Assembly: GCF_026151205.1 (NCBI RefSeq)
Contig: NC_087079.1
Coordinates: 2,389,730-2,453,729, forward strand
Source: Bolinopsis microptera
Lineage: Eukaryota > Ctenophora > Tentaculata > Lobata > Bolinopsidae
Length of the DNA: 64,000 bases
Direction: 5' to 3'
Positions within the stretch are counted from its first letter, which is position 1, and each line of letters opens with the position of its first letter. Both the position numbers and the translations under genes were made by a program. The notes beneath the pieces were generated by a model that saw nothing but the letters and a program-made list of their open reading frames with translations, was not told the DNA's origin and ran no database searches. Shown here in pieces: positions 1-64,000 of the stretch.

Positions 1-1947
1 ATGAGCGTGAGTTGCCAAATATTACTACTAAACTGCGCACCTCAAGTTCTGATGAGCGTGAGTTGCCAAATATCACTACTAAACTGCGCACCTCAAGTTC
101 TGATGAGCGTGAGTTGCCAAATATCACTACTAAACTGCGCACCTCAAGTTCTGATGAGCGTGAGTTGCCAAATATCACTACTAAACTGCGCACCTCAAGT
201 TCTGATGAGCGTGAGTTGCCAAATATCACTACTAAACTGCGCACCTCAAGTTCTGATGAGCGTGAGTTGCCAAATATCACTACTAAACTGCGCACCTCAA
301 GTTCTGATGAGCGTGAGTTGCCAAATATTACTACTAAACTGCGCACCTCAAGTTCTGATGAGCATGAGTTGCCAAATATCACTACTAAACTGCGCACCTC
401 AAGTTCTGATGAGCGTGAGTTGCCAAATATCACTACTAAACTGCGCACCTCAAGTTCTGATGAGCGTGAGTTGCCAAATATCACTACTAAACTGCGCACC
501 TCAAGTTCTGATGAGTTTGAGTTGCCAAATATTACTACTAAACTGCGCACCTCAAGTTCTGATGAGCGTGAGTTGCCAAATATCACTACTAAACTGCGCA
601 CCTCAAGTTCTGATGAGCGTGAGTTGCCAAATATCACTACTAAACTGCGCACCTCAAGTTCTGATGAGCGTGAGTTGCCAAATATTACTACTAAACTGCG
701 CACCTCAAGTTCTGATGAGCGTGAGTTGCCAAATATCACTACTAAACTGCGCACCTCAAGTTCTGATGAGCGTGAGTTGCCAAATATCACTACTAAACTG
801 CGCACCTCAAGTTCTGATGAGCGTGAGTTGCCAAATATTACTACTAAACTGCGCACCTCAAGTTCTGATGAGCGTGAGTTGCCAAATATTACTACTAAAC
901 TGCGCACCTCAAGTTCTGATGAGCGTGAGTTGCCAAATATCACTACTAAACTGCGCACCTCAAGTTCTGATGAGCGTGAGTTGCCAAATATTACTACTAA
1001 ACTGCGCACCTCAAGTTCTGATGAGCATGAGTTGCCAAATATTACTACTAAACTGCGCACCTCAAGTTCTGATGAGTGTGAGTTGCCAAATATCACTACT
1101 AAACTGCGCACCTCAAGTTCTGATGAGTGTGAGTTGCCAAATATTACTACTAAACTGCGCACCTCAAGTTCTGATGAGTGTGAGTTGCCAAATATTACTA
1201 CTAAACTGCGCACCTCAAGTTCTGATGAGTGTGAGTTGCCAAATATTACTACTAAACTGCGCACCTCAAGTTCTGATGAGTGTGAGTTGCCAAATATCAC
1301 TACTAAACTGCGCACCTCAAGTTCTGATGAGTGTGAGTTGCCAAATATTACTACTAAACTGCGCACCTCAAGTTCTGATGAGTGTGAGTTGCCAAATATT
1401 ACTACTAAACTGCGCACCTCAAGTTCTGATGAGTGTGAGTTGCCAAATATTACTACTAAACTGCGCACCTCAAGTTCTGATGAGCATGAGTTGCCAAATA
1501 TTACTACTAAACTGCGCACCTCAAGTTCTGATGAGTGTGAGTTGCCAAATATCACTACTAAACTGCGCACCTCAAGTTCTGATGAGCGTGAGTTGCCAAA
1601 TATCACTACTAAACTGCGCACCTCAAGTTCTGATGAGCGTGAGTGGTGAGTTGCCAAATATTACTACTAAACTGCGCACCTCAACTTCAAGTTCTGATGA
1701 GCATGAGTTGCCAAATATTACTACTAAACTGCGCACCTCAAGTTCTGATGAGTGTGAGTTGCCAAATATTACTACTAAACTGCGCACCTCAAGTTCTGAT
1801 GAGTGTGAGTTGCCAAATATTACTACTAAACTGCGCACCTCAAGTTCTGATGAGCGTGAGTTGCCAAATATCACTACTAAACTGCGCACCTCAAGTTCTG
1901 ATGAGCGTGAGTTGCCAAATATTACTACTAAACTGTGCACCTCAAGT
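1..1947. repeat. 51-bp minisatellite array, about 38 copies
   Basis: Head-to-tail copies of one 51-bp unit run from the first base of the window, so the array may extend left. Units differ mainly at two places: a triplet that is cgt, tgt, cat or once ttt, and a c/t in the atatCac/atatTac segment. A 7-base insertion near 1642 and a 6-base insertion near 1683 break the register. Because 51 is divisible by 3 and the unit has no stop in three of six frames, long repetitive reading frames appear on both strands; they are a by-product of unit length and not evidence of a gene. The last unit decays at about 1936-1947. Confidence 0.97.
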
Positions 1948-3366
1948 CCTGGGCTGGCACATGCAATAACCGCACTCAGCCATACCCATTAGGGAGCACT
2001 AATACGGGCGACCATGGAGTGTTACTATGGCGACCATGGAGTGTTACTATGAGTATGGCTAGCATGGTACGTGTTAATATAGGGTAACAAAGAGATGTCA
2101 CAGTTCAATGGGCTATAATAGCATGGAATCAGGTTCAGGACTGACCTTATATGGAATATCTTGTCAACATCACTCTCTTATCAGTATTACTTATATTAAT
2201 AAACGCAATAAAAGCTGTCTTGAACGCAATTACTGGGACGACAAATTGGATGTTACCTGGGGGTTTTGAAATTTCGGACTCACCCGAACCGGAACAGGGT
2301 GAGGGGGGGGTGGTCTGAAAATCTGCGATTAAGTAGATGGCCCATAACTGATTGTTAGACTGGGATATGCTCCACCCATGTGAGCACGCAACTGACTTAC
2401 AGTAGCTTAACTATTCATTAATAAATAATGACTGTAAGTTATGCTATTAGTGCAAGTATCTAACTTATAATCCCAGAATGTGTGTCTGTCTGTCTGTTTG
2501 TAATTTCCGAGCGGCTTAATCAAGAAAACGGTAAGAGTTGCGGGACTGATTTTTTCGGTAAAGTGCCGACAAAACTCTGACGAAGTTAAATGATAAAGGT
2601 TTTTTAAATCGGTCGTTGATAGGTGGTTTAATTGATGGTTTTGTACCACAAATGTTACATAAAATAGCTTGAGCAGAACAGTAAGAGTTACGGGGCTCGC
2701 ATATATGTAGCTGCATAATTAGTGTAATTGAGTTACCCGGGTAAGATTCGCTGTCTATACTATAATCTCATTAGGGGAGGGCCCGGGAGGGGGCACTGTT
2801 TGGACTGCAGAGAGAGAGTTCATACTTTCATACGACAATGTTATGCGTGTTCACAAATATGATAGGCGGGTGTGGTGTTAAGGGTTAATTTCTATTGATT
2901 ACTGTTTAAGATACTATTACTATTGTTTAAGATACCATTGGATACGTGAGGGCACTCCGAATAGAATTGCTCACCTAATGCGGGTTTTGACTCAACGGGT
3001 AAATGCTCCTACCCTTTTTAACTGCGGCAGTGAAATCCCGGCCGAAGGCCGGGTTACACTAGTAACAATATAATTCTAGTTTTGATGACCATGTATGGAG
3101 TATTCAATTTCAAGTAACTGTAAGCTTTAAGTAAATGAAATTGTTGAACCTCTAGACGTAAAAAGCTCCGGGAAATGTAAAAATTCCCAGAAAATGTGCT
3201 GTTTCTCGTTATAATTATTTCCGGGAATTATATGCACTAAAACTCGTGGACACTTGCACTTAGAGCTGATAATTTGCAGATATTTAATTTTACCGCAACT
3301 GCGCAAGGAAAGCGAAGGTATTATCAATTATCAACATAGACTGCGAGTCACCTCAGACGAGCGTGC
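1948..3366. other. Intergenic, no gene recognised
   Basis: A 22-base duplication containing gcgaccatgg is seen at about 2008-2050. The rest has only short spurious reading frames. I see no splice-consistent coding segment and no recognisable RNA gene. Confidence 0.5.
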
Positions 3367-3853
3367 TAAATCACTCTACAGTCGATCTTCGAGATTGTTC
3401 TAAAAGAGCCCCCGACAGTTGAAACCAACTTCGTTCGATGTATATTCGGACGGTGATTCCGAATCAACCCCCATGACATAGGGTTAAAATTCTCCCCTGA
3501 CGAGATATTGGCGAAAAACTGTCTCGATCACGTGATATGACCGTATCAGTATAAGGAAGTTAGTCTAATATCTCGTTAGGGTTAGGGTTGATTCACGATG
3601 TCAATCCTTCGCAGCTCGGTGAGGCACAGTGGTGCATCTCGCCGATCTACCGAGAAGCATTATTTGATGCGCGCGCGACCCAGTAGTGCATCGCGCTACA
3701 AGGGTTAGGGTTTCAGCATATGCTTTTGTTAAGGATTGGGTTAGCGTTAGGGTTAGGATCAGATTAGAGGGTTAGGGTTTTGAATAGTCGTTCAGGGCCA
3801 GCTAGAGAACGGGTTGAAAAAGTCACACGTGACAGTCGAGTGTAGAGTGATTA
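3367..3853. mobile_element. MITE family A, 487 bp, with internal TTAGGG-like runs
   Basis: The ends are inverted repeats of about 18 bp (AATCACTCTACA...TCGA). The interior carries several gttagggttaggg-like runs (about 3578-3592, 3706-3716, 3735-3780). Reverse-oriented relatives lie at 29078-29557 and 60113-60350, including the gattcggaatca segment and the ctcgtcaggggag-like segment. There is no coding capacity. The short terminal inverted repeats and multiple copies make a non-autonomous DNA transposon the best reading. The superfamily is not assignable because the target duplication is unclear. Confidence 0.7.
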
Positions 3854-3895
3854 ATATATAATCATCATCCCACCTCAGAATCGCTCCTACTAAAT

Positions 3896-4020
3896 GATCG
3901 CTCGCCCAAATTTTAAGACAATTTTTGTGAAAAGGCCCTTTGGGCATGAAAGTTATTTACTAGATCGGTGTATTTTTGGACGCTATTTCCGAACGCAAAT
4001 CACTCTGGTGGGAAGTTTCA
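3896..4020. mobile_element. Partial copy of TIR family B (TCGCTCGCCCAAA end)
   Basis: The segment starts with tcgctcgcccaaattttaag and continues through aaaggccctttgggcatg and tgtatttttggacgc. It matches, in the opposite orientation, the right-hand part of the element found at 55093-55176. No second end is seen, so this is a fragment. Confidence 0.55.
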
Positions 4021-4299
4021 AAACAAATAATAGTTGCGCACTATATTAATATATTACACACTTTATTGTATCAGCGCACGTATCACATTGTCATTACACA
4101 GAAATCGGATAAATAAATTACAACAAATAATACCTCGGCTTCTTTTCGGGCCGCGCGTTTCAGCTCCAGCAAGCTGTCGGGAATTATCGCGCGTAGCCCT
4201 TAAAAGCCAAGGTATTTTTGGATAATGGATTATTAGTAGTAGTACTTATATCACAGTGCTGGCAAGCACGAGCGGTGTCTTTATTGGGGGTATACTATG

Positions 4300-4360
4300 T
4301 ACCCCCTTTACTATTGTACCCCCTTTACTACTATACCCCCTTTACTATTGTAACCCCTTT
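4300..4360. repeat. 17-bp tandem repeat, about 4 copies
   Basis: A unit close to ccccctttactattgta is repeated with small changes. The array sits just upstream of two GC-rich hairpins. Confidence 0.75.
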
Positions 4361-4383
4361 GGTACACGTCAGAAGCCTCTTTC

Positions 4384-4440
4384 GTGCACGCGAAGCGTGC
4401 ACTCCGGCCGGAGGCGGCGGCCTTCGGCCGCCGCCTCCGG
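4384..4440. other. Two adjacent perfect GC-rich hairpins
   Basis: First hairpin: GTGCACGC (4384-4391), loop GAA, GCGTGCAC (4395-4402). Second hairpin: a 15-bp perfect stem from 4408-4422 pairing with 4426-4440, loop TTC. Both are embedded in AT-rich DNA with no nearby gene. Function is unknown; a structural part of a mobile element is the most likely explanation. Confidence 0.8.
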
Positions 4441-5848
4441 CAGGAGTTTTTCAGGCATTAAGACTCGTCGGAAGTCGTTCAGCAGATTTATTTTTAGTTC
4501 AAAACATTCTAATTTGATGTCAAAGATGACAGGAATAAAAAATAGTTATGTTGAGATTTTTAAAAAATTTGCATAAAATACTCGCCAGCACTGTTATACG
4601 AAATTCGGTAAAAACCCAAAATCGCCATATTCAGGTGCCTTAAAAACCATGTTAAAATTGAGTTATAGATCTGAAACTTTGCAGGGCGTCTAGACGTTGA
4701 CCTAATCGACTGTAAAAAAAGTTTCAAGTTTCAGGAGCATCGGGAAATGGGTTTTCTAGAACCCCTGTTTTACGACAGATTGTCGTGATATATACATACA
4801 TATATATATACTTATATACATATATATATTCAGGGATAGACGCTTTGCCAGTCAATTATAGGCTATATTTAGGTGTCCGTAGATTCAGAAGCTTTAAAGA
4901 TACAGCCATTTCGGACCCCAGGTCTTGAAGATAATTGTTTAGACTTTAGTTTACATTATGTTAAAAAGTAATTCAACGTCATCATCACCACTTGATGACG
5001 TCATCAAGTTAACCATTTTTAAAACTTGATTTTTCACAAAGTAATCATTTTTCAAATCGATTTTACACCATTAAGGAGTAATTTTATTCAAAATTTGAGG
5101 ACATATTGAAGTTAGATAATTGTTTAAGCATTCTGAAAATCTACCGGAAAGTTTTTCTAGCTTGCTCCTTCATAAAGATATTCGCTATTGAAGTTAGTGC
5201 TTTTTTAAAGAATAATTTTATAAAAACGTTAATTTTACGTTCTAGTATTCTCTGGTGTTCCACCATCCCTTGAGTTGTGGAGCTCAATTTTGCTTCCTAA
5301 AGATCTAAATTGTGTCATAGGCTAGGTTTAAAGTTGAAAATCGAAAAATTGCACACGTGGGGCCACGCCCAAATTGATAGAAAATTGCTAAAATCACTGA
5401 AAATTGCTGTTTTCACCAATTTTCGTCAACTTTGGAGTGCCGTTGTGATTACAGTTCTTCTTGAAATACTTTGAAACTTTTCATGCTTATCAAACTATAT
5501 ATAAAACACCAACATGCAAAAATTTACGGTGATTCAATATTGGATGCGCACGCAACTTCCGCTCAAGGTTTGCACGTGCGAAAGGTGAAAATTTTGCTCA
5601 TTCGTGATTTTGAACAAATTCTGCTTTGCCACGACAGTTCAATGTCATTATATATGAATTTAATGCCAACTTGAATGAGTATAAAGTGGTATCAGTGATT
5701 GACCGATATGCTTACCCAAACACAAGGAAATGTTTTTAAAGGAAAAATTTCGAAATCGTTGAAATCACCTCCTTATTAATATGTATGAAGTTATGAGTTT
5801 ACATTTCGTCTTTGTAAAGTACCCTGACATTATAATCAAAAAGAGATG
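4441..5848. other. Intergenic, AT-rich, no gene recognised
   Basis: An alternating (TA/CATA) simple-sequence tract lies at about 4790-4832. The rest has only short reading frames without recognisable motifs. Confidence 0.5.
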
Positions 5849-6214
5849 ATATTTTACCAAAACCCATAATCATGGGTAGAGTGGACCGCTGTCAGTGTCT
5901 CTCTTTCCCAAACAAAAGGCAATGATATCAATTTGAATGACCGTTATCAAATGCAAAATGATACCGAGAATGAAATCGGTCGCTCGGTTTTCCCATTCAT
6001 TTACAATTGAAATAGATTACATTTTATAAATCGAAACTTATTACAATTCGTAAGCCATGAATGAGTGGGAAAAGCGAGCGACCGATTTCATTCTCGGTAT
6101 CATTTTGCATTTGATAACGGTCATTCAAATTGATATCATTGCCTTTTGTTTGGGAAAGAGAGACACTGGCAGCGGTCCACTCTACCCATGATTATGGGTT
6201 TTGGTAAAATATAG
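5849..6214. mobile_element. Foldback element, arms about 150 bp
   Basis: The left arm (5849-5998) starts atattttaccaaaaccc and is repeated in inverted orientation at 6060-6214. The match is near perfect over about 150 bp, around a loop of about 60 bp. There is no coding capacity. The length and structure fit a non-autonomous foldback or MITE; such DNA can form a long hairpin if transcribed. Confidence 0.85.
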
Positions 6215-7170
6215 TATCCTAAATTATATATTCCTGGTAGTGGTACATATTAATTGCATTATTTAACGGAACACGTGACAGCATCCAGCATCACGAGGGT
6301 GATATCTTCCAATCGCCGTGTTAATATCCTAATCTAAGTAAATATCCAGATATCCTCCATGATGATCATGAAGCGATGAATATATTCCAATATCATAATA
6401 ATATCCAATAAGCACCATCAGCATCATCGCTCGGCAGGTTCCTACCCCAATTAACCAATATTACCGGGGTCCGGGGGATTATGTTTTTCGTTCTATATTA
6501 GGACTTTCTGGAAGCATATCGTGTTCTGGGTGACATCCTCCTGACGAAATGTGCATTATGACAGTCACCAATCGGCTTAGTCCTCTGACATCTGAGGACT
6601 GGGATCAGCAAATATTTGAACTTGACCCAGGGCCAGCGCCAGCCAGAACATAGCTCAGTTATGAGGGACCCCATATCAAAATAGCCCTGTATGTGAATGT
6701 AAACTTTTTGCTGAAGTACCGAGGTAAAGTGGGTTCCCCAAATCGCCTGTCGAAGGAAAGTAGCAAGAGCAAAGAAAAATACCATTTACTCAATCTGATA
6801 GAGTGATAATTCAAATTAATTTGGACTTGCGATCAAGGCCAAATATTTATTAAATATTGAACAAGGCACTCAATTTATTTTTTATTTTTAGCGACCTAAA
6901 GTTGAAAAGGACTTTTGAATAAGTTTCAACTATAATAACGAATTTTATTTTGAGTTTTAAAAGGAATATTTAGGACAAAAGATAATAAAGAACGATCTGA
7001 GATAATCATTAAATATGAAATGAAATTATTAAGCAAAATCACTCCTCGGCCTCCCACTCCCATTCCTAAATTGATTTTTGTTAAATTGATTTGTTTAAAA
7101 AGATCCTGATTCCTGAAGTTGAATTAGAACATAGAAACTCATTAAGAGCTTAACAAAGCCAAAGGCAAGG
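6215..7170. other. Intergenic, no gene recognised
   Basis: AT-rich sequence with no splice-consistent coding segment and no repeat that I could pair with another part of the window. Confidence 0.45.
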
Positions 7171-7356
7171 TTACCTGGGGACCTCAGGCTATCATGTTCA
7201 TAAACATAGATATTACTATTAGGCGGAATTACAGGCTAAGTGCTAAGCGCGGCCCAGTAAAACATACGTTGCATTTCCTTTTTGATTACTGGGCCGCGCT
7301 CAGCCTGTCATTCCGCCTAATCTCTATGTTTATGAATATGATAGCCTGAGGTCCCT
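7171..7356. mobile_element. Head-to-head pair of the 85-bp MITE family C
   Basis: The left half begins TTACCTGGGGACCTCAGGCT and runs to ggcccagtaa at about 7260. The right half (about 7286-7356) is the same sequence inverted, starting ttactgggccgcgctcagcc. Single copies of the same unit occur at 10536-10629, 28927-29035, 56250-56332 and 58027-58113. Confidence 0.85.
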
Positions 7357-8118
7357 AAAATATTAAGATAACCTTTTGATCGATTCGCGTGCACAAAAGG
7401 GCCAAGGATATAATACTAATAGCTCATAAACAATAAAAATCAAACATTTTTATAAAGATCACCTGTCCGCTGGCGAGTTAGGAGAATAAATAATTCCTTT
7501 GTTATAGTTAATTGCACCGTTACGTCTTTAACTAGTAAGCTAGTCTAATAGTAGTATAGCTCGCTTCTCTCAAGTAGAAAGCTTGAAAAGAGGGCCGCGC
7601 ACAGTGCATGGTGCAGCAACGCCAACACTAATTAACAGGGATTGTCGCGCCAGGTAATTTCAATTACGTTTATTCGACTTTATTACCTTCCTAACAATTA
7701 AATGAACGACAATCTATATTCAGCACGGACAAAGTACTAAACCATAAACCGTGGCGCGGGCAATTAATTTAAAAACAGGCATTATATTATACTTATAAAC
7801 TATATTAGGTGTGGTTTTGCCATGACGATCAGGTGACTGCATGACGTGATCTACCTTGATCAACGGAAACATTTTATATCTTTACCAAAATTACGCAAGA
7901 ATTGGATTTATAGCGATCTCGCGTGGATTCAATTTTGAATTTAACTCGAATAATCGAAAATGGAGAGAATTTGTCAACTTTTATCGGAAATATCGGAATA
8001 AGATTTTAAGGATTGAAAGTAATATATTTTAACTAATATAAGAATTAAACTCACAGAGTTTAATGACAAATGATATACTACAGCTTTTATTTCAAACAAA
8101 AAAGTATGGGTGAGATTG
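7357..8118. other. Intergenic, no gene recognised
   Basis: Mixed AT-rich sequence. A short segment near 7565-7640 (gcttgaaaagagggccgcgcacag) recurs at about 57780-57815, so part of it is a dispersed repeat. Confidence 0.45.
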
Positions 8119-9961
8119 TTGACGGATGTTACTCGTCTAGAAATTAAAATTTCTTCGAAGTAGCGCGCGCCGCTTTCTTCTCGAAATATTAGGGGGTGCA
8201 CGATAAAAAATAAACTTGCTCGGATTTTCAAAATTTTTGTACCATTGTTTTCTACTTCTAGAGACTGTGAGAATTTTCACAGTACCAAATTTGTTATACC
8301 TTTTTGGAATGATTAGTGAGTTTCGCCTAGGTGCCATATTTGATGGTGCGCGGCTTTTGGAGCAAAATTAGGTGTAAAAGTCGCGTAATTTGACGAAATT
8401 TGTTGATTTTTGTCGTATTATTCTATAATATCTTCGGTTCCTGAACATGAATCATGCTGAAAATTTGTGGGAACCTTCCAATTATACTTAACTACCGAAC
8501 CTAATTTAGTTGGGAGAGATTGGCCTTGATTAAGAGGTCTAAAAATGACAAAATAGGTATAAATAGGTAGTGCGCCATCGACAGTGAGCCGCGCGTGCCG
8601 ACTGTAGGATGGTTTTTTAGCGCTAATTTCGGCCAGCACAATTTTCTTCAAACAAATAGATATTAAGTATTCTTCCCGACCTCCGATTGCAACAAAAATT
8701 GGTAAGCTTACTCATAGACTTACAAGAAAAGTGTCCGAAAAGTTTAAAGCATATCCAACCATCAGACTTTATGTTACAGCTAAAAGCAGCGTATTTTGCC
8801 CCATTTTGATCACTATATCAACTCCGATATCCACCAAATTTTTTGGACAGTTGTGAAAGCCCTATTGGAAGGTCGCCGCCAATTTTCAGAATGATCTCAT
8901 TCAAGGAACTGAAGATATATCCAAATAATACGACAAAAATCAACGAATTTGGTCAAATTTGGTCAAATTACGCGACTTTTACAGCTAATTTTGCTCCAAA
9001 AGCCGCGCACCATCAAATATGGCACCTAGGCGAAACTCACTGATCTTTCTAAAAAGGTATGACAAATTTGGTATTGTGAAAATTCTCACAGTCTCTAGAA
9101 AACAATGGTACAAAAATTTTTAAAATCCAAGCAAGTTTATTTTTATGGTGCACCCCCTAGTATAAATCCGTTGATAACTCAAATTCTGACCATCGAAATT
9201 GCTCAAACTAATTTAGGTTCAGTAGAACATAAGTGTTTACGTACGCTGACCAAATTTCAACAAAATTGTTATATGGGAAGTATTATAACTTTTTGATTGT
9301 TTCCGGAATAATGTGCTGGCCGAAATAAGAGCTAAAAAACCATTCAATGGTCAGCGCGCGCGTCTTACGGTCGATGGCCCACTGCCTAGAAATATTATAT
9401 GGTGATCCGATGGCAAGTGCTACGAAGTAGCGCGCGCCGGGCCAGACTGCATTAACAATGGTCAAGTGAGATTGAACAGTGAACAATTGAACATACCCCA
9501 TATTATAACTATAAGTTTATAAGTATAAATTATGAATTAGCTTTATTAAATTTTGACGCATACAATTATAACTATAGCTAGATATTACAATGATACTAAA
9601 TTCAAAAAGAAATTCATCTCAACATCAAATTCTGACAATTCAATTTATTCAACTTGTCCATTTAACTAAATATATTTATCTACTTCTAGTTAAATGGTAA
9701 CACCTTGATTGGTCTTCATTGGGAAAACGAAACGCCCCTTAGTTTGACTAATTAATAGTATTAGTAATACTTACTGACAGCAGACAGGCTTACCTAGCTA
9801 TAATATTCATGAACATACAGATTCGAATAGAGATTCGCATTTGACCATTGTTAATGATCTGGCCCGGCGCGCGCTACTTCGTAGCACTTGCCGTCGTAAC
9901 ATTTCGAGAAGAAAGCGGCGCGCGATACTTCGAAGAAATTTAGACGAGTAACATCCGTCAA
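8119..9961. mobile_element. TIR element, 1843 bp, with an internal long inverted repeat (family D)
   Basis: The terminal inverted repeats are about 70 bp: TTGACGGATGTTACTCGTCT at 8119 and its complement ending at 9961. They include the GC-rich gaagtagcgcgcgccgctttc segment. A second inverted repeat lies inside, 8150-8490 against about 8860-9170, at roughly 85-90 percent identity by eye. No reading frame resembles a transposase, so the copy is non-autonomous. A shorter relative with the same ends lies at 55333-55772. Confidence 0.8.
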
Positions 9962-10535
9962 GATTCGCATTCGTTGTCATGGTAACTTAACGGAAGGAAG
10001 GACTGATGACATATTTGAACCCACCTACCTCGTTCTCCAAAATCCAAGTTTTTCTGCAAAAACGTCCATTCGTAACCTTTCACTATTTTCTTTTTACAAA
10101 AGAGTGTGAACGGAAAAAATAAGCTTAGTCAGACGCAACTTTTGGTACCAAAATTATAATATTTCAATTTGAAACACAAAATTTTTCAAAAATTTGCCCA
10201 GGTTTAAAAAACGAAAATCACTATTGTAAATAGTACTGCTACAATTAATTGTATTTATATAGGCAAACCTCTAAACTGCATAATTTGATTTTATAAACCA
10301 ATCAGGTTTTTACGTATTTCCTTTGAAAAAACACCAACGTTGACGTATTTACTGTCTACTCACTACTATATCTGTATATACTGTTATATGACGTAGCACT
10401 TGATAATCTGAGTATTAACGGCCATTATTTTTCATTTTTTAATGATTATAAGCATTATATTATAAATTATGCCAGACAATTGTAATATTCCAGACATGAC
10501 ACTCACTCCGATTTAATGCAGAGATTATCCGTTAA
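9962..10535. other. Intergenic, no gene recognised
   Basis: AT-rich. The piece near 10108-10150 (aataagcttagtcagacgc) resembles part of the arms of the 32-kb palindrome and the 60.6-kb segment, so it is probably a decayed foldback remnant. Confidence 0.4.
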
Positions 10536-10629
10536 TTACCTGGGGACCCCAGGCTATTATATTTATGTTAATAATCATATGGATGGAATGGAGATTTGGT
10601 GGAATGACAGGCTTAGCGCCGCCCAGTAA
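10536..10629. mobile_element. MITE family C, single copy
   Basis: Starts ttacctggggaccccaggct and ends gcgccgcccagtaa, the family C ends, with a diverged middle. Confidence 0.75.
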
Positions 10630-11771
10630 ATCAGTTAAATGTTTGTTACTGCCCTGGAAGTGGAAGAGGATTAATGGAGCAGGAGACGGTTCTACATTCC
10701 ACTTCCAGATAATTATCATTTTCAGTTGGGATAATATAAGGTACTTGCGTTTAGAGGGGAAGCATTAGTAAAAGTAACATTTAAATAACCAAATAAAACA
10801 AACATGTGATTAACTCACTTCCAGAGTATCAATGATAAGTTAAATTAATGCAATAATTGACATTAACAGAATTAACATATCTTAAAAAGCAGCAGTAATG
10901 TCTACAAACTACAAGAAAGAAACAATTAACAAAACCATCATCTCATAACGTAAGGTCTAATATCAGGCAATAATATTTTAATGACATGCATTAATTACAC
11001 TAGCAGGAACCCGTATAACTCTAAAGTGGTGTCAAGACTCAAGAGACTAAAATAATTATTACCTATTTAAATCGCGTTTTTGACACCACTTGGGGATCCA
11101 AATTTTGGGCACTAAAATTCTTATTTCATGGCCAATTTTTTATTTTTTCATGCTGATTTGAAAAGCATAAAAGCATTTGAACCAGTCAAAAAAGTGTCAG
11201 TTGTATATCTTTTACAGTTTTTGCGGAAAGTCGCGTTAAAATTGATGCCGTGGTGTCAGTAAAATGGCACGGATCCATATATCCATATATATCGTCTCGC
11301 TTTATATATAGTAAGATTAAAGAACGTCTAGATTTAAACCACATTTTTGGAATTTATTTATTTTCGAGAGTTATCCAAATTAAAAATCGATTGCGGTACA
11401 TGTGACATGTATTTTTTTTTGAAGAGAAGCCAGGCTTTGCGTTATTAATTCATAGATTTAAATTAATCCAAGTAAGAATGAAAATCGTCAAATTATCAAC
11501 TCTCCATATCACATAATTAGTCCAGAAACCAAAATTACGTTTTGATACTTAAGAATTAATATGACAAAAAGTCGGGAAAATACAACGCGAACGCATAATT
11601 GCATTTAAAAAGCTACACATCACAACTGTAGAAAAGATAACTTTATCAGAATTCTTACTTATACATTTGTAATGGGGTCCTTACAAAGACTAGTTGCTTA
11701 CTGAGTGGTCTTTATGAGATTACTGAGTAAGCACAGCGACAAAGTAACCTGGATAAAACCTGTATCTCTCA
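10630..11771. other. Intergenic, no gene recognised
   Basis: AT-rich sequence without recognisable coding or RNA features. Confidence 0.45.
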
Positions 11772-11911
11772 TTTATGCAGTTATTTAATACCATTAGTGT
11801 AGCGGTCATTTAATACCATTAGTGTAGCGGTCATTTAATACCTACCATTAGTGTAGCGGTCATTTAATACCATTAGTGTAGCGGTCATTTAATACCATTA
11901 GTGTAGTAACA
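11772..11911. repeat. 25-bp tandem repeat, 5 copies
   Basis: Unit close to ggtcatttaataccattagt plus gtagc. The third copy carries a 4-base insertion (taccta). Confidence 0.9.
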
Positions 11912-12931
11912 GCTAATCAATATCTGATTTTATTAAAGACCACCGTGCATTAAAATCAGCCATATATTTGTATATTAGCTTGTATTGTTGCCTCATAATA
12001 ACAATCGAGTAAACAAAAGCTAATATTTAGCGTTTACTTTCTAAAATGCGGTTAGACTATAACTCTAATAAGAAAGAGCCACATAACTTTAAAACGGAGT
12101 TTTAGCGGTACACAGAGCTGGAGCACAAACATATTTTGTAATCAAAACCGACGAATGCTAGGTCTCTGGAGGTAAGTAAGTAACTAAGCGTTCATTCAGC
12201 ACGACTTTCTCTTAACAGACATTTAGTAGAAATTGAAAAATTGCAACATAGTCACGCCCTTTCAAAGTCCCTGGTCTTTTTAATAGAGATGGTGAATCGA
12301 ATGCTATTTACTTTATCTTTTTTATGAAAGTTCTTAGATCTGTTAACCTTAATTATAATTTAGCATATGTTGCGAGAAATATTTTCAGATGTTACATTTA
12401 TGTTCTATTTTAGACGTTTTTTGTTAGATAAGTACCATTAATAAACTCTTTAACTAGATTTCCATCCTATCGCCAAACTTAGGTTAAACTAATTTGACAT
12501 TCCATCTACTCGACTACTTTCGAACAGGTATAAATATAACATGGTTTAAATATATAGGGGCTAGGACCGCTAGGTGGCTAACTAATATGTTTCTAGTATA
12601 ATCTATAATTTTACCACTATGCAAACTGCTGAGTTGATAATTTTACTTGGAATAAATTTAGTTCCCAAATAATCTAGAGCGGTGCTCCGCCAGAGTAATA
12701 ATACAGCAGCAAGGTATATCTACCACCACCGCCAAATTAAACACCAATCAAATAGCGGAAAGTTAATTCGCAAGGCATATTATGGATATAATATCGACCA
12801 GCGCGTCCATCATATTAGATGGACGCGCTGAAATTGGAAATATTTAGTCAAATCAGGAGCTGTCAGGTGCACATAGTCTCGGGCTCGCAGTGGAGGTGAC
12901 AAGTCTAATAAAGGATTTACACAGGACACCA
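11912..12931. other. Intergenic, no gene recognised
   Basis: No coding segment recognised. A short palindrome, cagcgcgtccat / atggacgcgctg, sits at about 12799-12830. Confidence 0.45.
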
Positions 12932-13214
12932 ACGTGACATTTCGAGTGCTGTTCACGTGACAGTTCAAGTGCTGTTCACGTGACAGTTCGAGTGCTGTTC
13001 ACGTGACAGTTCAAGTGCTGTTCACGTGACAGTTCAAGTGCTGTTCACGTGACAGTTCAGGTGCTGTTCACGTGACAGTTCAAGTGCTGTTCACGTGACA
13101 GTTCAAGTGCTGTTCACGTGACAGTTCAAGTGCTGTTCACGTGACAGTTCAAGTGCTGTTCACGTGACATTTCAAGTGCTGTTCACGTGACAGTTCAAGT
13201 GCTGTTCACGTGAG
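12932..13214. repeat. 23-bp tandem repeat, 12 copies, each with a CACGTG motif
   Basis: Unit close to cacgtgacagttcaagtgct plus gtt. Twelve CACGTG hexamers are spaced every 23 bp. Variants include cagttcga, cagttcag and acatttca. CACGTG is the canonical E-box bound by several bHLH-zipper factors; whether this cluster is bound is inference only. The nearest gene end is at 14003. Confidence 0.92.
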
Positions 13215-14002
13215 TCCAAATATGTTCCTAACTCTAGAGTACTGCGTAATTAATTATGTGCTATTCCCATTGTGTGGTTAAACAGAGGTCCATCCAAAGA
13301 ATTGTAAAATGTGAGGATGCTAAAGCTGAGTAGTATTAATATGCTCATAAATTTAATAAGTTGTGAGCACCCTGCCAGCCTAAAGTTTAGTTTTCTACTC
13401 CACGCTACTGAGTAGTCTACATATTTTGAAGGTTTACAAATGACTTGTTTTTACCAATTCGAGCACAAAATGACGCAAAAAATGTTGATGAAAACAACTG
13501 GTGCTGTACTATCCGTTAAGTTACTTTTAATTGTTACTTAACTTTATTTAACAGAATACGGTCTTACAATAGTGCTGAACAAATTAATACTGTACTAAAT
13601 TAATACTTAAGGAACTAAACCTATCTACATTTAGCTTCAACATAATATAAATGAAATCATCGTCACGACCGCACTGAATAAAAAGAACAGATATTTATTT
13701 CAATTTGCAATGTCTTTGATCCTAGTTCTCTACGGAGGTCCGTTCAGTTTAGTATTTATATCGTCCAGATATGTCATCAGTGAGTTCAAATCAGGGCAGT
13801 ATAGTTATTTATAGAGCTCACTAGGGTTCATTTTGAGCTGAACGAAAGTCCACGACTAACAAACCACTTCCTCTTGAATCGTAACTCCAATTATGTCTGG
13901 TTTTCGTGCCTAACCCTCAATTGTGGATCACTTCTCAACTGGATAGCGACTTCCCGTGATAAAATTGACTATATTAAGTGTAATATGTACAGATCTGTGA
14001 GT
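13215..14002. other. Downstream region of the LEM/HeH-like gene, no other gene
   Basis: This lies 3' of the minus-strand gene ending at 14003 and probably includes its 3' UTR. Nothing else was recognised. Confidence 0.4.
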
Positions 14003-14185
14003 CTATAATTCTTCAGTTGGTGAGCTTTCAGGCTGAGCAGCTGATTTGAATAATCCTGAAATTGTGTCTGAAATGCTCGGATAGGAGAGGTAGAGGTAGG
14101 CGAGTGTGTTGGAAACAACTGCCAACAAAATAAATACGATGAAGATTTTGAGGGCGAGACTCTTTCTCTCAGCAGCTCTCTCGTC
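14003..14185 (-). CDS. LEM/HeH-like gene, exon 6 (transmembrane helix and stop)
   Basis: 60 codons and a TAG stop at 14005-14003, after acceptor tttcag. A charged DERAAERKS lead is followed by about 22 hydrophobic residues (LKIFIVFILLAVVSN...), then a Ser/Pro/Glu-rich tail. Confidence 0.75.
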   Translation of the reverse strand, partial: DERAAERKSLALKIFIVFILLAVVSNTLAYLYLSYPSISDTISGLFKSAAQPESSPTEEL

Positions 14186-17100
14186 CTGAAATAAGTTTAA
14201 TCAGCATGAAAATATTTATTATTTAAATACTTCCAAAACTAATATTCACGATTATCTTGCGAGCGGTGAAATTTAGTGAATACAATTTAGTAAATTTTAA
14301 ATGACCCCTTCGATGGTTAAGATTTAGCTTTATTAAGTCTGTTTGATCAGCATCATTATATTTATTACTTAAATACTTCCAAAACTTCACGATTATTTAA
14401 ATAACGACTAAATTTTAAATGACCCAATCGATGCCCATTTGACCAAAATTTGATGTTAGAATTAGAATTAGAATTAGAATTAGAATCAAATTTACACAGC
14501 AATACAATAAGAATAAAAAATAATTTAAGAAGCTTCAATCTGCTGTGCAGGACATTCAAGTCAGTCGAAAACTGTTAGCAGAACACCCTTCTAGGGACAT
14601 AAGGATATAGTTTGTAAAACATAATGAGTAATAAATTAATGAGTGATAAAATAAGATATGATTTAACAGTGAACTGTGGGCATGAAGGTAACAATTAAGA
14701 TTACATAGATGCCCACTTTGGAATTACGTTAGTAATGTTATTTACAGTTATACACAAAGAAGTATAGAACAATAATAGATTGGCAATGATAACAAATGGG
14801 AACGAATAAAGGAGATGTTTAAGGTTCTATACTTCTAGAAATAGGTCATATAACGCAGGGGGCCTTTCCACCAGATAAAAACTCCAGCACCATAAAATTT
14901 GTTTCAGTTGTCACATAGCTAGAGTGTAGAAATAGTCGAAACTATTGTTTATTTCATAGGATGAGACTCCTTGAATTACATCTGACATAAATTTAGATTT
15001 CATACATTGTGAGAATTTTACACTACATTCTATAGTCCTTATGTTCTCTGGAATTGTATTCCAACATTTTGCACCTAAATATGTAAAGGTTTTGTGTGTT
15101 CTGGATTTGTGAATATAAAGGTTGCACCTCTCAGCATCACGTGATCCTCCGGATACATAAGAAAATTTATCTGTGAATGATGATGGTGCAGCCTCATTAA
15201 GAATTTTATACATATACGTTGATAGATGGAGTTGTCTTCTTAAGTGTAAGGGTAACCACTTCATGTTTCGATATACATTTACTGATGTATAAATGGGCAT
15301 CATTTTCATCATTTTTCGATGAAAATTAAGGGGGCAGGGGGGGTCTTTATGAAATTTCTCTCGAAATTGATTTTATAGTTGTTTCTAATAGAGGGGAGTG
15401 ATATCTATCTGCTACTTTTGGTCCCATGGAAAAATATTGTTCCTAGACGAAATTATTGCCAGTCAAAGGTCAGCGCTCATGTGTAATTGTATTGCGCGAG
15501 CGATTTTCAATCGCGCGCCCTGAAAATCGAGTCTAAAAATCTATCTCCTCCTACATTTTTTGAGCAATCACCTTGAAACTTTCAGGATATGTTCTAAGGA
15601 CCATTTAGAAACTTTTGCTCGTTTTAGAATTTCAAGATAGGCCTTTACAAAATTTGTATTAGATTTTGAAAATCTTGGACCTCTTTTTTTGACGATTTTT
15701 CCAGGTCCAAGATTTTCAAAATGGAATAGAAAATGTTTAAAAGGCCTATCTCGAAATTCTAAAACGAGCAAAAGTTTCTAAATGGTCCTTAGAACATATC
15801 CTGAAAGTTTCAAGGTGATTGCTCAAAAAATGTAGGAGGAGAGATTTTTAGACTCGATTTTCAGGGCGCGCGATTGAAAATCGCTTGCGCAATACAATTA
15901 CACATGAGCGCTGACCTTTGACCGGCAATAATTTCGTCTAGGAACAATTTTTTTCCATGGGACCAAAAGTAGCAGATAGATATCACTCCCCTCTATTAGA
16001 AACAACTATAAAATCAATTTCGAGAGAAATTTCATTAAGACCCCCCCCCTGCCCCCTTAAGTTGGATAGCATCAGCTTAAAGGTGACTGACCTGAGAGCT
16101 AGTAGTACTGAGACCATCCACCTCAACCAGGGGTTCTGGAGACGGTAACTCGTCGTCACTAAAGAGAGCTCCTGAACAAGCTTCGTGCTGCTTCTTGATA
16201 CGCTGTGATCTTCTTTTAAACTGCAGTTTAGTAGGTTAATATCACCAGGTCATTGCTGCCGCAGTGTTTGTCAGAAATAACGGTAATGTGCGGTGATGCT
16301 GATATCAGCTCTTATTTCCCACACAAGCGAGCTCAACTTGAAGTGAAAAGTAGGCAATACATATTTCAGAGGAATAAATGTATAAAATTATCAACCAATT
16401 TAAATCGAATTGGTATTTAATTAACTGCGAAGTTAATTCCTTTAACTAAGACAATAAACTAACCGTCGTCTTAGTGATAAAGGTCTCTTTCTGATCAGTC
16501 ACCTCTTTCTCAAGTTCCTCATCAGAATCAGTTATATCTGAGACATCCTCCTCTTCTGGACTTGAAGTTCCGTTTCTGATAACCTATGGGAAATGACCCA
16601 GGTTAAACTTGTTAAGATTGCTAAGTTTTCGTTTTTAAAGCTTACATAACGAGAAGGTTTTTAACCTTGTTAACATAGATCCCATCTAACCTGTTCCTCA
16701 ACCTCTGTCACTGTTTCCTCTGTCACTTGTTCTTCTTGGAGAACAACATGCTCATCTGAACCAACATCTTCCTTTGTGATCTGAACATCAACACTTACCT
16801 GAACATTTATAGGTATAAAAATGTGTTATATAGTTATATATAATATAGCATGGTTATAGCTTGGGCTGCGCAGTTATCATAGCATGGGCTGCGCAGTTAT
16901 CATAACATGTAATAATACAAATAATTTAACCAACAATCACCTCTTCTGATTGACGGTCAGCAGATTCCAGCTCGTCGATAACAGCTGAGGCGTGGTTCAT
17001 AGGACTGGCATCTAGTTTTATAGGACTGCTATCTAGCTTCAGTAGGTTTGAGGTCACTGATTGTAAATCTACTGTTGCCATCGTCGTCTGGAATTATTGG

Positions 17101-20100
17101 AAGTTTAATAAACACACCCAGTTCATTTTATAATGCCAAAAATAGTCATAAAATCAGGAATATCGTAGGAGCCGCGAATAATTCCACCCACGAAGTTCCC
17201 TTAAATTGTTTCCCCCGAATTCATGGCTAAACTTACCAGTATTTGACCCATGAGTCAATGAAAAAATGGACTATTTTAAGCGACATACTCTCAAGTCAAT
17301 TTAGCAATCACGCAAATACTTTAATATTGCCTAAATTTTGACAACAGAAATGGCATTTGTTAATCCAAGCACAAGCGCCTGATATCTATTTAGCTGACAA
17401 GTTAAACCGATCGCCATCAATAATCAGTTTTACCGTCAACTCGGAGATTATAAATTAATATTTTGCCTTAGATCCTAAGGGGTCGTTCACATATTACGTA
17501 ATCAGCCGAGGGGGGAGGGGGTTTCCAAATGATTACGCTAGTGTAATTTTGACACAATAGCTATGTGTGAAACTGATTACGGAGGGGGTGGGGAATTGTT
17601 CAAAAGTGATTACGTAATATGTGAACGACCCATAATCCCTTATCCCTAATACATTAAAACCCCGATTCACCGTAAACTCCAATTTACTGTACAATTTTCG
17701 TATCCCCAAACTACGCGGTAAATCAGGGTTTTACTGTATAGGCATGCAGAAGCACAAAATCAGTAACCGAAGCAGTTCGAGAAAACAGCTAATATTAGAA
17801 GATGAACTATTAAATGGATGAACTTTTAGCAAGACTGACGCATCATGGAGAAGACAGAACATGGAGCAGTGGATAGATTCCTCCCCAAATAACACAGGGG
17901 AAACGCGACACTTTCTTGAAGGATAAAACAGTGGCACTTCTGCAACTTGCATTCTTGACGGATTGCCAAATTGTAGTAAACAAAATTTGGGCGGTAAATT
18001 ATAGAAGGTGGTCCGATTTTTTTTTCAAACGAGTCTATTCTGAACTCACTACTGCGCCCTTACAACACGCACAATCGATTCGCGCGCGCGGTTATTTGAT
18101 GCAAAATGGACTCGGGTGTCCCATTGAGGTTTAAGATGACGTCCCCAAATATGCAACTCATCTACTCGAAAGAAACACGATATTACATAGACAAAGATTC
18201 AGTAATGGTTTAATTTCGCATGCTGTTATTGATAATATTAGTTTATAATGACTATCAAAAGCAGGCTCAACGATCAGATGCACGATTTACGACCAGCAGT
18301 CGTACATCGGCAAAAACAAGAAAGATGGCCAGAAGGTAAAAATAGGATGTTGCAAGCGCGGCAAATTCAAAACAACACTTTCTGGATACCATAAACGGGA
18401 CGAAGAATTGACATGTACTAAATGATTATGTTGAGTATGAAGTCTAGGTTGGAAGCTTGAACATTGGGCATGTTTTGGGTGACCAGTAACCATTACTAAA
18501 CTGAACTTCTGAAAGAGATGGCTGGACCAATGTTCAAGTACCACGTTTATTGCGATGAGCAAGGTATCATACGTACCATTAAACTAAATCTATTACATTT
18601 ATTGATGAAGCGATGTAACAGAGTCGACATATTTTAATGTTGCCATGGGGTGGCAAGTCCCCATTCATCGCAGTCCGATAATTTCACTGCATCTAAATTA
18701 AGAAACAATTAAATCAATTGTACCGATAAATTCCTAAAGCTCCAGATAGGTGGGTATATTCACATAACGTAAACGTTAAATATAAATATGCTGTCCTACT
18801 GTCTATATTTAAGCAAAACGTAACAGGTAACTAAGCCATGTGCAGTTGAGAAGTTAGTAGAAATGGTCATAGTAGCCTCCTTAGGTAATGTACAATCCTA
18901 TTGGGTCTTAGCTTCATTGAAATCAAATTTAAACCGTCCCAAATGGGCAGCTTTAAATAAGAACAGAAGATTGGAGCATTGAACCCTAATGATCAATATT
19001 GTGGCCTCTAAATTGAGGAAGCTAACTAACGTACAGTGCGTGTACTAAGAATGGAATGCTAAATACCTGCCAAACACTCAAATAAGGAACCGTAATATCA
19101 TCTCTAAGCTATACCTGCATACCCACTACACATACCATGCAACTTGAAAGAGAGATAGTAAGAGAATACTAGATTTTGTAAGGGAACTTTATTGAGATGA
19201 GAGACGAACCATTGCTAGACTGAGCGAAAGTGAAGGTAGAGTAGCAACACACAGTACACACGCTGGCAACTAACTGAACATTGACTAACAGTACAGTACT
19301 AAATAGTCAATTTATGTGTGGTTATGGAGACTGACTGACGAAGCACCAGAGAAGAAGAGACAATCTCTCTAACAAGGTATAAACATGTATTATGTAGCCT
19401 AATTATACCGGTCTAGTGTTGAGAGGTACAACCTCTGAACTAGACCACTTAGTCACGTGTCTTAGAGACACACTTGGTTACATGCCAACTAGAACTTTCT
19501 AGAAAATGCATTGTGAACATTTGATGTGGTGACATTATGTACATATATTACAGCTGAAGATTGGTATCATTGCAGGTTGTAAAATTATAATTGTTTACGG
19601 TAAGAAGACGAATATCAGTTATTATGAATGGTGATTATGAACGAGAATAAAAATAGGACAATTATGTCTTGTACTTAGCAAGAAATAACACTACCTATCA
19701 TCATAGTACATCATATACGGTATATGTTGATATGTTGATATGTGGATATGTTGATATGTTGATAAAATATGTTGACGGGGTATGGATAAACATTAAGATC
19801 TGTCGAAAAGTCCAGGAGCGTCAAGAAAGATAAAGCAAACAAATCACGGCTAAGAAAGTAATAAAATACTGCAGACATGAATCGGAGATATATGAATAGA
19901 ATCGGGGATAATAAGCTTCTTCACTGCATGTACTGAGTAAAAGAGACAAAACAGTTTATAGAAATACTACACGAAGAGTGTGGCACCATTGCGGGTAGAT
20001 CTGCCTGAGTACCGCAGTCACGTACACAGGCAGTAATTAAGTTGCAGAGTCTAGCAGGGTGCTATTGTTATTTGGCAACATTCCAACACATCGCATCATT

Positions 20101-23100
20101 GGTTAACGTGCTATTATTTGGTGTGCTGAAGTAATTCCTAAAAGGGATCGTTTACATACTACGTAGCCAGCCTTGGGAGGGGGCAGGGGAGGGGGGCTGG
20201 TGATTTAGCTCACTCCAATTCTACAAATTAGCTATGTGTAAAGTGTCTTACCGAGGGAGGAGGGTCTTGAATGACAAAAATCTGGCTAGATGCCTATTGC
20301 ATCGATAGATTTGAAGTTTAATTCGATGCAATTTCATGTGATTCGATGATTTCGATCCAAGAACAAATTTTGAGCAGCTTATCCAAATTTGACATAATTT
20401 TCTTGCAACAGCAATAAGTGCAGTGTGTAAACACGTTTAAGAATGTAGCTTGAATCTTGATCTAATCACAAACAAATTAGAGGAGAGAAGTAAAAATCTG
20501 GAACAATAAATATGGCGATATTGATCTGAGTTGAACAAACAAATCAACGGTGAACTACTGATAAATGTTTGCAGGACTCAATATGATGGTGTTCAACTGA
20601 AATTGAAATCTTACAGTATTACCTGAACAATGCAAACTTATAAACTAATCGACAAAAGCAAACTCAATTTAGCACTCACAGTCACTAAACTCTCAATCGA
20701 AATCTAAAACGGACAGCTTGTATTTGAAGGCTTGAGAAAGAGTACAAAACCTATTTTAAGGAATGTGACAAGAAGGAACACAGCAAGCAGGTGAGTGTTG
20801 CTTTCAACAACTTCAAGAATAAGGCGGGAGTACCAATATCCCTTTGTGCAGGCGGCTGCAGTTGTACGAAGCTATAGTAGTCAAGTAGTTTGTGTTGTTA
20901 TACATACAACTAGTGCTTCAGCAATACTGGTATATATGGAAGGTTCCGACGAACAATGAGAATGTGTGCAAAGACTGCAAACATGTCAAAAGGTATAAAA
21001 CTATGATGACGAGGCTAGTGCAGGACTAAGTCCATTAAGACGCACTCTGAAACTTAACCAACCCAATTTAAGAGCACCAAATCGAATGATCACTGTGAAA
21101 GTTAATTAGGAGCTATAGTGACACCGGGCAACACAAGAAGATAGACTTCCCAGTTAACAACAGTTAACAACAGTGGTATTCGTATCTCTACCTACATTGC
21201 AGGTGGAGATATCAAGATATCTCATATCCCAGAAATCAGGGACAATATATCTTATATCACAAAGGGATTAAGAAAATAGTGAAGGCTGCTGGCTGTCGCA
21301 ACACGTACCTTAATACAAATGAACCCCATCAAACACGACTCGTGCAAGAGCACCGGTCGGTAAAGACTAAATACCTTCGAGCGGATAGGGCCGTGTAATG
21401 AGGGAATATCAGGAATGTAAAGGTATGCAACGCCTGGAGGGGCAGGCAGCGTGGTGATATAGAGAAACAAAACTAAGCTCCCTCGGAATGTTTTTGTATT
21501 GTCACGAACACCGTGCTGCCCTGTCATTGGTCTGTTTACAACACGTGACTAACTAGGGGCCCTCCTATTGGCTGTCTGCAAGGAGTCGCGAGTGTGAGAA
21601 ACGTGATCCCTTCCCGCCGTAATTTGTCCTCCATTTCAATGTGCTAGATACAGGGCATAAGACGTGATACCCGCTCTGTACCTAAACGTGCAGATGAGGA
21701 TTGTAAGGTAAGACCGTAATTTTACGGTAATCAAATCTTCACAATAAAATTCGGATCCTATACTAGACCGTCCCTGGACTACCTATTTTAAACATTCCAG
21801 GCACGGGCTCAAAGCTTTTAACTAAAGTCTTGATTCTCTTGAACTAACTAAAAACAAAACAAAAAGAATTGTGCCACAATTAAAGGCTCAATGTAACTGT
21901 CGTCACAGGCAGTCAGGAATGTAGCGAGTAATAATTGGACGTGGAATTAGTCAGATGTTCCACAGTGTATTACTATTACAAGTACACTGTACCTACAGGT
22001 ACAAGGTCCTCAGTGCAGGTACAACAAAACGAAGCACAACGTAATAATGAGAGAGGCTACATGTTAATAATGAGAGAGTGTGGACCACACTGCATAATGT
22101 GAGTGTTCACACGTACCAACTGATGTCCCAGGCTGCATAATATGCAGAAAATATGCGCAGGTTTTAATATTTACATATTGTTCAAGGTCCACCTAATGAG
22201 GCGGGAAGTATGGCGGAAATACCATAGAAACATTCTGGATATGTTTATAAACATTCCAGGATATGTTTATATAAATGTAACTTTCGGCTAAACTAATAAA
22301 TGTCACAAGGTGTGACACTAAGTTACATGTAACATGCAGAGTGCCGACTGTAAGTGTGATTAATGATACCGCGCTCCCAGGGGGGGGGGGGGGGGGAAAG
22401 GGGGGGGGGGGGCTACAAGGATACCTTAATTCCCAAAAATTTGGGCGACAAAAAATTTGAGCGGGCCTCTCGCCCAAATTTTTTGCAGACCAAATTAATT
22501 GCATAAATCTTTTCCGTCTGCTAAATTTTTTGCTAACCAAACTTTTGGCATTTGGCCTGTGGCCCTGAAATCTATAAAAAGATGGCTTTTTCTTCATATC
22601 CAAGTGAAATAATATTTGAAATTTTAGTTTTCTAATTCTGCTTAAAATTGAAAGCAAAATTACTGGAATAATAAGGAATAATAATGAACTAAGGCAAATA
22701 TCTAACTGAAATTTTAGTGGAAAATCGTTCATTTTTCGAAGAATTTGTGCCCAAATTTTCGGTCGCCCAAATGAGTTCAAATTTTCTGCCCAAATTTTTC
22801 GGGCTCAAATAAATTGTGCTCAAAATAATGGCACACAAATTTTTGGGAACTAAGGTAGTCTAGTTGGTAACACGAACTGATAATTGGGCCAATAGTGAGT
22901 AGTGCAGACTGGTAACTGGTAACAAGTTACTATTATACTACGGTTCTGGAATCCTGCCAATGCCGCGTGACAGAAAGGCTTACTACGTACGTCCTAAATA
23001 ACGAAATGGGAAACCACTGTTCGCACTTCGCATCCATTGCGAATTCTCGAATGAGAAGGTGATCTGTTTTCATATCAACGCCCTTATCGACGGTTCCTTT

Positions 23101-26100
23101 TCTTTATTATATTCAATGGTTAGATGAATCAAAAAGATTTGATTATACAAATATATTATATAAATAATAAATTAGCCTACAAATTTTATTTTAAAGGCAT
23201 CGAAATGCTGATATGATTATCAAACCAGCACAAGGGAGGTTTGTTAATCATTTCAGTGAAAGGTGTTTCAAATTGATAAAATATGTTAAACGTAAATATA
23301 AACTTATGAATAATGAATAAACAAAGGGGCCAGGGGCCACAAGGTCAGTGAAACAGGAGCGACTACGGAAAAATAGTACAGATATAATGTATTGCCGACG
23401 CGACGGTTTATACAATCATCACATCTATAAGTAGAATCCACCGCGCGACGCGGTAGTTGGATATAAAGTTTAAATAAAGTTAATTTTGATCTAAATTAGA
23501 GTTAAATGTTAAAGGAAATCTTGTTGAGCTTGCACATAATGATTGAAGTTCTGTGCTACTGTTAAACGTAGTTTATTATGCTTGCATTAAAATCAAGGTA
23601 AGCCATGATTTCACGGTTGGAGATTGGAGAGATTGAAAACAGTTATAATATATCCGCAGATTTAGGTCTCCGTGTACATATATATAATATGGGTCTGATG
23701 TCAAGGTTGGTCTGATAAGTTAAAAACTTCAAAAGAGAAGATCGGAATTTTTATATACCCATCATCTAATACTATTTCTCAACGGAATATCATTTATTGA
23801 GGACACATTAATTAGAGGCAATAAGCTTAACACATTCCTCACTCCAAGGGGGGAGGGGCTCCGTTTTATTATTTAAACATCTTGAGGAAGTCATTACGGG
23901 GTTTAAAAACATGACCAATCTAGCTACTATCGCCATCGTTGGCAAAATAGCGAAAACAACTTTCGAACATTTTTAATTTTACCACTTATTTTACATTATA
24001 AACAATAAGCATAGACGTTTATTAAGAACCCCTATAATCCTGTATAGATTGATCTATGATCATTGCATGCATTTATTATACATACATTGTCATTTACCAT
24101 ATTCAGGCTGTACTAGCAGTATATTCATTTTCGATCTAAGTGTGTACTGTGTAGTTTACCGGAGTTTACCTTTGCTAAAGCATCACAATACAAATATCTT
24201 TTCTTTTAACTCATAAGTTATACTATCATAAATTATCTAAATGCTCTCTTGCCTTCCATTACATGTTCCATAATAGAATATATAGATAATCCTGCTACTT
24301 TTAGACTGCCACATTTATATATTGTCACCTGTGTGGTAAACATTTGTCTTCTACTGAAAACAATGTATATGTACCTGAACGAACTAACCATACCTTATTC
24401 CTCTTCTTTGATGTCGATCCAAATTATTACAAAATATCCTCGCACAATCGTAACTGCAGTTTTACAGAACTCTAAATGCTTAATGAATACACTTGCAGGT
24501 ATCACCCGTATTCATACTCAGAATTTAGTCTCGTCGTTTTCCAATACGAGATTGGGGAGGGGTTCTATAACCAACCAACCAACCTTATTCCATGAGCACT
24601 TTAATTGTGTACATTTTGTTATATAGGGACATCCAAAATTCACATTCCTTTAACGTCTAATCACACCCACCAACTGTACCCGCAATATCTACACCCCCTC
24701 TACACTCGAGTCTATCCAGCATCTATACCGCGAGTTTACTGCACTCGTCTCTTTATATCCCGCCTTTTTATAAGTGTATCTGATGAGAAGGTACATACCC
24801 AGCCCCGTACATACCCAGCCCCGTACATTCCCAGCCCCGTACATACCCAGCCCCGTACATACCCAGCCCCGTTCATGCCCAGCCCCGTACACACCCAGCC
24901 CCGTACATACCCAGCCCCGTACATACTACATACCCCGCCCCGTACATGCCCAGCCCCGTACATACCCAGCCCCGTACATACCCAGCCCCGTACATACCCA
25001 GCCCCGTACATACCCAGCCTCGTACATGCCCAGCCCCGTACACACTCAGCCCCGTACATACCCAGCCCCGTACATACCCAGCCCCGTACATACCCAGCCC
25101 CGTACACACCCAGCCCCGTACATACCCAGCCCCGTACTTTATGAATATTACTATAACAATGTATAAGATACTATTCCGTGAAATACCACAGGTACTACTA
25201 CTATTCCGTGGAATGGCTAACCTCTTCCTAAAACCTGATTACGACTGGGGTCAGGATTCCAGGTCACGTTTATATTATGAGCGCTTTCATTACTAATATG
25301 CAGACGAATGAGATAACCTCATTACATAGTTTCCGGCATGTTTTCACCTAGTGATTATCATGCCATAACAGCATCTTGAAGATCTACCCACTATAACTAG
25401 TAATAAGTTCTCAAAAGATTCCATGCTTTATATTTCAATAGATGGTGGGTCGTGTAACCACACAATATCGTATGAGAAGGCATGTGATAAATGTATAATA
25501 ATAACAATATGTGTTCAGTTACTTACAACACAACACGTAGGGGACCATGACCAGTGCTGTGATATTTCAAACAAGAGGAACTTTACGTTTCCTAGCTGTG
25601 TAACACTAAGTTACCAGCCCCCCTTATATACGAGTGTTTGTAAAGTGCAGCAGTGTAAAGTGCAGCTGGTGCCACTCACTAGTGTACACCACTCCGTGTG
25701 TGGAAACACTGTCTTACACACTTTACACCACATGTCAATTAGGCAATTAAAGAGAGAGAGAGAGAGAGAGAGGGAGAGAGCTGGACCGTATTGCGACAAA
25801 CGGTTCCTTGTTGTTCAAAAGACTTAAGTCGACTTGCACTTGGGCAAATAAATAGATGTTTTTTAATAATAAATAATTAATGCACCACGTTCAAGTCTTG
25901 AAATATTTTATTTAGCTGTGAGAAATATTCTCTAAAAATGTACATACCCTTCGGCGGGTGTAGGGCGGTGAGTAAGGGTCCGACTTTTCCAACTCTTCAG
26001 TGACTGGGGTTAAACTTGCCTGGAATTGGGATGTAGTTAGACTAATGTCATGTTAGAGATAATTCAAATATTATACATAAGCCATCTTTTGGCCAATTGG

Positions 26101-26468
26101 ATTCCTCCTTATAAACTATAAAGCTACTTTACACACAACTATAGTGTAGAAATTACACAATTGATTACTCAATACATTTCAGGAGGATTTTGTACTCATA
26201 GAACAAGTTCGCAATACTGAAGTAGATATTGCTGTTTCCTGGATACACTCAGGACTTAACAATATTAACTGACAGTTACATGTTGATGGAATAAAATGTG
26301 TTTTCCAAATTTCATAGTAAAAGTAATTCAAAAAGCGTGTTTCCTTAAATAATTGCTTACCTCCAACAGGGAAAGAAGTTCAGCTTTACGGAGAGTACTT
26401 CTGTATACTATACCCAAATCGTCCAGTTCTAACTTTATTTGGCTAACAGTCTTCTTTGTCAGAGTCAT
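14003..26468 (-). CDS. LEM/HeH-like single-pass membrane protein, six exons (candidate inner nuclear membrane protein)
   Basis: Exons on the minus strand: 26468-26361, 17087-16941, 16780-16691, 16583-16464, 16220-16092 and 14185-14003. All join in phase 0 and give about 258 residues. Residues 1-36 (exon 1) look like a helix-extended-loop-helix fold of the HeH/SAP/LEM-like type (SQIKLELDDLGI...RKAELLSLLE). The middle is strongly acidic and Ser/Thr-rich, followed by a basic KRRSQRIKK stretch resembling a nuclear localisation signal. The last exon gives one hydrophobic helix (about residues 207-228) and a luminal-type tail of about 30 residues. This order (N-terminal LEM-type motif, disordered acidic region, basic patch, C-terminal membrane helix) is that of LAP2/emerin-type proteins, which tether chromatin to the nuclear envelope. 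That assignment is inference; it could be another tail-anchored SAP-domain protein. Intron 1 is about 9.3 kb and intron 5 holds two mobile elements. Confidence 0.68.
14452..15325 (-). mobile_element. 5'-truncated non-LTR retrotransposon (LINE) fragment in intron 5
   Basis: The reading frame 15312-14911 (133 codons) matches the C-terminal tail of CR1/L2/jockey-type reverse transcriptases (WLPLHLRRQLHL, MYKILN, YIHKSRT, FTYLGAKCWNTIPENIR). Its stop is followed by about 420 bp of 3' UTR that ends in an (ATTCTA)n-type tail at about 14455-14487, the usual microsatellite tail of these elements. The reverse transcriptase core is missing. It has the same orientation as the host gene. Confidence 0.8.
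14911..15312 (-). pseudogene. LINE reverse transcriptase C-terminal remnant
   Basis: 133 codons with the conserved tail of non-LTR retrotransposon ORF2: an arginine-rich start, then GA(K/R)CWN and PENIR motifs. The catalytic FADD motif and endonuclease are absent, so it cannot act on its own. The frame ends at the foldback element, which may have inserted at its 5' edge. Confidence 0.75.
15326..16060. mobile_element. TTAA-flanked foldback element, about 727 bp
   Basis: Two arms of about 345 bp are nearly perfect inverted copies around a centre near 15693. The element begins GGGGGCAGGGGGGG at 15330 and ends with its complement at 16056, with TTAA directly outside both ends (15326-15329, 16057-16060). 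TTAA target duplications are typical of piggyBac and Kolobok transposons. It lies in intron 5 of the LEM/HeH-like gene, 30 bp from the exon 5 donor. Confidence 0.85.
16092..16220 (-). CDS. LEM/HeH-like gene, exon 5 (basic patch)
   Basis: 43 codons between acceptor ctgcag and donor gtcagt. Opens with FKRRSQRIKKQ, a basic NLS-like stretch, then an acidic Ser/Pro segment. Confidence 0.7.
16464..16583 (-). CDS. LEM/HeH-like gene, exon 4
   Basis: 40 codons between acceptor cccatag and donor gttagt. Rich in Glu, Asp, Ser and Thr (SPEEEDVSDITDSDEELEKE), typical of a disordered, phosphorylatable linker. Confidence 0.7.
16691..16780 (-). CDS. LEM/HeH-like gene, exon 3 (tandem acceptor)
   Basis: 30 acidic codons ending before donor gttaga. 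A second acceptor 18 bases upstream (exon start 16798) would add six in-frame residues (VSVDVQ). That 18-base segment begins with a perfect donor consensus (cag/gtaagt). Confidence 0.66.
16941..17087 (-). CDS. LEM/HeH-like gene, exon 2
   Basis: 49 codons between acceptor ttccag and donor gtgatt. It contains a near-duplicate pair of short motifs (KLDSSPIKLDASP). It also has its own in-frame ATG three codons in, which could serve as an alternative start. Confidence 0.7.
17088..17479. other. Start of intron 1 of the LEM/HeH-like gene (acceptor side)
   Basis: Intronic sequence upstream of exon 2 on the minus strand. A short open frame on the plus strand here has no recognisable features. Confidence 0.45.
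17480..17631. mobile_element. MITE with GGGTCGTTCAC ends, 152 bp
   Basis: Inverted terminal repeats of about 24 bp (GGGTCGTTCACATATTACGT and onward). The subterminal regions are G-rich. A diverged relative is at about 20145-20290 (gggatcgtttacatactacg). The sequence type resembles short inverted-repeat elements common in invertebrate genomes; the superfamily is not assigned. Confidence 0.8.
17651..17738. mobile_element. Small pogo/Tc1-like MITE, about 88 bp
   Basis: Ends are TAAAACCCCGATTCACCG and its inverted partner ending GGGTTTTACTGTA, flanked by TA. A closely related 68-bp copy is at 58858-58925. CAGT-type ends with TA targets suggest the Tc1/mariner-pogo group. Confidence 0.65.
18265..18425 (+). 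CDS. Possible terminal coding exon or gene fragment, unrecognised
   Basis: After a possible acceptor (tcaaaagcag) an open frame of 52 codons runs to a TGA at 18423-18425. It is Cys- and Lys-rich (AGSTIRCTIYDQQ..., IGCCKRGKFK...). The AGSTIRC start loosely recalls the AG-x4-C pattern of the sushi repeats near 63 kb. No upstream partner exon was found and it lies inside another gene's intron on the opposite strand, so it may be chance. Confidence 0.2.
18426..20144. other. Intron 1 sequence, no gene recognised
   Basis: An imperfect gatatgttgatatgt simple repeat lies at about 19724-19770. Nothing else was recognised. Confidence 0.45.
20145..20290. mobile_element. Diverged copy of the GGGTCGTTCAC MITE
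   Basis: Starts gggatcgtttacatactacg, with a G-rich subterminal region and an internal agctatgtgtaaagt that matches agctatgtgtgaaac in the 17480 copy. The right end is lost. Confidence 0.5.
20291..22379. other. Intron 1 sequence, no gene recognised
   Basis: No splice-consistent coding segments or RNA genes were recognised on either strand. Confidence 0.4.
22380..22412. repeat. Poly-G tract
   Basis: Two G runs of about 17 and 13 bases separated by aaa. Such a tract can form G-quadruplexes and is also prone to sequencing-length error. Confidence 0.95.
22424..22855. mobile_element. TIR element, 432 bp, CCTTAATTCCCAAAAATTTG ends
   Basis: The left end CCTTAATTCCCAAAAATTTG is matched by the inverted right end CAAATTTTTGGGAACTAAGG. 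The interior repeats the theme gcccaaatttttt several times and has no coding capacity. Confidence 0.75.
22856..24790. other. Intron 1 sequence, no gene recognised
   Basis: AT-rich. Open frames near 24249-24626 have no recognisable domains or coding character. Confidence 0.4.
24791..25137. repeat. 17-bp minisatellite, about 20 copies
   Basis: Unit close to ccgtacatacccagccc. One irregular region near 24915-24945 contains tactacataccccgcc. Three units make 51 bp without stops, so repetitive open frames occur in all three plus-strand phases and on the minus strand; none is supported as a gene. Confidence 0.95.
25138..26360. other. Donor-side part of intron 1, with (AG)n microsatellite
   Basis: An (AG)n tract lies at about 25750-25783. 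The flanking open frame on the plus strand runs through the microsatellite and is not convincing. Nothing else was recognised. Confidence 0.45.
26361..26468 (-). CDS. LEM/HeH-like gene, exon 1 (HeH/SAP-like motif)
   Basis: Encodes 36 residues from the ATG at 26468, ending in LSLLE before the donor gtaagc. The preceding reading frame is open for 22 more codons, but its composition suggests 5' UTR. The pattern of leucines and the YRSTLRKAELL segment fit a helix-extension-helix fold. Confidence 0.7.
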
Positions 26469-26880
26469 GCTATAAGTTGGAATGTAATAATGATGTGGAT
26501 CTGTAAATGTATATTGTATAGTAGAATAATATAGCAAATTGTTTTAAAACCACAGATGACACTGTGACAGATTCTATTAGCTATTAGGCATGATAGCATG
26601 AACTTTGTTGTTTATTACAGCAAATTAAGTTCACAAACTAGCACCTCAACTAATTTTGTTACAACGAGCATATCACTAAAATAAGAATTTCTTAGTCTGG
26701 CAAGTACAGTGTCCTATTGGGAGATCAATGACTGAGGATTAAATGAGAAGGAGCAGCCCTGCCAATGGATCTCTCATCTCATATCTTGTAGGTTACCCTT
26801 CAGATCAAATTTACACAATAATACTTTGCTATATAAACCTTCCCAACTAGTATAAAGATGGTCAACAAGATAAGCCTATT

Positions 26881-26950
26881 GCCAGGCTAAGTGGCTGAAT
26901 GGTTAGTATCTGCCTTCTGAGCAGAAGGTTCAGGGTTCAGGCTAATGATC
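26881..26950 (+). ncRNA. tRNA-like sequence (pseudogene or SINE head)
   Basis: tggctgaatggttag fits the A box and D-arm of a tRNA. It is followed by an anticodon-like arm with stem CTGC/GCAG and loop cttctga, which would place a TCT anticodon, and then a weak B box (ggttcaggc). The first seven bases find no pairing partner at the 3' end, so the acceptor stem is broken. It is more likely a tRNA pseudogene or tRNA-derived SINE than a working tRNA gene. Confidence 0.5.
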
Positions 26951-27867
26951 TCATTGCATTTGTGCAACATTACACGTCTTGGTAATATCTTGTCAGTTGA
27001 CTCAGCTGAATGATCGGAAAACCGTGATTGAGGGTCAATTTAGGAGGGCAAGGGGGCCTACAAATATATCAAGAATCTTCTCATGTATAATAATAATAGT
27101 TAATAGTTATAGTATAGTAGATTTACTGAAGGGGTCTTCTAGTAAGATTCTTGATCTTTTAGCAGGTACCCTTCCTCATTTAATTCTCAATCAAGTTTCC
27201 TATTATTCGGCTGAGTCGGCCAGAAGTGTACCTGTATCCCTTCAGTGCATCTGCATCGCACTGTTAACATGGTACAAAATAGTATTTAAAAAAAGATATT
27301 AGCTGTCACAAAGAGAGCTGTCTCGTTGTTTATAACTTGATCACCCCAAAATTGGATACAATTTAAAGTAGGGTGGGGTTCAAATAATGTGTGGTACAGG
27401 TATGTATGGTGTAATAATTCATGATCCAATTAACGGCAGAGACATGGTTCAATTACCGTCAAGTGCTTCAAAAAATCATCCCCCAAGACATTTGCTGACA
27501 AAATGGCTGACGTGGATAGATGTTGATAGAGTGGGTGTTGCAGCAAAAAGGTTTAGTTCAGGCTACATGAGAGCTTGCACCTCTGAGTAGTAATGTAAAG
27601 GTTCCAATCATACCAAGAAAAGCTTAACAAACAACAAATGTTTACAAAGCAAGTAAAGTTTCTAAATTATGCTACGAGAAACGCATTGTCAACACCAACT
27701 TTATTCTAAGGATATCCCATCAGTACATCTTCAATTTTATGTACCGTAAACATATTTCCTTCAGTATAGTTAAGAAGACAACAATTTCAAGTCATTGCCT
27801 TCGTTCTCAGGACTCTTTATATTCTGTTAAGTTATTATCTATTTTAGATTTAATGATTCTGCAAGTA
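26951..27867. other. Intergenic, no gene recognised
   Basis: Plus-strand open frames at 26979-27302 and 27387-27590 lack recognisable domains. This segment may be part of the retroelement copy that follows. Confidence 0.35.
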
Positions 27868-28530
27868 AAATTATTCAAACAATATACACATAATATAGCA
27901 ATGACCCTATATAAAAATAATTATAATTATAAAAATTCTGTAAAAATGGTACAAATTTAAAAACTGAGGTAAAATAAAACCCTTTGTAATAATATATGTA
28001 AAATCCACTAAATCACATCACAACAAAAAGCAGTTTAGACCACCATCCAACAAGCACTCCATGACCTTTTAGGGTTTAAGAGTGTTGATCAGGTTAAGGT
28101 CCAAATCACTTATTGCCGTGGGTGGAAGGGTTCTGGTACCTCTGTACCCCCTGATAGAGATTATACAGGTTCTGAGTAGATCAAAACGCAGTCTGCGTCT
28201 GACAAATGACATCACATCACAATACCGTTGGCCTTTCTTTAGGCTGATCTTTTCAGCGAGATGTTTTAGGAACTGTGAAGCCTCGGTTGCCATTCCTCCT
28301 GTAGTACTGAACACCAGTGGCGTGAAGGAAGCCTTTTCAACATTTAGGACTCTGTCATTGTACTCACGTTTTTTATTTTTCTCGTGAGATTGGTACATCT
28401 GTGAGATGCTCTTGTCACTGTTGGACTGGGCTTGAGGGTGAAGTACCCTTACATCTGTGAATGCCCTGTCCAGCGGCGACCAAAACGATCTCGCACTGAT
28501 GTCCAGTCAGTTTTATTTTAGATTTAATAA
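27868..28530 (-). mobile_element. Retroelement 3' fragment (family E), minus orientation
   Basis: The frame 28515-28069 encodes the same C-terminal domain as the intact copy at 42041-42577 (SARSFW, DRAFTDVRV, MYQSHE, SFTPLVFSTTGGM, LRT). It is followed by the shared 3' UTR block ending near aaattattcaaacaatatac at 27880. I recognise this domain from proteins at the end of invertebrate retroelement polyproteins, but I cannot name the clade with certainty. Confidence 0.65.
28069..28515 (-). pseudogene. Retroelement polyprotein C-terminal fragment
   Basis: About 148 codons are continuous from SARSFWSPLD to the TAA at 28069. The upstream part of the polyprotein is absent or out of frame. Compared with the 42-kb copy it shows many conservative replacements, so the two copies are not recent duplicates. 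Confidence 0.6.
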
Positions 28531-28926
28531 TATATCCTGTGCCTAAAGTAATCAACGTTTTCCATGCTCCCATGTGTTTTGAATGTGCCTGCGCTGTGCA
28601 CCAGCTCACCTTATCAAGGGATTTAAGAGTACAAACATAACTTATCAGGTTCCAATTCAGTGTCTTCTTGTAAGACGTCCGAAGAGGTCTTATGAGAACG
28701 TCCTCGATGACAATGGCTATAAAACGGTTACCATAAAAAGAGCTGCTGAGCAAGTTCTGTAAAAAGTGTGTCCAGGTTTTATTTTTGCACCATACAGAAA
28801 ACAGGTTCTACTGCGCTTGAATTTGATCTATTTCAACAAGTACAAAGCATTGATACTCTGCAGTGCGCCAGGTAAGGCTTTTCATAACACTGACCATAAC
28901 AATTTACATCTCTGCTAGTTGAAACT

Positions 28927-29035
28927 TTACCTGGGTACCTCGGGCTTTTTTGTTCATCAACCAATTAAAGCTTCGGCGGAATTACCACAGCTACAGGAAT
29001 TATACAGGCAGATCTGGCAGAACGCCACCCAGTAA
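28927..29035. mobile_element. MITE family C, diverged copy
   Basis: Starts ttacctgggtacctcgggct and ends gccacccagtaa. The middle carries extra bases around ctacaggaattatacagg. Confidence 0.7.
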
Positions 29036-29077
29036 AATCAGCCATACAGTTTAGGTGTTATAACTTTGGGACGATGA

Positions 29078-29557
29078 TTAATCACTCTACACTCGACTGT
29101 CACGTGACTTTTAAAATACTGGCCCTGAATGACTATACGAAATCTTAATCCTCTGATTCCAACCCTAACTTATAAGTATAAAATTATTCAAACAATATAC
29201 ACATAATATAGCAATGACCCTATATAAAAACAAACCTTTAAGAATATAAAAAATTCCCTAAACACTCAAAAATTACCCTTGGCCTTGTGGCTCCAAGTTA
29301 AGATCTAGACTGTTTATATTAACAATGTTTTTTCTCGCACCTCTGTCTCCACGGAGAGAAATCACTAACCCTAACTCCAACCCTAACTTTAACAAGGCAA
29401 CAGCATATGCTGATATCTTGACAGCGGAGCATTTTAATCCTATGTCATGGGGGTGATTCGGAATCAGCGTCCAAAAATAAATCGCTTCGACTTGGTCTCA
29501 ACAGTCGGGGCCCTTTTAAGAAAATCTTGAAGATCGACTGTTATGTACAGTGATTTA
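29078..29557. mobile_element. MITE family A, reverse copy with a nested retroelement fragment
   Basis: Left end TTAATCACTCTACACTCGAC and right end tgtacagtgattta are the family A termini in reverse orientation. The telomere-like runs appear as ccaaccctaact. A family E retroelement piece interrupts it at about 29176-29365. Confidence 0.75.
29176..29365 (-). mobile_element. Short family E retroelement 3' end nested in MITE A
   Basis: Matches, in reverse, the last coding bases and 3' UTR of the 42-kb copy, from aaattattcaaacaatatac through ccttggccttgtggctccaa to ctctgtctccacggagagaa. A strongly 5'-truncated insertion is the simplest explanation. Confidence 0.75.
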
Positions 29558-30932
29558 GGAAGCTCGTTAACTTTGAACTCTACTAAAAATGGTTCATTAC
29601 TGATGAAAACTGGCCACGGGCCTAAATATTACATATCAATCAGTTACAATTAAAATTCATTAACATTACCATTACTACCATAACCAACTTCTCCATTGTT
29701 AATGGACTAACCCGGCCTGCGCTACTCCGTAGCACTGTACTTGGGGACCATCTACTTAGGACGTCCGCCAAAATCGCAAATTTTCAGACCATCCCCTCCC
29801 TTGACGTCCGGATTTCCAGCTACTTTTAAAAGTACAAATATAACCAACCAAAATTCATTGTTCATGAAATACGTAGTTACTTAAAATAAACAATAAATTT
29901 AGCATGCAGTTACATTTAAAAATTTATGTAGCCACCCAGGCCCAATCGAATAAGTTTTAAGGTAGTAGGCAATTATGCGAGTTGTGTCTCGGCTCTCATG
30001 AGTTGCTCTGGGAGTCGACTTTTCGTTTAAAATACAAGGATCTAAACTTACAAAGTAATTAATGTCAAAGAGTTGAAATAATGGAACTTTTTCGTTAATT
30101 CTGCCAGAATTTTCGGATTTTTAGAAACCCCTCCCGGATTTGTCCGAAATTTCAAAACTATCCCCTCCCTATTTGCCGGACGTCCTAATTAAAAGCAAAC
30201 AGTAGCCGGAGTTTGAATGTAACTATAGGTACCCTGCCCGGTCCATTTTGCTGCATGCGCGCGGCGGCGTAGATTCGATATAATAACTTGAATTATATTA
30301 TATTTACATCCATTCTACTTGATGTAAAAATAAAATGGTCGTGCGCGCGCGGCAGGTTTCCCGCGATAGCACTATATCGAAGTTAAAGCGTGTTACAAAA
30401 AGTGACTCCAAACAATAACAATTAATGATACCGAAGTTTATATCGGTGGAAGTCGATAAGAAAACGAGATAGAAACAAAGTCACGAGTCACACAACTGAT
30501 CCAAATGTGTGGTTAACATATCAAATAGAAATTAAAGAAAATCAAGCCACGATTCGTATTACAAATATAAAATGTTAACTACAATTCTGTCTTATACTGT
30601 AATTATATGTTTGTCGTTACGACGAAACCGACTATAGAGCTTCCAAGTTCCAATGTTGCAAAATCCATTTCTTTTGGGCTCGATGAATGTATCCGTTGGA
30701 ACTTTAAGTTGTATAACTATAAATTAATTAAAACATCAAAATCTGATCAGTTAAAATTGGATCTCCTATCAACATCTTAACATACCACCAGTCACCACAG
30801 TAATAACTTTGTTCGTAATTCTAACACTTGTTGATCTCCTAACATAGCACTCAGCATCTGAACTATTCCGCTATCGTATTCTCTGTTATCTGTTATTGTA
30901 CTAGCTATAAGCTAAATATATTTTCCAGCAAA
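29558..30932. other. Intergenic downstream of POLA1, no gene recognised
   Basis: A diverged copy of the family D internal motif (cccggcctgcgctactccgtag) lies at about 29712-29745. GC-rich gcatgcgcgcggcgg and gtgcgcgcgcggcagg occur at about 30254 and 30342. The 3' UTR of POLA1 should lie at the right edge. Confidence 0.4.
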
Positions 30933-31095
30933 TCAAGCACCGACTACGGCGAATAGTTTGGTGAGGTCGATCTGAGAGTAAGCATTCTGTTCCAGTAATT
31001 TAGTCAGAGTTTTGTAGGGAATTTGTAGAACGCTCTCTAGGTACATAAGACTGTCCAATTGGGGCGACTGCTTTGAAAACTTCGCCGCAAAACTC
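30933..31095 (-). CDS. POLA1: POLA1 exon 14, C-terminus
   Basis: 53 codons and a TGA stop. The end, [17 protein letters not shown], is the counterpart of SGYSEVNLSKLFAG in human. Acceptor ttttacag. Confidence 0.92.
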
Positions 31096-34000
31096 CTGTA
31101 AAAAAGTAAATATAGTACTCTGTTTGAAGTTTGCAAATTTACGAGAAAGTTCTCCGTTTTTATCCTTTGTAACTTTACGAAATCAGGTCTATATATATTT
31201 GCTATGTTAATTATGCAATTATCTATTTGTAAGTTAGGTTTATGTTTACGGAATTGTAAACTAATATCAGGTACCAGTTGCTACACTTCAGAATTGAACT
31301 AACTTGAAATCGACGAGGGAGAGATAAAATGAGAGCTGGTTGTAGAGAGCACCTTCAGATATCGAGTAAGTCACGTGACCTCTGTGAAAATAAACAATAA
31401 GTTAGGTAGTGCGAGACTGAATGAATATTGACGTTAAAAGTTTTGATTTTAACATTGCAAATGTTATTGTGTTACTTGTACTGTTTCTAGCTCAAGTAAA
31501 GACTGAGAAACAAAGCAGAGTTAGCTATATCTTTTAATGCAGAGTTAGCTATAAATCTGCTCTAAAATCATGTAACAGATAAACAGATAGCCCTGAAGCT
31601 TGTCGAACACTAGCAAGACTAACTTATAGCACTGAGTACAGCGTGAAGAGAGGGGAGTGTTACGGGTAGTGTAGTTACAAGCGGAGTCCTCGCACCGCAC
31701 TGATCCACTGTAATACTTCTGGATACACCTGAGGGGGGCATATTTAGAGTTCTACTTCATTAAAAGTCCCAACATAGGCATAAAATCTGATTCATATTTA
31801 AGAAATCTGAGTTTTAATTTATCATCCAATGAAATATAATCTGGTGATGATAATGATGTGCAATAACGAATAACGAGTAAACACCAAAAACTCACATTCT
31901 AGCAGCAAGCAGGATTTTGTTAGCGATGTAGTGGGGACCCAGAGATTTAGCACAACTCTGACAAGAGAAAGAGGGGCGGGGAGGGGCGGAGGTCATGTCA
32001 CACAAGGTAGTGATGGTCAGGGTGGTTGAACAGTGCTGACAAGGCAGAGTGAGGGGGGCACAGTCTTTGTAACGGTCCTGGGGGAGAGGTTATAATATAA
32101 TTTATAATGTTTTGGGTTATAATCTATGAGAATTGACACTGAAAGTCCCACACATTTTCTTCTTTTTCAATGTAACGTATATTAAGGGGAGATACACCAA
32201 AACCGTTTTTGCTCCGAACATCGATTTTATTTTATATTATTTTTAAATAGACAAAAAGAACAAAATTGTACACCTTCAAAAATTTTTAAAAATATTCCCT
32301 CATCGAGAAAAAAAATATTTTTCTTTTTCGAAAATTTTTAAAATTTGGAGAAGTCTGTCACTGTAATACCGATAGTTCGGCCATTTAAAAAGTTTTTTGG
32401 CTGATTTTTTTACTGAACATTACTTACACTCCGTACTAGAAGCCATTGAAAGGATTATATAATTGAACAATAAATGACCAAGTTACAGACCGAACAAGGT
32501 GAAAAAAGAAAAATTGGGATTTTTGCCTACCACCAAAGTTGTACATTTCACCACCCGCCCAGGTCATCAGATATCGCTTCAAAAATTCTTGTCAGTGTAG
32601 TTGATGATCATGGCAAGCTTTTTGGAACCGGATTTCTCTCAATTTTGAGTTTTAAGCTATGCAATGTGGCCTCAAACGACTTAGTAAAATTCATCGTAAA
32701 AAAGGGCAAAAAAGGCAGATTTAAGGCTTAAAATGCCTATAACTCAAAAAGTATCAGTTTTTTTGAAATAATTTTTACAGGATCGTAATCAGCTTGGTAA
32801 GACAAATCTTTTAGTACCAAATAGGTGCTCTTAGAAGACAAATTGTCTTAAATATTTTCTAGCTCGAACACAAGGGTCCCCCCTTGTATAAATTTTGTAC
32901 AAATTGTACACATTTTTTTACAATTTTTGTGGCTTTGAATATTATAAATGTCGTACTAAAAGATTCGTCTTACCAAGCTGATTACAATCCTGTAAAAATT
33001 ATTTCAGAAAAACTGATACTTTTTGAGTTATAGGCATTTTAAGCCTTAAATCTGCCTTTTTTGCCCTTTTTTACGATGAATTTTACTAAGTCGTTTGAGG
33101 CCACATTGCATAGCTTAAAACTCAAAATTGAGAGAAATCCGGTTCCAAAAAGCTTGCCATGATCATCAACTACACTGACAAGAATTTTTGAAGCGATATC
33201 TGATGACCTGGGCGGGTGGTGAAATGTACAACTTTGGTGGTAGGCAAAAATCCCAATTTTTCTTTTTTCACCTTGTTCGGTCTGTAACTTGGTCATTTAT
33301 TGTTCAATTATATAATCCTTTCAATGGCTTCTAGTACGAAGTGTAAGTAATGTTCAGTAAAAAAATCAGCCAAAAAACTTTTTAAATGGCCGAACTATCG
33401 GTATTACAGTGACAGACTTCTCCAAATTTTAAAAATTTTCGAAAAAGAAAAATATTTTTTTTCTCGATGAGGGAATATTTTTAAAAATTTTTGAAGGTGT
33501 ACAATTTTGTTCTTTTTGTCTATTTAAAAATAATATAAAATAAAATCGATGTTCGGAGCAAAAACGGTTTTGGTGTATCTCCCCTTAACAGGCTTGAATT
33601 GTACGTGGTTCATGTTAAGAACAGATGTTTGAGCAAAGAACCAAGAATAGATTAGAAGACCCAGCCCAGATAGAAATAAGAGGAAATTCACAGTTTCTTG
33701 CCAAAGTGACACATTGTCAATGGACGGTCGTTACAAAGTACACATCTTCTTCATCATGGCAGCAGCTGATGAACAAATAAATCTAAGTGGTAATTATTTT
33801 ACTTTCTCAAAGTTCACAACTTTAGTCCAACTCACATAATAGCTACAAAGAGTCAAAGACAAGCCGAAAACAACCTCGCACGTTCAATTCCACCTGTGCT
33901 CTCTTATTATATAAACCCACTTCACTTTTCTACATGCAAATAACAAGATGTTTCAGCGTGTTGCACTCCCACTCCTCCTTCTACTTGGACTCTCATCATG

Positions 34001-37000
34001 TCTCAATGTTGGAATTCTACACATGCACGGTCTGGACGAGTTCTACAACGCACCAGATCACCTCAGCTTCCAGAAGTACATACAGGAACATTCCAACCTC
34101 ACTGTCCACCTAATAGACGCGTTTAATGGCAGACGGCCAAGTCTAACTCGACTATCAATGCAGGTTCCTGAGATCCTGGAGCAAGTTAAAGAGATAGCAG
34201 CACAGTATGACGCTGTGATAGCTGTTGGTTACTCACAAGGAGGGATAGTATGGAGGGGGATGATAGAGGCTTGGGATGACCACAATGTGGACACCTTCAT
34301 CTCTATCGCATCTCCTCAGCATGGTATAGCAGGACCCCCGCCCCTTGTCAAGGACATGGTCCCCTTTATTGATAACTTTGCCAGAACCCCAACCTTCTAC
34401 AGGTTTGTGTATTCTAAACAGGGACAAAGACTGGCGCCTCTCAACTATTACCTAGACCCGAACCACTACGATAGATACCTGAAATACTCTGACTTCTTCC
34501 CTCGACTCAATAACGAAAAGGGTACAGACGAAGAGAAAGCAACACAAAAAGCCAATTTCCTGAAGCTCCGAAAGCTGATTCTAGTCTCAGGTCCTGATGA
34601 AGATGCTATCAGACCGAGAGAGTCGGCCCAGTTTGGGTTCTACACGGAGGGAGGAACTAAAGAAAACAAGGTCATACCCATGGAGGAGACTAGGTTTTAC
34701 AAAGAGGACTTGTTTGGGCTGAAGAGTCTAGATAAACGAGGTGGAGTTGAGTTGTGTACGGTGGCCGGACTCACTCACACACAGTTTAGAGATGATAAAA
34801 CTGTTATGGATACGTGTGTACTTGAAGCAGTCGCGGATACACTGGCACAATAGAGGATGAAATTTTATTACAATTATTTGTTATTACATTCTAGTGAGTA
34901 CCTGATAAGGATAGTCTTATTGTGTATTTTAGATTGTAAACGCTATGTAACAATTAACATAACACTCAATCTTGGCGACATCACCTAAAATAAACTTACT
35001 ACTTCCTTGAGCACTACACATGAACTAGAACTGTTCTCATCTGCAGCTAGAGACCTCTTATATCCAGCTGAATCCAGACCTAGACACTCCGCTATCAGAG
35101 CCACATCTGTACCTGTATTAGGAGGTGTTAGGGAGCAAACGATTACAAATCAATTACAAATCAATTACAAATCAATTGATTTGATTTGATTTGAAACTTT
35201 TACAAAATAGCAAATATACAAATGTACAGCAAATCGAACAAACATATAAAATGGGCCGAAATGTATAAATGCTATAAAGCGTGGGTCAGTGAAACAAGTA
35301 CAGAGGACAACTTTTAAAACAGGAGTTTTATGGCCGCCCAAAGTCTCAATAACGTCACCTCCACCTAGTAATAAAATTATGAAATATGAAGTGTGAAACA
35401 AATTATGAAATATGAAGTGTGAAACAATCAAGAAATAGCTCGTATATAAATTATAAAATTGTCTCTCAAATACAGATAACGTCCGAAAACTATTAAGATA
35501 CGCAATACTCATTCAAATACTGATCAGTGTCCGAGAGACATGAATTGCTTCACGGTGGTGTCTTATCACGGCTACAGACTTTCCCGTACCGGATATAGTG
35601 GTCGAGATGAGTCTGTTCAGCCCTCTTCTTCTTCAGGTCGGTAACCAGATGTTTCCTCGTTGCTCGTTCTTCGCTAGATCTATCTGGACAGATCCATACA
35701 TTTTTGTGGGTCTCAACTAGCCTCAGTCTTCCTGTTTTCGTCAGAATCTGTTGAACCGCTGTAGAGCTTGGGACAGTGATCTTTACTGGTCGGATAGTCG
35801 TACTACCTGGCCTCTTCCTGCCGACTCTAGTCGCTTCGAAGTGAGGTTTCTCCCCAATCTCCTCCAGAACTGCGGTTACTAGCGCTGGAAGCTGTTCTCC
35901 CTCTTCTTCTTTCAACCCAAACACAATCAGGTTCTTGCTCCTGTCCTCCTCTGCAGCCACACTCTTCATCACCTTCTTCAGGATGTTACTGTTGCAGACC
36001 GTACCACTTGCACTGTTCTGTTGTACAGCTGCACTATAGCTCTTAATCCCTGACTCCACCGTTGTTTGCACTGTCTTCTTAACCGACGTCTTAAGCAACT
36101 CTAGTTCTTTGTCCTTCTGCACAAGCAGCTGGCCCTGCAGCCTGATCAACTTATCCTTGTCTTCTAACGCTTCCGTCTTCAAGAAATATATGATCTCCTC
36201 CATTTTACCCATCTGGCATTCATGCCGTTGAACGAGGTCTATTGCTTCCACAAGCCGAAGTGCCAGATGCTTTTTATAGACAGTTGGAGCCATAAATATT
36301 TCTCTGTCCATATCTCCACAAATATCTCTGTCGTCGATTTTCAGTTCTTTTCCCAGCGTAATGAACCACTTAGTAACACTGTCCTTCAATTTTGTCTGTT
36401 CATCATACTCGAATCCTTGAATTTGGTCCAGAGATTGGGTCACCTTACGATCATCCTCCATAATGTACTTGTATAGGAATGTACAAGTACACACGCAAAG
36501 GCTAACTACACGGTAGCAGCAAACTGAACTTATCGCAATTTACAAACCAATTACAAATCAATCACAAATGTGATTATAATTCCAATTTTGAAAATATAAA
36601 ATATGATAACGAATATAATAAACAAACCTTCAATAGGGCTACAGAGCCGGGATACGACAGGATGTAGCTGAGAGGAGAGGTAATAGTGGGTGTCTATCTT
36701 CAGCATCTCTGAAACACAGCCGTTATATTATATACCTTCCATCGCCAATCTCTCAAAGTCCAAAGGGGGTTACCCCCCTCTAAAGCTCCTGTGTCAACAA
36801 TAAAATGATAAAAATGTCTCCATGTTGTAAGATAAACAGGTTGTAAGATTAACAAAATGTACCAGGTTTATCGTTGATCTCAGAAGGATGGTAAGCCCGC
36901 TGTGTAGGTGCTGTTGTAGTCCCGTCCTCACAGATCACGTACTCTATAACGTCACCAGATACTACACGCTTCCCTTGTGAGATCAACCTTAGCGCTACCT

Positions 37001-40000
37001 GCAAACAGGTATTTCAGAGAAGTGTCAAATATTTAAATATTTAAGTAGAAAATTCGGGAAAGTAAAATTTATAGCAGTTGGAATGAAGGTGAAAATAAGA
37101 CCAAATGTGAAGAATGAAGATGACAGTGAATACCCATTAGCCATGACCATAACCGTTACCATAGTAATAGTTAATAGTACTATAATAGTTACCATTACCT
37201 GGACGTGAGGCTGAGATTTCTTGTCAGGGTAATCAGCTGGAGATTTAGTGAGACTCTTGTGGATCACATACTTCTGGAGAAGGATCTTCCTCTCTGTCAC
37301 TTGCTTACCAATATCTGAGAAGCGGGGTACTAGATCTTAAACTGGTTTATTTTAACAACTAATCACGTACATGCTAAATCTGTTAAAAATATGGACTGTT
37401 ATAAATATGGTTCTTTGGCCCGAAAAGGACCAAATTAGACCCCCATAATATTACCAACTAAGGTAGTTTAGGGACTAAGAAACTACTTTGAAAATAACTC
37501 AGTTTCCTGTGTGACTAACCGGTAAGATAAGAGTGTATTTCCTCCAATACGGTGTCTCTTTTCTTGTTGGATAAGATACAATCCAGCACATACGTTCCAG
37601 CATCCTTAGCTAGCTCACTCCAATCACGTCTCACTATATCCAGACCTGATAAAGTTCGAAATTATATAATTAAGTAAATTAAATGCATATAATAACTTCT
37701 AAACTCATGAAAAACTGATCAAATTGCTGAAATCTAAATCCATGGAGAGATATTGACAGAGAACTATTGAGTATTGATCTACCTTGTCCTCGTCTTCAAA
37801 TATAAGCACTGATATTAAACACAAACCTTTCAGTTCCCGCTCCTCTCTAAAACTCCCATCTGCTTGAAGCTGCAGTGTGATGGCAGCATACTTCTTCTTC
37901 TTCAACAGTAACATAGACTTGAAGACTCCATCAATGTCTATCTCCAGCAGCCTATACATTTTGTTAACCTCCGCCTTTACCTTCCTTCCTAACTGCATGA
38001 CCTCCTGAATCTCAGTTGAGTGTGTGTTAATCATGATGGAGTCAGTGTCTCCGTACACAACATCCATCCTCATGTTGGTCTCCACCAGGTCCTTGGCAGC
38101 GAGCAATGCCTCCCTACCTTTAGAGGTTACCAGAGCGGCTAGCGCTTTAGCGTAGAATCTAGAGTTGCTGAAACCAAGGCAACCGTACATAGAATTAGCG
38201 GTCAGCTTCAGTGCTTTCTGTCTGATATCGTACTGCAAGTATTTATCAGAACCAGGAGTTTCTTTCTTTAACAAGTTCTTCACATCCTTCCTGCGCTCCA
38301 CCAACTTCTTTATCTCCACTGGCAGTATGCCAGGTGCTAAGTCTGTACTAGGAACCTCAGCAATTCCGTCGATGTTGACGGTAGAAGCATCTACTGTTGT
38401 AAAGCACACGTTGTATTCCTGTATTAAAGAGGGGTACAAACTGTTAAAATCAAGAAGCAGAATGTATGTGTCGTAAAAACCCTTCTTCGGCTCCAGAACC
38501 AGCCCTCCTGAGTAAGTGTCCTTCTTTTTGTCAACGTTTCCCTCTTCCGCAGCCTTCATCTTCGCTGTTTTCTTGTCAGGTACAATAAAGTCCTGGTCAT
38601 TAAAGGCGTGGAGAAGAAGATATTCGTTTCTCTCTGCTCTGCCACCGAGAAGTGTCCTCTGCCACACATTTCCACACAGTTTAGTAATCTGATGGCTGAG
38701 AGGCAGAGCCATCAGTTCGAACATTATCTTCAGATTGAAGCTAGCATCGTTCAGTGTGTGGTGGATCGCTTGGAGAAGGTTGTGGGATGTGTCGAACATT
38801 GAAGCAGCTTGCTCCAGAGAGAACTCCAGTCGGGTCTCTTTGAGAATTATCTTAGCAAACTCTGTCAGATCATATTTACGAAGTCTAATGAGTTCCTTGC
38901 AGGATATCTTGGTGTCAACAACAATCCTGCCTGTCAGCACCCCCACCCCTACTAGACCAGCACTACCAAACGATTTGGGCAATGTTGTTCTTTTGAACCT
39001 TGATATTCTCGACCAGTGGGGCACTTTAACAGCCACCAAGCGGTGAAGCAGGACATCAATATCAAACGCGCAGTCGTAACCAATCATAATGTCAGGATCC
39101 AGTTTTTGGAGTCGAGCAATAAACCATCCCAACATAGATCGTTCAGATTTGAAAACCTCGATATTAGTTGAAGTTGCCTTCACAGCCTTGTCAAAATCGT
39201 AAGGGTAGACCTGATTATTTGGAATAGTTATTGCTGCAAGATGCTGGGAGTAGTGTTGTCTTGGAGATGCCTTGTCGATGTGGAACTCAGACTGAACCAA
39301 AGCTCCAATCGAAATGATTTCGTTGGCATTGGTCTTAGGGTTTATCATAGTTTTGAGACTAAGTGAAATGCAGGATAGAGGAGGAGGAGGAAGCTCCTCT
39401 TTCCAGTGCTGGATATCTGACATCTTCTCAACTGCCACCTCGTATGTAGCCCATGTGCTCTGTAGACGGGGTGTGACACAGTTTTTAGCAAGGATCCAAG
39501 ATGGACCTTTCAACCTACCCTGCAAAATAAGGAGTTCTTGTGCTGTTTGTGTTGTACCGAACACTCGATGGAATGTTTTACCTTCAAGATTGAACGGGAG
39601 AGGAGCGTATTCAGCTGAATATCTCACTTCCAAGTACTCGCTCTCATATGGTACATCCAAACCATGGACGTTCCAAGCAAACTTTTTAGAGGACGGTTTT
39701 GATTGAAACTTGTTGATTTTAAACTTAGGGGCGATAATATCGTTGAACTCTTGGTAGACATCCAGCATCTTGATATCCTCTCCAGTATCTGGGTGTGTGT
39801 CACGTGGGAGTATGAAGACTGTTCTAGGAATGTTTGTAACAGCTACACATGCACTGGTGTACTTCCCCTCCCCCACCTCCACTTTCCAAACAGATACACC
39901 GTCCCTGGATTATTGTAGCTGTTCTCGTATGCATCAAAATAGTACATCTTGAACATTTCCTGCTCATCTACTGTCACCATTGGACAGGTTCCCTTGTCAA

Positions 40001-41485
40001 AAGTAACATCAGCTGAAGTCTTAGGTTCATCAACAAACATGGACCAGTCTACAGGAGGCTCTGCCTTTACTTTTACCTCTTTTACCTCCATTGCTTGCGG
40101 CTCTCTTTTAACGACCAAGTCAGCTTGTTCAAGCATGGCATCGTCTATGTCATCCATTGGAATATCCATAGAGTCTTCATCAACATGAGCTGCTGTTTCC
40201 TCCATGAATGAAACACTGTGCGCTTCTTCTTTAATGCTTGTTTTGGGTAGATTATTCCCTGCTGATTTCCTTTGCAGTATCCTGTGGTTTAACTTGTAGA
40301 GGAACATATGATCAACATAAAGCCGAATCAATGGAATTCAAGAATGCCAAGATAAAATTTTATTTTAATGACCTGTCATAAAAAATTGTTAAAATTACAT
40401 CACATGGATAATATCATCTTAAAACTTTGAAAGGCTGTAAAAGAGGAGTTCTTGGAACAAACTTGGTGGGAGCAGGTTTAATGCTAGGTTTGGAACTCTG
40501 CGAGAGTTTCTGGGAGGGAGGGTGTCTGACCACTCTGTTAGTTTTAGGAGCCTCTGATACAGCAGCAGTTATGTTCGGTTTATCAAGTGATGTCAGCAGC
40601 TCATCAAGTAAAGCATCAGTTCCTAAAAAATAAGTACATAATTCTACCGTATCAAAGTTGAAAACATAATCATATAATTTTAAACGTTTTCCTTCAGTAG
40701 TTTTCAGATCATGTGAACTGGAACTAAATTTATTAGTATTTAGTAGTAAATTTCTAATCTGCCCGTAGGTAAAATTATACAAACCCAAAGTTTTAGTTTC
40801 AGTCTGTGTTTTGTTTTTGCCCTTAGTCATGAATTGGGCGATCCCACCATTAGCTGGAGCCTTTACATTGCTGGGCTTCTTTCTTTTCTTGCTTCCAGAA
40901 GCACTTGAAATGCTCTCAGACCAGTCTTCCTGCTCTTCGTCAAATATTTCTCTGCCTTAATTTTTGAAAAATTAACCACACTTAGAAATTTAAAAAATAA
41001 TTTAGTTGTTTAATAATAACTTGTTAGTAATAACTTTATTTTTGCAGAATCACATCAAAAGCCTCCTGGCATGGGCAGAGTAGCACTATACAACAGCTTC
41101 ACTTTACCTGTATCATCGTAGCCACTTCCTTTAATGTCACCCACCACCCATTCATTTTGCAGTCGTTCATTTACAATATCTGCATATTGGTCCTCAGTAA
41201 CATAATCGTATATTGCTTCCTCGTCCTGAGGGTAAACAGTTACTAAACTGCAAATCAGAGTTTTAAATTAGGATAAGATACAAAACAAAACATTTCAATA
41301 CTCTACAATGAAATAAGCTGGTCACTAAAGTTTACATGCAATAGCAACAGTTTAAGGCAACACACCTTAATGTTGTCCATTGCTTTAGATTGACCACTCC
41401 GTGCCTGCTTGAGTTTTTCTAAGGCGGACAGGTCTACTCCCCTTCTCTTCCTCTCTCTCTTTGAGTACTCGCGAGAGTCTGACAT
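30933..41485 (-). CDS. POLA1: DNA polymerase alpha catalytic subunit, 14 exons
   Basis: The enzyme extends RNA primers at replication origins and on Okazaki fragments, in complex with the B subunit and primase. Exons (minus): 41485-41366, 41225-41108, 40955-40785, 40622-about 40426, about 40281-37827, 37645-37520, 37314-37199, 36998-36863, 36708-36628, 35112-35000, 32077-31896, 31728-31624, 31381-31304 and 31095-30933, roughly 1385 residues against 1462 in human. Visible family B motifs: [10 protein letters not shown] (motif A, about 38465-38436), KLTANSMYG (motif B, about 38205-38178) and YGDTDS (motif C, about 38060-38043). The C-terminal zinc motifs are C-x2-C...C-x2-C (exon 11) and C-x4-C...C-x2-C (exon 12), and the end is [12 protein letters not shown]. 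Exon phases agree throughout except at the exon 4-5 join, which I could not settle. The big exon has a one-base frame break near 39883-39885. Introns hold a palindrome, a PPT2-like gene and an ORF1-only retroelement. Confidence 0.95.
31304..31381 (-). CDS. POLA1: POLA1 exon 13
   Basis: 25 codons ([18 protein letters not shown]), matching SDKSLYTQLCFYRYIFD of the human protein. Acceptor ttcacag, donor gttagt. Confidence 0.92.
31624..31728 (-). CDS. POLA1: POLA1 exon 12 (zinc motif 2)
   Basis: 34 codons. IQKYYSG matches the IKKYYDG of the human enzyme, followed by C-x4-C and C-x2-C, the second zinc site. Donor gttagt. Confidence 0.92.
31896..32077 (-). CDS. POLA1: POLA1 exon 11 (zinc motif 1)
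   Basis: 60 codons plus two bases. C-x2-C (LPCQHC) and C-x2-C (FSCQSC) form the first C-terminal zinc site that helps bind the B subunit. Acceptor cccccag, donor gtgagt. Confidence 0.93.
32182..33588. mobile_element. TTAA-flanked foldback element, 1.4 kb, in a POLA1 intron
   Basis: Two arms of about 690 bp are almost identical inverted copies around 32885. The element begins GGGGAGATACACC at 32186 and ends with its complement at 33584, with TTAA outside both ends. The same 85-residue frame (32474-32731 plus, 33039-33296 minus) appears in both arms without a change, which shows how little the arms have diverged. TTAA targets and GGGG ends suggest a piggyBac- or Kolobok-mobilised non-autonomous element. 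A diverged relative is at about 60370-60870. Confidence 0.88.
33908..33915 (+). promoter_or_regulatory. TATA box of the PPT2-like gene
   Basis: TATATAAA lies 33 bases upstream of the ATG at 33948, which would give a very short 5' UTR of about 10 bases. Confidence 0.55.
33948..34853 (+). CDS. PPT2: Lysosomal thioesterase PPT2-like, single exon, nested in POLA1
   Basis: 301 residues. An alpha/beta-hydrolase that removes long-chain acyl groups from CoA or lipid thioesters in lysosomes. Residues 1-19 form a signal peptide ([12 protein letters not shown]). [11 protein letters not shown] is the oxyanion-side start. The nucleophile is Ser96 in GYSQGG, the acid is Asp217 or Asp219 in SGPDEDAI, and the histidine is His277 in [23 protein letters not shown] and GFYTEGGT match PPT2 better than PPT1. 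The length is close to the family norm (about 300). The frame is complete, without introns, and lies in the 2.9-kb intron between POLA1 exons 10 and 11 on the opposite strand. Absence of introns suggests either an old retrocopy or simple intron loss. Confidence 0.93.
   Translation: MFQRVALPLLLLLGLSSCLNVGILHMHGLDEFYNAPDHLSFQKYIQEHSNLTVHLIDAFNGRRPSLTRLSMQVPEILEQVKEIAAQYDAVIAVGYSQGGIVWRGMIEAWDDHNVDTFISIASPQHGIAGPPPLVKDMVPFIDNFARTPTFYRFVYSKQGQRLAPLNYYLDPNHYDRYLKYSDFFPRLNNEKGTDEEKATQKANFLKLRKLILVSGPDEDAIRPRESAQFGFYTEGGTKENKVIPMEETRFYKEDLFGLKSLDKRGGVELCTVAGLTHTQFRDDKTVMDTCVLEAVADTLAQ
34989..34994 (+). terminator. Possible polyadenylation signal of the PPT2-like gene
   Basis: AATAAA lies 136 bases after the stop. 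It overlaps the donor site of POLA1 exon 10 on the other strand, so the two transcripts may overlap tail to body. Confidence 0.4.
35000..35112 (-). CDS. POLA1: POLA1 exon 10
   Basis: 37 codons beginning [13 protein letters not shown], matching the IDAVLIATWLGLD segment of the family. Acceptor aatacag, donor gtaagt. The opposite strand carries a possible polyadenylation signal of the nested PPT2 gene at its donor. Confidence 0.9.
35177..36548 (-). mobile_element. ORF1-only non-autonomous retroelement with 14-bp target duplication
   Basis: AATTACAAATCAAT is present on both sides (35163-35176 and 36549-36562). Reading on the minus strand there is one frame (36461-35550), then about 370 bp of 3' UTR ending in an (AATCA)n-type tail next to the duplication. 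No endonuclease or reverse transcriptase follows. Structure and target duplication show LINE-type insertion with another element's machinery. It lies in the POLA1 intron between exons 9 and 10. Confidence 0.8.
35550..36461 (-). CDS. LINE ORF1p-like protein
   Basis: About 303 residues when started at MEDDRKV (36461); an upstream in-frame ATG at 36494 adds 11. The middle is a predicted coiled coil ([31 protein letters not shown]...). The C-terminal half has the ORF1p signature: [16 protein letters not shown], then [10 protein letters not shown]...LTKTGRL, then [19 protein letters not shown], as in RRM-plus-C-terminal-domain ORF1 proteins that bind retrotransposon RNA. The frame is intact over its whole length, so insertion is recent or the protein is still selected. 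Confidence 0.75.
   Translation of the reverse strand: MEDDRKVTQSLDQIQGFEYDEQTKLKDSVTKWFITLGKELKIDDRDICGDMDREIFMAPTVYKKHLALRLVEAIDLVQRHECQMGKMEEIIYFLKTEALEDKDKLIRLQGQLLVQKDKELELLKTSVKKTVQTTVESGIKSYSAAVQQNSASGTVCNSNILKKVMKSVAAEEDRSKNLIVFGLKEEEGEQLPALVTAVLEEIGEKPHFEATRVGRKRPGSTTIRPVKITVPSSTAVQQILTKTGRLRLVETHKNVWICPDRSSEERATRKHLVTDLKKKRAEQTHLDHYIRYGKVCSRDKTPP
36628..36708 (-). CDS. POLA1: POLA1 exon 9
   Basis: 26 codons ([20 protein letters not shown]), the conserved ID-x-x-YYL...HPVV segment. Donor gtttgt. Confidence 0.93.
36863..36998 (-). CDS. POLA1: POLA1 exon 8
   Basis: 45 codons plus one base ([12 protein letters not shown]...YVICEDG). Acceptor tttgcag, donor gtacat. Confidence 0.93.
37199..37314 (-). 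CDS. POLA1: POLA1 exon 7
   Basis: 38 codons including [18 protein letters not shown], the conserved thumb KY motif region. Acceptor ttctcag, donor gtaatg. Confidence 0.93.
37520..37645 (-). CDS. POLA1: POLA1 exon 6
   Basis: 41 codons starting LDIVRRDW, the conserved post-motif-C thumb segment. Acceptor tatcag, donor gttagt. Confidence 0.93.
37827..40281 (-). CDS. POLA1: POLA1 exon 5, large catalytic exon (contains a 1-base frame break)
   Basis: About 2455 bases cover the linker, N-terminal domain, inactive exonuclease-like domain ([17 protein letters not shown]) and the palm/fingers motifs A, B and C. It ends at RELKG before donor gtttgt. The upstream frame (...GTVYLFGK) and the downstream frame ([15 protein letters not shown]...) are both clearly polymerase alpha but differ by one base at the AAA of 39885-39883. 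No intron signals sit there. A missing A, either real or an assembly error, explains it. Confidence 0.92.
40426..40622 (-). CDS. POLA1: POLA1 exon 4 (3' boundary uncertain)
   Basis: Starts with [13 protein letters not shown] after acceptor ttttttag, matching the LLGDILQDL-type primase/Pol12 linker region. The frame is open to 40414. A donor at gttttaag (after 40426) would be phase 0 and pair with an acceptor at about 40293. An earlier gtttgt would pair with the acceptor at 40281. Both donors are weak. Confidence 0.75.
40785..40955 (-). CDS. POLA1: POLA1 exon 3
   Basis: Begins with GREIFDEE, matching the conserved GREIFDDD of the family. It has a KKRKKP basic stretch and ends before donor gtttgt in phase 1. 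Confidence 0.9.
41108..41225 (-). CDS. POLA1: POLA1 exon 2
   Basis: 39 codons plus one base, acceptor ccctcag, donor gtaaag. Contains the conserved N-terminal segment [13 protein letters not shown]...DWIVDD-like region (here [14 protein letters not shown]). Confidence 0.9.
41366..41485 (-). CDS. POLA1: POLA1 exon 1
   Basis: 40 codons from the ATG at 41485 to donor gtgtgt. It gives the basic N-terminal stretch (SKRERKRRG...[11 protein letters not shown]) that aligns with the start of the human protein. Confidence 0.9.
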
Positions 41486-41636
41486 TTTATCTACAACCTA
41501 TATTTTCATGTGGTTGTTAATGAAACAAATTATGTTAAAACATTATTATCAAACATGTCAATCTTACAAATGTCAACAATCCTAAAATAATTTAGAACCT
41601 AAACGTGATCCTTTGTAAGATTATATGTCCCAAAAT

Positions 41637-41927
41637 TCAAATTGACTTGTACTCAAGTATAAAGTCGAACAATTTACTCCAATAACTACGGTTACTAGCA
41701 AGTTCTCTCAAATGAAGAATATCATCATATGACTCCAGCAAGATGAAACGCTTCCAGAGGTCGACCTTCAGGTGGTGTAGGAGGTTACGTCTGTGAGCCC
41801 CGAGTCTACCAACTTCACTACACATCTCGACAGCAAAGCACAGCGCAGCTTGAGCTGGTGATCTTTCATCGCTCCTCAGTATGTGTCCTAGCATCTTCCA
41901 CCTAGATAACTCAGCACGCTCAGACAT
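41637..41927 (-). pseudogene. Non-LTR reverse transcriptase C-terminal remnant
   Basis: 96 codons with SRWKMLGHILRSDERSPAQAAL and RLGAHRRNLLHHLKVDL, the typical RW-x-LGH-x-LR tail that follows the reverse transcriptase domain in many non-LTR elements. It sits 150 bp upstream of the POLA1 start on the same strand. No catalytic part is present. Confidence 0.55.
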
Positions 41928-42019
41928 GTTAAAACATGGGTAGATTTAACAAACAATGCATTAGATGTGCAGTTCATGTCATGATTGAATGATTATTCAA
42001 TTTAATTATTATTAAATTT

Positions 42020-42700
42020 AATTCAATTAATGCAGAACTAATGAGAACTGTGAAATGCAAGGATGTGCAGACTGAGCCAGTTCTCCTTCCAGTTGATGGT
42101 CTAGAGTTACCAAAGGGAACAGTCCTAGGAGACCAAGCTAGGCTGGACATTTCTGCAAGATCGATTTGGAATGCTTCAGAGAGGGCATTTTTTGATGTAA
42201 GGGTATTTCATGCCCCAGCCCCCTCCAATGCAAGCAAATTGATTCCAGCGATGTACCAGTCCCATGAAAATGAGAGAAAGCGATGTTACAACGCAAGGGT
42301 TCTTGAAGTGGAGAAAGGAAGCTTCACACCTTTAGTTTTCTCGACTTCTGGTGGAATGGGTGGTGAAGCTGAAAGACTGGTTAAGAAGCTGGCCAGTAAG
42401 ATGGAGTACCACACCGGCCAGAGGTACTCGGATGCTGTAGGATACATTAGAAAGCGCTTTCGCTTTGAAATCCTAAGAACAACAGTGATTTCTCTCCGTG
42501 GAGACAGAGGTGCGAGAAAAAACATTGTTGATATAAACAGTCTAGATCTCAACTTGGAGCCACAAGGCCAAGGGTAATTTTCGATTGTTTAGGAAACTTT
42601 TTTAATTCTTAAAGGGTAGATTTTATATAGGGTCATTGCTATATTATGTGTACGTATATTGTTTGAATAATTTTATAAAAAATTTAATTCAATTATAAAA
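42020..42700 (+). mobile_element. Retroelement 3' fragment (family E), best copy
   Basis: An open frame (42041-42577) is followed by a 3' UTR that includes gggtcattgctatattatgt. The same 3' end recurs in reverse at 27868 and 29176, so three copies of this family lie in the window, all strongly 5' truncated. Confidence 0.7.
42041..42577 (+). pseudogene. Retroelement polyprotein C-terminal domain, open frame
   Basis: 178 codons. Conserved blocks are ARSIWNASERAFFDVRVFH, MYQSHENERKRCYNARVLEV, GSFTPLVFSTSGGMGGEA, GQRYSDAVGYIRKRFRFEILRT and SLRGDRGAR. This domain is common at the end of retroelement polyproteins in cnidarians, sponges and lancelets; its biochemical role is not known to me. No start region or partner frames remain, so it is treated as a truncated element although this part has no stop. 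Confidence 0.55.
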
Positions 42701-43471
42701 TTTGGCAACATGAATGAATATTGAATAACTCAAATACCTAAAATGGTGCTGCTGGCCTGCAAGATGTTTCTAAAAGAATTCTGTTCTCTGGCAAGGTAAC
42801 CTAATTTATAGTACCAAGTTTAGGATCAATATTATATAATGTTAACATAAAATAAGCTACTATGTATTACATATTATATTATTATAGCCCAAGCACTTCC
42901 TTCAATTTATTTGTCCCAAATTATTTATATGATACACAGTGATATCAGTAGGTTGCCACTCTATTAATGCACCATGCGTTACCTCCAGTCCTTCTAATAG
43001 TTATACACAAAATTCTACAGTCCTAATTTTGTATCGTGATAGAGACCGGTGTCCATACAAAACTTTTACTAGGTTGTCGTATTTGGTGTGAGAAATAGCG
43101 AACAGCACGCTCACTCCTTTGTAGGTTTACAACCTACCAGGACGCGCGCCGAGTTGGACGGGAACACCCACCCGTTAAACACTCCTTTGCCCCGTCAACC
43201 TATATCTAATCTATTCAAAGAGTGACAACCTTGGACCATGCTACACAATGAATTAGGATTCCTTTAAATATTAAATTGATTTATTGCATGCTTGTTTATT
43301 CTGTAATAAATGGCATAAAATTTGCTCTAACCAGAGCCCTCTCGCTTGCAGTAGCGCGCGACCGCAGTACGCGTATATACATGGCTATGTGAGGCATTAA
43401 ATTGAAATTTTTGTTGAACTGAATTTTTTTTAAACTGATCACACATTAATAAAGCCAATGGCTCTTACTAA
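42701..43471. other. Intergenic with dispersed repeat pieces
   Basis: 43128-43166 (aacctaccaggacgcgcgcc) matches the ends of the element at 56514-57582. 43305-43400 is an inverted copy of 55870-55975 (gctctaaccagagccctctc). No gene recognised. Confidence 0.55.
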
Positions 43472-43608
43472 TTCGCTCGCCCAAAAATTTCACGTGACTT
43501 TGGTTTTTATGGTCTTGCAGCCGTACTAAACGGTTTTACATAAACCCTAATCCCAACCCTAACCCTAACCATAACCCCGAAGCTATCCATAATCCTTATC
43601 ACAACCCT

Positions 43609-43791
43609 TGTTAAATCAGAGAAGCAATGACACACGTTGATAAGTCAGGAAAGAAGTCAATAGATATACAAAGACCCCACGGCTAACAGAGACATCATAT
43701 ATATAACATACTCCTGAAATATAGGGAGTTAACTCACATTCAAATATAGATACAAACATATAAAATATAATAGGAGAATATCAAGTTCACA
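43609..43791 (-). repeat. 3' LTR of the copia element
   Basis: 183 bp, direct repeat of 49630-49812; starts tgttaaatcag and ends gttcaca on the plus strand. Confidence 0.96.
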
Positions 43792-43812
43792 ATCTCCCTA
43801 AACTTTCTCTCA
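43792..43812 (-). promoter_or_regulatory. Polypurine tract of the copia element
   Basis: On the minus strand gagagaaagtttagggagat abuts the 3' LTR and would prime plus-strand DNA synthesis. Confidence 0.7.
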
Positions 43813-44057
43813 AATATTAAAAATGTTTAAATATTAAAAATCCCTAAAAACAACATACCCAAGTATCAAACTGGGCTACCTTTAAAACACAGATTCTGCC
43901 GTAGGTCAATTCAATCAAAACAATAGAATTATATCAAATAATTCATTCTCATTCATTCACACTTTTTATTTTAAAAGTTCAGTTCTAACTTTCATTATAC
44001 ATTACAGTTTAATAGTTCAATTCCAACGTTCATTACACATTACATCAATTACTGAGC

Positions 44058-44658
44058 TTACAATACAGAGTACTGTCTCAGTTCACTAGGAAGTGTCCCT
44101 TTTTCTAACACCTCACGCAACAAAGACGAAGATGCACCAGCCTTTGTCAAACAGTCTGCAAGCTGGAGATTTGTTGGAACCCACACATAACGTACTTCAT
44201 TTCTGTTGAATCGTTGTCTTAGACAAGCCATGGGAATCCTCAACCCTTTGTCTTCAAGGGTGTTTGTTGTTTTCACAGCATCAAAGAGAGACTTGCAATC
44301 CGTTATACAGACTATAGGAACATCTATTTTCACAATTTCATTCCACTGCGCTTTAATCAGCTCTGCAGACTCCAGGCCGTCAACTAATGCCCAACTTTCA
44401 GCAGCTAATGTGCTCTTACATACTTTCTTTATCTTTCTACTCTGCCATGTAAGTGGACAGCACTGACCAGATCGGTCAACCATCAATACAAGATGCCCAC
44501 CTTGTGAGGATCCATCAGCCAGGTTACCAAAGGAAGCATCACTGAATACAACCATTGTTGTGTGTTGAAGGTCAAGTGAAGGAAACCTGATTGACAGTGG
44601 GTTTTTCTGCATAAACACAATTGTCTTGTTCACCAGTTTCAGATCTTTGATCGTTCCC
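44058..44658 (-). pseudogene. Copia RNase H part, separated from the rest of pol
   Basis: Contains the RNase H acidic motifs VFSDASFG, STLAAESWAL and CITDCKSL, then VRYVWVPTNLQLADCLTK, typical of the copia pol C-terminus, ending in a stop at 44058. It joins in frame with the upstream part if the nested element and one copy of the 5-bp duplication are set aside. Confidence 0.9.
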
Positions 44659-45767
44659 CACAGTGGGCTACCATGCTAGCATAGGCCTAAAATCGACTTT
44701 CTTAAATTTCTTTGAAAATAAGCTTTCCTTATTGTAAAACGCTAGCCCGATTTCATGCAAGAAACCGTAATTAAAAACTTTGCAAGATGCCAAAATGGCG
44801 TCGCGTGAAAAAATAGCATTTTTCACTGTCAAGAAATTTTGCCTTTTTTAGCCAAAAATTGCCTAATATTTATTATTTCGGGCTAAAATGCCTGATCAAG
44901 GCAGTTTTTAATAATTGAAATATAGTATAGTACTTAAGAATACTCAGCCATCTAAAAAAAACTGTGTGACTTTAACATTTTCACCTGATTTTTGACCGCG
45001 CCTTTTTTATGGCGTGTATTTTAGGCAATTTTTGGGGTATTTAACGACAGAAATCGTTGTTGGTTTGCAATAGTTCGGTATAATGCATGGTATCATCAGA
45101 AAGCTTAGACAATTCCCTATCAGATGCAATAAGAATCACTTTGGGAACTTTTGGGCAACTCTGTTTACAAAATTAAGAAACTCAAAAATTGGGTAAAATT
45201 TGCTGCATTTTTAGATAATTTATGAGCTCAATTTTGCTATTAAATTGACATATTTTAGTTATTCTCCATGTTTGTGGCATTTTTTGCATCCTAGACCAGA
45301 TGCATATGGATGAAAAATCAAAATATCACAATTATTATAGTTAAAATTGATAAAAATCCAAAAAATCGTGATTTTAAACGAAATTTTTGAAAATAACAGG
45401 AACAATTTTGGTGTTTCAGAAAATTTTGGTCATATAAATGGGCACAACTTTTGTTCTGATCAATATTTTTTCATAATTCAAAAAGATTCGAGTTCCTAAG
45501 ATAGCTGTCCTTCGTTTACAGTTCATAAAAGAGCTTTAAAATTGATTAAACCTCTAAAAAAACAACTTTTCCTGGGATCAGCCTCCTATTTTTGGACTAC
45601 AAAATTGCTCAAAATCGGCCCAAAATTTTTTTCTGAGACATTTTCAGCCCTGTAAATGATTGGAATCGTATTTTTGTACCCAAATTACCTTAGAAACAAA
45701 GTTAGGGGCATGTGTGGTGGTCTAAAATACCCTATGCTAGCATGACCCCCACTCACAGCCCACTGTG
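44659..45767. mobile_element. Non-autonomous DNA transposon with CACAGTG ends and 5-bp TTCCC duplication (Transib/RAG-like ends)
   Basis: Both ends begin CACAGTGGGCT and carry a second block CATGCTAGCATAGG. The blocks are 2 bp apart at the left end and 12 bp apart at the right end. TTCCC flanks it at 44654-44658 and 45768-45772. The copia frame is continuous across the site once the element and one TTCCC are ignored, so the borders are exact. Five-base GC-leaning duplications and CACWRTG heptamers are known features of Transib transposons and RAG recombination signals. The 1.1-kb interior is AT-rich without a transposase, so it must be moved in trans. No clear nonamer is seen. Confidence 0.72.
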
Positions 45768-48700
45768 TTCCCGAAGCATAGGAGTTGGATGCAATGCATG
45801 TGCCATACGCAATATCTGGTCGTGACTGTGTTGCTGCCCAGAGCAGCTGTCCTGCTACTGATCGCAACTGACTTCTTTCTGCCTCATTGATTGGACATGC
45901 ATTCAGTTTTACTTTGTTCTGGTCGATTTTGATTCTGCTCACTTGATTTACATAACCCAGCTGTGATATTTTGATTGCCCTGTAACTTTGACTGAGATCG
46001 AGCCCAGTGTACGTAAAGGATGTATCGACTTCCATACTGAGCTTGTATTTCATTTTTAAGGCACCAATGACCTCTTTGATGAATATTTCCAGTCCTCCAA
46101 ACATAAGATCATCAACATGGATCACTATGATCCCACACGGCTTATCATTTCTCTGTAAAAAGAAAAATGATTCATCGTACACTGACACTGTTACACCAAG
46201 CTCTACTAGGGTATCTCTTAGTTCGACATACCACATTCTTGGACCATCGACCAAGCCATAGATGCATTTGAGGAGTTTCCACAATTTTCCAGATACCTTA
46301 GCTTCATTTGGTGGTTTAATGTATACTGTTCTTGAGATATCTTTTCCCTGTAGAAAAGCAGCCTGTACATCAATGTGCTGCAGTTTCCAATGCTCTGCTT
46401 GCAAAAGAGTAATTGCCAATCTGATTGAGTCCCTACTGCATGTTGGGGAATCTGATCGTATTGCTTGATTTTTCTCCTGATAGCCTAGAGCAACTAACCG
46501 TGCCTTGTACACATTCGTGGTATTCTTTATCTTCTTTGTGATTACCCACCTCACACCAATCGTTTTCTGACCTTCATCAGGAACTTCCTCATAGACTTTA
46601 TTGGTACAAAACTTTTCAAGCTCTGCCTCCTTAGCATCAACAATTGCTTGTTCACATGAATCTGTAACGCTTGTAAACATAACTTTATGTTCCTGCTCCT
46701 CTTCTGTATCTTCGTGCCATTCCTCTGTTAACTCAAACCAGTCGACACAATGAGTTTCTTCCTCCCCATCAAGCTGAATGTTCAGGCAGTTTTTGTATTT
46801 TCCTCCAGCCTTACCTGCTCTACTAAGGATGTAAGCCTTCTCCCAGACATCCTCTTCTCCCTCTTCAGGGTACTCGGGTTTGTACATCACAGAAGTTTTC
46901 GTCTTAGGCAGGTTTTTATTTCCATTACCATTAACACTGGCTGTGCTTACAGGAGCAATAGAAGGAGTATCTATTTCATCAGTTATTTGCGCCTGAGCCA
47001 ATGGCAAACTGTCATTTTCATCCTGATTTCTTTCTTCTGTTCTTGTCATATTTTTCTCAAAGTCAGATAATTCATCATCGTTCGATTCTGAAGGAGCTTT
47101 GACACTGACGGGATCACTTTTGTCCTTCAAATTACCAGTTTCTTCTAATTCAGGGACATATGTTGGCTTAATGTGACAAGGATGTACCTTGATGATTTGA
47201 AATCCATGCTTTACAACAAACGTCTGACCATCCCGACCTATGACAACACCTGGTCCATGCCAGGAGTCACTGTTGTTTCTTTTATAGAAAATCTTTTCCC
47301 CTGGATCGAGATGAACATCATTACATGTTCTGACCTGGCTTTTCAAAGCTCTCATGATCTTGGAACTATTCTCTGCTCTTATAAACCCCTCTCTGGCAAT
47401 CCTCATTGCTCTTAGATGATTCTCTACAGTTTCACTACAGACACTACTACTCGATTCCATTGCAGGAAGCTTACTGTCTATCACATTGGGGAAAGATGGA
47501 TTTCTACCCATAACCAACTGCATGGGTGAATACCCACCCGTCATTTGTAAAGAGTTTTTAGCACTAAGTGCCCAGCTCAAAGCTGTTTTCCACGAACAAT
47601 TCGAATCTTGCTTTGTCTTTATCATACTTTCAGCTAGAACTTGATGATGGCGTTCAACCATACCATTGCTAAAAGGACTTTCAGCTGCCGATTGTTGTGA
47701 TTCGATATTGAATCTCTCACACATTTCTACATATTCTGCATTAGAAAACTCCCCTCCATTATCGGCCATAAAACGGCGGGGAGGCCAGAACTGTGCTATC
47801 CACCCAGAACAGATTGCCTCTACAATTGTCTCTTTTCGTTTATTTGGAACCAACAATGCAACTGAATATCGTGTAGCACAGTCAATCATGTGCAGAAATG
47901 TTACCTCTCCCTGGACCGTTTTCAAGTCCATAGCTACACAATCATTAAACACTGTTCCTCGTGGGAGACCAACTACTGGTCTGGGCTTTGGCTTAGAGTA
48001 TCTTTGACACACTTCACACTTTTGGCATACATCCTCTAGTACCTCAAGAAATAGTTTAGAGTCAAAACCTGCATTCTTTAGGAGGGTCTTTAGTTTGTAC
48101 ATCGGTGCATGGGCAAACTGTCTGTGGAGTTTAAGTGCCTTTTTCGCCATAAGCTTTTTGTTGTTCCCACCAAAAGTTTCATCTGTAACTGTGAGAAATA
48201 CTTTCACACTGGAGTCCACAAGACTCCTCTTTTTGTTACAGATAGGCACACAATAGTGTCCAGATTTGCACTCCAAAAGGGGTATTTTCTCTCCATTGAA
48301 CTCGAGAGTATCTTCAAGAAAGTTAAGGATTGCACCAACCTTTTTTAATGCAGGCTTGCTCAGCAGAAGAGGAATATCACATTTGACAACATTTGCCTCA
48401 ATCAAGATTCTTTTGCTTCCGATTCTTCCAGGAATTTTAATGAGCTTATTTGACACAACTGACTTACCATCTCCAAACGTGAAAGGTGTCTGGCAGCTAG
48501 TTGAAGACATCATGATCTCTCTCTCAGCATCATCAAGTGTTTCTATGTACTGGCTGACCCAATTCTCGCCAACGACAGATTTTGTACAACCTGAATCGAT
48601 AACTGCACAAGAAAGAGTCTCAAAAACTAGTGAATTCACTTCACTGTTTTGCTGGTAAAGCACAGACTCTGGATCAGCCACTGTAGTAAGCAATGTTATG

Positions 48701-49605
48701 TATGTACGTGACAATGAGTCATCTACTTCCATCTCAGCAGGTTGACCTTGAACCAAGAAATTTCTCGATGTCCCTTGTTCAGATCTCCAATTTGGGTTTG
48801 GTGCTGCTTGATTAGTACACTCTCTTGAGTAGTGACCATTCTTCCCACAGTTGAAGCAATTGATCTGAGATCTGGGCCTCTTACCTCTCACATACGGATT
48901 CCCCTGATTTCTAAGAGTTCCCCTACTCCTCATGGGACCTCCTCTATCTTGTCCTCTACTCCGTCTGTAACCATGGGAGGTGAAATTACATGACTCTTCT
49001 GGTTCAGTCTTGATACAAGACCCCGTCACTTGGTCAAGTCCTGATCTGTTCACATGTACAGAAAAAATCTTTGATATCGTTGAGATCATTTCTGCATATG
49101 TAAACTCTTTAACCGTTGCCAGTGCAAGATCCACTTTTTCACTTGACAGATTTGCACTGTTTAGAACTCTATATGCTAGTATTGCATCTGGCAGTTCCAT
49201 CTTGTGTTTCCTCAGGTCTTCATACAACTTAGCGAATTCAGAAATAAATGCCTGAAGATTCATACCCTCTTGACGTTCAAACTTTTCAAATCGACAATAT
49301 GCTCGATATGCCATGTGAGATGAGTCCTCCTGGTATATACTGTCCAGGCGTTTTATAACTTTGTCCAACCCGTCATCAGCAGTTAAGACGTCTATTCCTA
49401 ACGATCTCACATGGTTCTTCACCGGTCCCTCAGACAATTCCAAAAGGAATGCAGTTGCCCGACGCTTCTTTTCGTAGGATGTGAAAGTATTCCATAGGTC
49501 AATATCCAACCGCCAGTCTTCATAATTCTGACCTTCCTTGTATGCCGGTGGGGCCTTTTGTGGTCCAACAGCTTTCCTTTCTACCACCTTATCTTCACCT
49601 GTCAT
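45768..49605 (-). CDS. Copia gag-pol polyprotein, 5' part through reverse transcriptase
   Basis: About 1280 codons from the ATG at 49605 (MTGEDK), chosen because the upstream frame extends into the LTR. Domains in order: gag with UBN2-like helical region; CCHC knuckle CFNCGKNGHYSREC (about 48860-48815); aspartic protease DSGCTKS (about 48600); integrase zinc HH-CC (about 48130-48000) and DDE core (AMDLKTV, MADNGGEFS, NGMVERHH); reverse transcriptase with HIDVQAAFLQG (about 46380) and IHVDDLMF (about 46110). All catalytic residues that I can check are present. The frame is cut at 45767 by the CACAGTG element and then runs into its sequence to a chance stop at 45685. Confidence 0.93.
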
Positions 49606-49611
49606 TTTTGA

Positions 49612-49629
49612 ACCGCTGCCTGCTACCAA
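49612..49629 (-). promoter_or_regulatory. Primer binding site of the copia element
   Basis: Directly after the 5' LTR the minus strand reads ttggtagcaggcagcgg. TGGTAGCAG is complementary to the 3' end of animal initiator methionine tRNA (CTGCTACCA). Confidence 0.65.
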
Positions 49630-49812
49630 TGTTAAATCAGAGAAGCAATGACACACGTTGATAAGTCAGGAAAGAAGTCAATAGATATACAAAGACCCCA
49701 CGGCTAACAGAGACATCATATATATAACATACTCCTGAAATATAGGGAGTTAACTCACATTCAAATATAGATACAAACATATAAAATATAATAGGAGAAT
49801 ATCAAGTTCACA
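49630..49812 (-). repeat. 5' LTR of the copia element
   Basis: 183 bp, identical by eye to 43609-43791. It should contain the promoter; the minus strand has a tatatatgatgt stretch that could act as a TATA region. Confidence 0.96.
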
Positions 49813-50554
49813 AACCTAACCCGAGCCCTAAACAATCGAATTCATGTTTTACTAGCCTGTCACGTGACCAAAACGGTTTTTTGCCCATAACTCTCCAGGG
49901 AAGCATTTTTACCCTACGTCATGGGGGGTGATTCGGAATCAATGAAACGAAAAGTTTTCAATGAAACGAAAAGTTTTATTTTACATTCCTTTAATCATAA
50001 ATAAAATAAGAGCTTAAACCACTAATTAGTTATCTAGAAGTAAACTTGAGGAAATATTTTTGGTGATTGTATATAATTATTTAAAAAACTTTATTTGGTT
50101 GTTAGTATTTTTTATTATGGTAAGTGGTTGAATTTAGTGAGACAAGGTCAGTTTCTCTATTATCTTAGAAAAATTTCTACTTTACAGTAGGCAATGCTGA
50201 GTGGCAGGAATGAGGGACCAAAACGCTTGGGGCTAACAATGGCCCATTTACAAACCACTTCAGACATGGCAATGATGTCATTTATGCTTAATTCGTCTGA
50301 AACTGACCCTACTGCACTTCTAACATTCTATAAAAATCTCTTCTAAAATAGGTATAAAAATGCATAACACAAAACACACAAAAAAAATGTTTATAATCCT
50401 TCTATAATAAATTTCTATAGAACTTTTAAATTTCTATAAAACTAATAAACCTATATTATATATTCATTTTGCACCCAGAGAAAGATGTGATCACAGAGGT
50501 AGTTTCGATGTTATGTTCATGACAAGGTATGGGGCTGCTGCAAGTTATATTTTG

Positions 50555-52360
50555 CTAAGATATTACCGCTTTTTCAAGCTTAAGTAATCTAGGCAAGGTC
50601 AATTTTAAAGTTTTTGAATTTTGTCGAACGCTGTTTAAGGCTAAGTTCCAGTCATTTGGTTCTCCTTCCTTTTGAGTGTGAGTGATGGTGATTCTTATGG
50701 ATGATTTGAGGTGATTGGGCTTATAAGAGGTGAATGTAGTTAGCATGAGATTTTGTCGTACTGTATTCCATATTGTCCCTGCTCTGTATATGTAGCTGTC
50801 TGATGGTTTAGGTGTGAGAATGAGTGTCTCTTTTCCAAGTCTGCCAGATGTTTCAAAGAGGGAGTATAGTGATATAGGGGTTCTATATTTCAAGACCTTG
50901 AAGATGTCATTAATACAATGGTAGAAGTACAGATTATGCACATTCATGATTTCATGGGTGTTGAAGAGGGGTTTTGTATGCTCCTTTCTGTAGAATTCCT
51001 TGCCCAGGATTTGCTCCCCGTAGGGTCTGCATCGTGCACTAGTTTTAAATTTATCCAAGTATGCTTCTTTATCTCCAAACATTATGCGGGCACACATTTT
51101 CTGTGCTTTGAACAGAGGTTCAAGTTTTTTGTTAGATGCCCCTCCCCAGACAGTTATACCATATGCAAGATAGCTTTCAAACAGAGTGTGATATAGATCT
51201 TTATGGAGTGATGTGGGAATGTTATCTTTAATTCTATTTAGCATGCCACAGCAGCTGGCTAGTTTTTTTGCTAATTTCCTTCTATGTGCGTTCCAGTTTA
51301 GGTCTTCATCGATTGTTACACCTAAGAATTTAGTTTCATGTACTCTCTCCAAGGGTATGCCATTGATATTGATTTCTTGATCAGAGGGTGTATCTTCATC
51401 TTTGTTGGATCGAGAGTTTGAGAATTCAAGGTAACAGCTCTTGCCAGTGTTTATGTGAAGTTTATTGGCAAGCATGTAGCGGTGTACGGAATTTAGGACT
51501 TCATTGGCTTTTTTGTATGCTAGGTTTTTACTTTTTGCAGCGACGAAGATATTTGTGTCATCAGCAAATAGAACAAATTTAGAGTTCTTTTCAGAGTTTG
51601 TAAGATCGTTTATGTAAATTAAGAACAGAAGGGGCCCTAAGCAGCTCCCTTGTGGCACTCCAAAAAGCACAGGTAGAGTATTAGATATTTCATTGAGCAC
51701 ACCAACATATTGTTTACGGTCGGAAAGATAACTTTCCAGGAGTTTGTGTGCCCGTCCTCTGATCCTGTATGTGTTTAATTTTTTAAGAAGTATTGAGTGA
51801 TCTATTGTATCAAATGCTTTACTTAGGTCGATAAAGATTCCTAAAACATGATTACCGGCTTTGAGTGACTGCTGAATGTGGTGAATAGAGTAGTTGAGTG
51901 CATGTGATGTTGAATGACCCTTTCGGAACCCAAACTGGCTATCGTGCAGTATTCCCTGACTCGAGAGAAAACCATAAAGCCGTGAGTAGATAACCTTTTC
52001 AAAAATTTTACCGAAAATTGGGAGAGTGGAAATTGGACGATAATTTTGTAAGTGTTCTTCGTTATCTTTTTTGTAGATGGGGCTAATTTTACCTATCTTA
52101 AGGATGGCGGGAAAGCATCCTGTTGACATAAGGTTGTTGTATTGTATGGAAAGCACTGGGCTGAGAATGTGTGAGGCCTTTTTAATAACACTAATGGGGA
52201 AATCACTAGCTTTGCCATTTTGTAGCTCAGAAATGATATGAGATATTTCACTCTCAGTGCAGTCTGTTAAGTACATCGAATTTGGGTTAGTTTTTGGTAA
52301 AAATTCAACAAATGAAGGAAGTGGCTCAATTTTCATTTCCCCATCAACTTGTTCATTCAA
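50555..52360 (-). CDS. LINE ORF2, C-terminal part: reverse transcriptase
   Basis: 601 codons from an internal ATG; the true frame joins the upstream part across the A8 run and already reads as ORF2 from about 52455. Motifs: NGKASDFPISVIKKAS, KIGKISPIYKK, NYRPISTLP, GFRKGHSTSHAL, FIDLSKAFDTIDH, GVPQGSCLGPLLFLIYINDL and FADDTNIFV (about 51572-51546), then KFLGVTIDEDLNWNAH. All catalytic aspartates are present. Element-type context: non-LTR target-primed reverse transcription. Confidence 0.92.
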   Translation of the reverse strand: MNEQVDGEMKIEPLPSFVEFLPKTNPNSMYLTDCTESEISHIISELQNGKASDFPISVIKKASHILSPVLSIQYNNLMSTGCFPAILKIGKISPIYKKDNEEHLQNYRPISTLPIFGKIFEKVIYSRLYGFLSSQGILHDSQFGFRKGHSTSHALNYSIHHIQQSLKAGNHVLGIFIDLSKAFDTIDHSILLKKLNTYRIRGRAHKLLESYLSDRKQYVGVLNEISNTLPVLFGVPQGSCLGPLLFLIYINDLTNSEKNSKFVLFADDTNIFVAAKSKNLAYKKANEVLNSVHRYMLANKLHINTGKSCYLEFSNSRSNKDEDTPSDQEININGIPLERVHETKFLGVTIDEDLNWNAHRRKLAKKLASCCGMLNRIKDNIPTSLHKDLYHTLFESYLAYGITVWGGASNKKLEPLFKAQKMCARIMFGDKEAYLDKFKTSARCRPYGEQILGKEFYRKEHTKPLFNTHEIMNVHNLYFYHCINDIFKVLKYRTPISLYSLFETSGRLGKETLILTPKPSDSYIYRAGTIWNTVRQNLMLTTFTSYKPNHLKSSIRITITHTQKEGEPNDWNLALNSVRQNSKTLKLTLPRLLKLEKAVIS

Positions 52361-52409
52361 TTTCGACGATATTGAGGCAAAGTACTCATAAAATTTGTTG
52401 GCTATGAGT

Positions 52410-53966
52410 CTACGTTCTGTGATGCGTACTCCGTCGACACAGAATTGAGGCTTTATGGTTTTTTTTGCATTTTCCTCTTAATTCATTGATAACTTCCCAA
52501 GTCTTTTTGCTGTCTCCTTGATGATCCATGATCTTAGTACAGTAATATTTCTTTTTTTGACTTTTTATTACACCTTTAAGACATCGACGATAGTTTGAAG
52601 ATTTGGTGTGGAGATCAATACTTCCATCTGGACTAAATTCTTTTGACTTTTTCGAGGCTATCCAGTCATCATACAGCTCCTCTTTAGTTGAAATAGCTTC
52701 TGAAATTCCATCTGTCATCCAAGGATTGTTAATTGGATTTCTTTTGGAGACTTTGGGTTTATCTAGTTTGCAGTTAGAGTCAATTGTATGTGTGAAGATG
52801 TTAAAGAAGGTTTCAAAGTTGGTACTGTTTGCCATGATATCTTCTTTAGATTCAAGGTCTGTAATTAAAGTATCAACATTTTTCTTGGAGAAGCTGTAGT
52901 GTTGGAGTAGCTTTTGGTCTGAAGAAGTTTCGTTCATAGGCATGCAAAGATTGAACATGGCTATGATTGGTTTGTGGTGGGAATTCATATCATCAATTAC
53001 CCCAGACATCGTGACGTGTTCAATGTCGTTGGTGAGTATATTGTCTATGCAGGAATGTTGGTGAATGTTTGTGGAATGAGTTGGTAATGAGATGAGCGGA
53101 AAGAATCCCAATGAAAGAAACAAATTTTCAAATTTTTGAGTTGTGGGATTTGTTCTCTTTAGAAGGTCAAAGTTGTAGTCTCCCAAAATTATAGATTTTA
53201 TGTCTTTGGGGAAGAGTGACTTCAGGTGTGTCAACTCATTGAGAAACTCTTTCGAGTCCCCATTGGGTGATCTATAAACCACACCAACATTAACTTTTTC
53301 ACTCCCTTTATTGACAGTAACAAAGAGTGATTCAAGGTTTTTAGTTGTACTGATAAGCTTGTCGTTTATGGTTGCATTGAAGGAACAGTGGATATATAAA
53401 CAGACACCTGTTCCTTTTGTTTTATTTGGAATTTTGTCATTATAGAAATGCGAGTAGTTGCTTAATTTGTACAGATCACCTTTGTTTTGATTAACATTTG
53501 TTTCAGCAAGAGCAATAGCTGAGTAGGTAAGTTTTTGCATGCTCATTTCTGCAGAAAAGGAGTCAAAGTTGGATAGATTTCCATCTATATTGTAGAACAT
53601 TGTGCTAAAATCAGAGTTATTAGGGACCTTTTCATGGACTGATTTAAGTTTGTAACTCTTACAGTTTTCCAAAATTGTAGATGCTTGGTTAATGCAATCA
53701 AAAGACTCTAGAAAGTCTTCTGAGTAGAACTTATCATCAGACTCTTTGTCAAGTCCTATGAGTTCCTTAAAGGGGTTGTAGATCATGACACTAATACTGA
53801 AGCAGTTGGTACATAAGTGTCCAGAGCCTCCTTGGCTAAATTTTGATTTTTTGAAGCATAATTTGTGTATTATTTTGGGACAATTTTGACATTCCAAGTA
53901 TCCTTGACCAATAAGGATGTTTTTGTTGCAGCAGTCGCATATTTCTCGTTTGATTGATGGAGTCAT
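52410..53966 (-). CDS. LINE ORF2, N-terminal part: zinc motif and APE endonuclease
   Basis: 518 codons to the frame break. Residues about 8-60 have a PHD-like cysteine/histidine pattern (CDCCNKN...CQNCPKIIHKLC...CTNC). Residues about 120-350 are an AP-type endonuclease: MFYNIDG, ALAETN, GTGVCLYI, GVVYRSPNG, ILGDYNFD and SHHKPI, which together nick target DNA. The linker to reverse transcriptase (KKKYYCTKIMDHQGDSKKTWEVINEL) is typical of CR1/jockey-type elements. The frame is lost in an A8 run (52466-52459) and ends at 52410. Confidence 0.88.
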   Translation of the reverse strand: MTPSIKREICDCCNKNILIGQGYLECQNCPKIIHKLCFKKSKFSQGGSGHLCTNCFSISVMIYNPFKELIGLDKESDDKFYSEDFLESFDCINQASTILENCKSYKLKSVHEKVPNNSDFSTMFYNIDGNLSNFDSFSAEMSMQKLTYSAIALAETNVNQNKGDLYKLSNYSHFYNDKIPNKTKGTGVCLYIHCSFNATINDKLISTTKNLESLFVTVNKGSEKVNVGVVYRSPNGDSKEFLNELTHLKSLFPKDIKSIILGDYNFDLLKRTNPTTQKFENLFLSLGFFPLISLPTHSTNIHQHSCIDNILTNDIEHVTMSGVIDDMNSHHKPIIAMFNLCMPMNETSSDQKLLQHYSFSKKNVDTLITDLESKEDIMANSTNFETFFNIFTHTIDSNCKLDKPKVSKRNPINNPWMTDGISEAISTKEELYDDWIASKKSKEFSPDGSIDLHTKSSNYRRCLKGVIKSQKKKYYCTKIMDHQGDSKKTWEVINELRGKCKKNHKASILCRRSTHHRT

Positions 53967-53970
53967 TTAT

Positions 53971-55083
53971 TCATACAGGGTTTAGTGGGCCACCTCTGAG
54001 TGCGTTAGAATATAACCTACTGCTTGATAATTTGGTTTTACTAGATTTAAATTGAAAGATGCAGCGTTTTAATAGAACAACAAGGATGCTGGTGCCTTTT
54101 CTATTGAGATGGAGTTCATCTCCAACATCAGTCTTTGCAAGATCATAATCTAAAAGATTTGTTCGCTTGTCTAGGAACTTGATAAAACCTTCAACTAGGA
54201 TAACTTTAAGGTCACACTGGCATAAATCTTCAGCAATAAATCTATTAAACATAAAAATTCTACGGTTCTTGTCGTGTGATTTTGTGGGAAGTACTGGACA
54301 TATGAATATTTTACATTTAGGGTTGTACTTCCTTATCAGACTAAGTTTTGTTTTATATTGCTTATAAAGTTCTTTGACCTTTTGGTCGGTAACTTTGTTC
54401 TTAAGGTCATTAGTGCCCACCATTAGCACAACATTACGGTATGATGTGCATGATAGTGGGTCTATTGAGTCTATTGTAGGAGCCCAAGATCTGAGGCCAG
54501 GGGTCGATTCACCAAGTTTACCTTTGCCGCTTCCGAATGTTATCGGCCCAAAGTTAGAATCCCCTATGAGAATAGTTGAGTTGAAGTTTGACCAGTGGAT
54601 GGCCCTGAATGTTAGACTGAAGCGAATGCCGTCAGGGACAGAATCATCATCTTCTTTTTTGATGGTGTGTTTGAAGAAGTCTTGACTATGCCTAGTCATC
54701 TGGTACATGCTTCTGCTATTACATTTGACAGTCATTGTTTCGTCAGACTGTAGGTTCCTAAACTGAAGGTGACGTGGGATCCCTAGAGATATGGTGAAGA
54801 TAGATGACTTTGGGTCAATATCCCCCTCATTGTCTGCGTGTTCTGGGAGAGTTGACTCCTTATCATCATACATGTTCACTAGGCAAGAGTTTAGTCTGTA
54901 GTGGTGCCTTTCCTCTTGGTGTGAAGACCCATACTCATTGTTGAGACGCTCCATCAGTTTCTTGATGGGTTCAGGCATCACCAAAGGGTTTGACTTTGAA
55001 CCCATGTACTTGTAGTGCTCTCCATATTGAAGTACATTTCTTTGCCCCTCTAGTGAGAATTCTGCGAGTTGAGTCTGTAGCAT
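53971..55083 (-). CDS. LINE ORF1: AlkB-type 2OG-Fe(II) dioxygenase fused to SGNH hydrolase
   Basis: 370 residues. Residues about 12-165 read as an AlkB domain: RNVLQYGEHYKYMGS, then NSCLVNMYDD, the iron ligands His82 and Asp84 (PEHADNEG) and His139 (FFKHT), and the 2-oxoglutarate motif R-x-S-x-T-x-R at Arg154-Arg160. AlkB enzymes oxidatively remove alkyl groups from nucleic acids. Residues about 168-345 read as an SGNH esterase: GDSN (174-177, nucleophile Ser176), GTND (223-226) and D-x-x-H (Asp322, His325). SGNH esterases are known in ORF1 of some CR1/L2-type LINEs; the AlkB part is unusual. All key residues are present and the frame is intact. ORF1 stops 4 bases before the ORF2 start (TGAATAAATG), which suggests termination-reinitiation. 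The true N-terminus may be longer. Confidence 0.8.
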   Translation of the reverse strand: MLQTQLAEFSLEGQRNVLQYGEHYKYMGSKSNPLVMPEPIKKLMERLNNEYGSSHQEERHHYRLNSCLVNMYDDKESTLPEHADNEGDIDPKSSIFTISLGIPRHLQFRNLQSDETMTVKCNSRSMYQMTRHSQDFFKHTIKKEDDDSVPDGIRFSLTFRAIHWSNFNSTILIGDSNFGPITFGSGKGKLGESTPGLRSWAPTIDSIDPLSCTSYRNVVLMVGTNDLKNKVTDQKVKELYKQYKTKLSLIRKYNPKCKIFICPVLPTKSHDKNRRIFMFNRFIAEDLCQCDLKVILVEGFIKFLDKRTNLLDYDLAKTDVGDELHLNRKGTSILVVLLKRCIFQFKSSKTKLSSSRLYSNALRGGPLNPV

Positions 55084-55176
55084 GTTCTGTCAGCGTTCTA
55101 AAATACACCGTATGAGATCAATTTCATACCGAAAGGGCCTATTTCACAAGAATGTTCTTAAAATTTGGGCGAGCGA

Positions 55177-55332
55177 TTTAGTAGAAGCGGAAGCCAATAA
55201 CTGACGATGTTAAGCCTTCGCAGCTAGCTCGGCAACCCCTGCAGTGGTCCTGCATCTTTCACCTAGCTTTCGCACCGTTGCGGGAGCGCTTGTTTCAAGC
55301 ACAAGGGCTCTGGATAGAGCAAGTGCATTTTG
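55177..55332. other. Dispersed GC-rich repeat pieces
   Basis: gcacaagggctctggatagag (about 55299) recurs at about 55566 and, diverged, at 55945 and in reverse at 43330. It is probably a subterminal segment of family B or D elements. Confidence 0.5.
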
Positions 55333-55772
55333 TTGACAGATGTTACTCGTCTAAATTTCTTCAAAGTACCCTGTGTAGCCTGCGCAAAGTTATTTTGAGA
55401 GATATTCTGAATTAAATAATTATTGGCACGCTGTGAACTGATCTAGTAAATCGTCAATTATTCACCATGTACGTATCCCACTAGGCACTGCACTAATTGA
55501 TAGCATAGTATTACTTCACCTAACCATGTGCTTTCGCGCCACTGCGGGCTCGCGCTACTGCAAGCACAAGGGCTCTGGATAGAGCAATAGTATTACAATT
55601 ATGTACAGATTCGTGTTTGTCATACGTTGTAGACCTGCAGCGCACTTGACCATTGACCATTGTTAACGGTCTGGCCCGGCGCGCGCGCTACCACGTAGCA
55701 CGTGCCATAATATTTCGAGAAGAAAGCGGCGCGCGCTACTTCGAAGAAATTTAGACGAGTAACATCCGTCAA
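55333..55772. mobile_element. TIR family D, short copy, 440 bp
   Basis: Left end TTGACAGATGTTACTCGTCT and right end agacgagtaacatccgtcaa match the ends of the 8119-9961 element. The right subterminal part (ggcccggcgcgcgcgctacc and onward) also matches. No coding capacity. Confidence 0.75.
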
Positions 55773-56249
55773 CAGCGCACGAGATCGCGGCTATATTGTA
55801 GTCACGATACAAGTGAAACTTAGTGAAACACTTAGTAAAACGTTGTCATACGTTGTATGACCCCTGTATCGTCAGGACTTCTCATAGCCATGTGTATACG
55901 CGTACTGCGTGACGCGCTTGTTTCGGCGGTCGCGCGCTACTGCAAGCGAGAGGGCTCTGGTTAGAGCAAAGTTAGGACGATAAAGTGAATACGACCGTAG
56001 GGGTCACAACGTGATACAAGTAAAACGACATTGGAGGTCGCGACGTGATACAAACTTAACCCTGAGTGATCTAGTAACTATTCGAAACCTAGTTATTCCT
56101 TGTATCACGTGGTATGGTGACCCCCACTGTCGCTTCCTGTAGAGTTTCTACGATACAGGTGAGCCGCACACTCTGCACTCGTGCGCGGCGGGTCATACAT
56201 GACAAGTTATTCCTCTACTTTGACCGGACCTCAACCCTAACCCAATCCC
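55773..56249. other. Intergenic, repeat remnants, no gene
   Basis: 55870-55975 is an inverted copy of 43305-43400. Nothing coding recognised. Confidence 0.45.
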
Positions 56250-56332
56250 TTACCTGGGGACCTCAGGCTATTATGTTCATAAACATATGAATAGAGATTC
56301 GGCGGAATGACAGGCTGAGCGCCGCCCAGTAA
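56250..56332. mobile_element. MITE family C, best single copy, 83 bp
   Basis: TTACCTGGGGACCTCAGGCT ... GCCGCCCAGTAA with short inverted ends (TTAC-TGGG). It is flanked by cccaatccc and cccaattcc, so a short duplication is possible. Confidence 0.8.
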
Positions 56333-56513
56333 CCCAATTCCTAACTGAAGTATCCACTTACGTACACCTTTACTTGTAGCGCGATGCGTTACTGTGCCGC
56401 GCCGCGCACTCAATGAGGCTTCTCACAGAAGATCGGCGAGATGCGCTACTGTGCCGCGCCGAGCTGCAAGATGAATTGACATCGTCAATTAAACCTTCAC
56501 TGACGTTCCCTTT

Positions 56514-57582
56514 GTAGGTTTATAACCTACCAGGACGCGCGCCGAGTTGGACTCGTCGACGGTCCTAATATTTGGAACAAATATTTTACGAGTATTACCT
56601 GTTAATATAAATGTTTTCCTGAGAAAAGGCAGTAAGTCACATCAATGTTACTTTGAGAAAATTGAAAATGGGACAAACGTGTTTGTCGTTTTTCATTTTT
56701 TACGTAATTTTACTCACATAGAAGCGGTTAATTTAAACATTTGCCCTCTTTGATCGACGGCCCCAAAAGGGGAGGGGGCCGCGGCCCGGTCGCCCGGCGT
56801 GCACGAAAAAGGTATGCAACTTGCAGCAAAACATTTATGCGTAAATAAATGATTGTCATATGTCCTAAACATGCTGAAATGTTAAAAGCATAAATTCACC
56901 AATGACCAAAACTGATCTTTAAAATAATTCTTCTCGCAACCACTTCGTTAGATCGGCAAAATGCTTGACTATGCATTGTTAATGGTTTGGCCCGGCGCGC
57001 TACTTCGTAGCACTTGCCATGTGCCATTTCGAGAAGAAAGCGGCGCGCGCTGCAGCTCCTCCTGTGGCTAGTATAGCTAGAATCGAACAAGGGCAACATA
57101 TTTGATATTGGCGCGTGGGCACGTACGCACGCAGACATGACGGTTGCAAAGCTACCAGTACCATATAAAAAACCTTGTGCGCTAACCCCTGTCTTTGACT
57201 CTTTTGTGCCTTCGGTGCTTTGACTTTTGAGTCTTGGATCGCGCGATCGGGGAAAAATCTACCAACATTAGTAACGTAAGGCGTCAAAGTTTTGTCTGTG
57301 CCAATGCAACTAGAAGTCTTGGCGCTTTATGTTACATTGACTATGGTGCACTGTGAAAGTGTCACTAGTATAGAATAGCTATAGGTTCTTCAGTGCACAT
57401 AACTCAGTTCATTTTAGTACTTCACCTAACCATGTGCTTGCGCGCCGACCCGAGCGCGCTTGTTTCACGGAAAGGCGAGCGCGCTACTCCAAGCTTAACG
57501 GGTGATACTCGTAAAATATTTGTTCCAGGACCGTCGACGAGTCCAACTCGGCGCGCGTCCTGGTAGATTAATTATAAACCTA
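56514..57582. mobile_element. TIR element, about 1.07 kb, ends around 85 bp (family F)
   Basis: The left arm (tgtaggtttataacctacca, then gacgcgcgccgagttggact...) is repeated inverted at 57501-57582. The interior includes a family D piece at about 56985-57055 and no transposase. An isolated end is present at about 43125-43166. Confidence 0.75.
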
Positions 57583-58026
57583 CGATTGGATTTGTAGATG
57601 TGACTTTGGTGGTACATATTTATTTTATTTAAACAATTTTCTTTCGTCAACAACAAAAAGCAGATCAAATAAAAAAGATATCTAACTACTTTTTCAAAAA
57701 CGCATATCATAATTCATGTAAGCAAATTACCTAGCTTGCTAGTTTATTTGCTATTGCTCGCTACTCTCACGTTCGGGAAGCTTGAAAAGAGCGCCGCGCA
57801 CAGGGACTGGCGTGCCAGGTAAATAAGCAAACTGATATATTCAATCAAGTAATACAAATTAGAACATTTATAAATAATCAATATTTTAAATATGTGGACT
57901 GGCTTATCGTTACGCTTCCTACACCCTTAATTGGTTAAGCGACTGTACATGTTTAGACCACTTCACCAAGTTTATCTTTATAAAACACCCAAAATAAGGG
58001 TTAAAACATTTGAAATTAACTTACAG
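57583..58026. other. Intergenic, no gene recognised
   Basis: gcttgaaaagagcgccgcgc at about 57780 matches a repeat at about 7580. Nothing else recognised. Confidence 0.4.
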
Positions 58027-58113
58027 TTACTGGGCGAGGCGGCACTCAGTCTGTTATTCCGCCATATCTTTAATTTGTGTTTAAAAACACAAAAGCATAC
58101 TGTCCCCAGGTAA
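58027..58113. mobile_element. MITE family C, reverse copy
   Basis: Starts ttactgggcgaggcggcact and ends tgtccccaggtaa, the family C sequence in reverse, with a diverged middle. Confidence 0.75.
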
Positions 58114-58857
58114 AATAACTCATATCTTATTAATAAAGCATGAATACGGCAGTCAAGTGTGTTATCTAAAAATATTAAACATTTAAAGTTAAATTGCGAT
58201 AGCCAATTATAGATGCAGCATATTTAAAAAGTGTTCCTCAGCGTAGCTACACTGTGCACTGCAAGTGCATGCAACTGACGAAGTCGCCAAAAAAAGGTCG
58301 ATATGTCACAAAACATCATGATCAAAGACCTACCTATCCACTTAAAACATGCCCACCAAATGTGATTCCAAATTAGTTTAAAATCAAAGATTATCTTTAA
58401 ATTTGTCTGAAATCAAAAATACAAGTATTATGTTATTGAAATAAATCTGTAGATGCATAACTCATCAAATTAACCCAATTTTCTGTAAAAAAAACTCATG
58501 TCTTCATACATGTTCTATCAGATAACAGTTGCCATTAATACGTCTTCACCGGATCTTCTACTACTACAAAACGCTAAGATATAAATTAACCACATTGTAG
58601 ATGAACATAAGGATGGAGTCTTGATCAAATCAGTTCTTCTTTCTTCAAGAACTTCATGATGTTTTCTTCTCATGGATCTGGTTACTGAAAATGCTTTATT
58701 AGCCGGGATGGACCAATAAAATAATTGGTCATAATCACAATCTACTCATACCATAGCTATTTCTTGGGATTACATTCGAAGTTGACATTTATAGAAATCA
58801 ATGCTTGCTTTATAAAAATACTTTAGGAAAGTTGAAAAAGAAATCATGCTTCAGCTT
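58114..58857. other. Intergenic, no gene recognised
   Basis: AT-rich with no recognisable coding or RNA features. Confidence 0.4.
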
Positions 58858-58925
58858 CAGTAAAACCCCGATTTACCGCGGAGTTTGGGGAATGGAAACA
58901 GCCGCGGTAAATCGGGGTTTGCAGT
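58858..58925. mobile_element. Small pogo/Tc1-like MITE, 68 bp, near-perfect hairpin
   Basis: CAGTAAAACCCCGATTTACC at the left is matched by ggtaaatcggggtttgcagta at the right. It is related to 17651-17738. Confidence 0.7.
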
Positions 58926-60112
58926 AAATGGGGGCGCACAACATTCCAACAGTCCAAACAACATTCAAATCGCCACAATTGATTATATTGTTATTTATAC
59001 TAGAGTGTTTGTCTGACGTAATATTACTAAAGTTACTAACACATTTACTAAAGTTTACTAAAGTTACTAACACATGTTTAACTGCTACTAATGTTGTAGA
59101 ACAAATAGCAGGTTGTGGTTTTTTACTGATTACCCAACAGAGTAGCACTATTGTTAGTATTACCCTTGTTAGTATCTGCTACTACCACAATTACTCACGA
59201 AAAATGGCAGCAAACTCATTACAACAGTTATCAGTTTTGCAAAGAATGACCATGCATTGCACTAGTAAACCTATCAAAGATCATGCACGTATCCGTAATA
59301 TTCAATGAATCCTCATTTATTTTAAAACATGCACTGTAACAGTCAACAGAACAACATGCTACAAAATATCTTGTACACAAACCGTTTAATTCAGACTTTC
59401 AATCTAAAAGTACTACATTTCAAGAAGTCCCCGGTGGCTGATATACAAAAAGTGGCCAGGAAGCTGTTTTAGTAGGAAAAAGTGGCAATATATTTTTCGT
59501 CACTGTCAAAATATAGCAGTGTGGAAAATAAAACAGCTAGGGATTAAATCCTTAAATTCCTCGCTTTTGTCTTTAAGTCACCGGGGAAAATTCGAACTTA
59601 ATTAAATGTCAGGAAAAGAAAAATATCAAAGTTTGAACGGTTCAGTATTTGATATTTTGAAGATGCGACTTGAAGACGATGCAGTTTCACTTTCAGTTCA
59701 AACCATCCTACACCGAACTAACCCCTGCATTAAAGTCGCTCCCATCTTCTTTTGATACAGAGCTATTATAGTCGCCCTTATCTTCTTTTAATGCAGAGCT
59801 ATCATAGCCGACCCTATTTCCCTAATAGAATTATTACTTACGGTCTTTTCCCACAATACCACAATTGAAATTAAAGTTTAATAATCAATGAGTTCAATGA
59901 GTTTATACGATACCTTCACAGCATTACAACCATAGAATAGTTAAATAGTACCTATATTACTTAAGTATTGTAGATAGTATTTATATTAAAGTCACTATTG
60001 TGACGGTACATTAGAACTAGACAGAAACAAAGTGTGAAGGGCCTGAACGGAACCCCTCGGTTTCAGTTCCTTGTTTAACACTGCCGTACAGCAAGGACAT
60101 TGGATGATGATT
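58926..60112. other. Intergenic, no gene recognised
   Basis: A roughly 38-base duplication with cttcttttgatacagagcta / cttcttttaatgcagagcta lies at about 59733-59812. A local duplication (ctaaagttactaacacat) lies at about 59026-59073. Confidence 0.45.
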
Positions 60113-60350
60113 AATCACTCTACACTCGACTGGTACGTGACTTTTTCAATCCGTTCTCTAGCTGGTCCTGAACGACTATTCGAAACCCTCTAATATGATC
60201 CCAACCCTAACCCAATCCTTAACAAAAGCATATGCTGAAACCCTAACCCTAACGAGAAATTTTAATTAGACTTACTTCCTTATACGGTCATATACTCGCC
60301 AATATCTCGTCAGGGGGGGCATTTTAACCACATAGCTCACTCCACACTAT
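60113..60350. mobile_element. MITE family A, reverse, partial copy
   Basis: AATCACTCTACACTCGACTG, gaaccctctaatatgatccc, ccctaaccctaacgagaaat and aatatctcgtcaggggggg match the reverse of 3480-3853. The distal part is lost. Confidence 0.7.
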
Positions 60351-60965
60351 ACTCAGATGCTCTATCAAATGTTGCTTATATGTGCTTTTTTCGCCTAAAT
60401 TTTTAGTTTTTGGCCTATAACTTTCAGTTTCAGTTATTATGAAATAATTGTTATCATCGTGATCAGCTCATCGAGATGAAACTTTTAGTACTAATATCAT
60501 AAGATTTAAAGGAACATTATTTTCAAATTTATAAAACCTGAACACAATTAAGGGTCTGTCTTGTGTGCAATTTTTTTGAAAAATCTGGTCCTTCAAATAT
60601 TATAATTTTGGTACCAAAAACTAAAAAGTGCGTCTGACTAAGCTTATTACGATCCTGTAAAGATTATTTCAAAATATGCGGAGTTATAGGAATTTTAAGG
60701 AAGAAATTACCTATTTTTCGTCCTTTTTACACTCTTGCAATGCACAGGAGGCCCACATAGTCATACAGCTCCACGTTATCGTGCTACACGGCGAACTTGC
60801 ATTATTCACACTTAAAGGCAACTTTTGGTACCAAATTTATCAAAATCAGAGACAAATATTCGGTGCCAACTCATGGCGCTTATTACATAGACTATTTAGC
60901 ATTTACCCATTATAATGTGCTTTAAAGTTTCAATGTGCAGAATATTATTAGTGGTAAACCTGGTT
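60351..60965. other. Diverged relative of the 32-kb foldback arms
   Basis: tgaaataattgttatcatcg, cagctcatcgagatgaaac and ttacgatcctgtaaagatta resemble arm sequences at about 32765-32800 and 32980-33010. Spacing is shorter and identity low, so this is an old copy. No gene. Confidence 0.5.
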
Positions 60966-61082
60966 TTAACCCAGCAGCATATCTTTCATCTGTTTTACAA
61001 AAGATTGCTGGTTAGGTTCTGCAGTAGTCGTGTAGTTGTTGTTCAAATTGTTTGTTGGCACAAAAGTAGCAGCAACGTTGCC
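60966..61082 (-). CDS. Possible alternative terminal exon of the CCP receptor
   Basis: 38 codons and a TAA stop after acceptor cgttag, phase 0, so it could replace 61453-61569 after the transmembrane exon. Asn/Thr-rich (NNLNNNYTTTAEPNQQ). No independent support. Confidence 0.4.
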   Translation of the reverse strand, partial: GNVAATFVPTNNLNNNYTTTAEPNQQSFVKQMKDMLLG

Positions 61083-61442
61083 CTAACGAAATGACAAATA
61101 TAATAATAATGCAGTTCTGATTCACAATCACTTCACACTTGGCTGATATCTAAATTCCTTTTATTTTTGTGGATGATTCGGGGTTTCATCATGTATTTAA
61201 ATTTGTATTTATATTTATTTGGGATAATTCTGTTTTAAATTATCGAAAAAAGAAAGTATTGAGTTTTACAGCACATAAATTATTTTGTCGGCTTTAATTA
61301 ACAACGATTGAGAAATTTTCAATAATTCCCAAATCAGTGTATTTCATCTCTTTATTTAGCAAGTAGTCACCGAATCACACATAAAATCAATTAACATAGG
61401 TATGCTTATTAGAACCATTGATTTAAATTTAGGCACCTGTTC

Positions 61443-61448
61443 TTTATT
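61443..61448 (-). terminator. Polyadenylation signal of isoform a
   Basis: Minus-strand AATAAA just after the stop (TGACCTTAATAAAG); the 3' UTR would be very short. Confidence 0.55.
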
Positions 61449-61452
61449 AAGG

Positions 61453-61569
61453 TCAAATATCGACATTCTCATATGCAGCCTCGCATTTGGCCTCTTCATT
61501 GACTTTGACTGAGTTCATACTGACGATTCCACTTTCTTTTGATTCTTGATAGTCCTGTTGGCCTGTTTT
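61453..61569 (-). CDS. Cytoplasmic terminal exon of the CCP receptor (isoform a)
   Basis: 38 codons and a TGA stop after acceptor tctttag. Ends with AAYENVDI. An AATAAA starts five bases after the stop (61448-61443). Confidence 0.75.
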   Translation of the reverse strand, partial: KTGQQDYQESKESGIVSMNSVKVNEEAKCEAAYENVDI

Positions 61570-63762
61570 CTAAAGAAAAATACCACATTTATAACCGGTC
61601 CTGGAAATTACTGGATACCTAGAACGTTCGCCGAAACTAACTTCGAGTGAGGAAACAAATCGTATTGATGAACAATCTAGGCTCACTGTGATCGGTTCAG
61701 GCTCTGATTACTGGCTTTCTTTTATAGTAATTATAGTGCACACCAGCCAATTAGTCGAAAGGATGCTAGCCATTAAGCGAACAGCATGGTATTTAGAGAA
61801 CACGTGACTATAGCACTTGACAATAGCACTTGACAACGATACTCAACTAACTTTATCTCATAAGTACCTTGGAACAAACCTTGTTTGAGTTTAAACATAA
61901 CAACTTTTTCTTGAATACTACAACACCAGCCACTGATACTATCACAAGGATCACAATGATCACGATAACTGCGATTGCCCAACCTGGAAAACCTTCCTCA
62001 TCTGAAATAATAAAGAGGGTGTTATTGCTTAATCAGTGAATGGATTTGACTTATCGTGGGCAGGTGCAGCATATCTTTAGGCACGTGACAGCGAAATTAA
62101 CCAATCAGTTTCCACTAACGCAGATAAAATTTATAAATCGATGTCAAGAGTTTTAAAGATATACTCCGCCTCCCTAAATAAATCAAATCACCTTAAAAAC
62201 TTTCATAGCAAATTTCAAATTATTTGGTTTATTTAATACACATTGCAAGAAAATTTGCTTTAAAAGTTGATGCACAGTTTAGCAGTCGAGAGTGAGTGAA
62301 TGCTGAGATGAAATTAAATAGAAATATTTCGCCTTGCCCAGGTTGTTGACTTTAATCCTCAAAACTAAACAGTAACCTAAAATCTGACTAAATTCATCCG
62401 CAACCTTTCCACCAGGTCACTACTCTAGCACAGTGGCGTAAACAGATGGGAAACAAATTACTGGCGTGGAACGTCCGAAGGTCGAACGAAGGTCACATAT
62501 ATGTATGTATATTATGTATGATTAAGTGTGTGTGTGTGTGTGTGCTGTTTATTTTTGTTCGACTTAAAGAATAAATGTCTTAGTGCTTCACCACAGATAA
62601 GACTAATTAATCAGGAAAGGCTTGTTTCTTGTCACAAAGAAGTATATAATATAATTATATCCTTTAATAGTGCTTCGGTACAAACAAATTAACTAATCCC
62701 TTTAACTGTTAAAGAAAACGGATTTTGTCACAAAAAAGAATACTAGTTTAAATGCACATTGCACAGGTAAGACAGCGAATCTATCAATAAGACAGTCGTC
62801 TTGGCATCTTTATGTCGTTACTCAGTGTGTTCATGGCTGTCTGACTTGCTCATTAAATTGAAGCCCTGGAGTTTATCATCCTTACAACCACAGTTATAAG
62901 TTTGGTGGTTTCAGATAAAAATGGAGTGCACTCGTATAAAGATGGTTATCGCACACGTATAAAGATGGTTATCAAAAATTCCGAGCTCTGCAAAGAAAGT
63001 CGAATTGATGGAACTGGAAGTAACGGAAGAATCTTATATTGATTATCAAGGGTTACAAATAAAAGATAGCAACATTGATATCTCTTTCAATACGCCCTAG
63101 ATCTCTTTAGTACTATAGCAAATTTAGCTTTGAGAGGCTTCATTTAAAAATGGTAAAGCTGACTTTGAAAAGGCGTACTTTTCTATGAAACTCACTTGTG
63201 CTAGGGCTTGTGTCACCTTTTTCAATACACTTCGGAAGATTCTTCAAACTGGAAACGGTCCCATCAGTCTCGCAAGTCAGCTGAGAATGTTCCGGAACAT
63301 AATCAGTTTTGCATTTGACAGTGAAGTTTTGACCCGCGTTAACCTCTTCTGGACTTATGCTTTCAACATTATCAGTGTCCGTGAGTTGTGGTTTAGAACA
63401 GGTACCAGTAACACACTTTGGGGAATGATCCAAACTGGACACAGTCCCATCAGTCTTACAGATCAGTCCAGCATTTTCAGGAATATATCCAGATCTGCAC
63501 AAAACAGTGAATTTCTCTCCAGCGTTGACCTCCTCCGGGCTTACACTTTCAACATTATCAGTCAGTTCTGGTTTAGAGCAAGTTCCAATAACACAGTTTG
63601 GTGATGCAGGAGACAACTTCCCATCTTTCCCACACAATAGTTCTGTTTCACCTGGCACATAATCAGACATGCAAGTGATGGTGTACTTTTCTCCGGCTTC
63701 TATATCAGCAGTGTCAGGGGTGACAGTAGCAACGTTGGAGTCTGTAGGCTTGCTGCACTTTT
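61453..63762 (-). CDS. Sushi/CCP-repeat single-pass membrane receptor, 3' part (continues beyond window)
   Basis: Exons: 63762-63217 (three CCP-like repeats), 62001-61880 (transmembrane) and 61569-61453 (cytoplasmic end). Phases fit: the first exon ends in phase 1 and the second starts with two bases. Each repeat has the pattern C-S-K-P...AG-x-x-(F/Y)-T-(I/V)-x-C...Y-(V/I)-P-(G/E)...L-x-C...P-x-C. The membrane helix is GWAIAVIVIIVILVIVSVAGVV followed by a FKKKLLCL stop-transfer. The tail ends AAYENVDI, where YENV fits the Y-x-N pattern bound by Grb2-type SH2 domains. The signal peptide and more repeats should lie past 64000. Adhesion, immune or allorecognition roles are possible; none is shown. 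Confidence 0.75.
61880..62001 (-). CDS. Transmembrane exon of the CCP receptor
   Basis: 40 codons after acceptor atttcag: a short EEGFPGW lead, about 22 hydrophobic residues, then a basic stop-transfer FKKKLL. Donor gtttgt in phase 0. Confidence 0.85.
62526..62544. repeat. (GT)n microsatellite
   Basis: Nine and a half GT units in the intron between the CCP exon and the transmembrane exon. Confidence 0.9.
62545..63216. other. CCP receptor intron, no other gene
   Basis: Contains an 18-base duplication (cgtataaagatggttatc) at about 62933-62970. No further exon recognised. Confidence 0.5.
63217..63762 (-). CDS. Sushi/CCP exon with three repeats
   Basis: 181 full codons after acceptor taaccag, donor gtgaca. 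Repeat starts are KCSKPTDSN, GTCSKPELT and GTCSKPQLT. Repeats two and three share NVES(V/I)SPEEVNAG and TDGTVSSL, so they arose by recent duplication within the exon. Confidence 0.85.
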
Positions 63763-64000
63763 CTGGTTAGAAAATGAGTTTAATATCTTCAGATGTTATA
63801 TCATTCAACAGCAACAATGCTGAAATAGCGAAGTAAAGAGCTCCTCACAAAAAATTCTTGAGCTCTTTAATACTAAGTTAGCTTGGCAATAACATGTAAA
63901 TTAAACATTTTATACAGTTAGAATTTGCATTCCGACCTGTACTGAATTTAATCAAAATAAATTGCATGCAACATAAATTGCATTCTATATTTCTAATAAC
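63763..64000. other. Intron of the CCP receptor at the window edge
   Basis: Upstream intron sequence on the minus strand, without a recognisable exon before the window ends. Confidence 0.5.

What the first reader, a model, noticed from the sequence alone, without database searches (positions are those of the whole stretch)
53971..55083. LINE ORF1 that fuses an AlkB-type dioxygenase to an SGNH hydrolase, with both active sites intact
Seen: His82-x-Asp84, His139 and R-x-S-x-T-x-R at 154-160 (AlkB), then GDSN 174-177, GTND 223-226 and D-x-x-H 322-325 (SGNH), in one open frame directly upstream of endonuclease/reverse transcriptase. Known: AlkB enzymes repair alkylated DNA and RNA and occur in some plant RNA viruses; SGNH esterases occur in ORF1 of some CR1/L2-type LINEs. 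Inference: the element may remove alkyl marks (for example m1A/m6A-like) from its own RNA or cDNA, protecting the template from damage or from host RNA marking. I do not recall a described LINE with this pairing, but I cannot search.
Basis: partly seen in the sequence, partly recalled or inferred. Interest (0 to 1): 0.88.

Follow-up and report, generated by a model that had tools for sequence, protein, structure and literature searches.

The report
Jumping gene carrying demethylase and esterase
A multicopy family of copy-and-paste jumping genes in this genome makes an accessory protein that joins a zinc finger, an AlkB-type nucleic-acid demethylase domain and an SGNH esterase domain, with both active sites kept by selection, so the element may clean chemical damage off its own RNA or DNA while it copies itself.

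Summary
Window ORF1 matches AlkB (PF13532, E 1.1e-20) and, more weakly, SGNH hydrolases, with every named catalytic residue in place. But this copy is 5'-truncated: 21 of 28 genomic copies examined have ORF1s of 627-746 aa, with a PHD-like finger and helical linker before AlkB and SGNH. ORF2 (zinc finger, endonuclease, RT) is broken by a frameshift here but open (1136 aa) in relatives. The genome gives 111 scored matches, window included. In 28 aligned copies (9 groups at 80% identity) AlkB ligands are kept in 27-28 of 28 and SGNH Ser, Asn, Asp, His in 28 of 28; AlkB dN/dS medians are 0.15-0.22. AlkB, SGNH and ORF2 distances covary, so the fusion looks old and inherited as a unit. By sequence the AlkB resembles ALKBH2/ALKBH3/AlkB (1-meA/3-meC repair) rather than ALKBH5. 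Best reading: ORF1p removes RT-blocking alkylation from element RNA or cDNA; activity and substrate are inferred. Ten paper searches listed no LINE with AlkB; the nearest case is an orchid Ty3/Gypsy element.

The parts
49939..55087 (-). LINE copy, 5'-truncated (5' end at 55087, 3' end at 49939)
   Evidence: blastn to longer copies of the same genome, e.g. L063 98.6% over 5155 columns, ends at these positions
53971..55083 (-). ORF1, truncated at its N-terminus; 370 aa, corresponding to about residues 286-655 of the 655-aa ORF1 of near-identical copies
54604..55047 (-). AlkB-type 2OG-Fe(II) dioxygenase domain (residues 13-160): H82, D84, H139, R154, R160, N70/Y72, E86
   Evidence: Pfam E 1.1e-20; AlphaFold pLDDT 86.2, pTM 0.82; Foldseek to ALKBH2 E 7.1e-12
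54064..54570 (-). SGNH hydrolase domain (about residues 172-340): S176, N225, D322, H325
   Evidence: Pfam E 2.3e-7, sub-threshold; motifs; S, N, D, H kept in 28 of 28 copies
53967..53970 (-). 4-nt gap between ORF1 stop and ORF2 ATG; 7 of 28 copies examined have an overlapping ATGA instead
52410..53966 (-). ORF2, first part: zinc finger (PHD/C1-like, about residues 8-55), then AP-type endonuclease region
   Evidence: weak profile matches; similar Cys/His-rich ORF2 starts in relatives
50555..52477 (-). ORF2, second part in another frame: reverse transcriptase (PF00078 E 4.5e-36 on the 601-aa ORF inside it)
   Evidence: relatives L064 and L067 have one uninterrupted 1136-aa ORF2
49939..49977 (-). 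3' tail: about two copies of a 19-bp tandem repeat; unit number varies between copies

Best explanation
This is a truncated copy of an old LINE lineage, recently mobile by the look of its near-identical copies, whose ORF1 protein is PHD-like finger - helical linker - AlkB dioxygenase - SGNH hydrolase, followed by an ORF2 of zinc finger - endonuclease - reverse transcriptase. Shown here: the architecture, its multicopy spread, conservation of both active sites, purifying selection, and joint divergence with ORF2. Inferred: ORF1p sits on element RNA in the RNP; its AlkB domain, using Fe(II), O2 and 2-oxoglutarate, removes base-pairing-face alkylation (1-meA/3-meC class) from template RNA or nascent single-stranded cDNA. 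Such lesions stall reverse transcriptases, so repair would raise the yield of full-length insertions; the SGNH esterase would act in RNP localisation or assembly at lipids, as proposed for ZfL2-1, and the zinc fingers could tether the RNP to chromatin.
Against: No activity or substrate evidence. The Pfam AlkB match starts only at profile position 42-55 of 194 even in full copies, so the N-terminal part of the fold is short or divergent. SGNH is below Pfam's curated cut-off in the window and in 8 of the 9 other ORF1s scanned, and unlisted in the ninth, L050. I saw no RRM or CCHC hit in ORF1 that would bind RNA. dN/dS pairs are not independent and NG86 is crude; two SGNH pairs reach 0.27-0.31 and one N-terminal pair 0.956.
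Confidence: 0.5

Rival explanations
1. The AlkB domain is an m6A eraser that hides element RNA from host RNA-mark readers, as proposed for the orchid Gypsy AlkB.
For: Precedent: an orchid Ty3/Gypsy AlkB demethylates m6A in ssRNA in vitro (PMC9289625, passages seen). Fold comparison also lists FTO, ALKBH6 and ALKBH5, lower down (ranks 45-49; FTO and ALKBH6).
Against: The orchid domain groups with ALKBH5 (PMC9289625), whereas this one matches ALKBH2/3 and AlkB by sequence; no ALKBH5 or FTO among the 30 PDB sequences at E<=10 or the 60 shown of 94 at E<=1. The HxDxE glutamate is kept in 28 of 28; ALKBH2 has it (alignment), ALKBH3 has it and ALKBH5 lacks it (recalled).
Confidence: 0.2
2. AlkB and SGNH serve as folded binding modules (nucleic acid, lipid) in the RNP; catalysis is dispensable.
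For: [quoted passage not shown]
Against: Catalytic positions are among the best conserved: 5 of 5 AlkB and 4 of 4 SGNH positions fall among columns identical in at least 27 of 28 copies (33 of 150 and 35 of 175 columns; hypergeometric p 4.0e-4 and 1.4e-3; related sequences, so p is a guide only).
Confidence: 0.2
3. The AlkB acts on something other than the element's own nucleic acid: host RNA or protein, or host genome lesions such as 3-meC left by DNA methyltransferases.
For: An ALKBH8 match in the profile search (E 2.7e-5). Loss of ALKB2 is named together with loss of DNMT1/3 as incomplete DNA-methylation machinery in arthropods (PMC8857917 passage).
Against: A domain fused into ORF1p, made next to element RNA, is most simply placed on element RNPs (inference).
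Confidence: 0.09
4. A chance or passenger fusion in one degenerate copy, without function.
For: The window copy itself is truncated with a broken ORF2.
Against: 111 scored matches, 9 groups at 80% identity among the 28 aligned, both active sites kept, AlkB dN/dS medians 0.15-0.22.
Confidence: 0.01

Closest known systems
ZfL2-1 (zebrafish CR1/L2-type LINE) ORF1p esterase, type IV ORF1 (PMC3905857, passages; PDB 4c1b)
   Same: SGNH hydrolase in LINE ORF1 upstream of endonuclease-RT; same catalytic set Ser, Asp-x-x-His, Asn; a helical (there coiled-coil) stretch N-terminal
   Different: AlkB is not mentioned there (word count 0); the sequence match is weak (E 0.033)
L2/CR1 LINEs with PHD fingers, including L2 subgroup 5 with PHD probably at the start of ORF2 (PMC4120745, abstract and passages)
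   Same: PHD finger in ORF1 and/or at the start of ORF2
   Different: AlkB and oxygenase have word count 0 in that paper; its esterase type was found only in two vertebrate groups (abstract)
Orchid Ty3/Gypsy element with AlkB (PMC9289625, passages)
   Same: Retrotransposon that carries an AlkB domain; HxD, H and RxxxxxR kept
   Different: LTR element; AlkB in a separate ORF2; ALKBH5-type, m6A demethylase in vitro; no SGNH or PHD in the passages seen
AlkB domains in plant Flexiviridae replicases (PMC544882, passages)
   Same: Selfish RNA-based replicator with AlkB fused to a replication protein
   Different: Virus replicase; AlkB distances there do not track RdRp (r2 0.10), while here AlkB tracks ORF2 (r2 0.78)
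ALKBH2/ALKBH3/bacterial AlkB
   Same: Fold, ligands, HxDxE motif
   Different: 22-24% identity to ALKBH2/3 in the fold alignment; free-standing enzymes; longer N-terminal part

Membership tests
LINE / non-LTR retrotransposon | Endonuclease plus RT in ORF2 after an ORF1 | tested here: met
   PF00078 E 4.5e-36; Exo_endo_phos only weak (0.015 and 0.055); uninterrupted 1136-aa ORF2 in L064 and L067
LINE / non-LTR retrotransposon | 5'-truncated copies and a variable 3' tail | tested here: met
   Copies end 5' at different points; 3' repeat number differs
LINE / non-LTR retrotransposon | Target-site duplication | tested here: inconclusive
   By eye no duplication at 49938/55088; an earlier 10-bp candidate lies elsewhere and is reached by 208 of 2000 shuffles
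CR1/L2 (Jockey superfamily) clade | RT phylogeny | not tested
   No named LINE RTs at hand; RT search of the genome did not complete (15 tries)
AlkB family dioxygenase | HxD...H iron triad, RxxxxxR, N-x-Y | tested here: met
   (Y72 is F in 8 of 28 copies, H82 is Q in one)
AlkB family dioxygenase | AlkB fold | tested here: met
AlkB family dioxygenase | 2OG-dependent demethylase activity | not testable with these tools
   needs an assay
ALKBH5-type m6A eraser | Affinity to ALKBH5/FTO rather than ALKBH2/3/AlkB | tested here: inconclusive
   ALKBH2/3/AlkB rank first by sequence; fold lists also contain FTO, ALKBH6, ALKBH5
SGNH hydrolase | GDS, Gly, GxN(D), DxxH blocks in order | tested here: met
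   S, N, D, H 28 of 28; G174 27, G223 27, N177 25, D226 25 of 28
SGNH hydrolase | Pfam curated score for PF13472 | tested here: not met
   31.9 bits against 32.9 in the window copy; 30.8 or less in the 9 other ORF1s. I call it SGNH-like by motifs and by the ZfL2-1, PatB and PAF-AH-type matches
Type IV (esterase) LINE ORF1 | ORF1 with an esterase domain, sometimes with zinc finger/leucine zipper | tested here: met
   SGNH-like domain plus PHD-like finger in ORF1, subject to the Pfam score above; AlkB is an addition to that type

The most novel reading that the evidence does not exclude
A retroelement that carries its own nucleic-acid repair enzyme in its RNP protein: ORF1p AlkB clears alkyl lesions that block reverse transcription of the template RNA or of the cDNA, which would make alkylation damage (or a host modification) a direct restriction point for LINEs.
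Probability: 0.45. Interest if true: 0.9.

Novelty: new variant of a known kind. Interest (0 to 1): 0.8.

Why it matters
It would be, as far as my ten searches reach, the first described LINE with an AlkB dioxygenase, and a natural three-part ORF1p (zinc finger of PHD type, demethylase, esterase). It makes testable whether base alkylation or methylation of retroelement RNA/cDNA limits retrotransposition, and gives a further case, beside plant RNA viruses and an orchid LTR element, of selfish replicators recruiting AlkB.

Tried and rejected
Rejected: chance or single-copy fusion. Rejected: the 370-aa frame as the complete ORF1. Rejected: TTCTAAAATA at 50341/55096 as target-site duplication; reached by 208 of 2000 shuffles, and alignment to other copies puts the ends at 49939 and 55087. 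Rejected: that the endonuclease S-H-H is damage in this copy; it recurs in 8 of 11 subfamily representatives, the other 3 not matching my text pattern.

Led nowhere: single-sequence AlphaFold of ORF1 (pLDDT 37.2); viral contigs and genome-contig scans with ORF1 or RT found no relative; alignment A1 too diverse to scan with; tblastn of ORF1 against phages and plasmids gave only AlkB-side matches, none covering 80% of the query. Invariance of positions such as H82, D84, E86, I95, G101, R104 in alignment A2 is partly forced by my search pattern, so I lean instead. ALKBH5 is missing from the 50 rows, which excludes nothing. An earlier count said 3 of 111 rows have stops; recounted, it is 2.

Literature: all 10 paper searches used; none listed a LINE with AlkB. 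Open-licence PMC only, no preprints, no Repbase text. No paper was read in full; passages only: PMC9289625, PMC3905857, PMC5408684, PMC544882, PMC9921365, PMC8857917, PMC11294593; outline, abstract and passages: PMC4120745.

Full report
1. Observation. Pfam gives 2OG-FeII_Oxy_2 (AlkB) E 1.1e-20 for residues 13-160 and Lipase_GDSL_2 E 2.3e-7 for 193-330, the latter 1 bit under its cut-off. Against solved structures the whole ORF hits human ALKBH2 (E 1.3e-3) and, weakly, the ZfL2-1 LINE ORF1 esterase 4c1b (E 0.086), which is the best hit for the SGNH part alone (E 0.033). PHROGs gives an alkylated-DNA-repair family at 6.3e-18. A profile built from 23 AlkBs of viral contigs, window left out, finds this ORF at 3.6e-23; the next of 1998 six-frame ORFs has E 3.9.

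3. The copy is truncated. The genome search answered once: the window lies in a 264.65-Mb genome of 232 contigs, and ORF1 has 111 scored matches out of 922 candidates, the window's own copy included and the count a lower bound. By my reading of that list 107 of 111 start at query residue 9 or earlier; the other four start at 98, 124, 168 and 180, as 5' truncations would. Two of 111 contain stops. 81 of 111 sit in open frames of 600 aa or more. Of 28 loci examined, 21 have an ORF1 of 627-746 aa from its first Met, among them L051 and L053 with altered N-termini; 7 are shorter (L035, L037, L039, L040, L044, and L052 and L054, which the fetched stretch cuts). Near-identical copies L036, L038, L041, L042 have 655 aa, of which the window has the last 370. 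Alignment to longer copies ends at window 55087 and 49939, so the element is 49939-55087 and Met1 is internal.

4. Full architecture. Nine full ORF1s and one ORF2 were scanned with Pfam: AlkB is above its cut-off in 9 of 9 ORF1s (E 2.1e-20 to 2.5e-11); PHD-type fingers are sub-threshold hits in 7 of 9 (not in L047, L050, though their Cys/His residues align); Lipase_GDSL_2 is sub-threshold in 8 of 9 and unlisted in L050. A profile of 18 ORF1s against the PDB (60 of 94 rows shown) gives ALKBH2 2.3e-8, ALKBH3 2.6e-6, ALKBH8 2.7e-5, the BPTF PHD finger 7.9e-4, and SGNH-type proteins (DUF459, PatB) about 1e-3; the LSD1 rows fall on the helical linker and look like coiled-coil similarity. ORF2 opens with another Cys/His-rich finger in the relatives (translations) and contains RT (E 5.3e-35) and a weak endonuclease match. 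At the ORF1-ORF2 junction 13 of 28 copies have a 4-7 nt gap, 7 an ATGA overlap (L043, L048, L050, L053, L054, L057, L060), 6 another overlap (L045, L051, L056; L052, L061, L062), and L040 and L058 have no start nearby. Stop-start coupling is an inference.

5. Activity of the lineage. Of the 8 family loci fetched at length (L063-L070), L064 and L067 have ORF1 (676-codon frame) and ORF2 (1136 aa) both open; L069 has a 1138-aa ORF2 with a truncated ORF1; L070 has a truncated ORF1 and a 1005-aa ORF2 frame whose homology stops short of the end; L063, L065, L066 and L068, like the window, have interrupted ORF2s. Near-identical copies (97-99% protein identity) and differing numbers of the 19-bp 3' repeat suggest recent movement.

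6. Conservation and selection. Twenty-eight ORF1s were aligned, all that I had fetched from the genome as ORF1 loci. They form 9 groups at 80% identity and go down to 38% (AlkB) and 36% (SGNH) identity to the window. AlkB: H82 27 (one Q, in L051), D84 28, E86 28, H139 28, R154 28, R160 28, N70 28, Y72 20 (F in 8). SGNH: S176, N225, D322, H325 28 each; G174 27, G223 27, N177 25, D226 25. Catalytic positions are enriched among the best-conserved columns (5 of 5 and 4 of 4). NG86 dN/dS for AlkB: medians 0.215 (dS 0.02-0.1, 28 pairs), 0.173 (0.1-0.4, 7 pairs), 0.145 (0.8-1.2, 6 pairs); SGNH 0.078 (18 pairs), 0.314 (2 pairs), 0.110 (6 pairs); the N-terminal part is looser, 0.573 (4 pairs) and 0.242 (12 pairs), with one pair at 0.956. 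Pairs share branches. AlkB, SGNH and ORF2 distances covary (r2 0.77, 0.78, 0.91; 11 representatives of 20 loci with enough ORF2), unlike plant viruses, where AlkB does not track RdRp (r2 0.10; PMC544882 passage).

7. Function. By sequence the domain sides with ALKBH2/3 and bacterial AlkB: 30 of 30 PDB sequences at E<=10. These enzymes reverse 1-meA and 3-meC (established knowledge; PDB titles name such lesions). Both block base pairing and stall reverse transcriptases, which is why AlkB treatment is used before tRNA sequencing (recalled). A LINE that brings such an enzyme in its RNP protein would protect template or cDNA. The m6A alternative has a precedent in orchids (PMC9289625, passages) but that domain is ALKBH5-like. 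SGNH: the ZfL2-1 esterase is an active hydrolase, and a role for lipids in retrotransposition is suggested (PMC3905857, title and passages). None of this is shown for the present protein.

8. Known or not. PMC4120745, on ORF1 types of 448 Jockey-superfamily elements, does not contain the word AlkB (count 0). PMC3905857 and PMC5408684 describe esterases in CR1, L2, RTEX and Penelope-type elements, word count of AlkB 0. Ten full-text searches showed only the orchid LTR case for AlkB in a retrotransposon. Unpublished, subscription-only or Repbase-only examples may well exist; the protein database was switched off.

9. Verdict. Real, multicopy and under selection; a new variant of a known kind (LINE with an enzyme-bearing ORF1). 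The biochemical role is the open part.

Noticed in passing
window 43604-49813: A Copia-type LTR retrotransposon (1326-aa polyprotein frame 45685-49665 with RVT_2, integrase core, zinc knuckle) between 189-bp direct repeats 99-100% identical, i.e. a young-looking insertion next to the LINE's 3' end.
   Followed up: partly
window 55164-57570: Dense mosaic of GC-rich inverted and direct repeats (arms up to 44 nt, 98% complementary) upstream of the truncated LINE; pieces recur near 43.1-43.5 kb.
   Followed up: no
ORF2 endonuclease, window about 53.0 kb, and subfamily loci: S-H-H in place of the S-D-H motif usual in LINE endonucleases (recalled), in 8 of 11 subfamily representatives; 3 did not match my text pattern.
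   Followed up: partly
window 28069-28506 (-) and 41993-42577 (+): Two ORFs that look alike by eye, with no Pfam match; perhaps pieces of another repeated element.
   Followed up: no
window 35550-36539 (-): 329-aa ORF without Pfam match, coiled-coil-like, resembling another kind of LINE ORF1 (impression only).
   Followed up: no
window 1-1992 and 24605-25296: Long tandem arrays open in several frames on both strands.
   Followed up: no
window 33915-34853, 37705-39909, 63140-63766: Host-like genes: palmitoyl-protein thioesterase, DNA polymerase family B and a sushi-domain protein.
   Followed up: no
L012:1532-1990: An AlkB of only 153 aa on a viral contig, 39% identical to the window domain over residues 57-161, also short at the N-terminus.
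   Followed up: no
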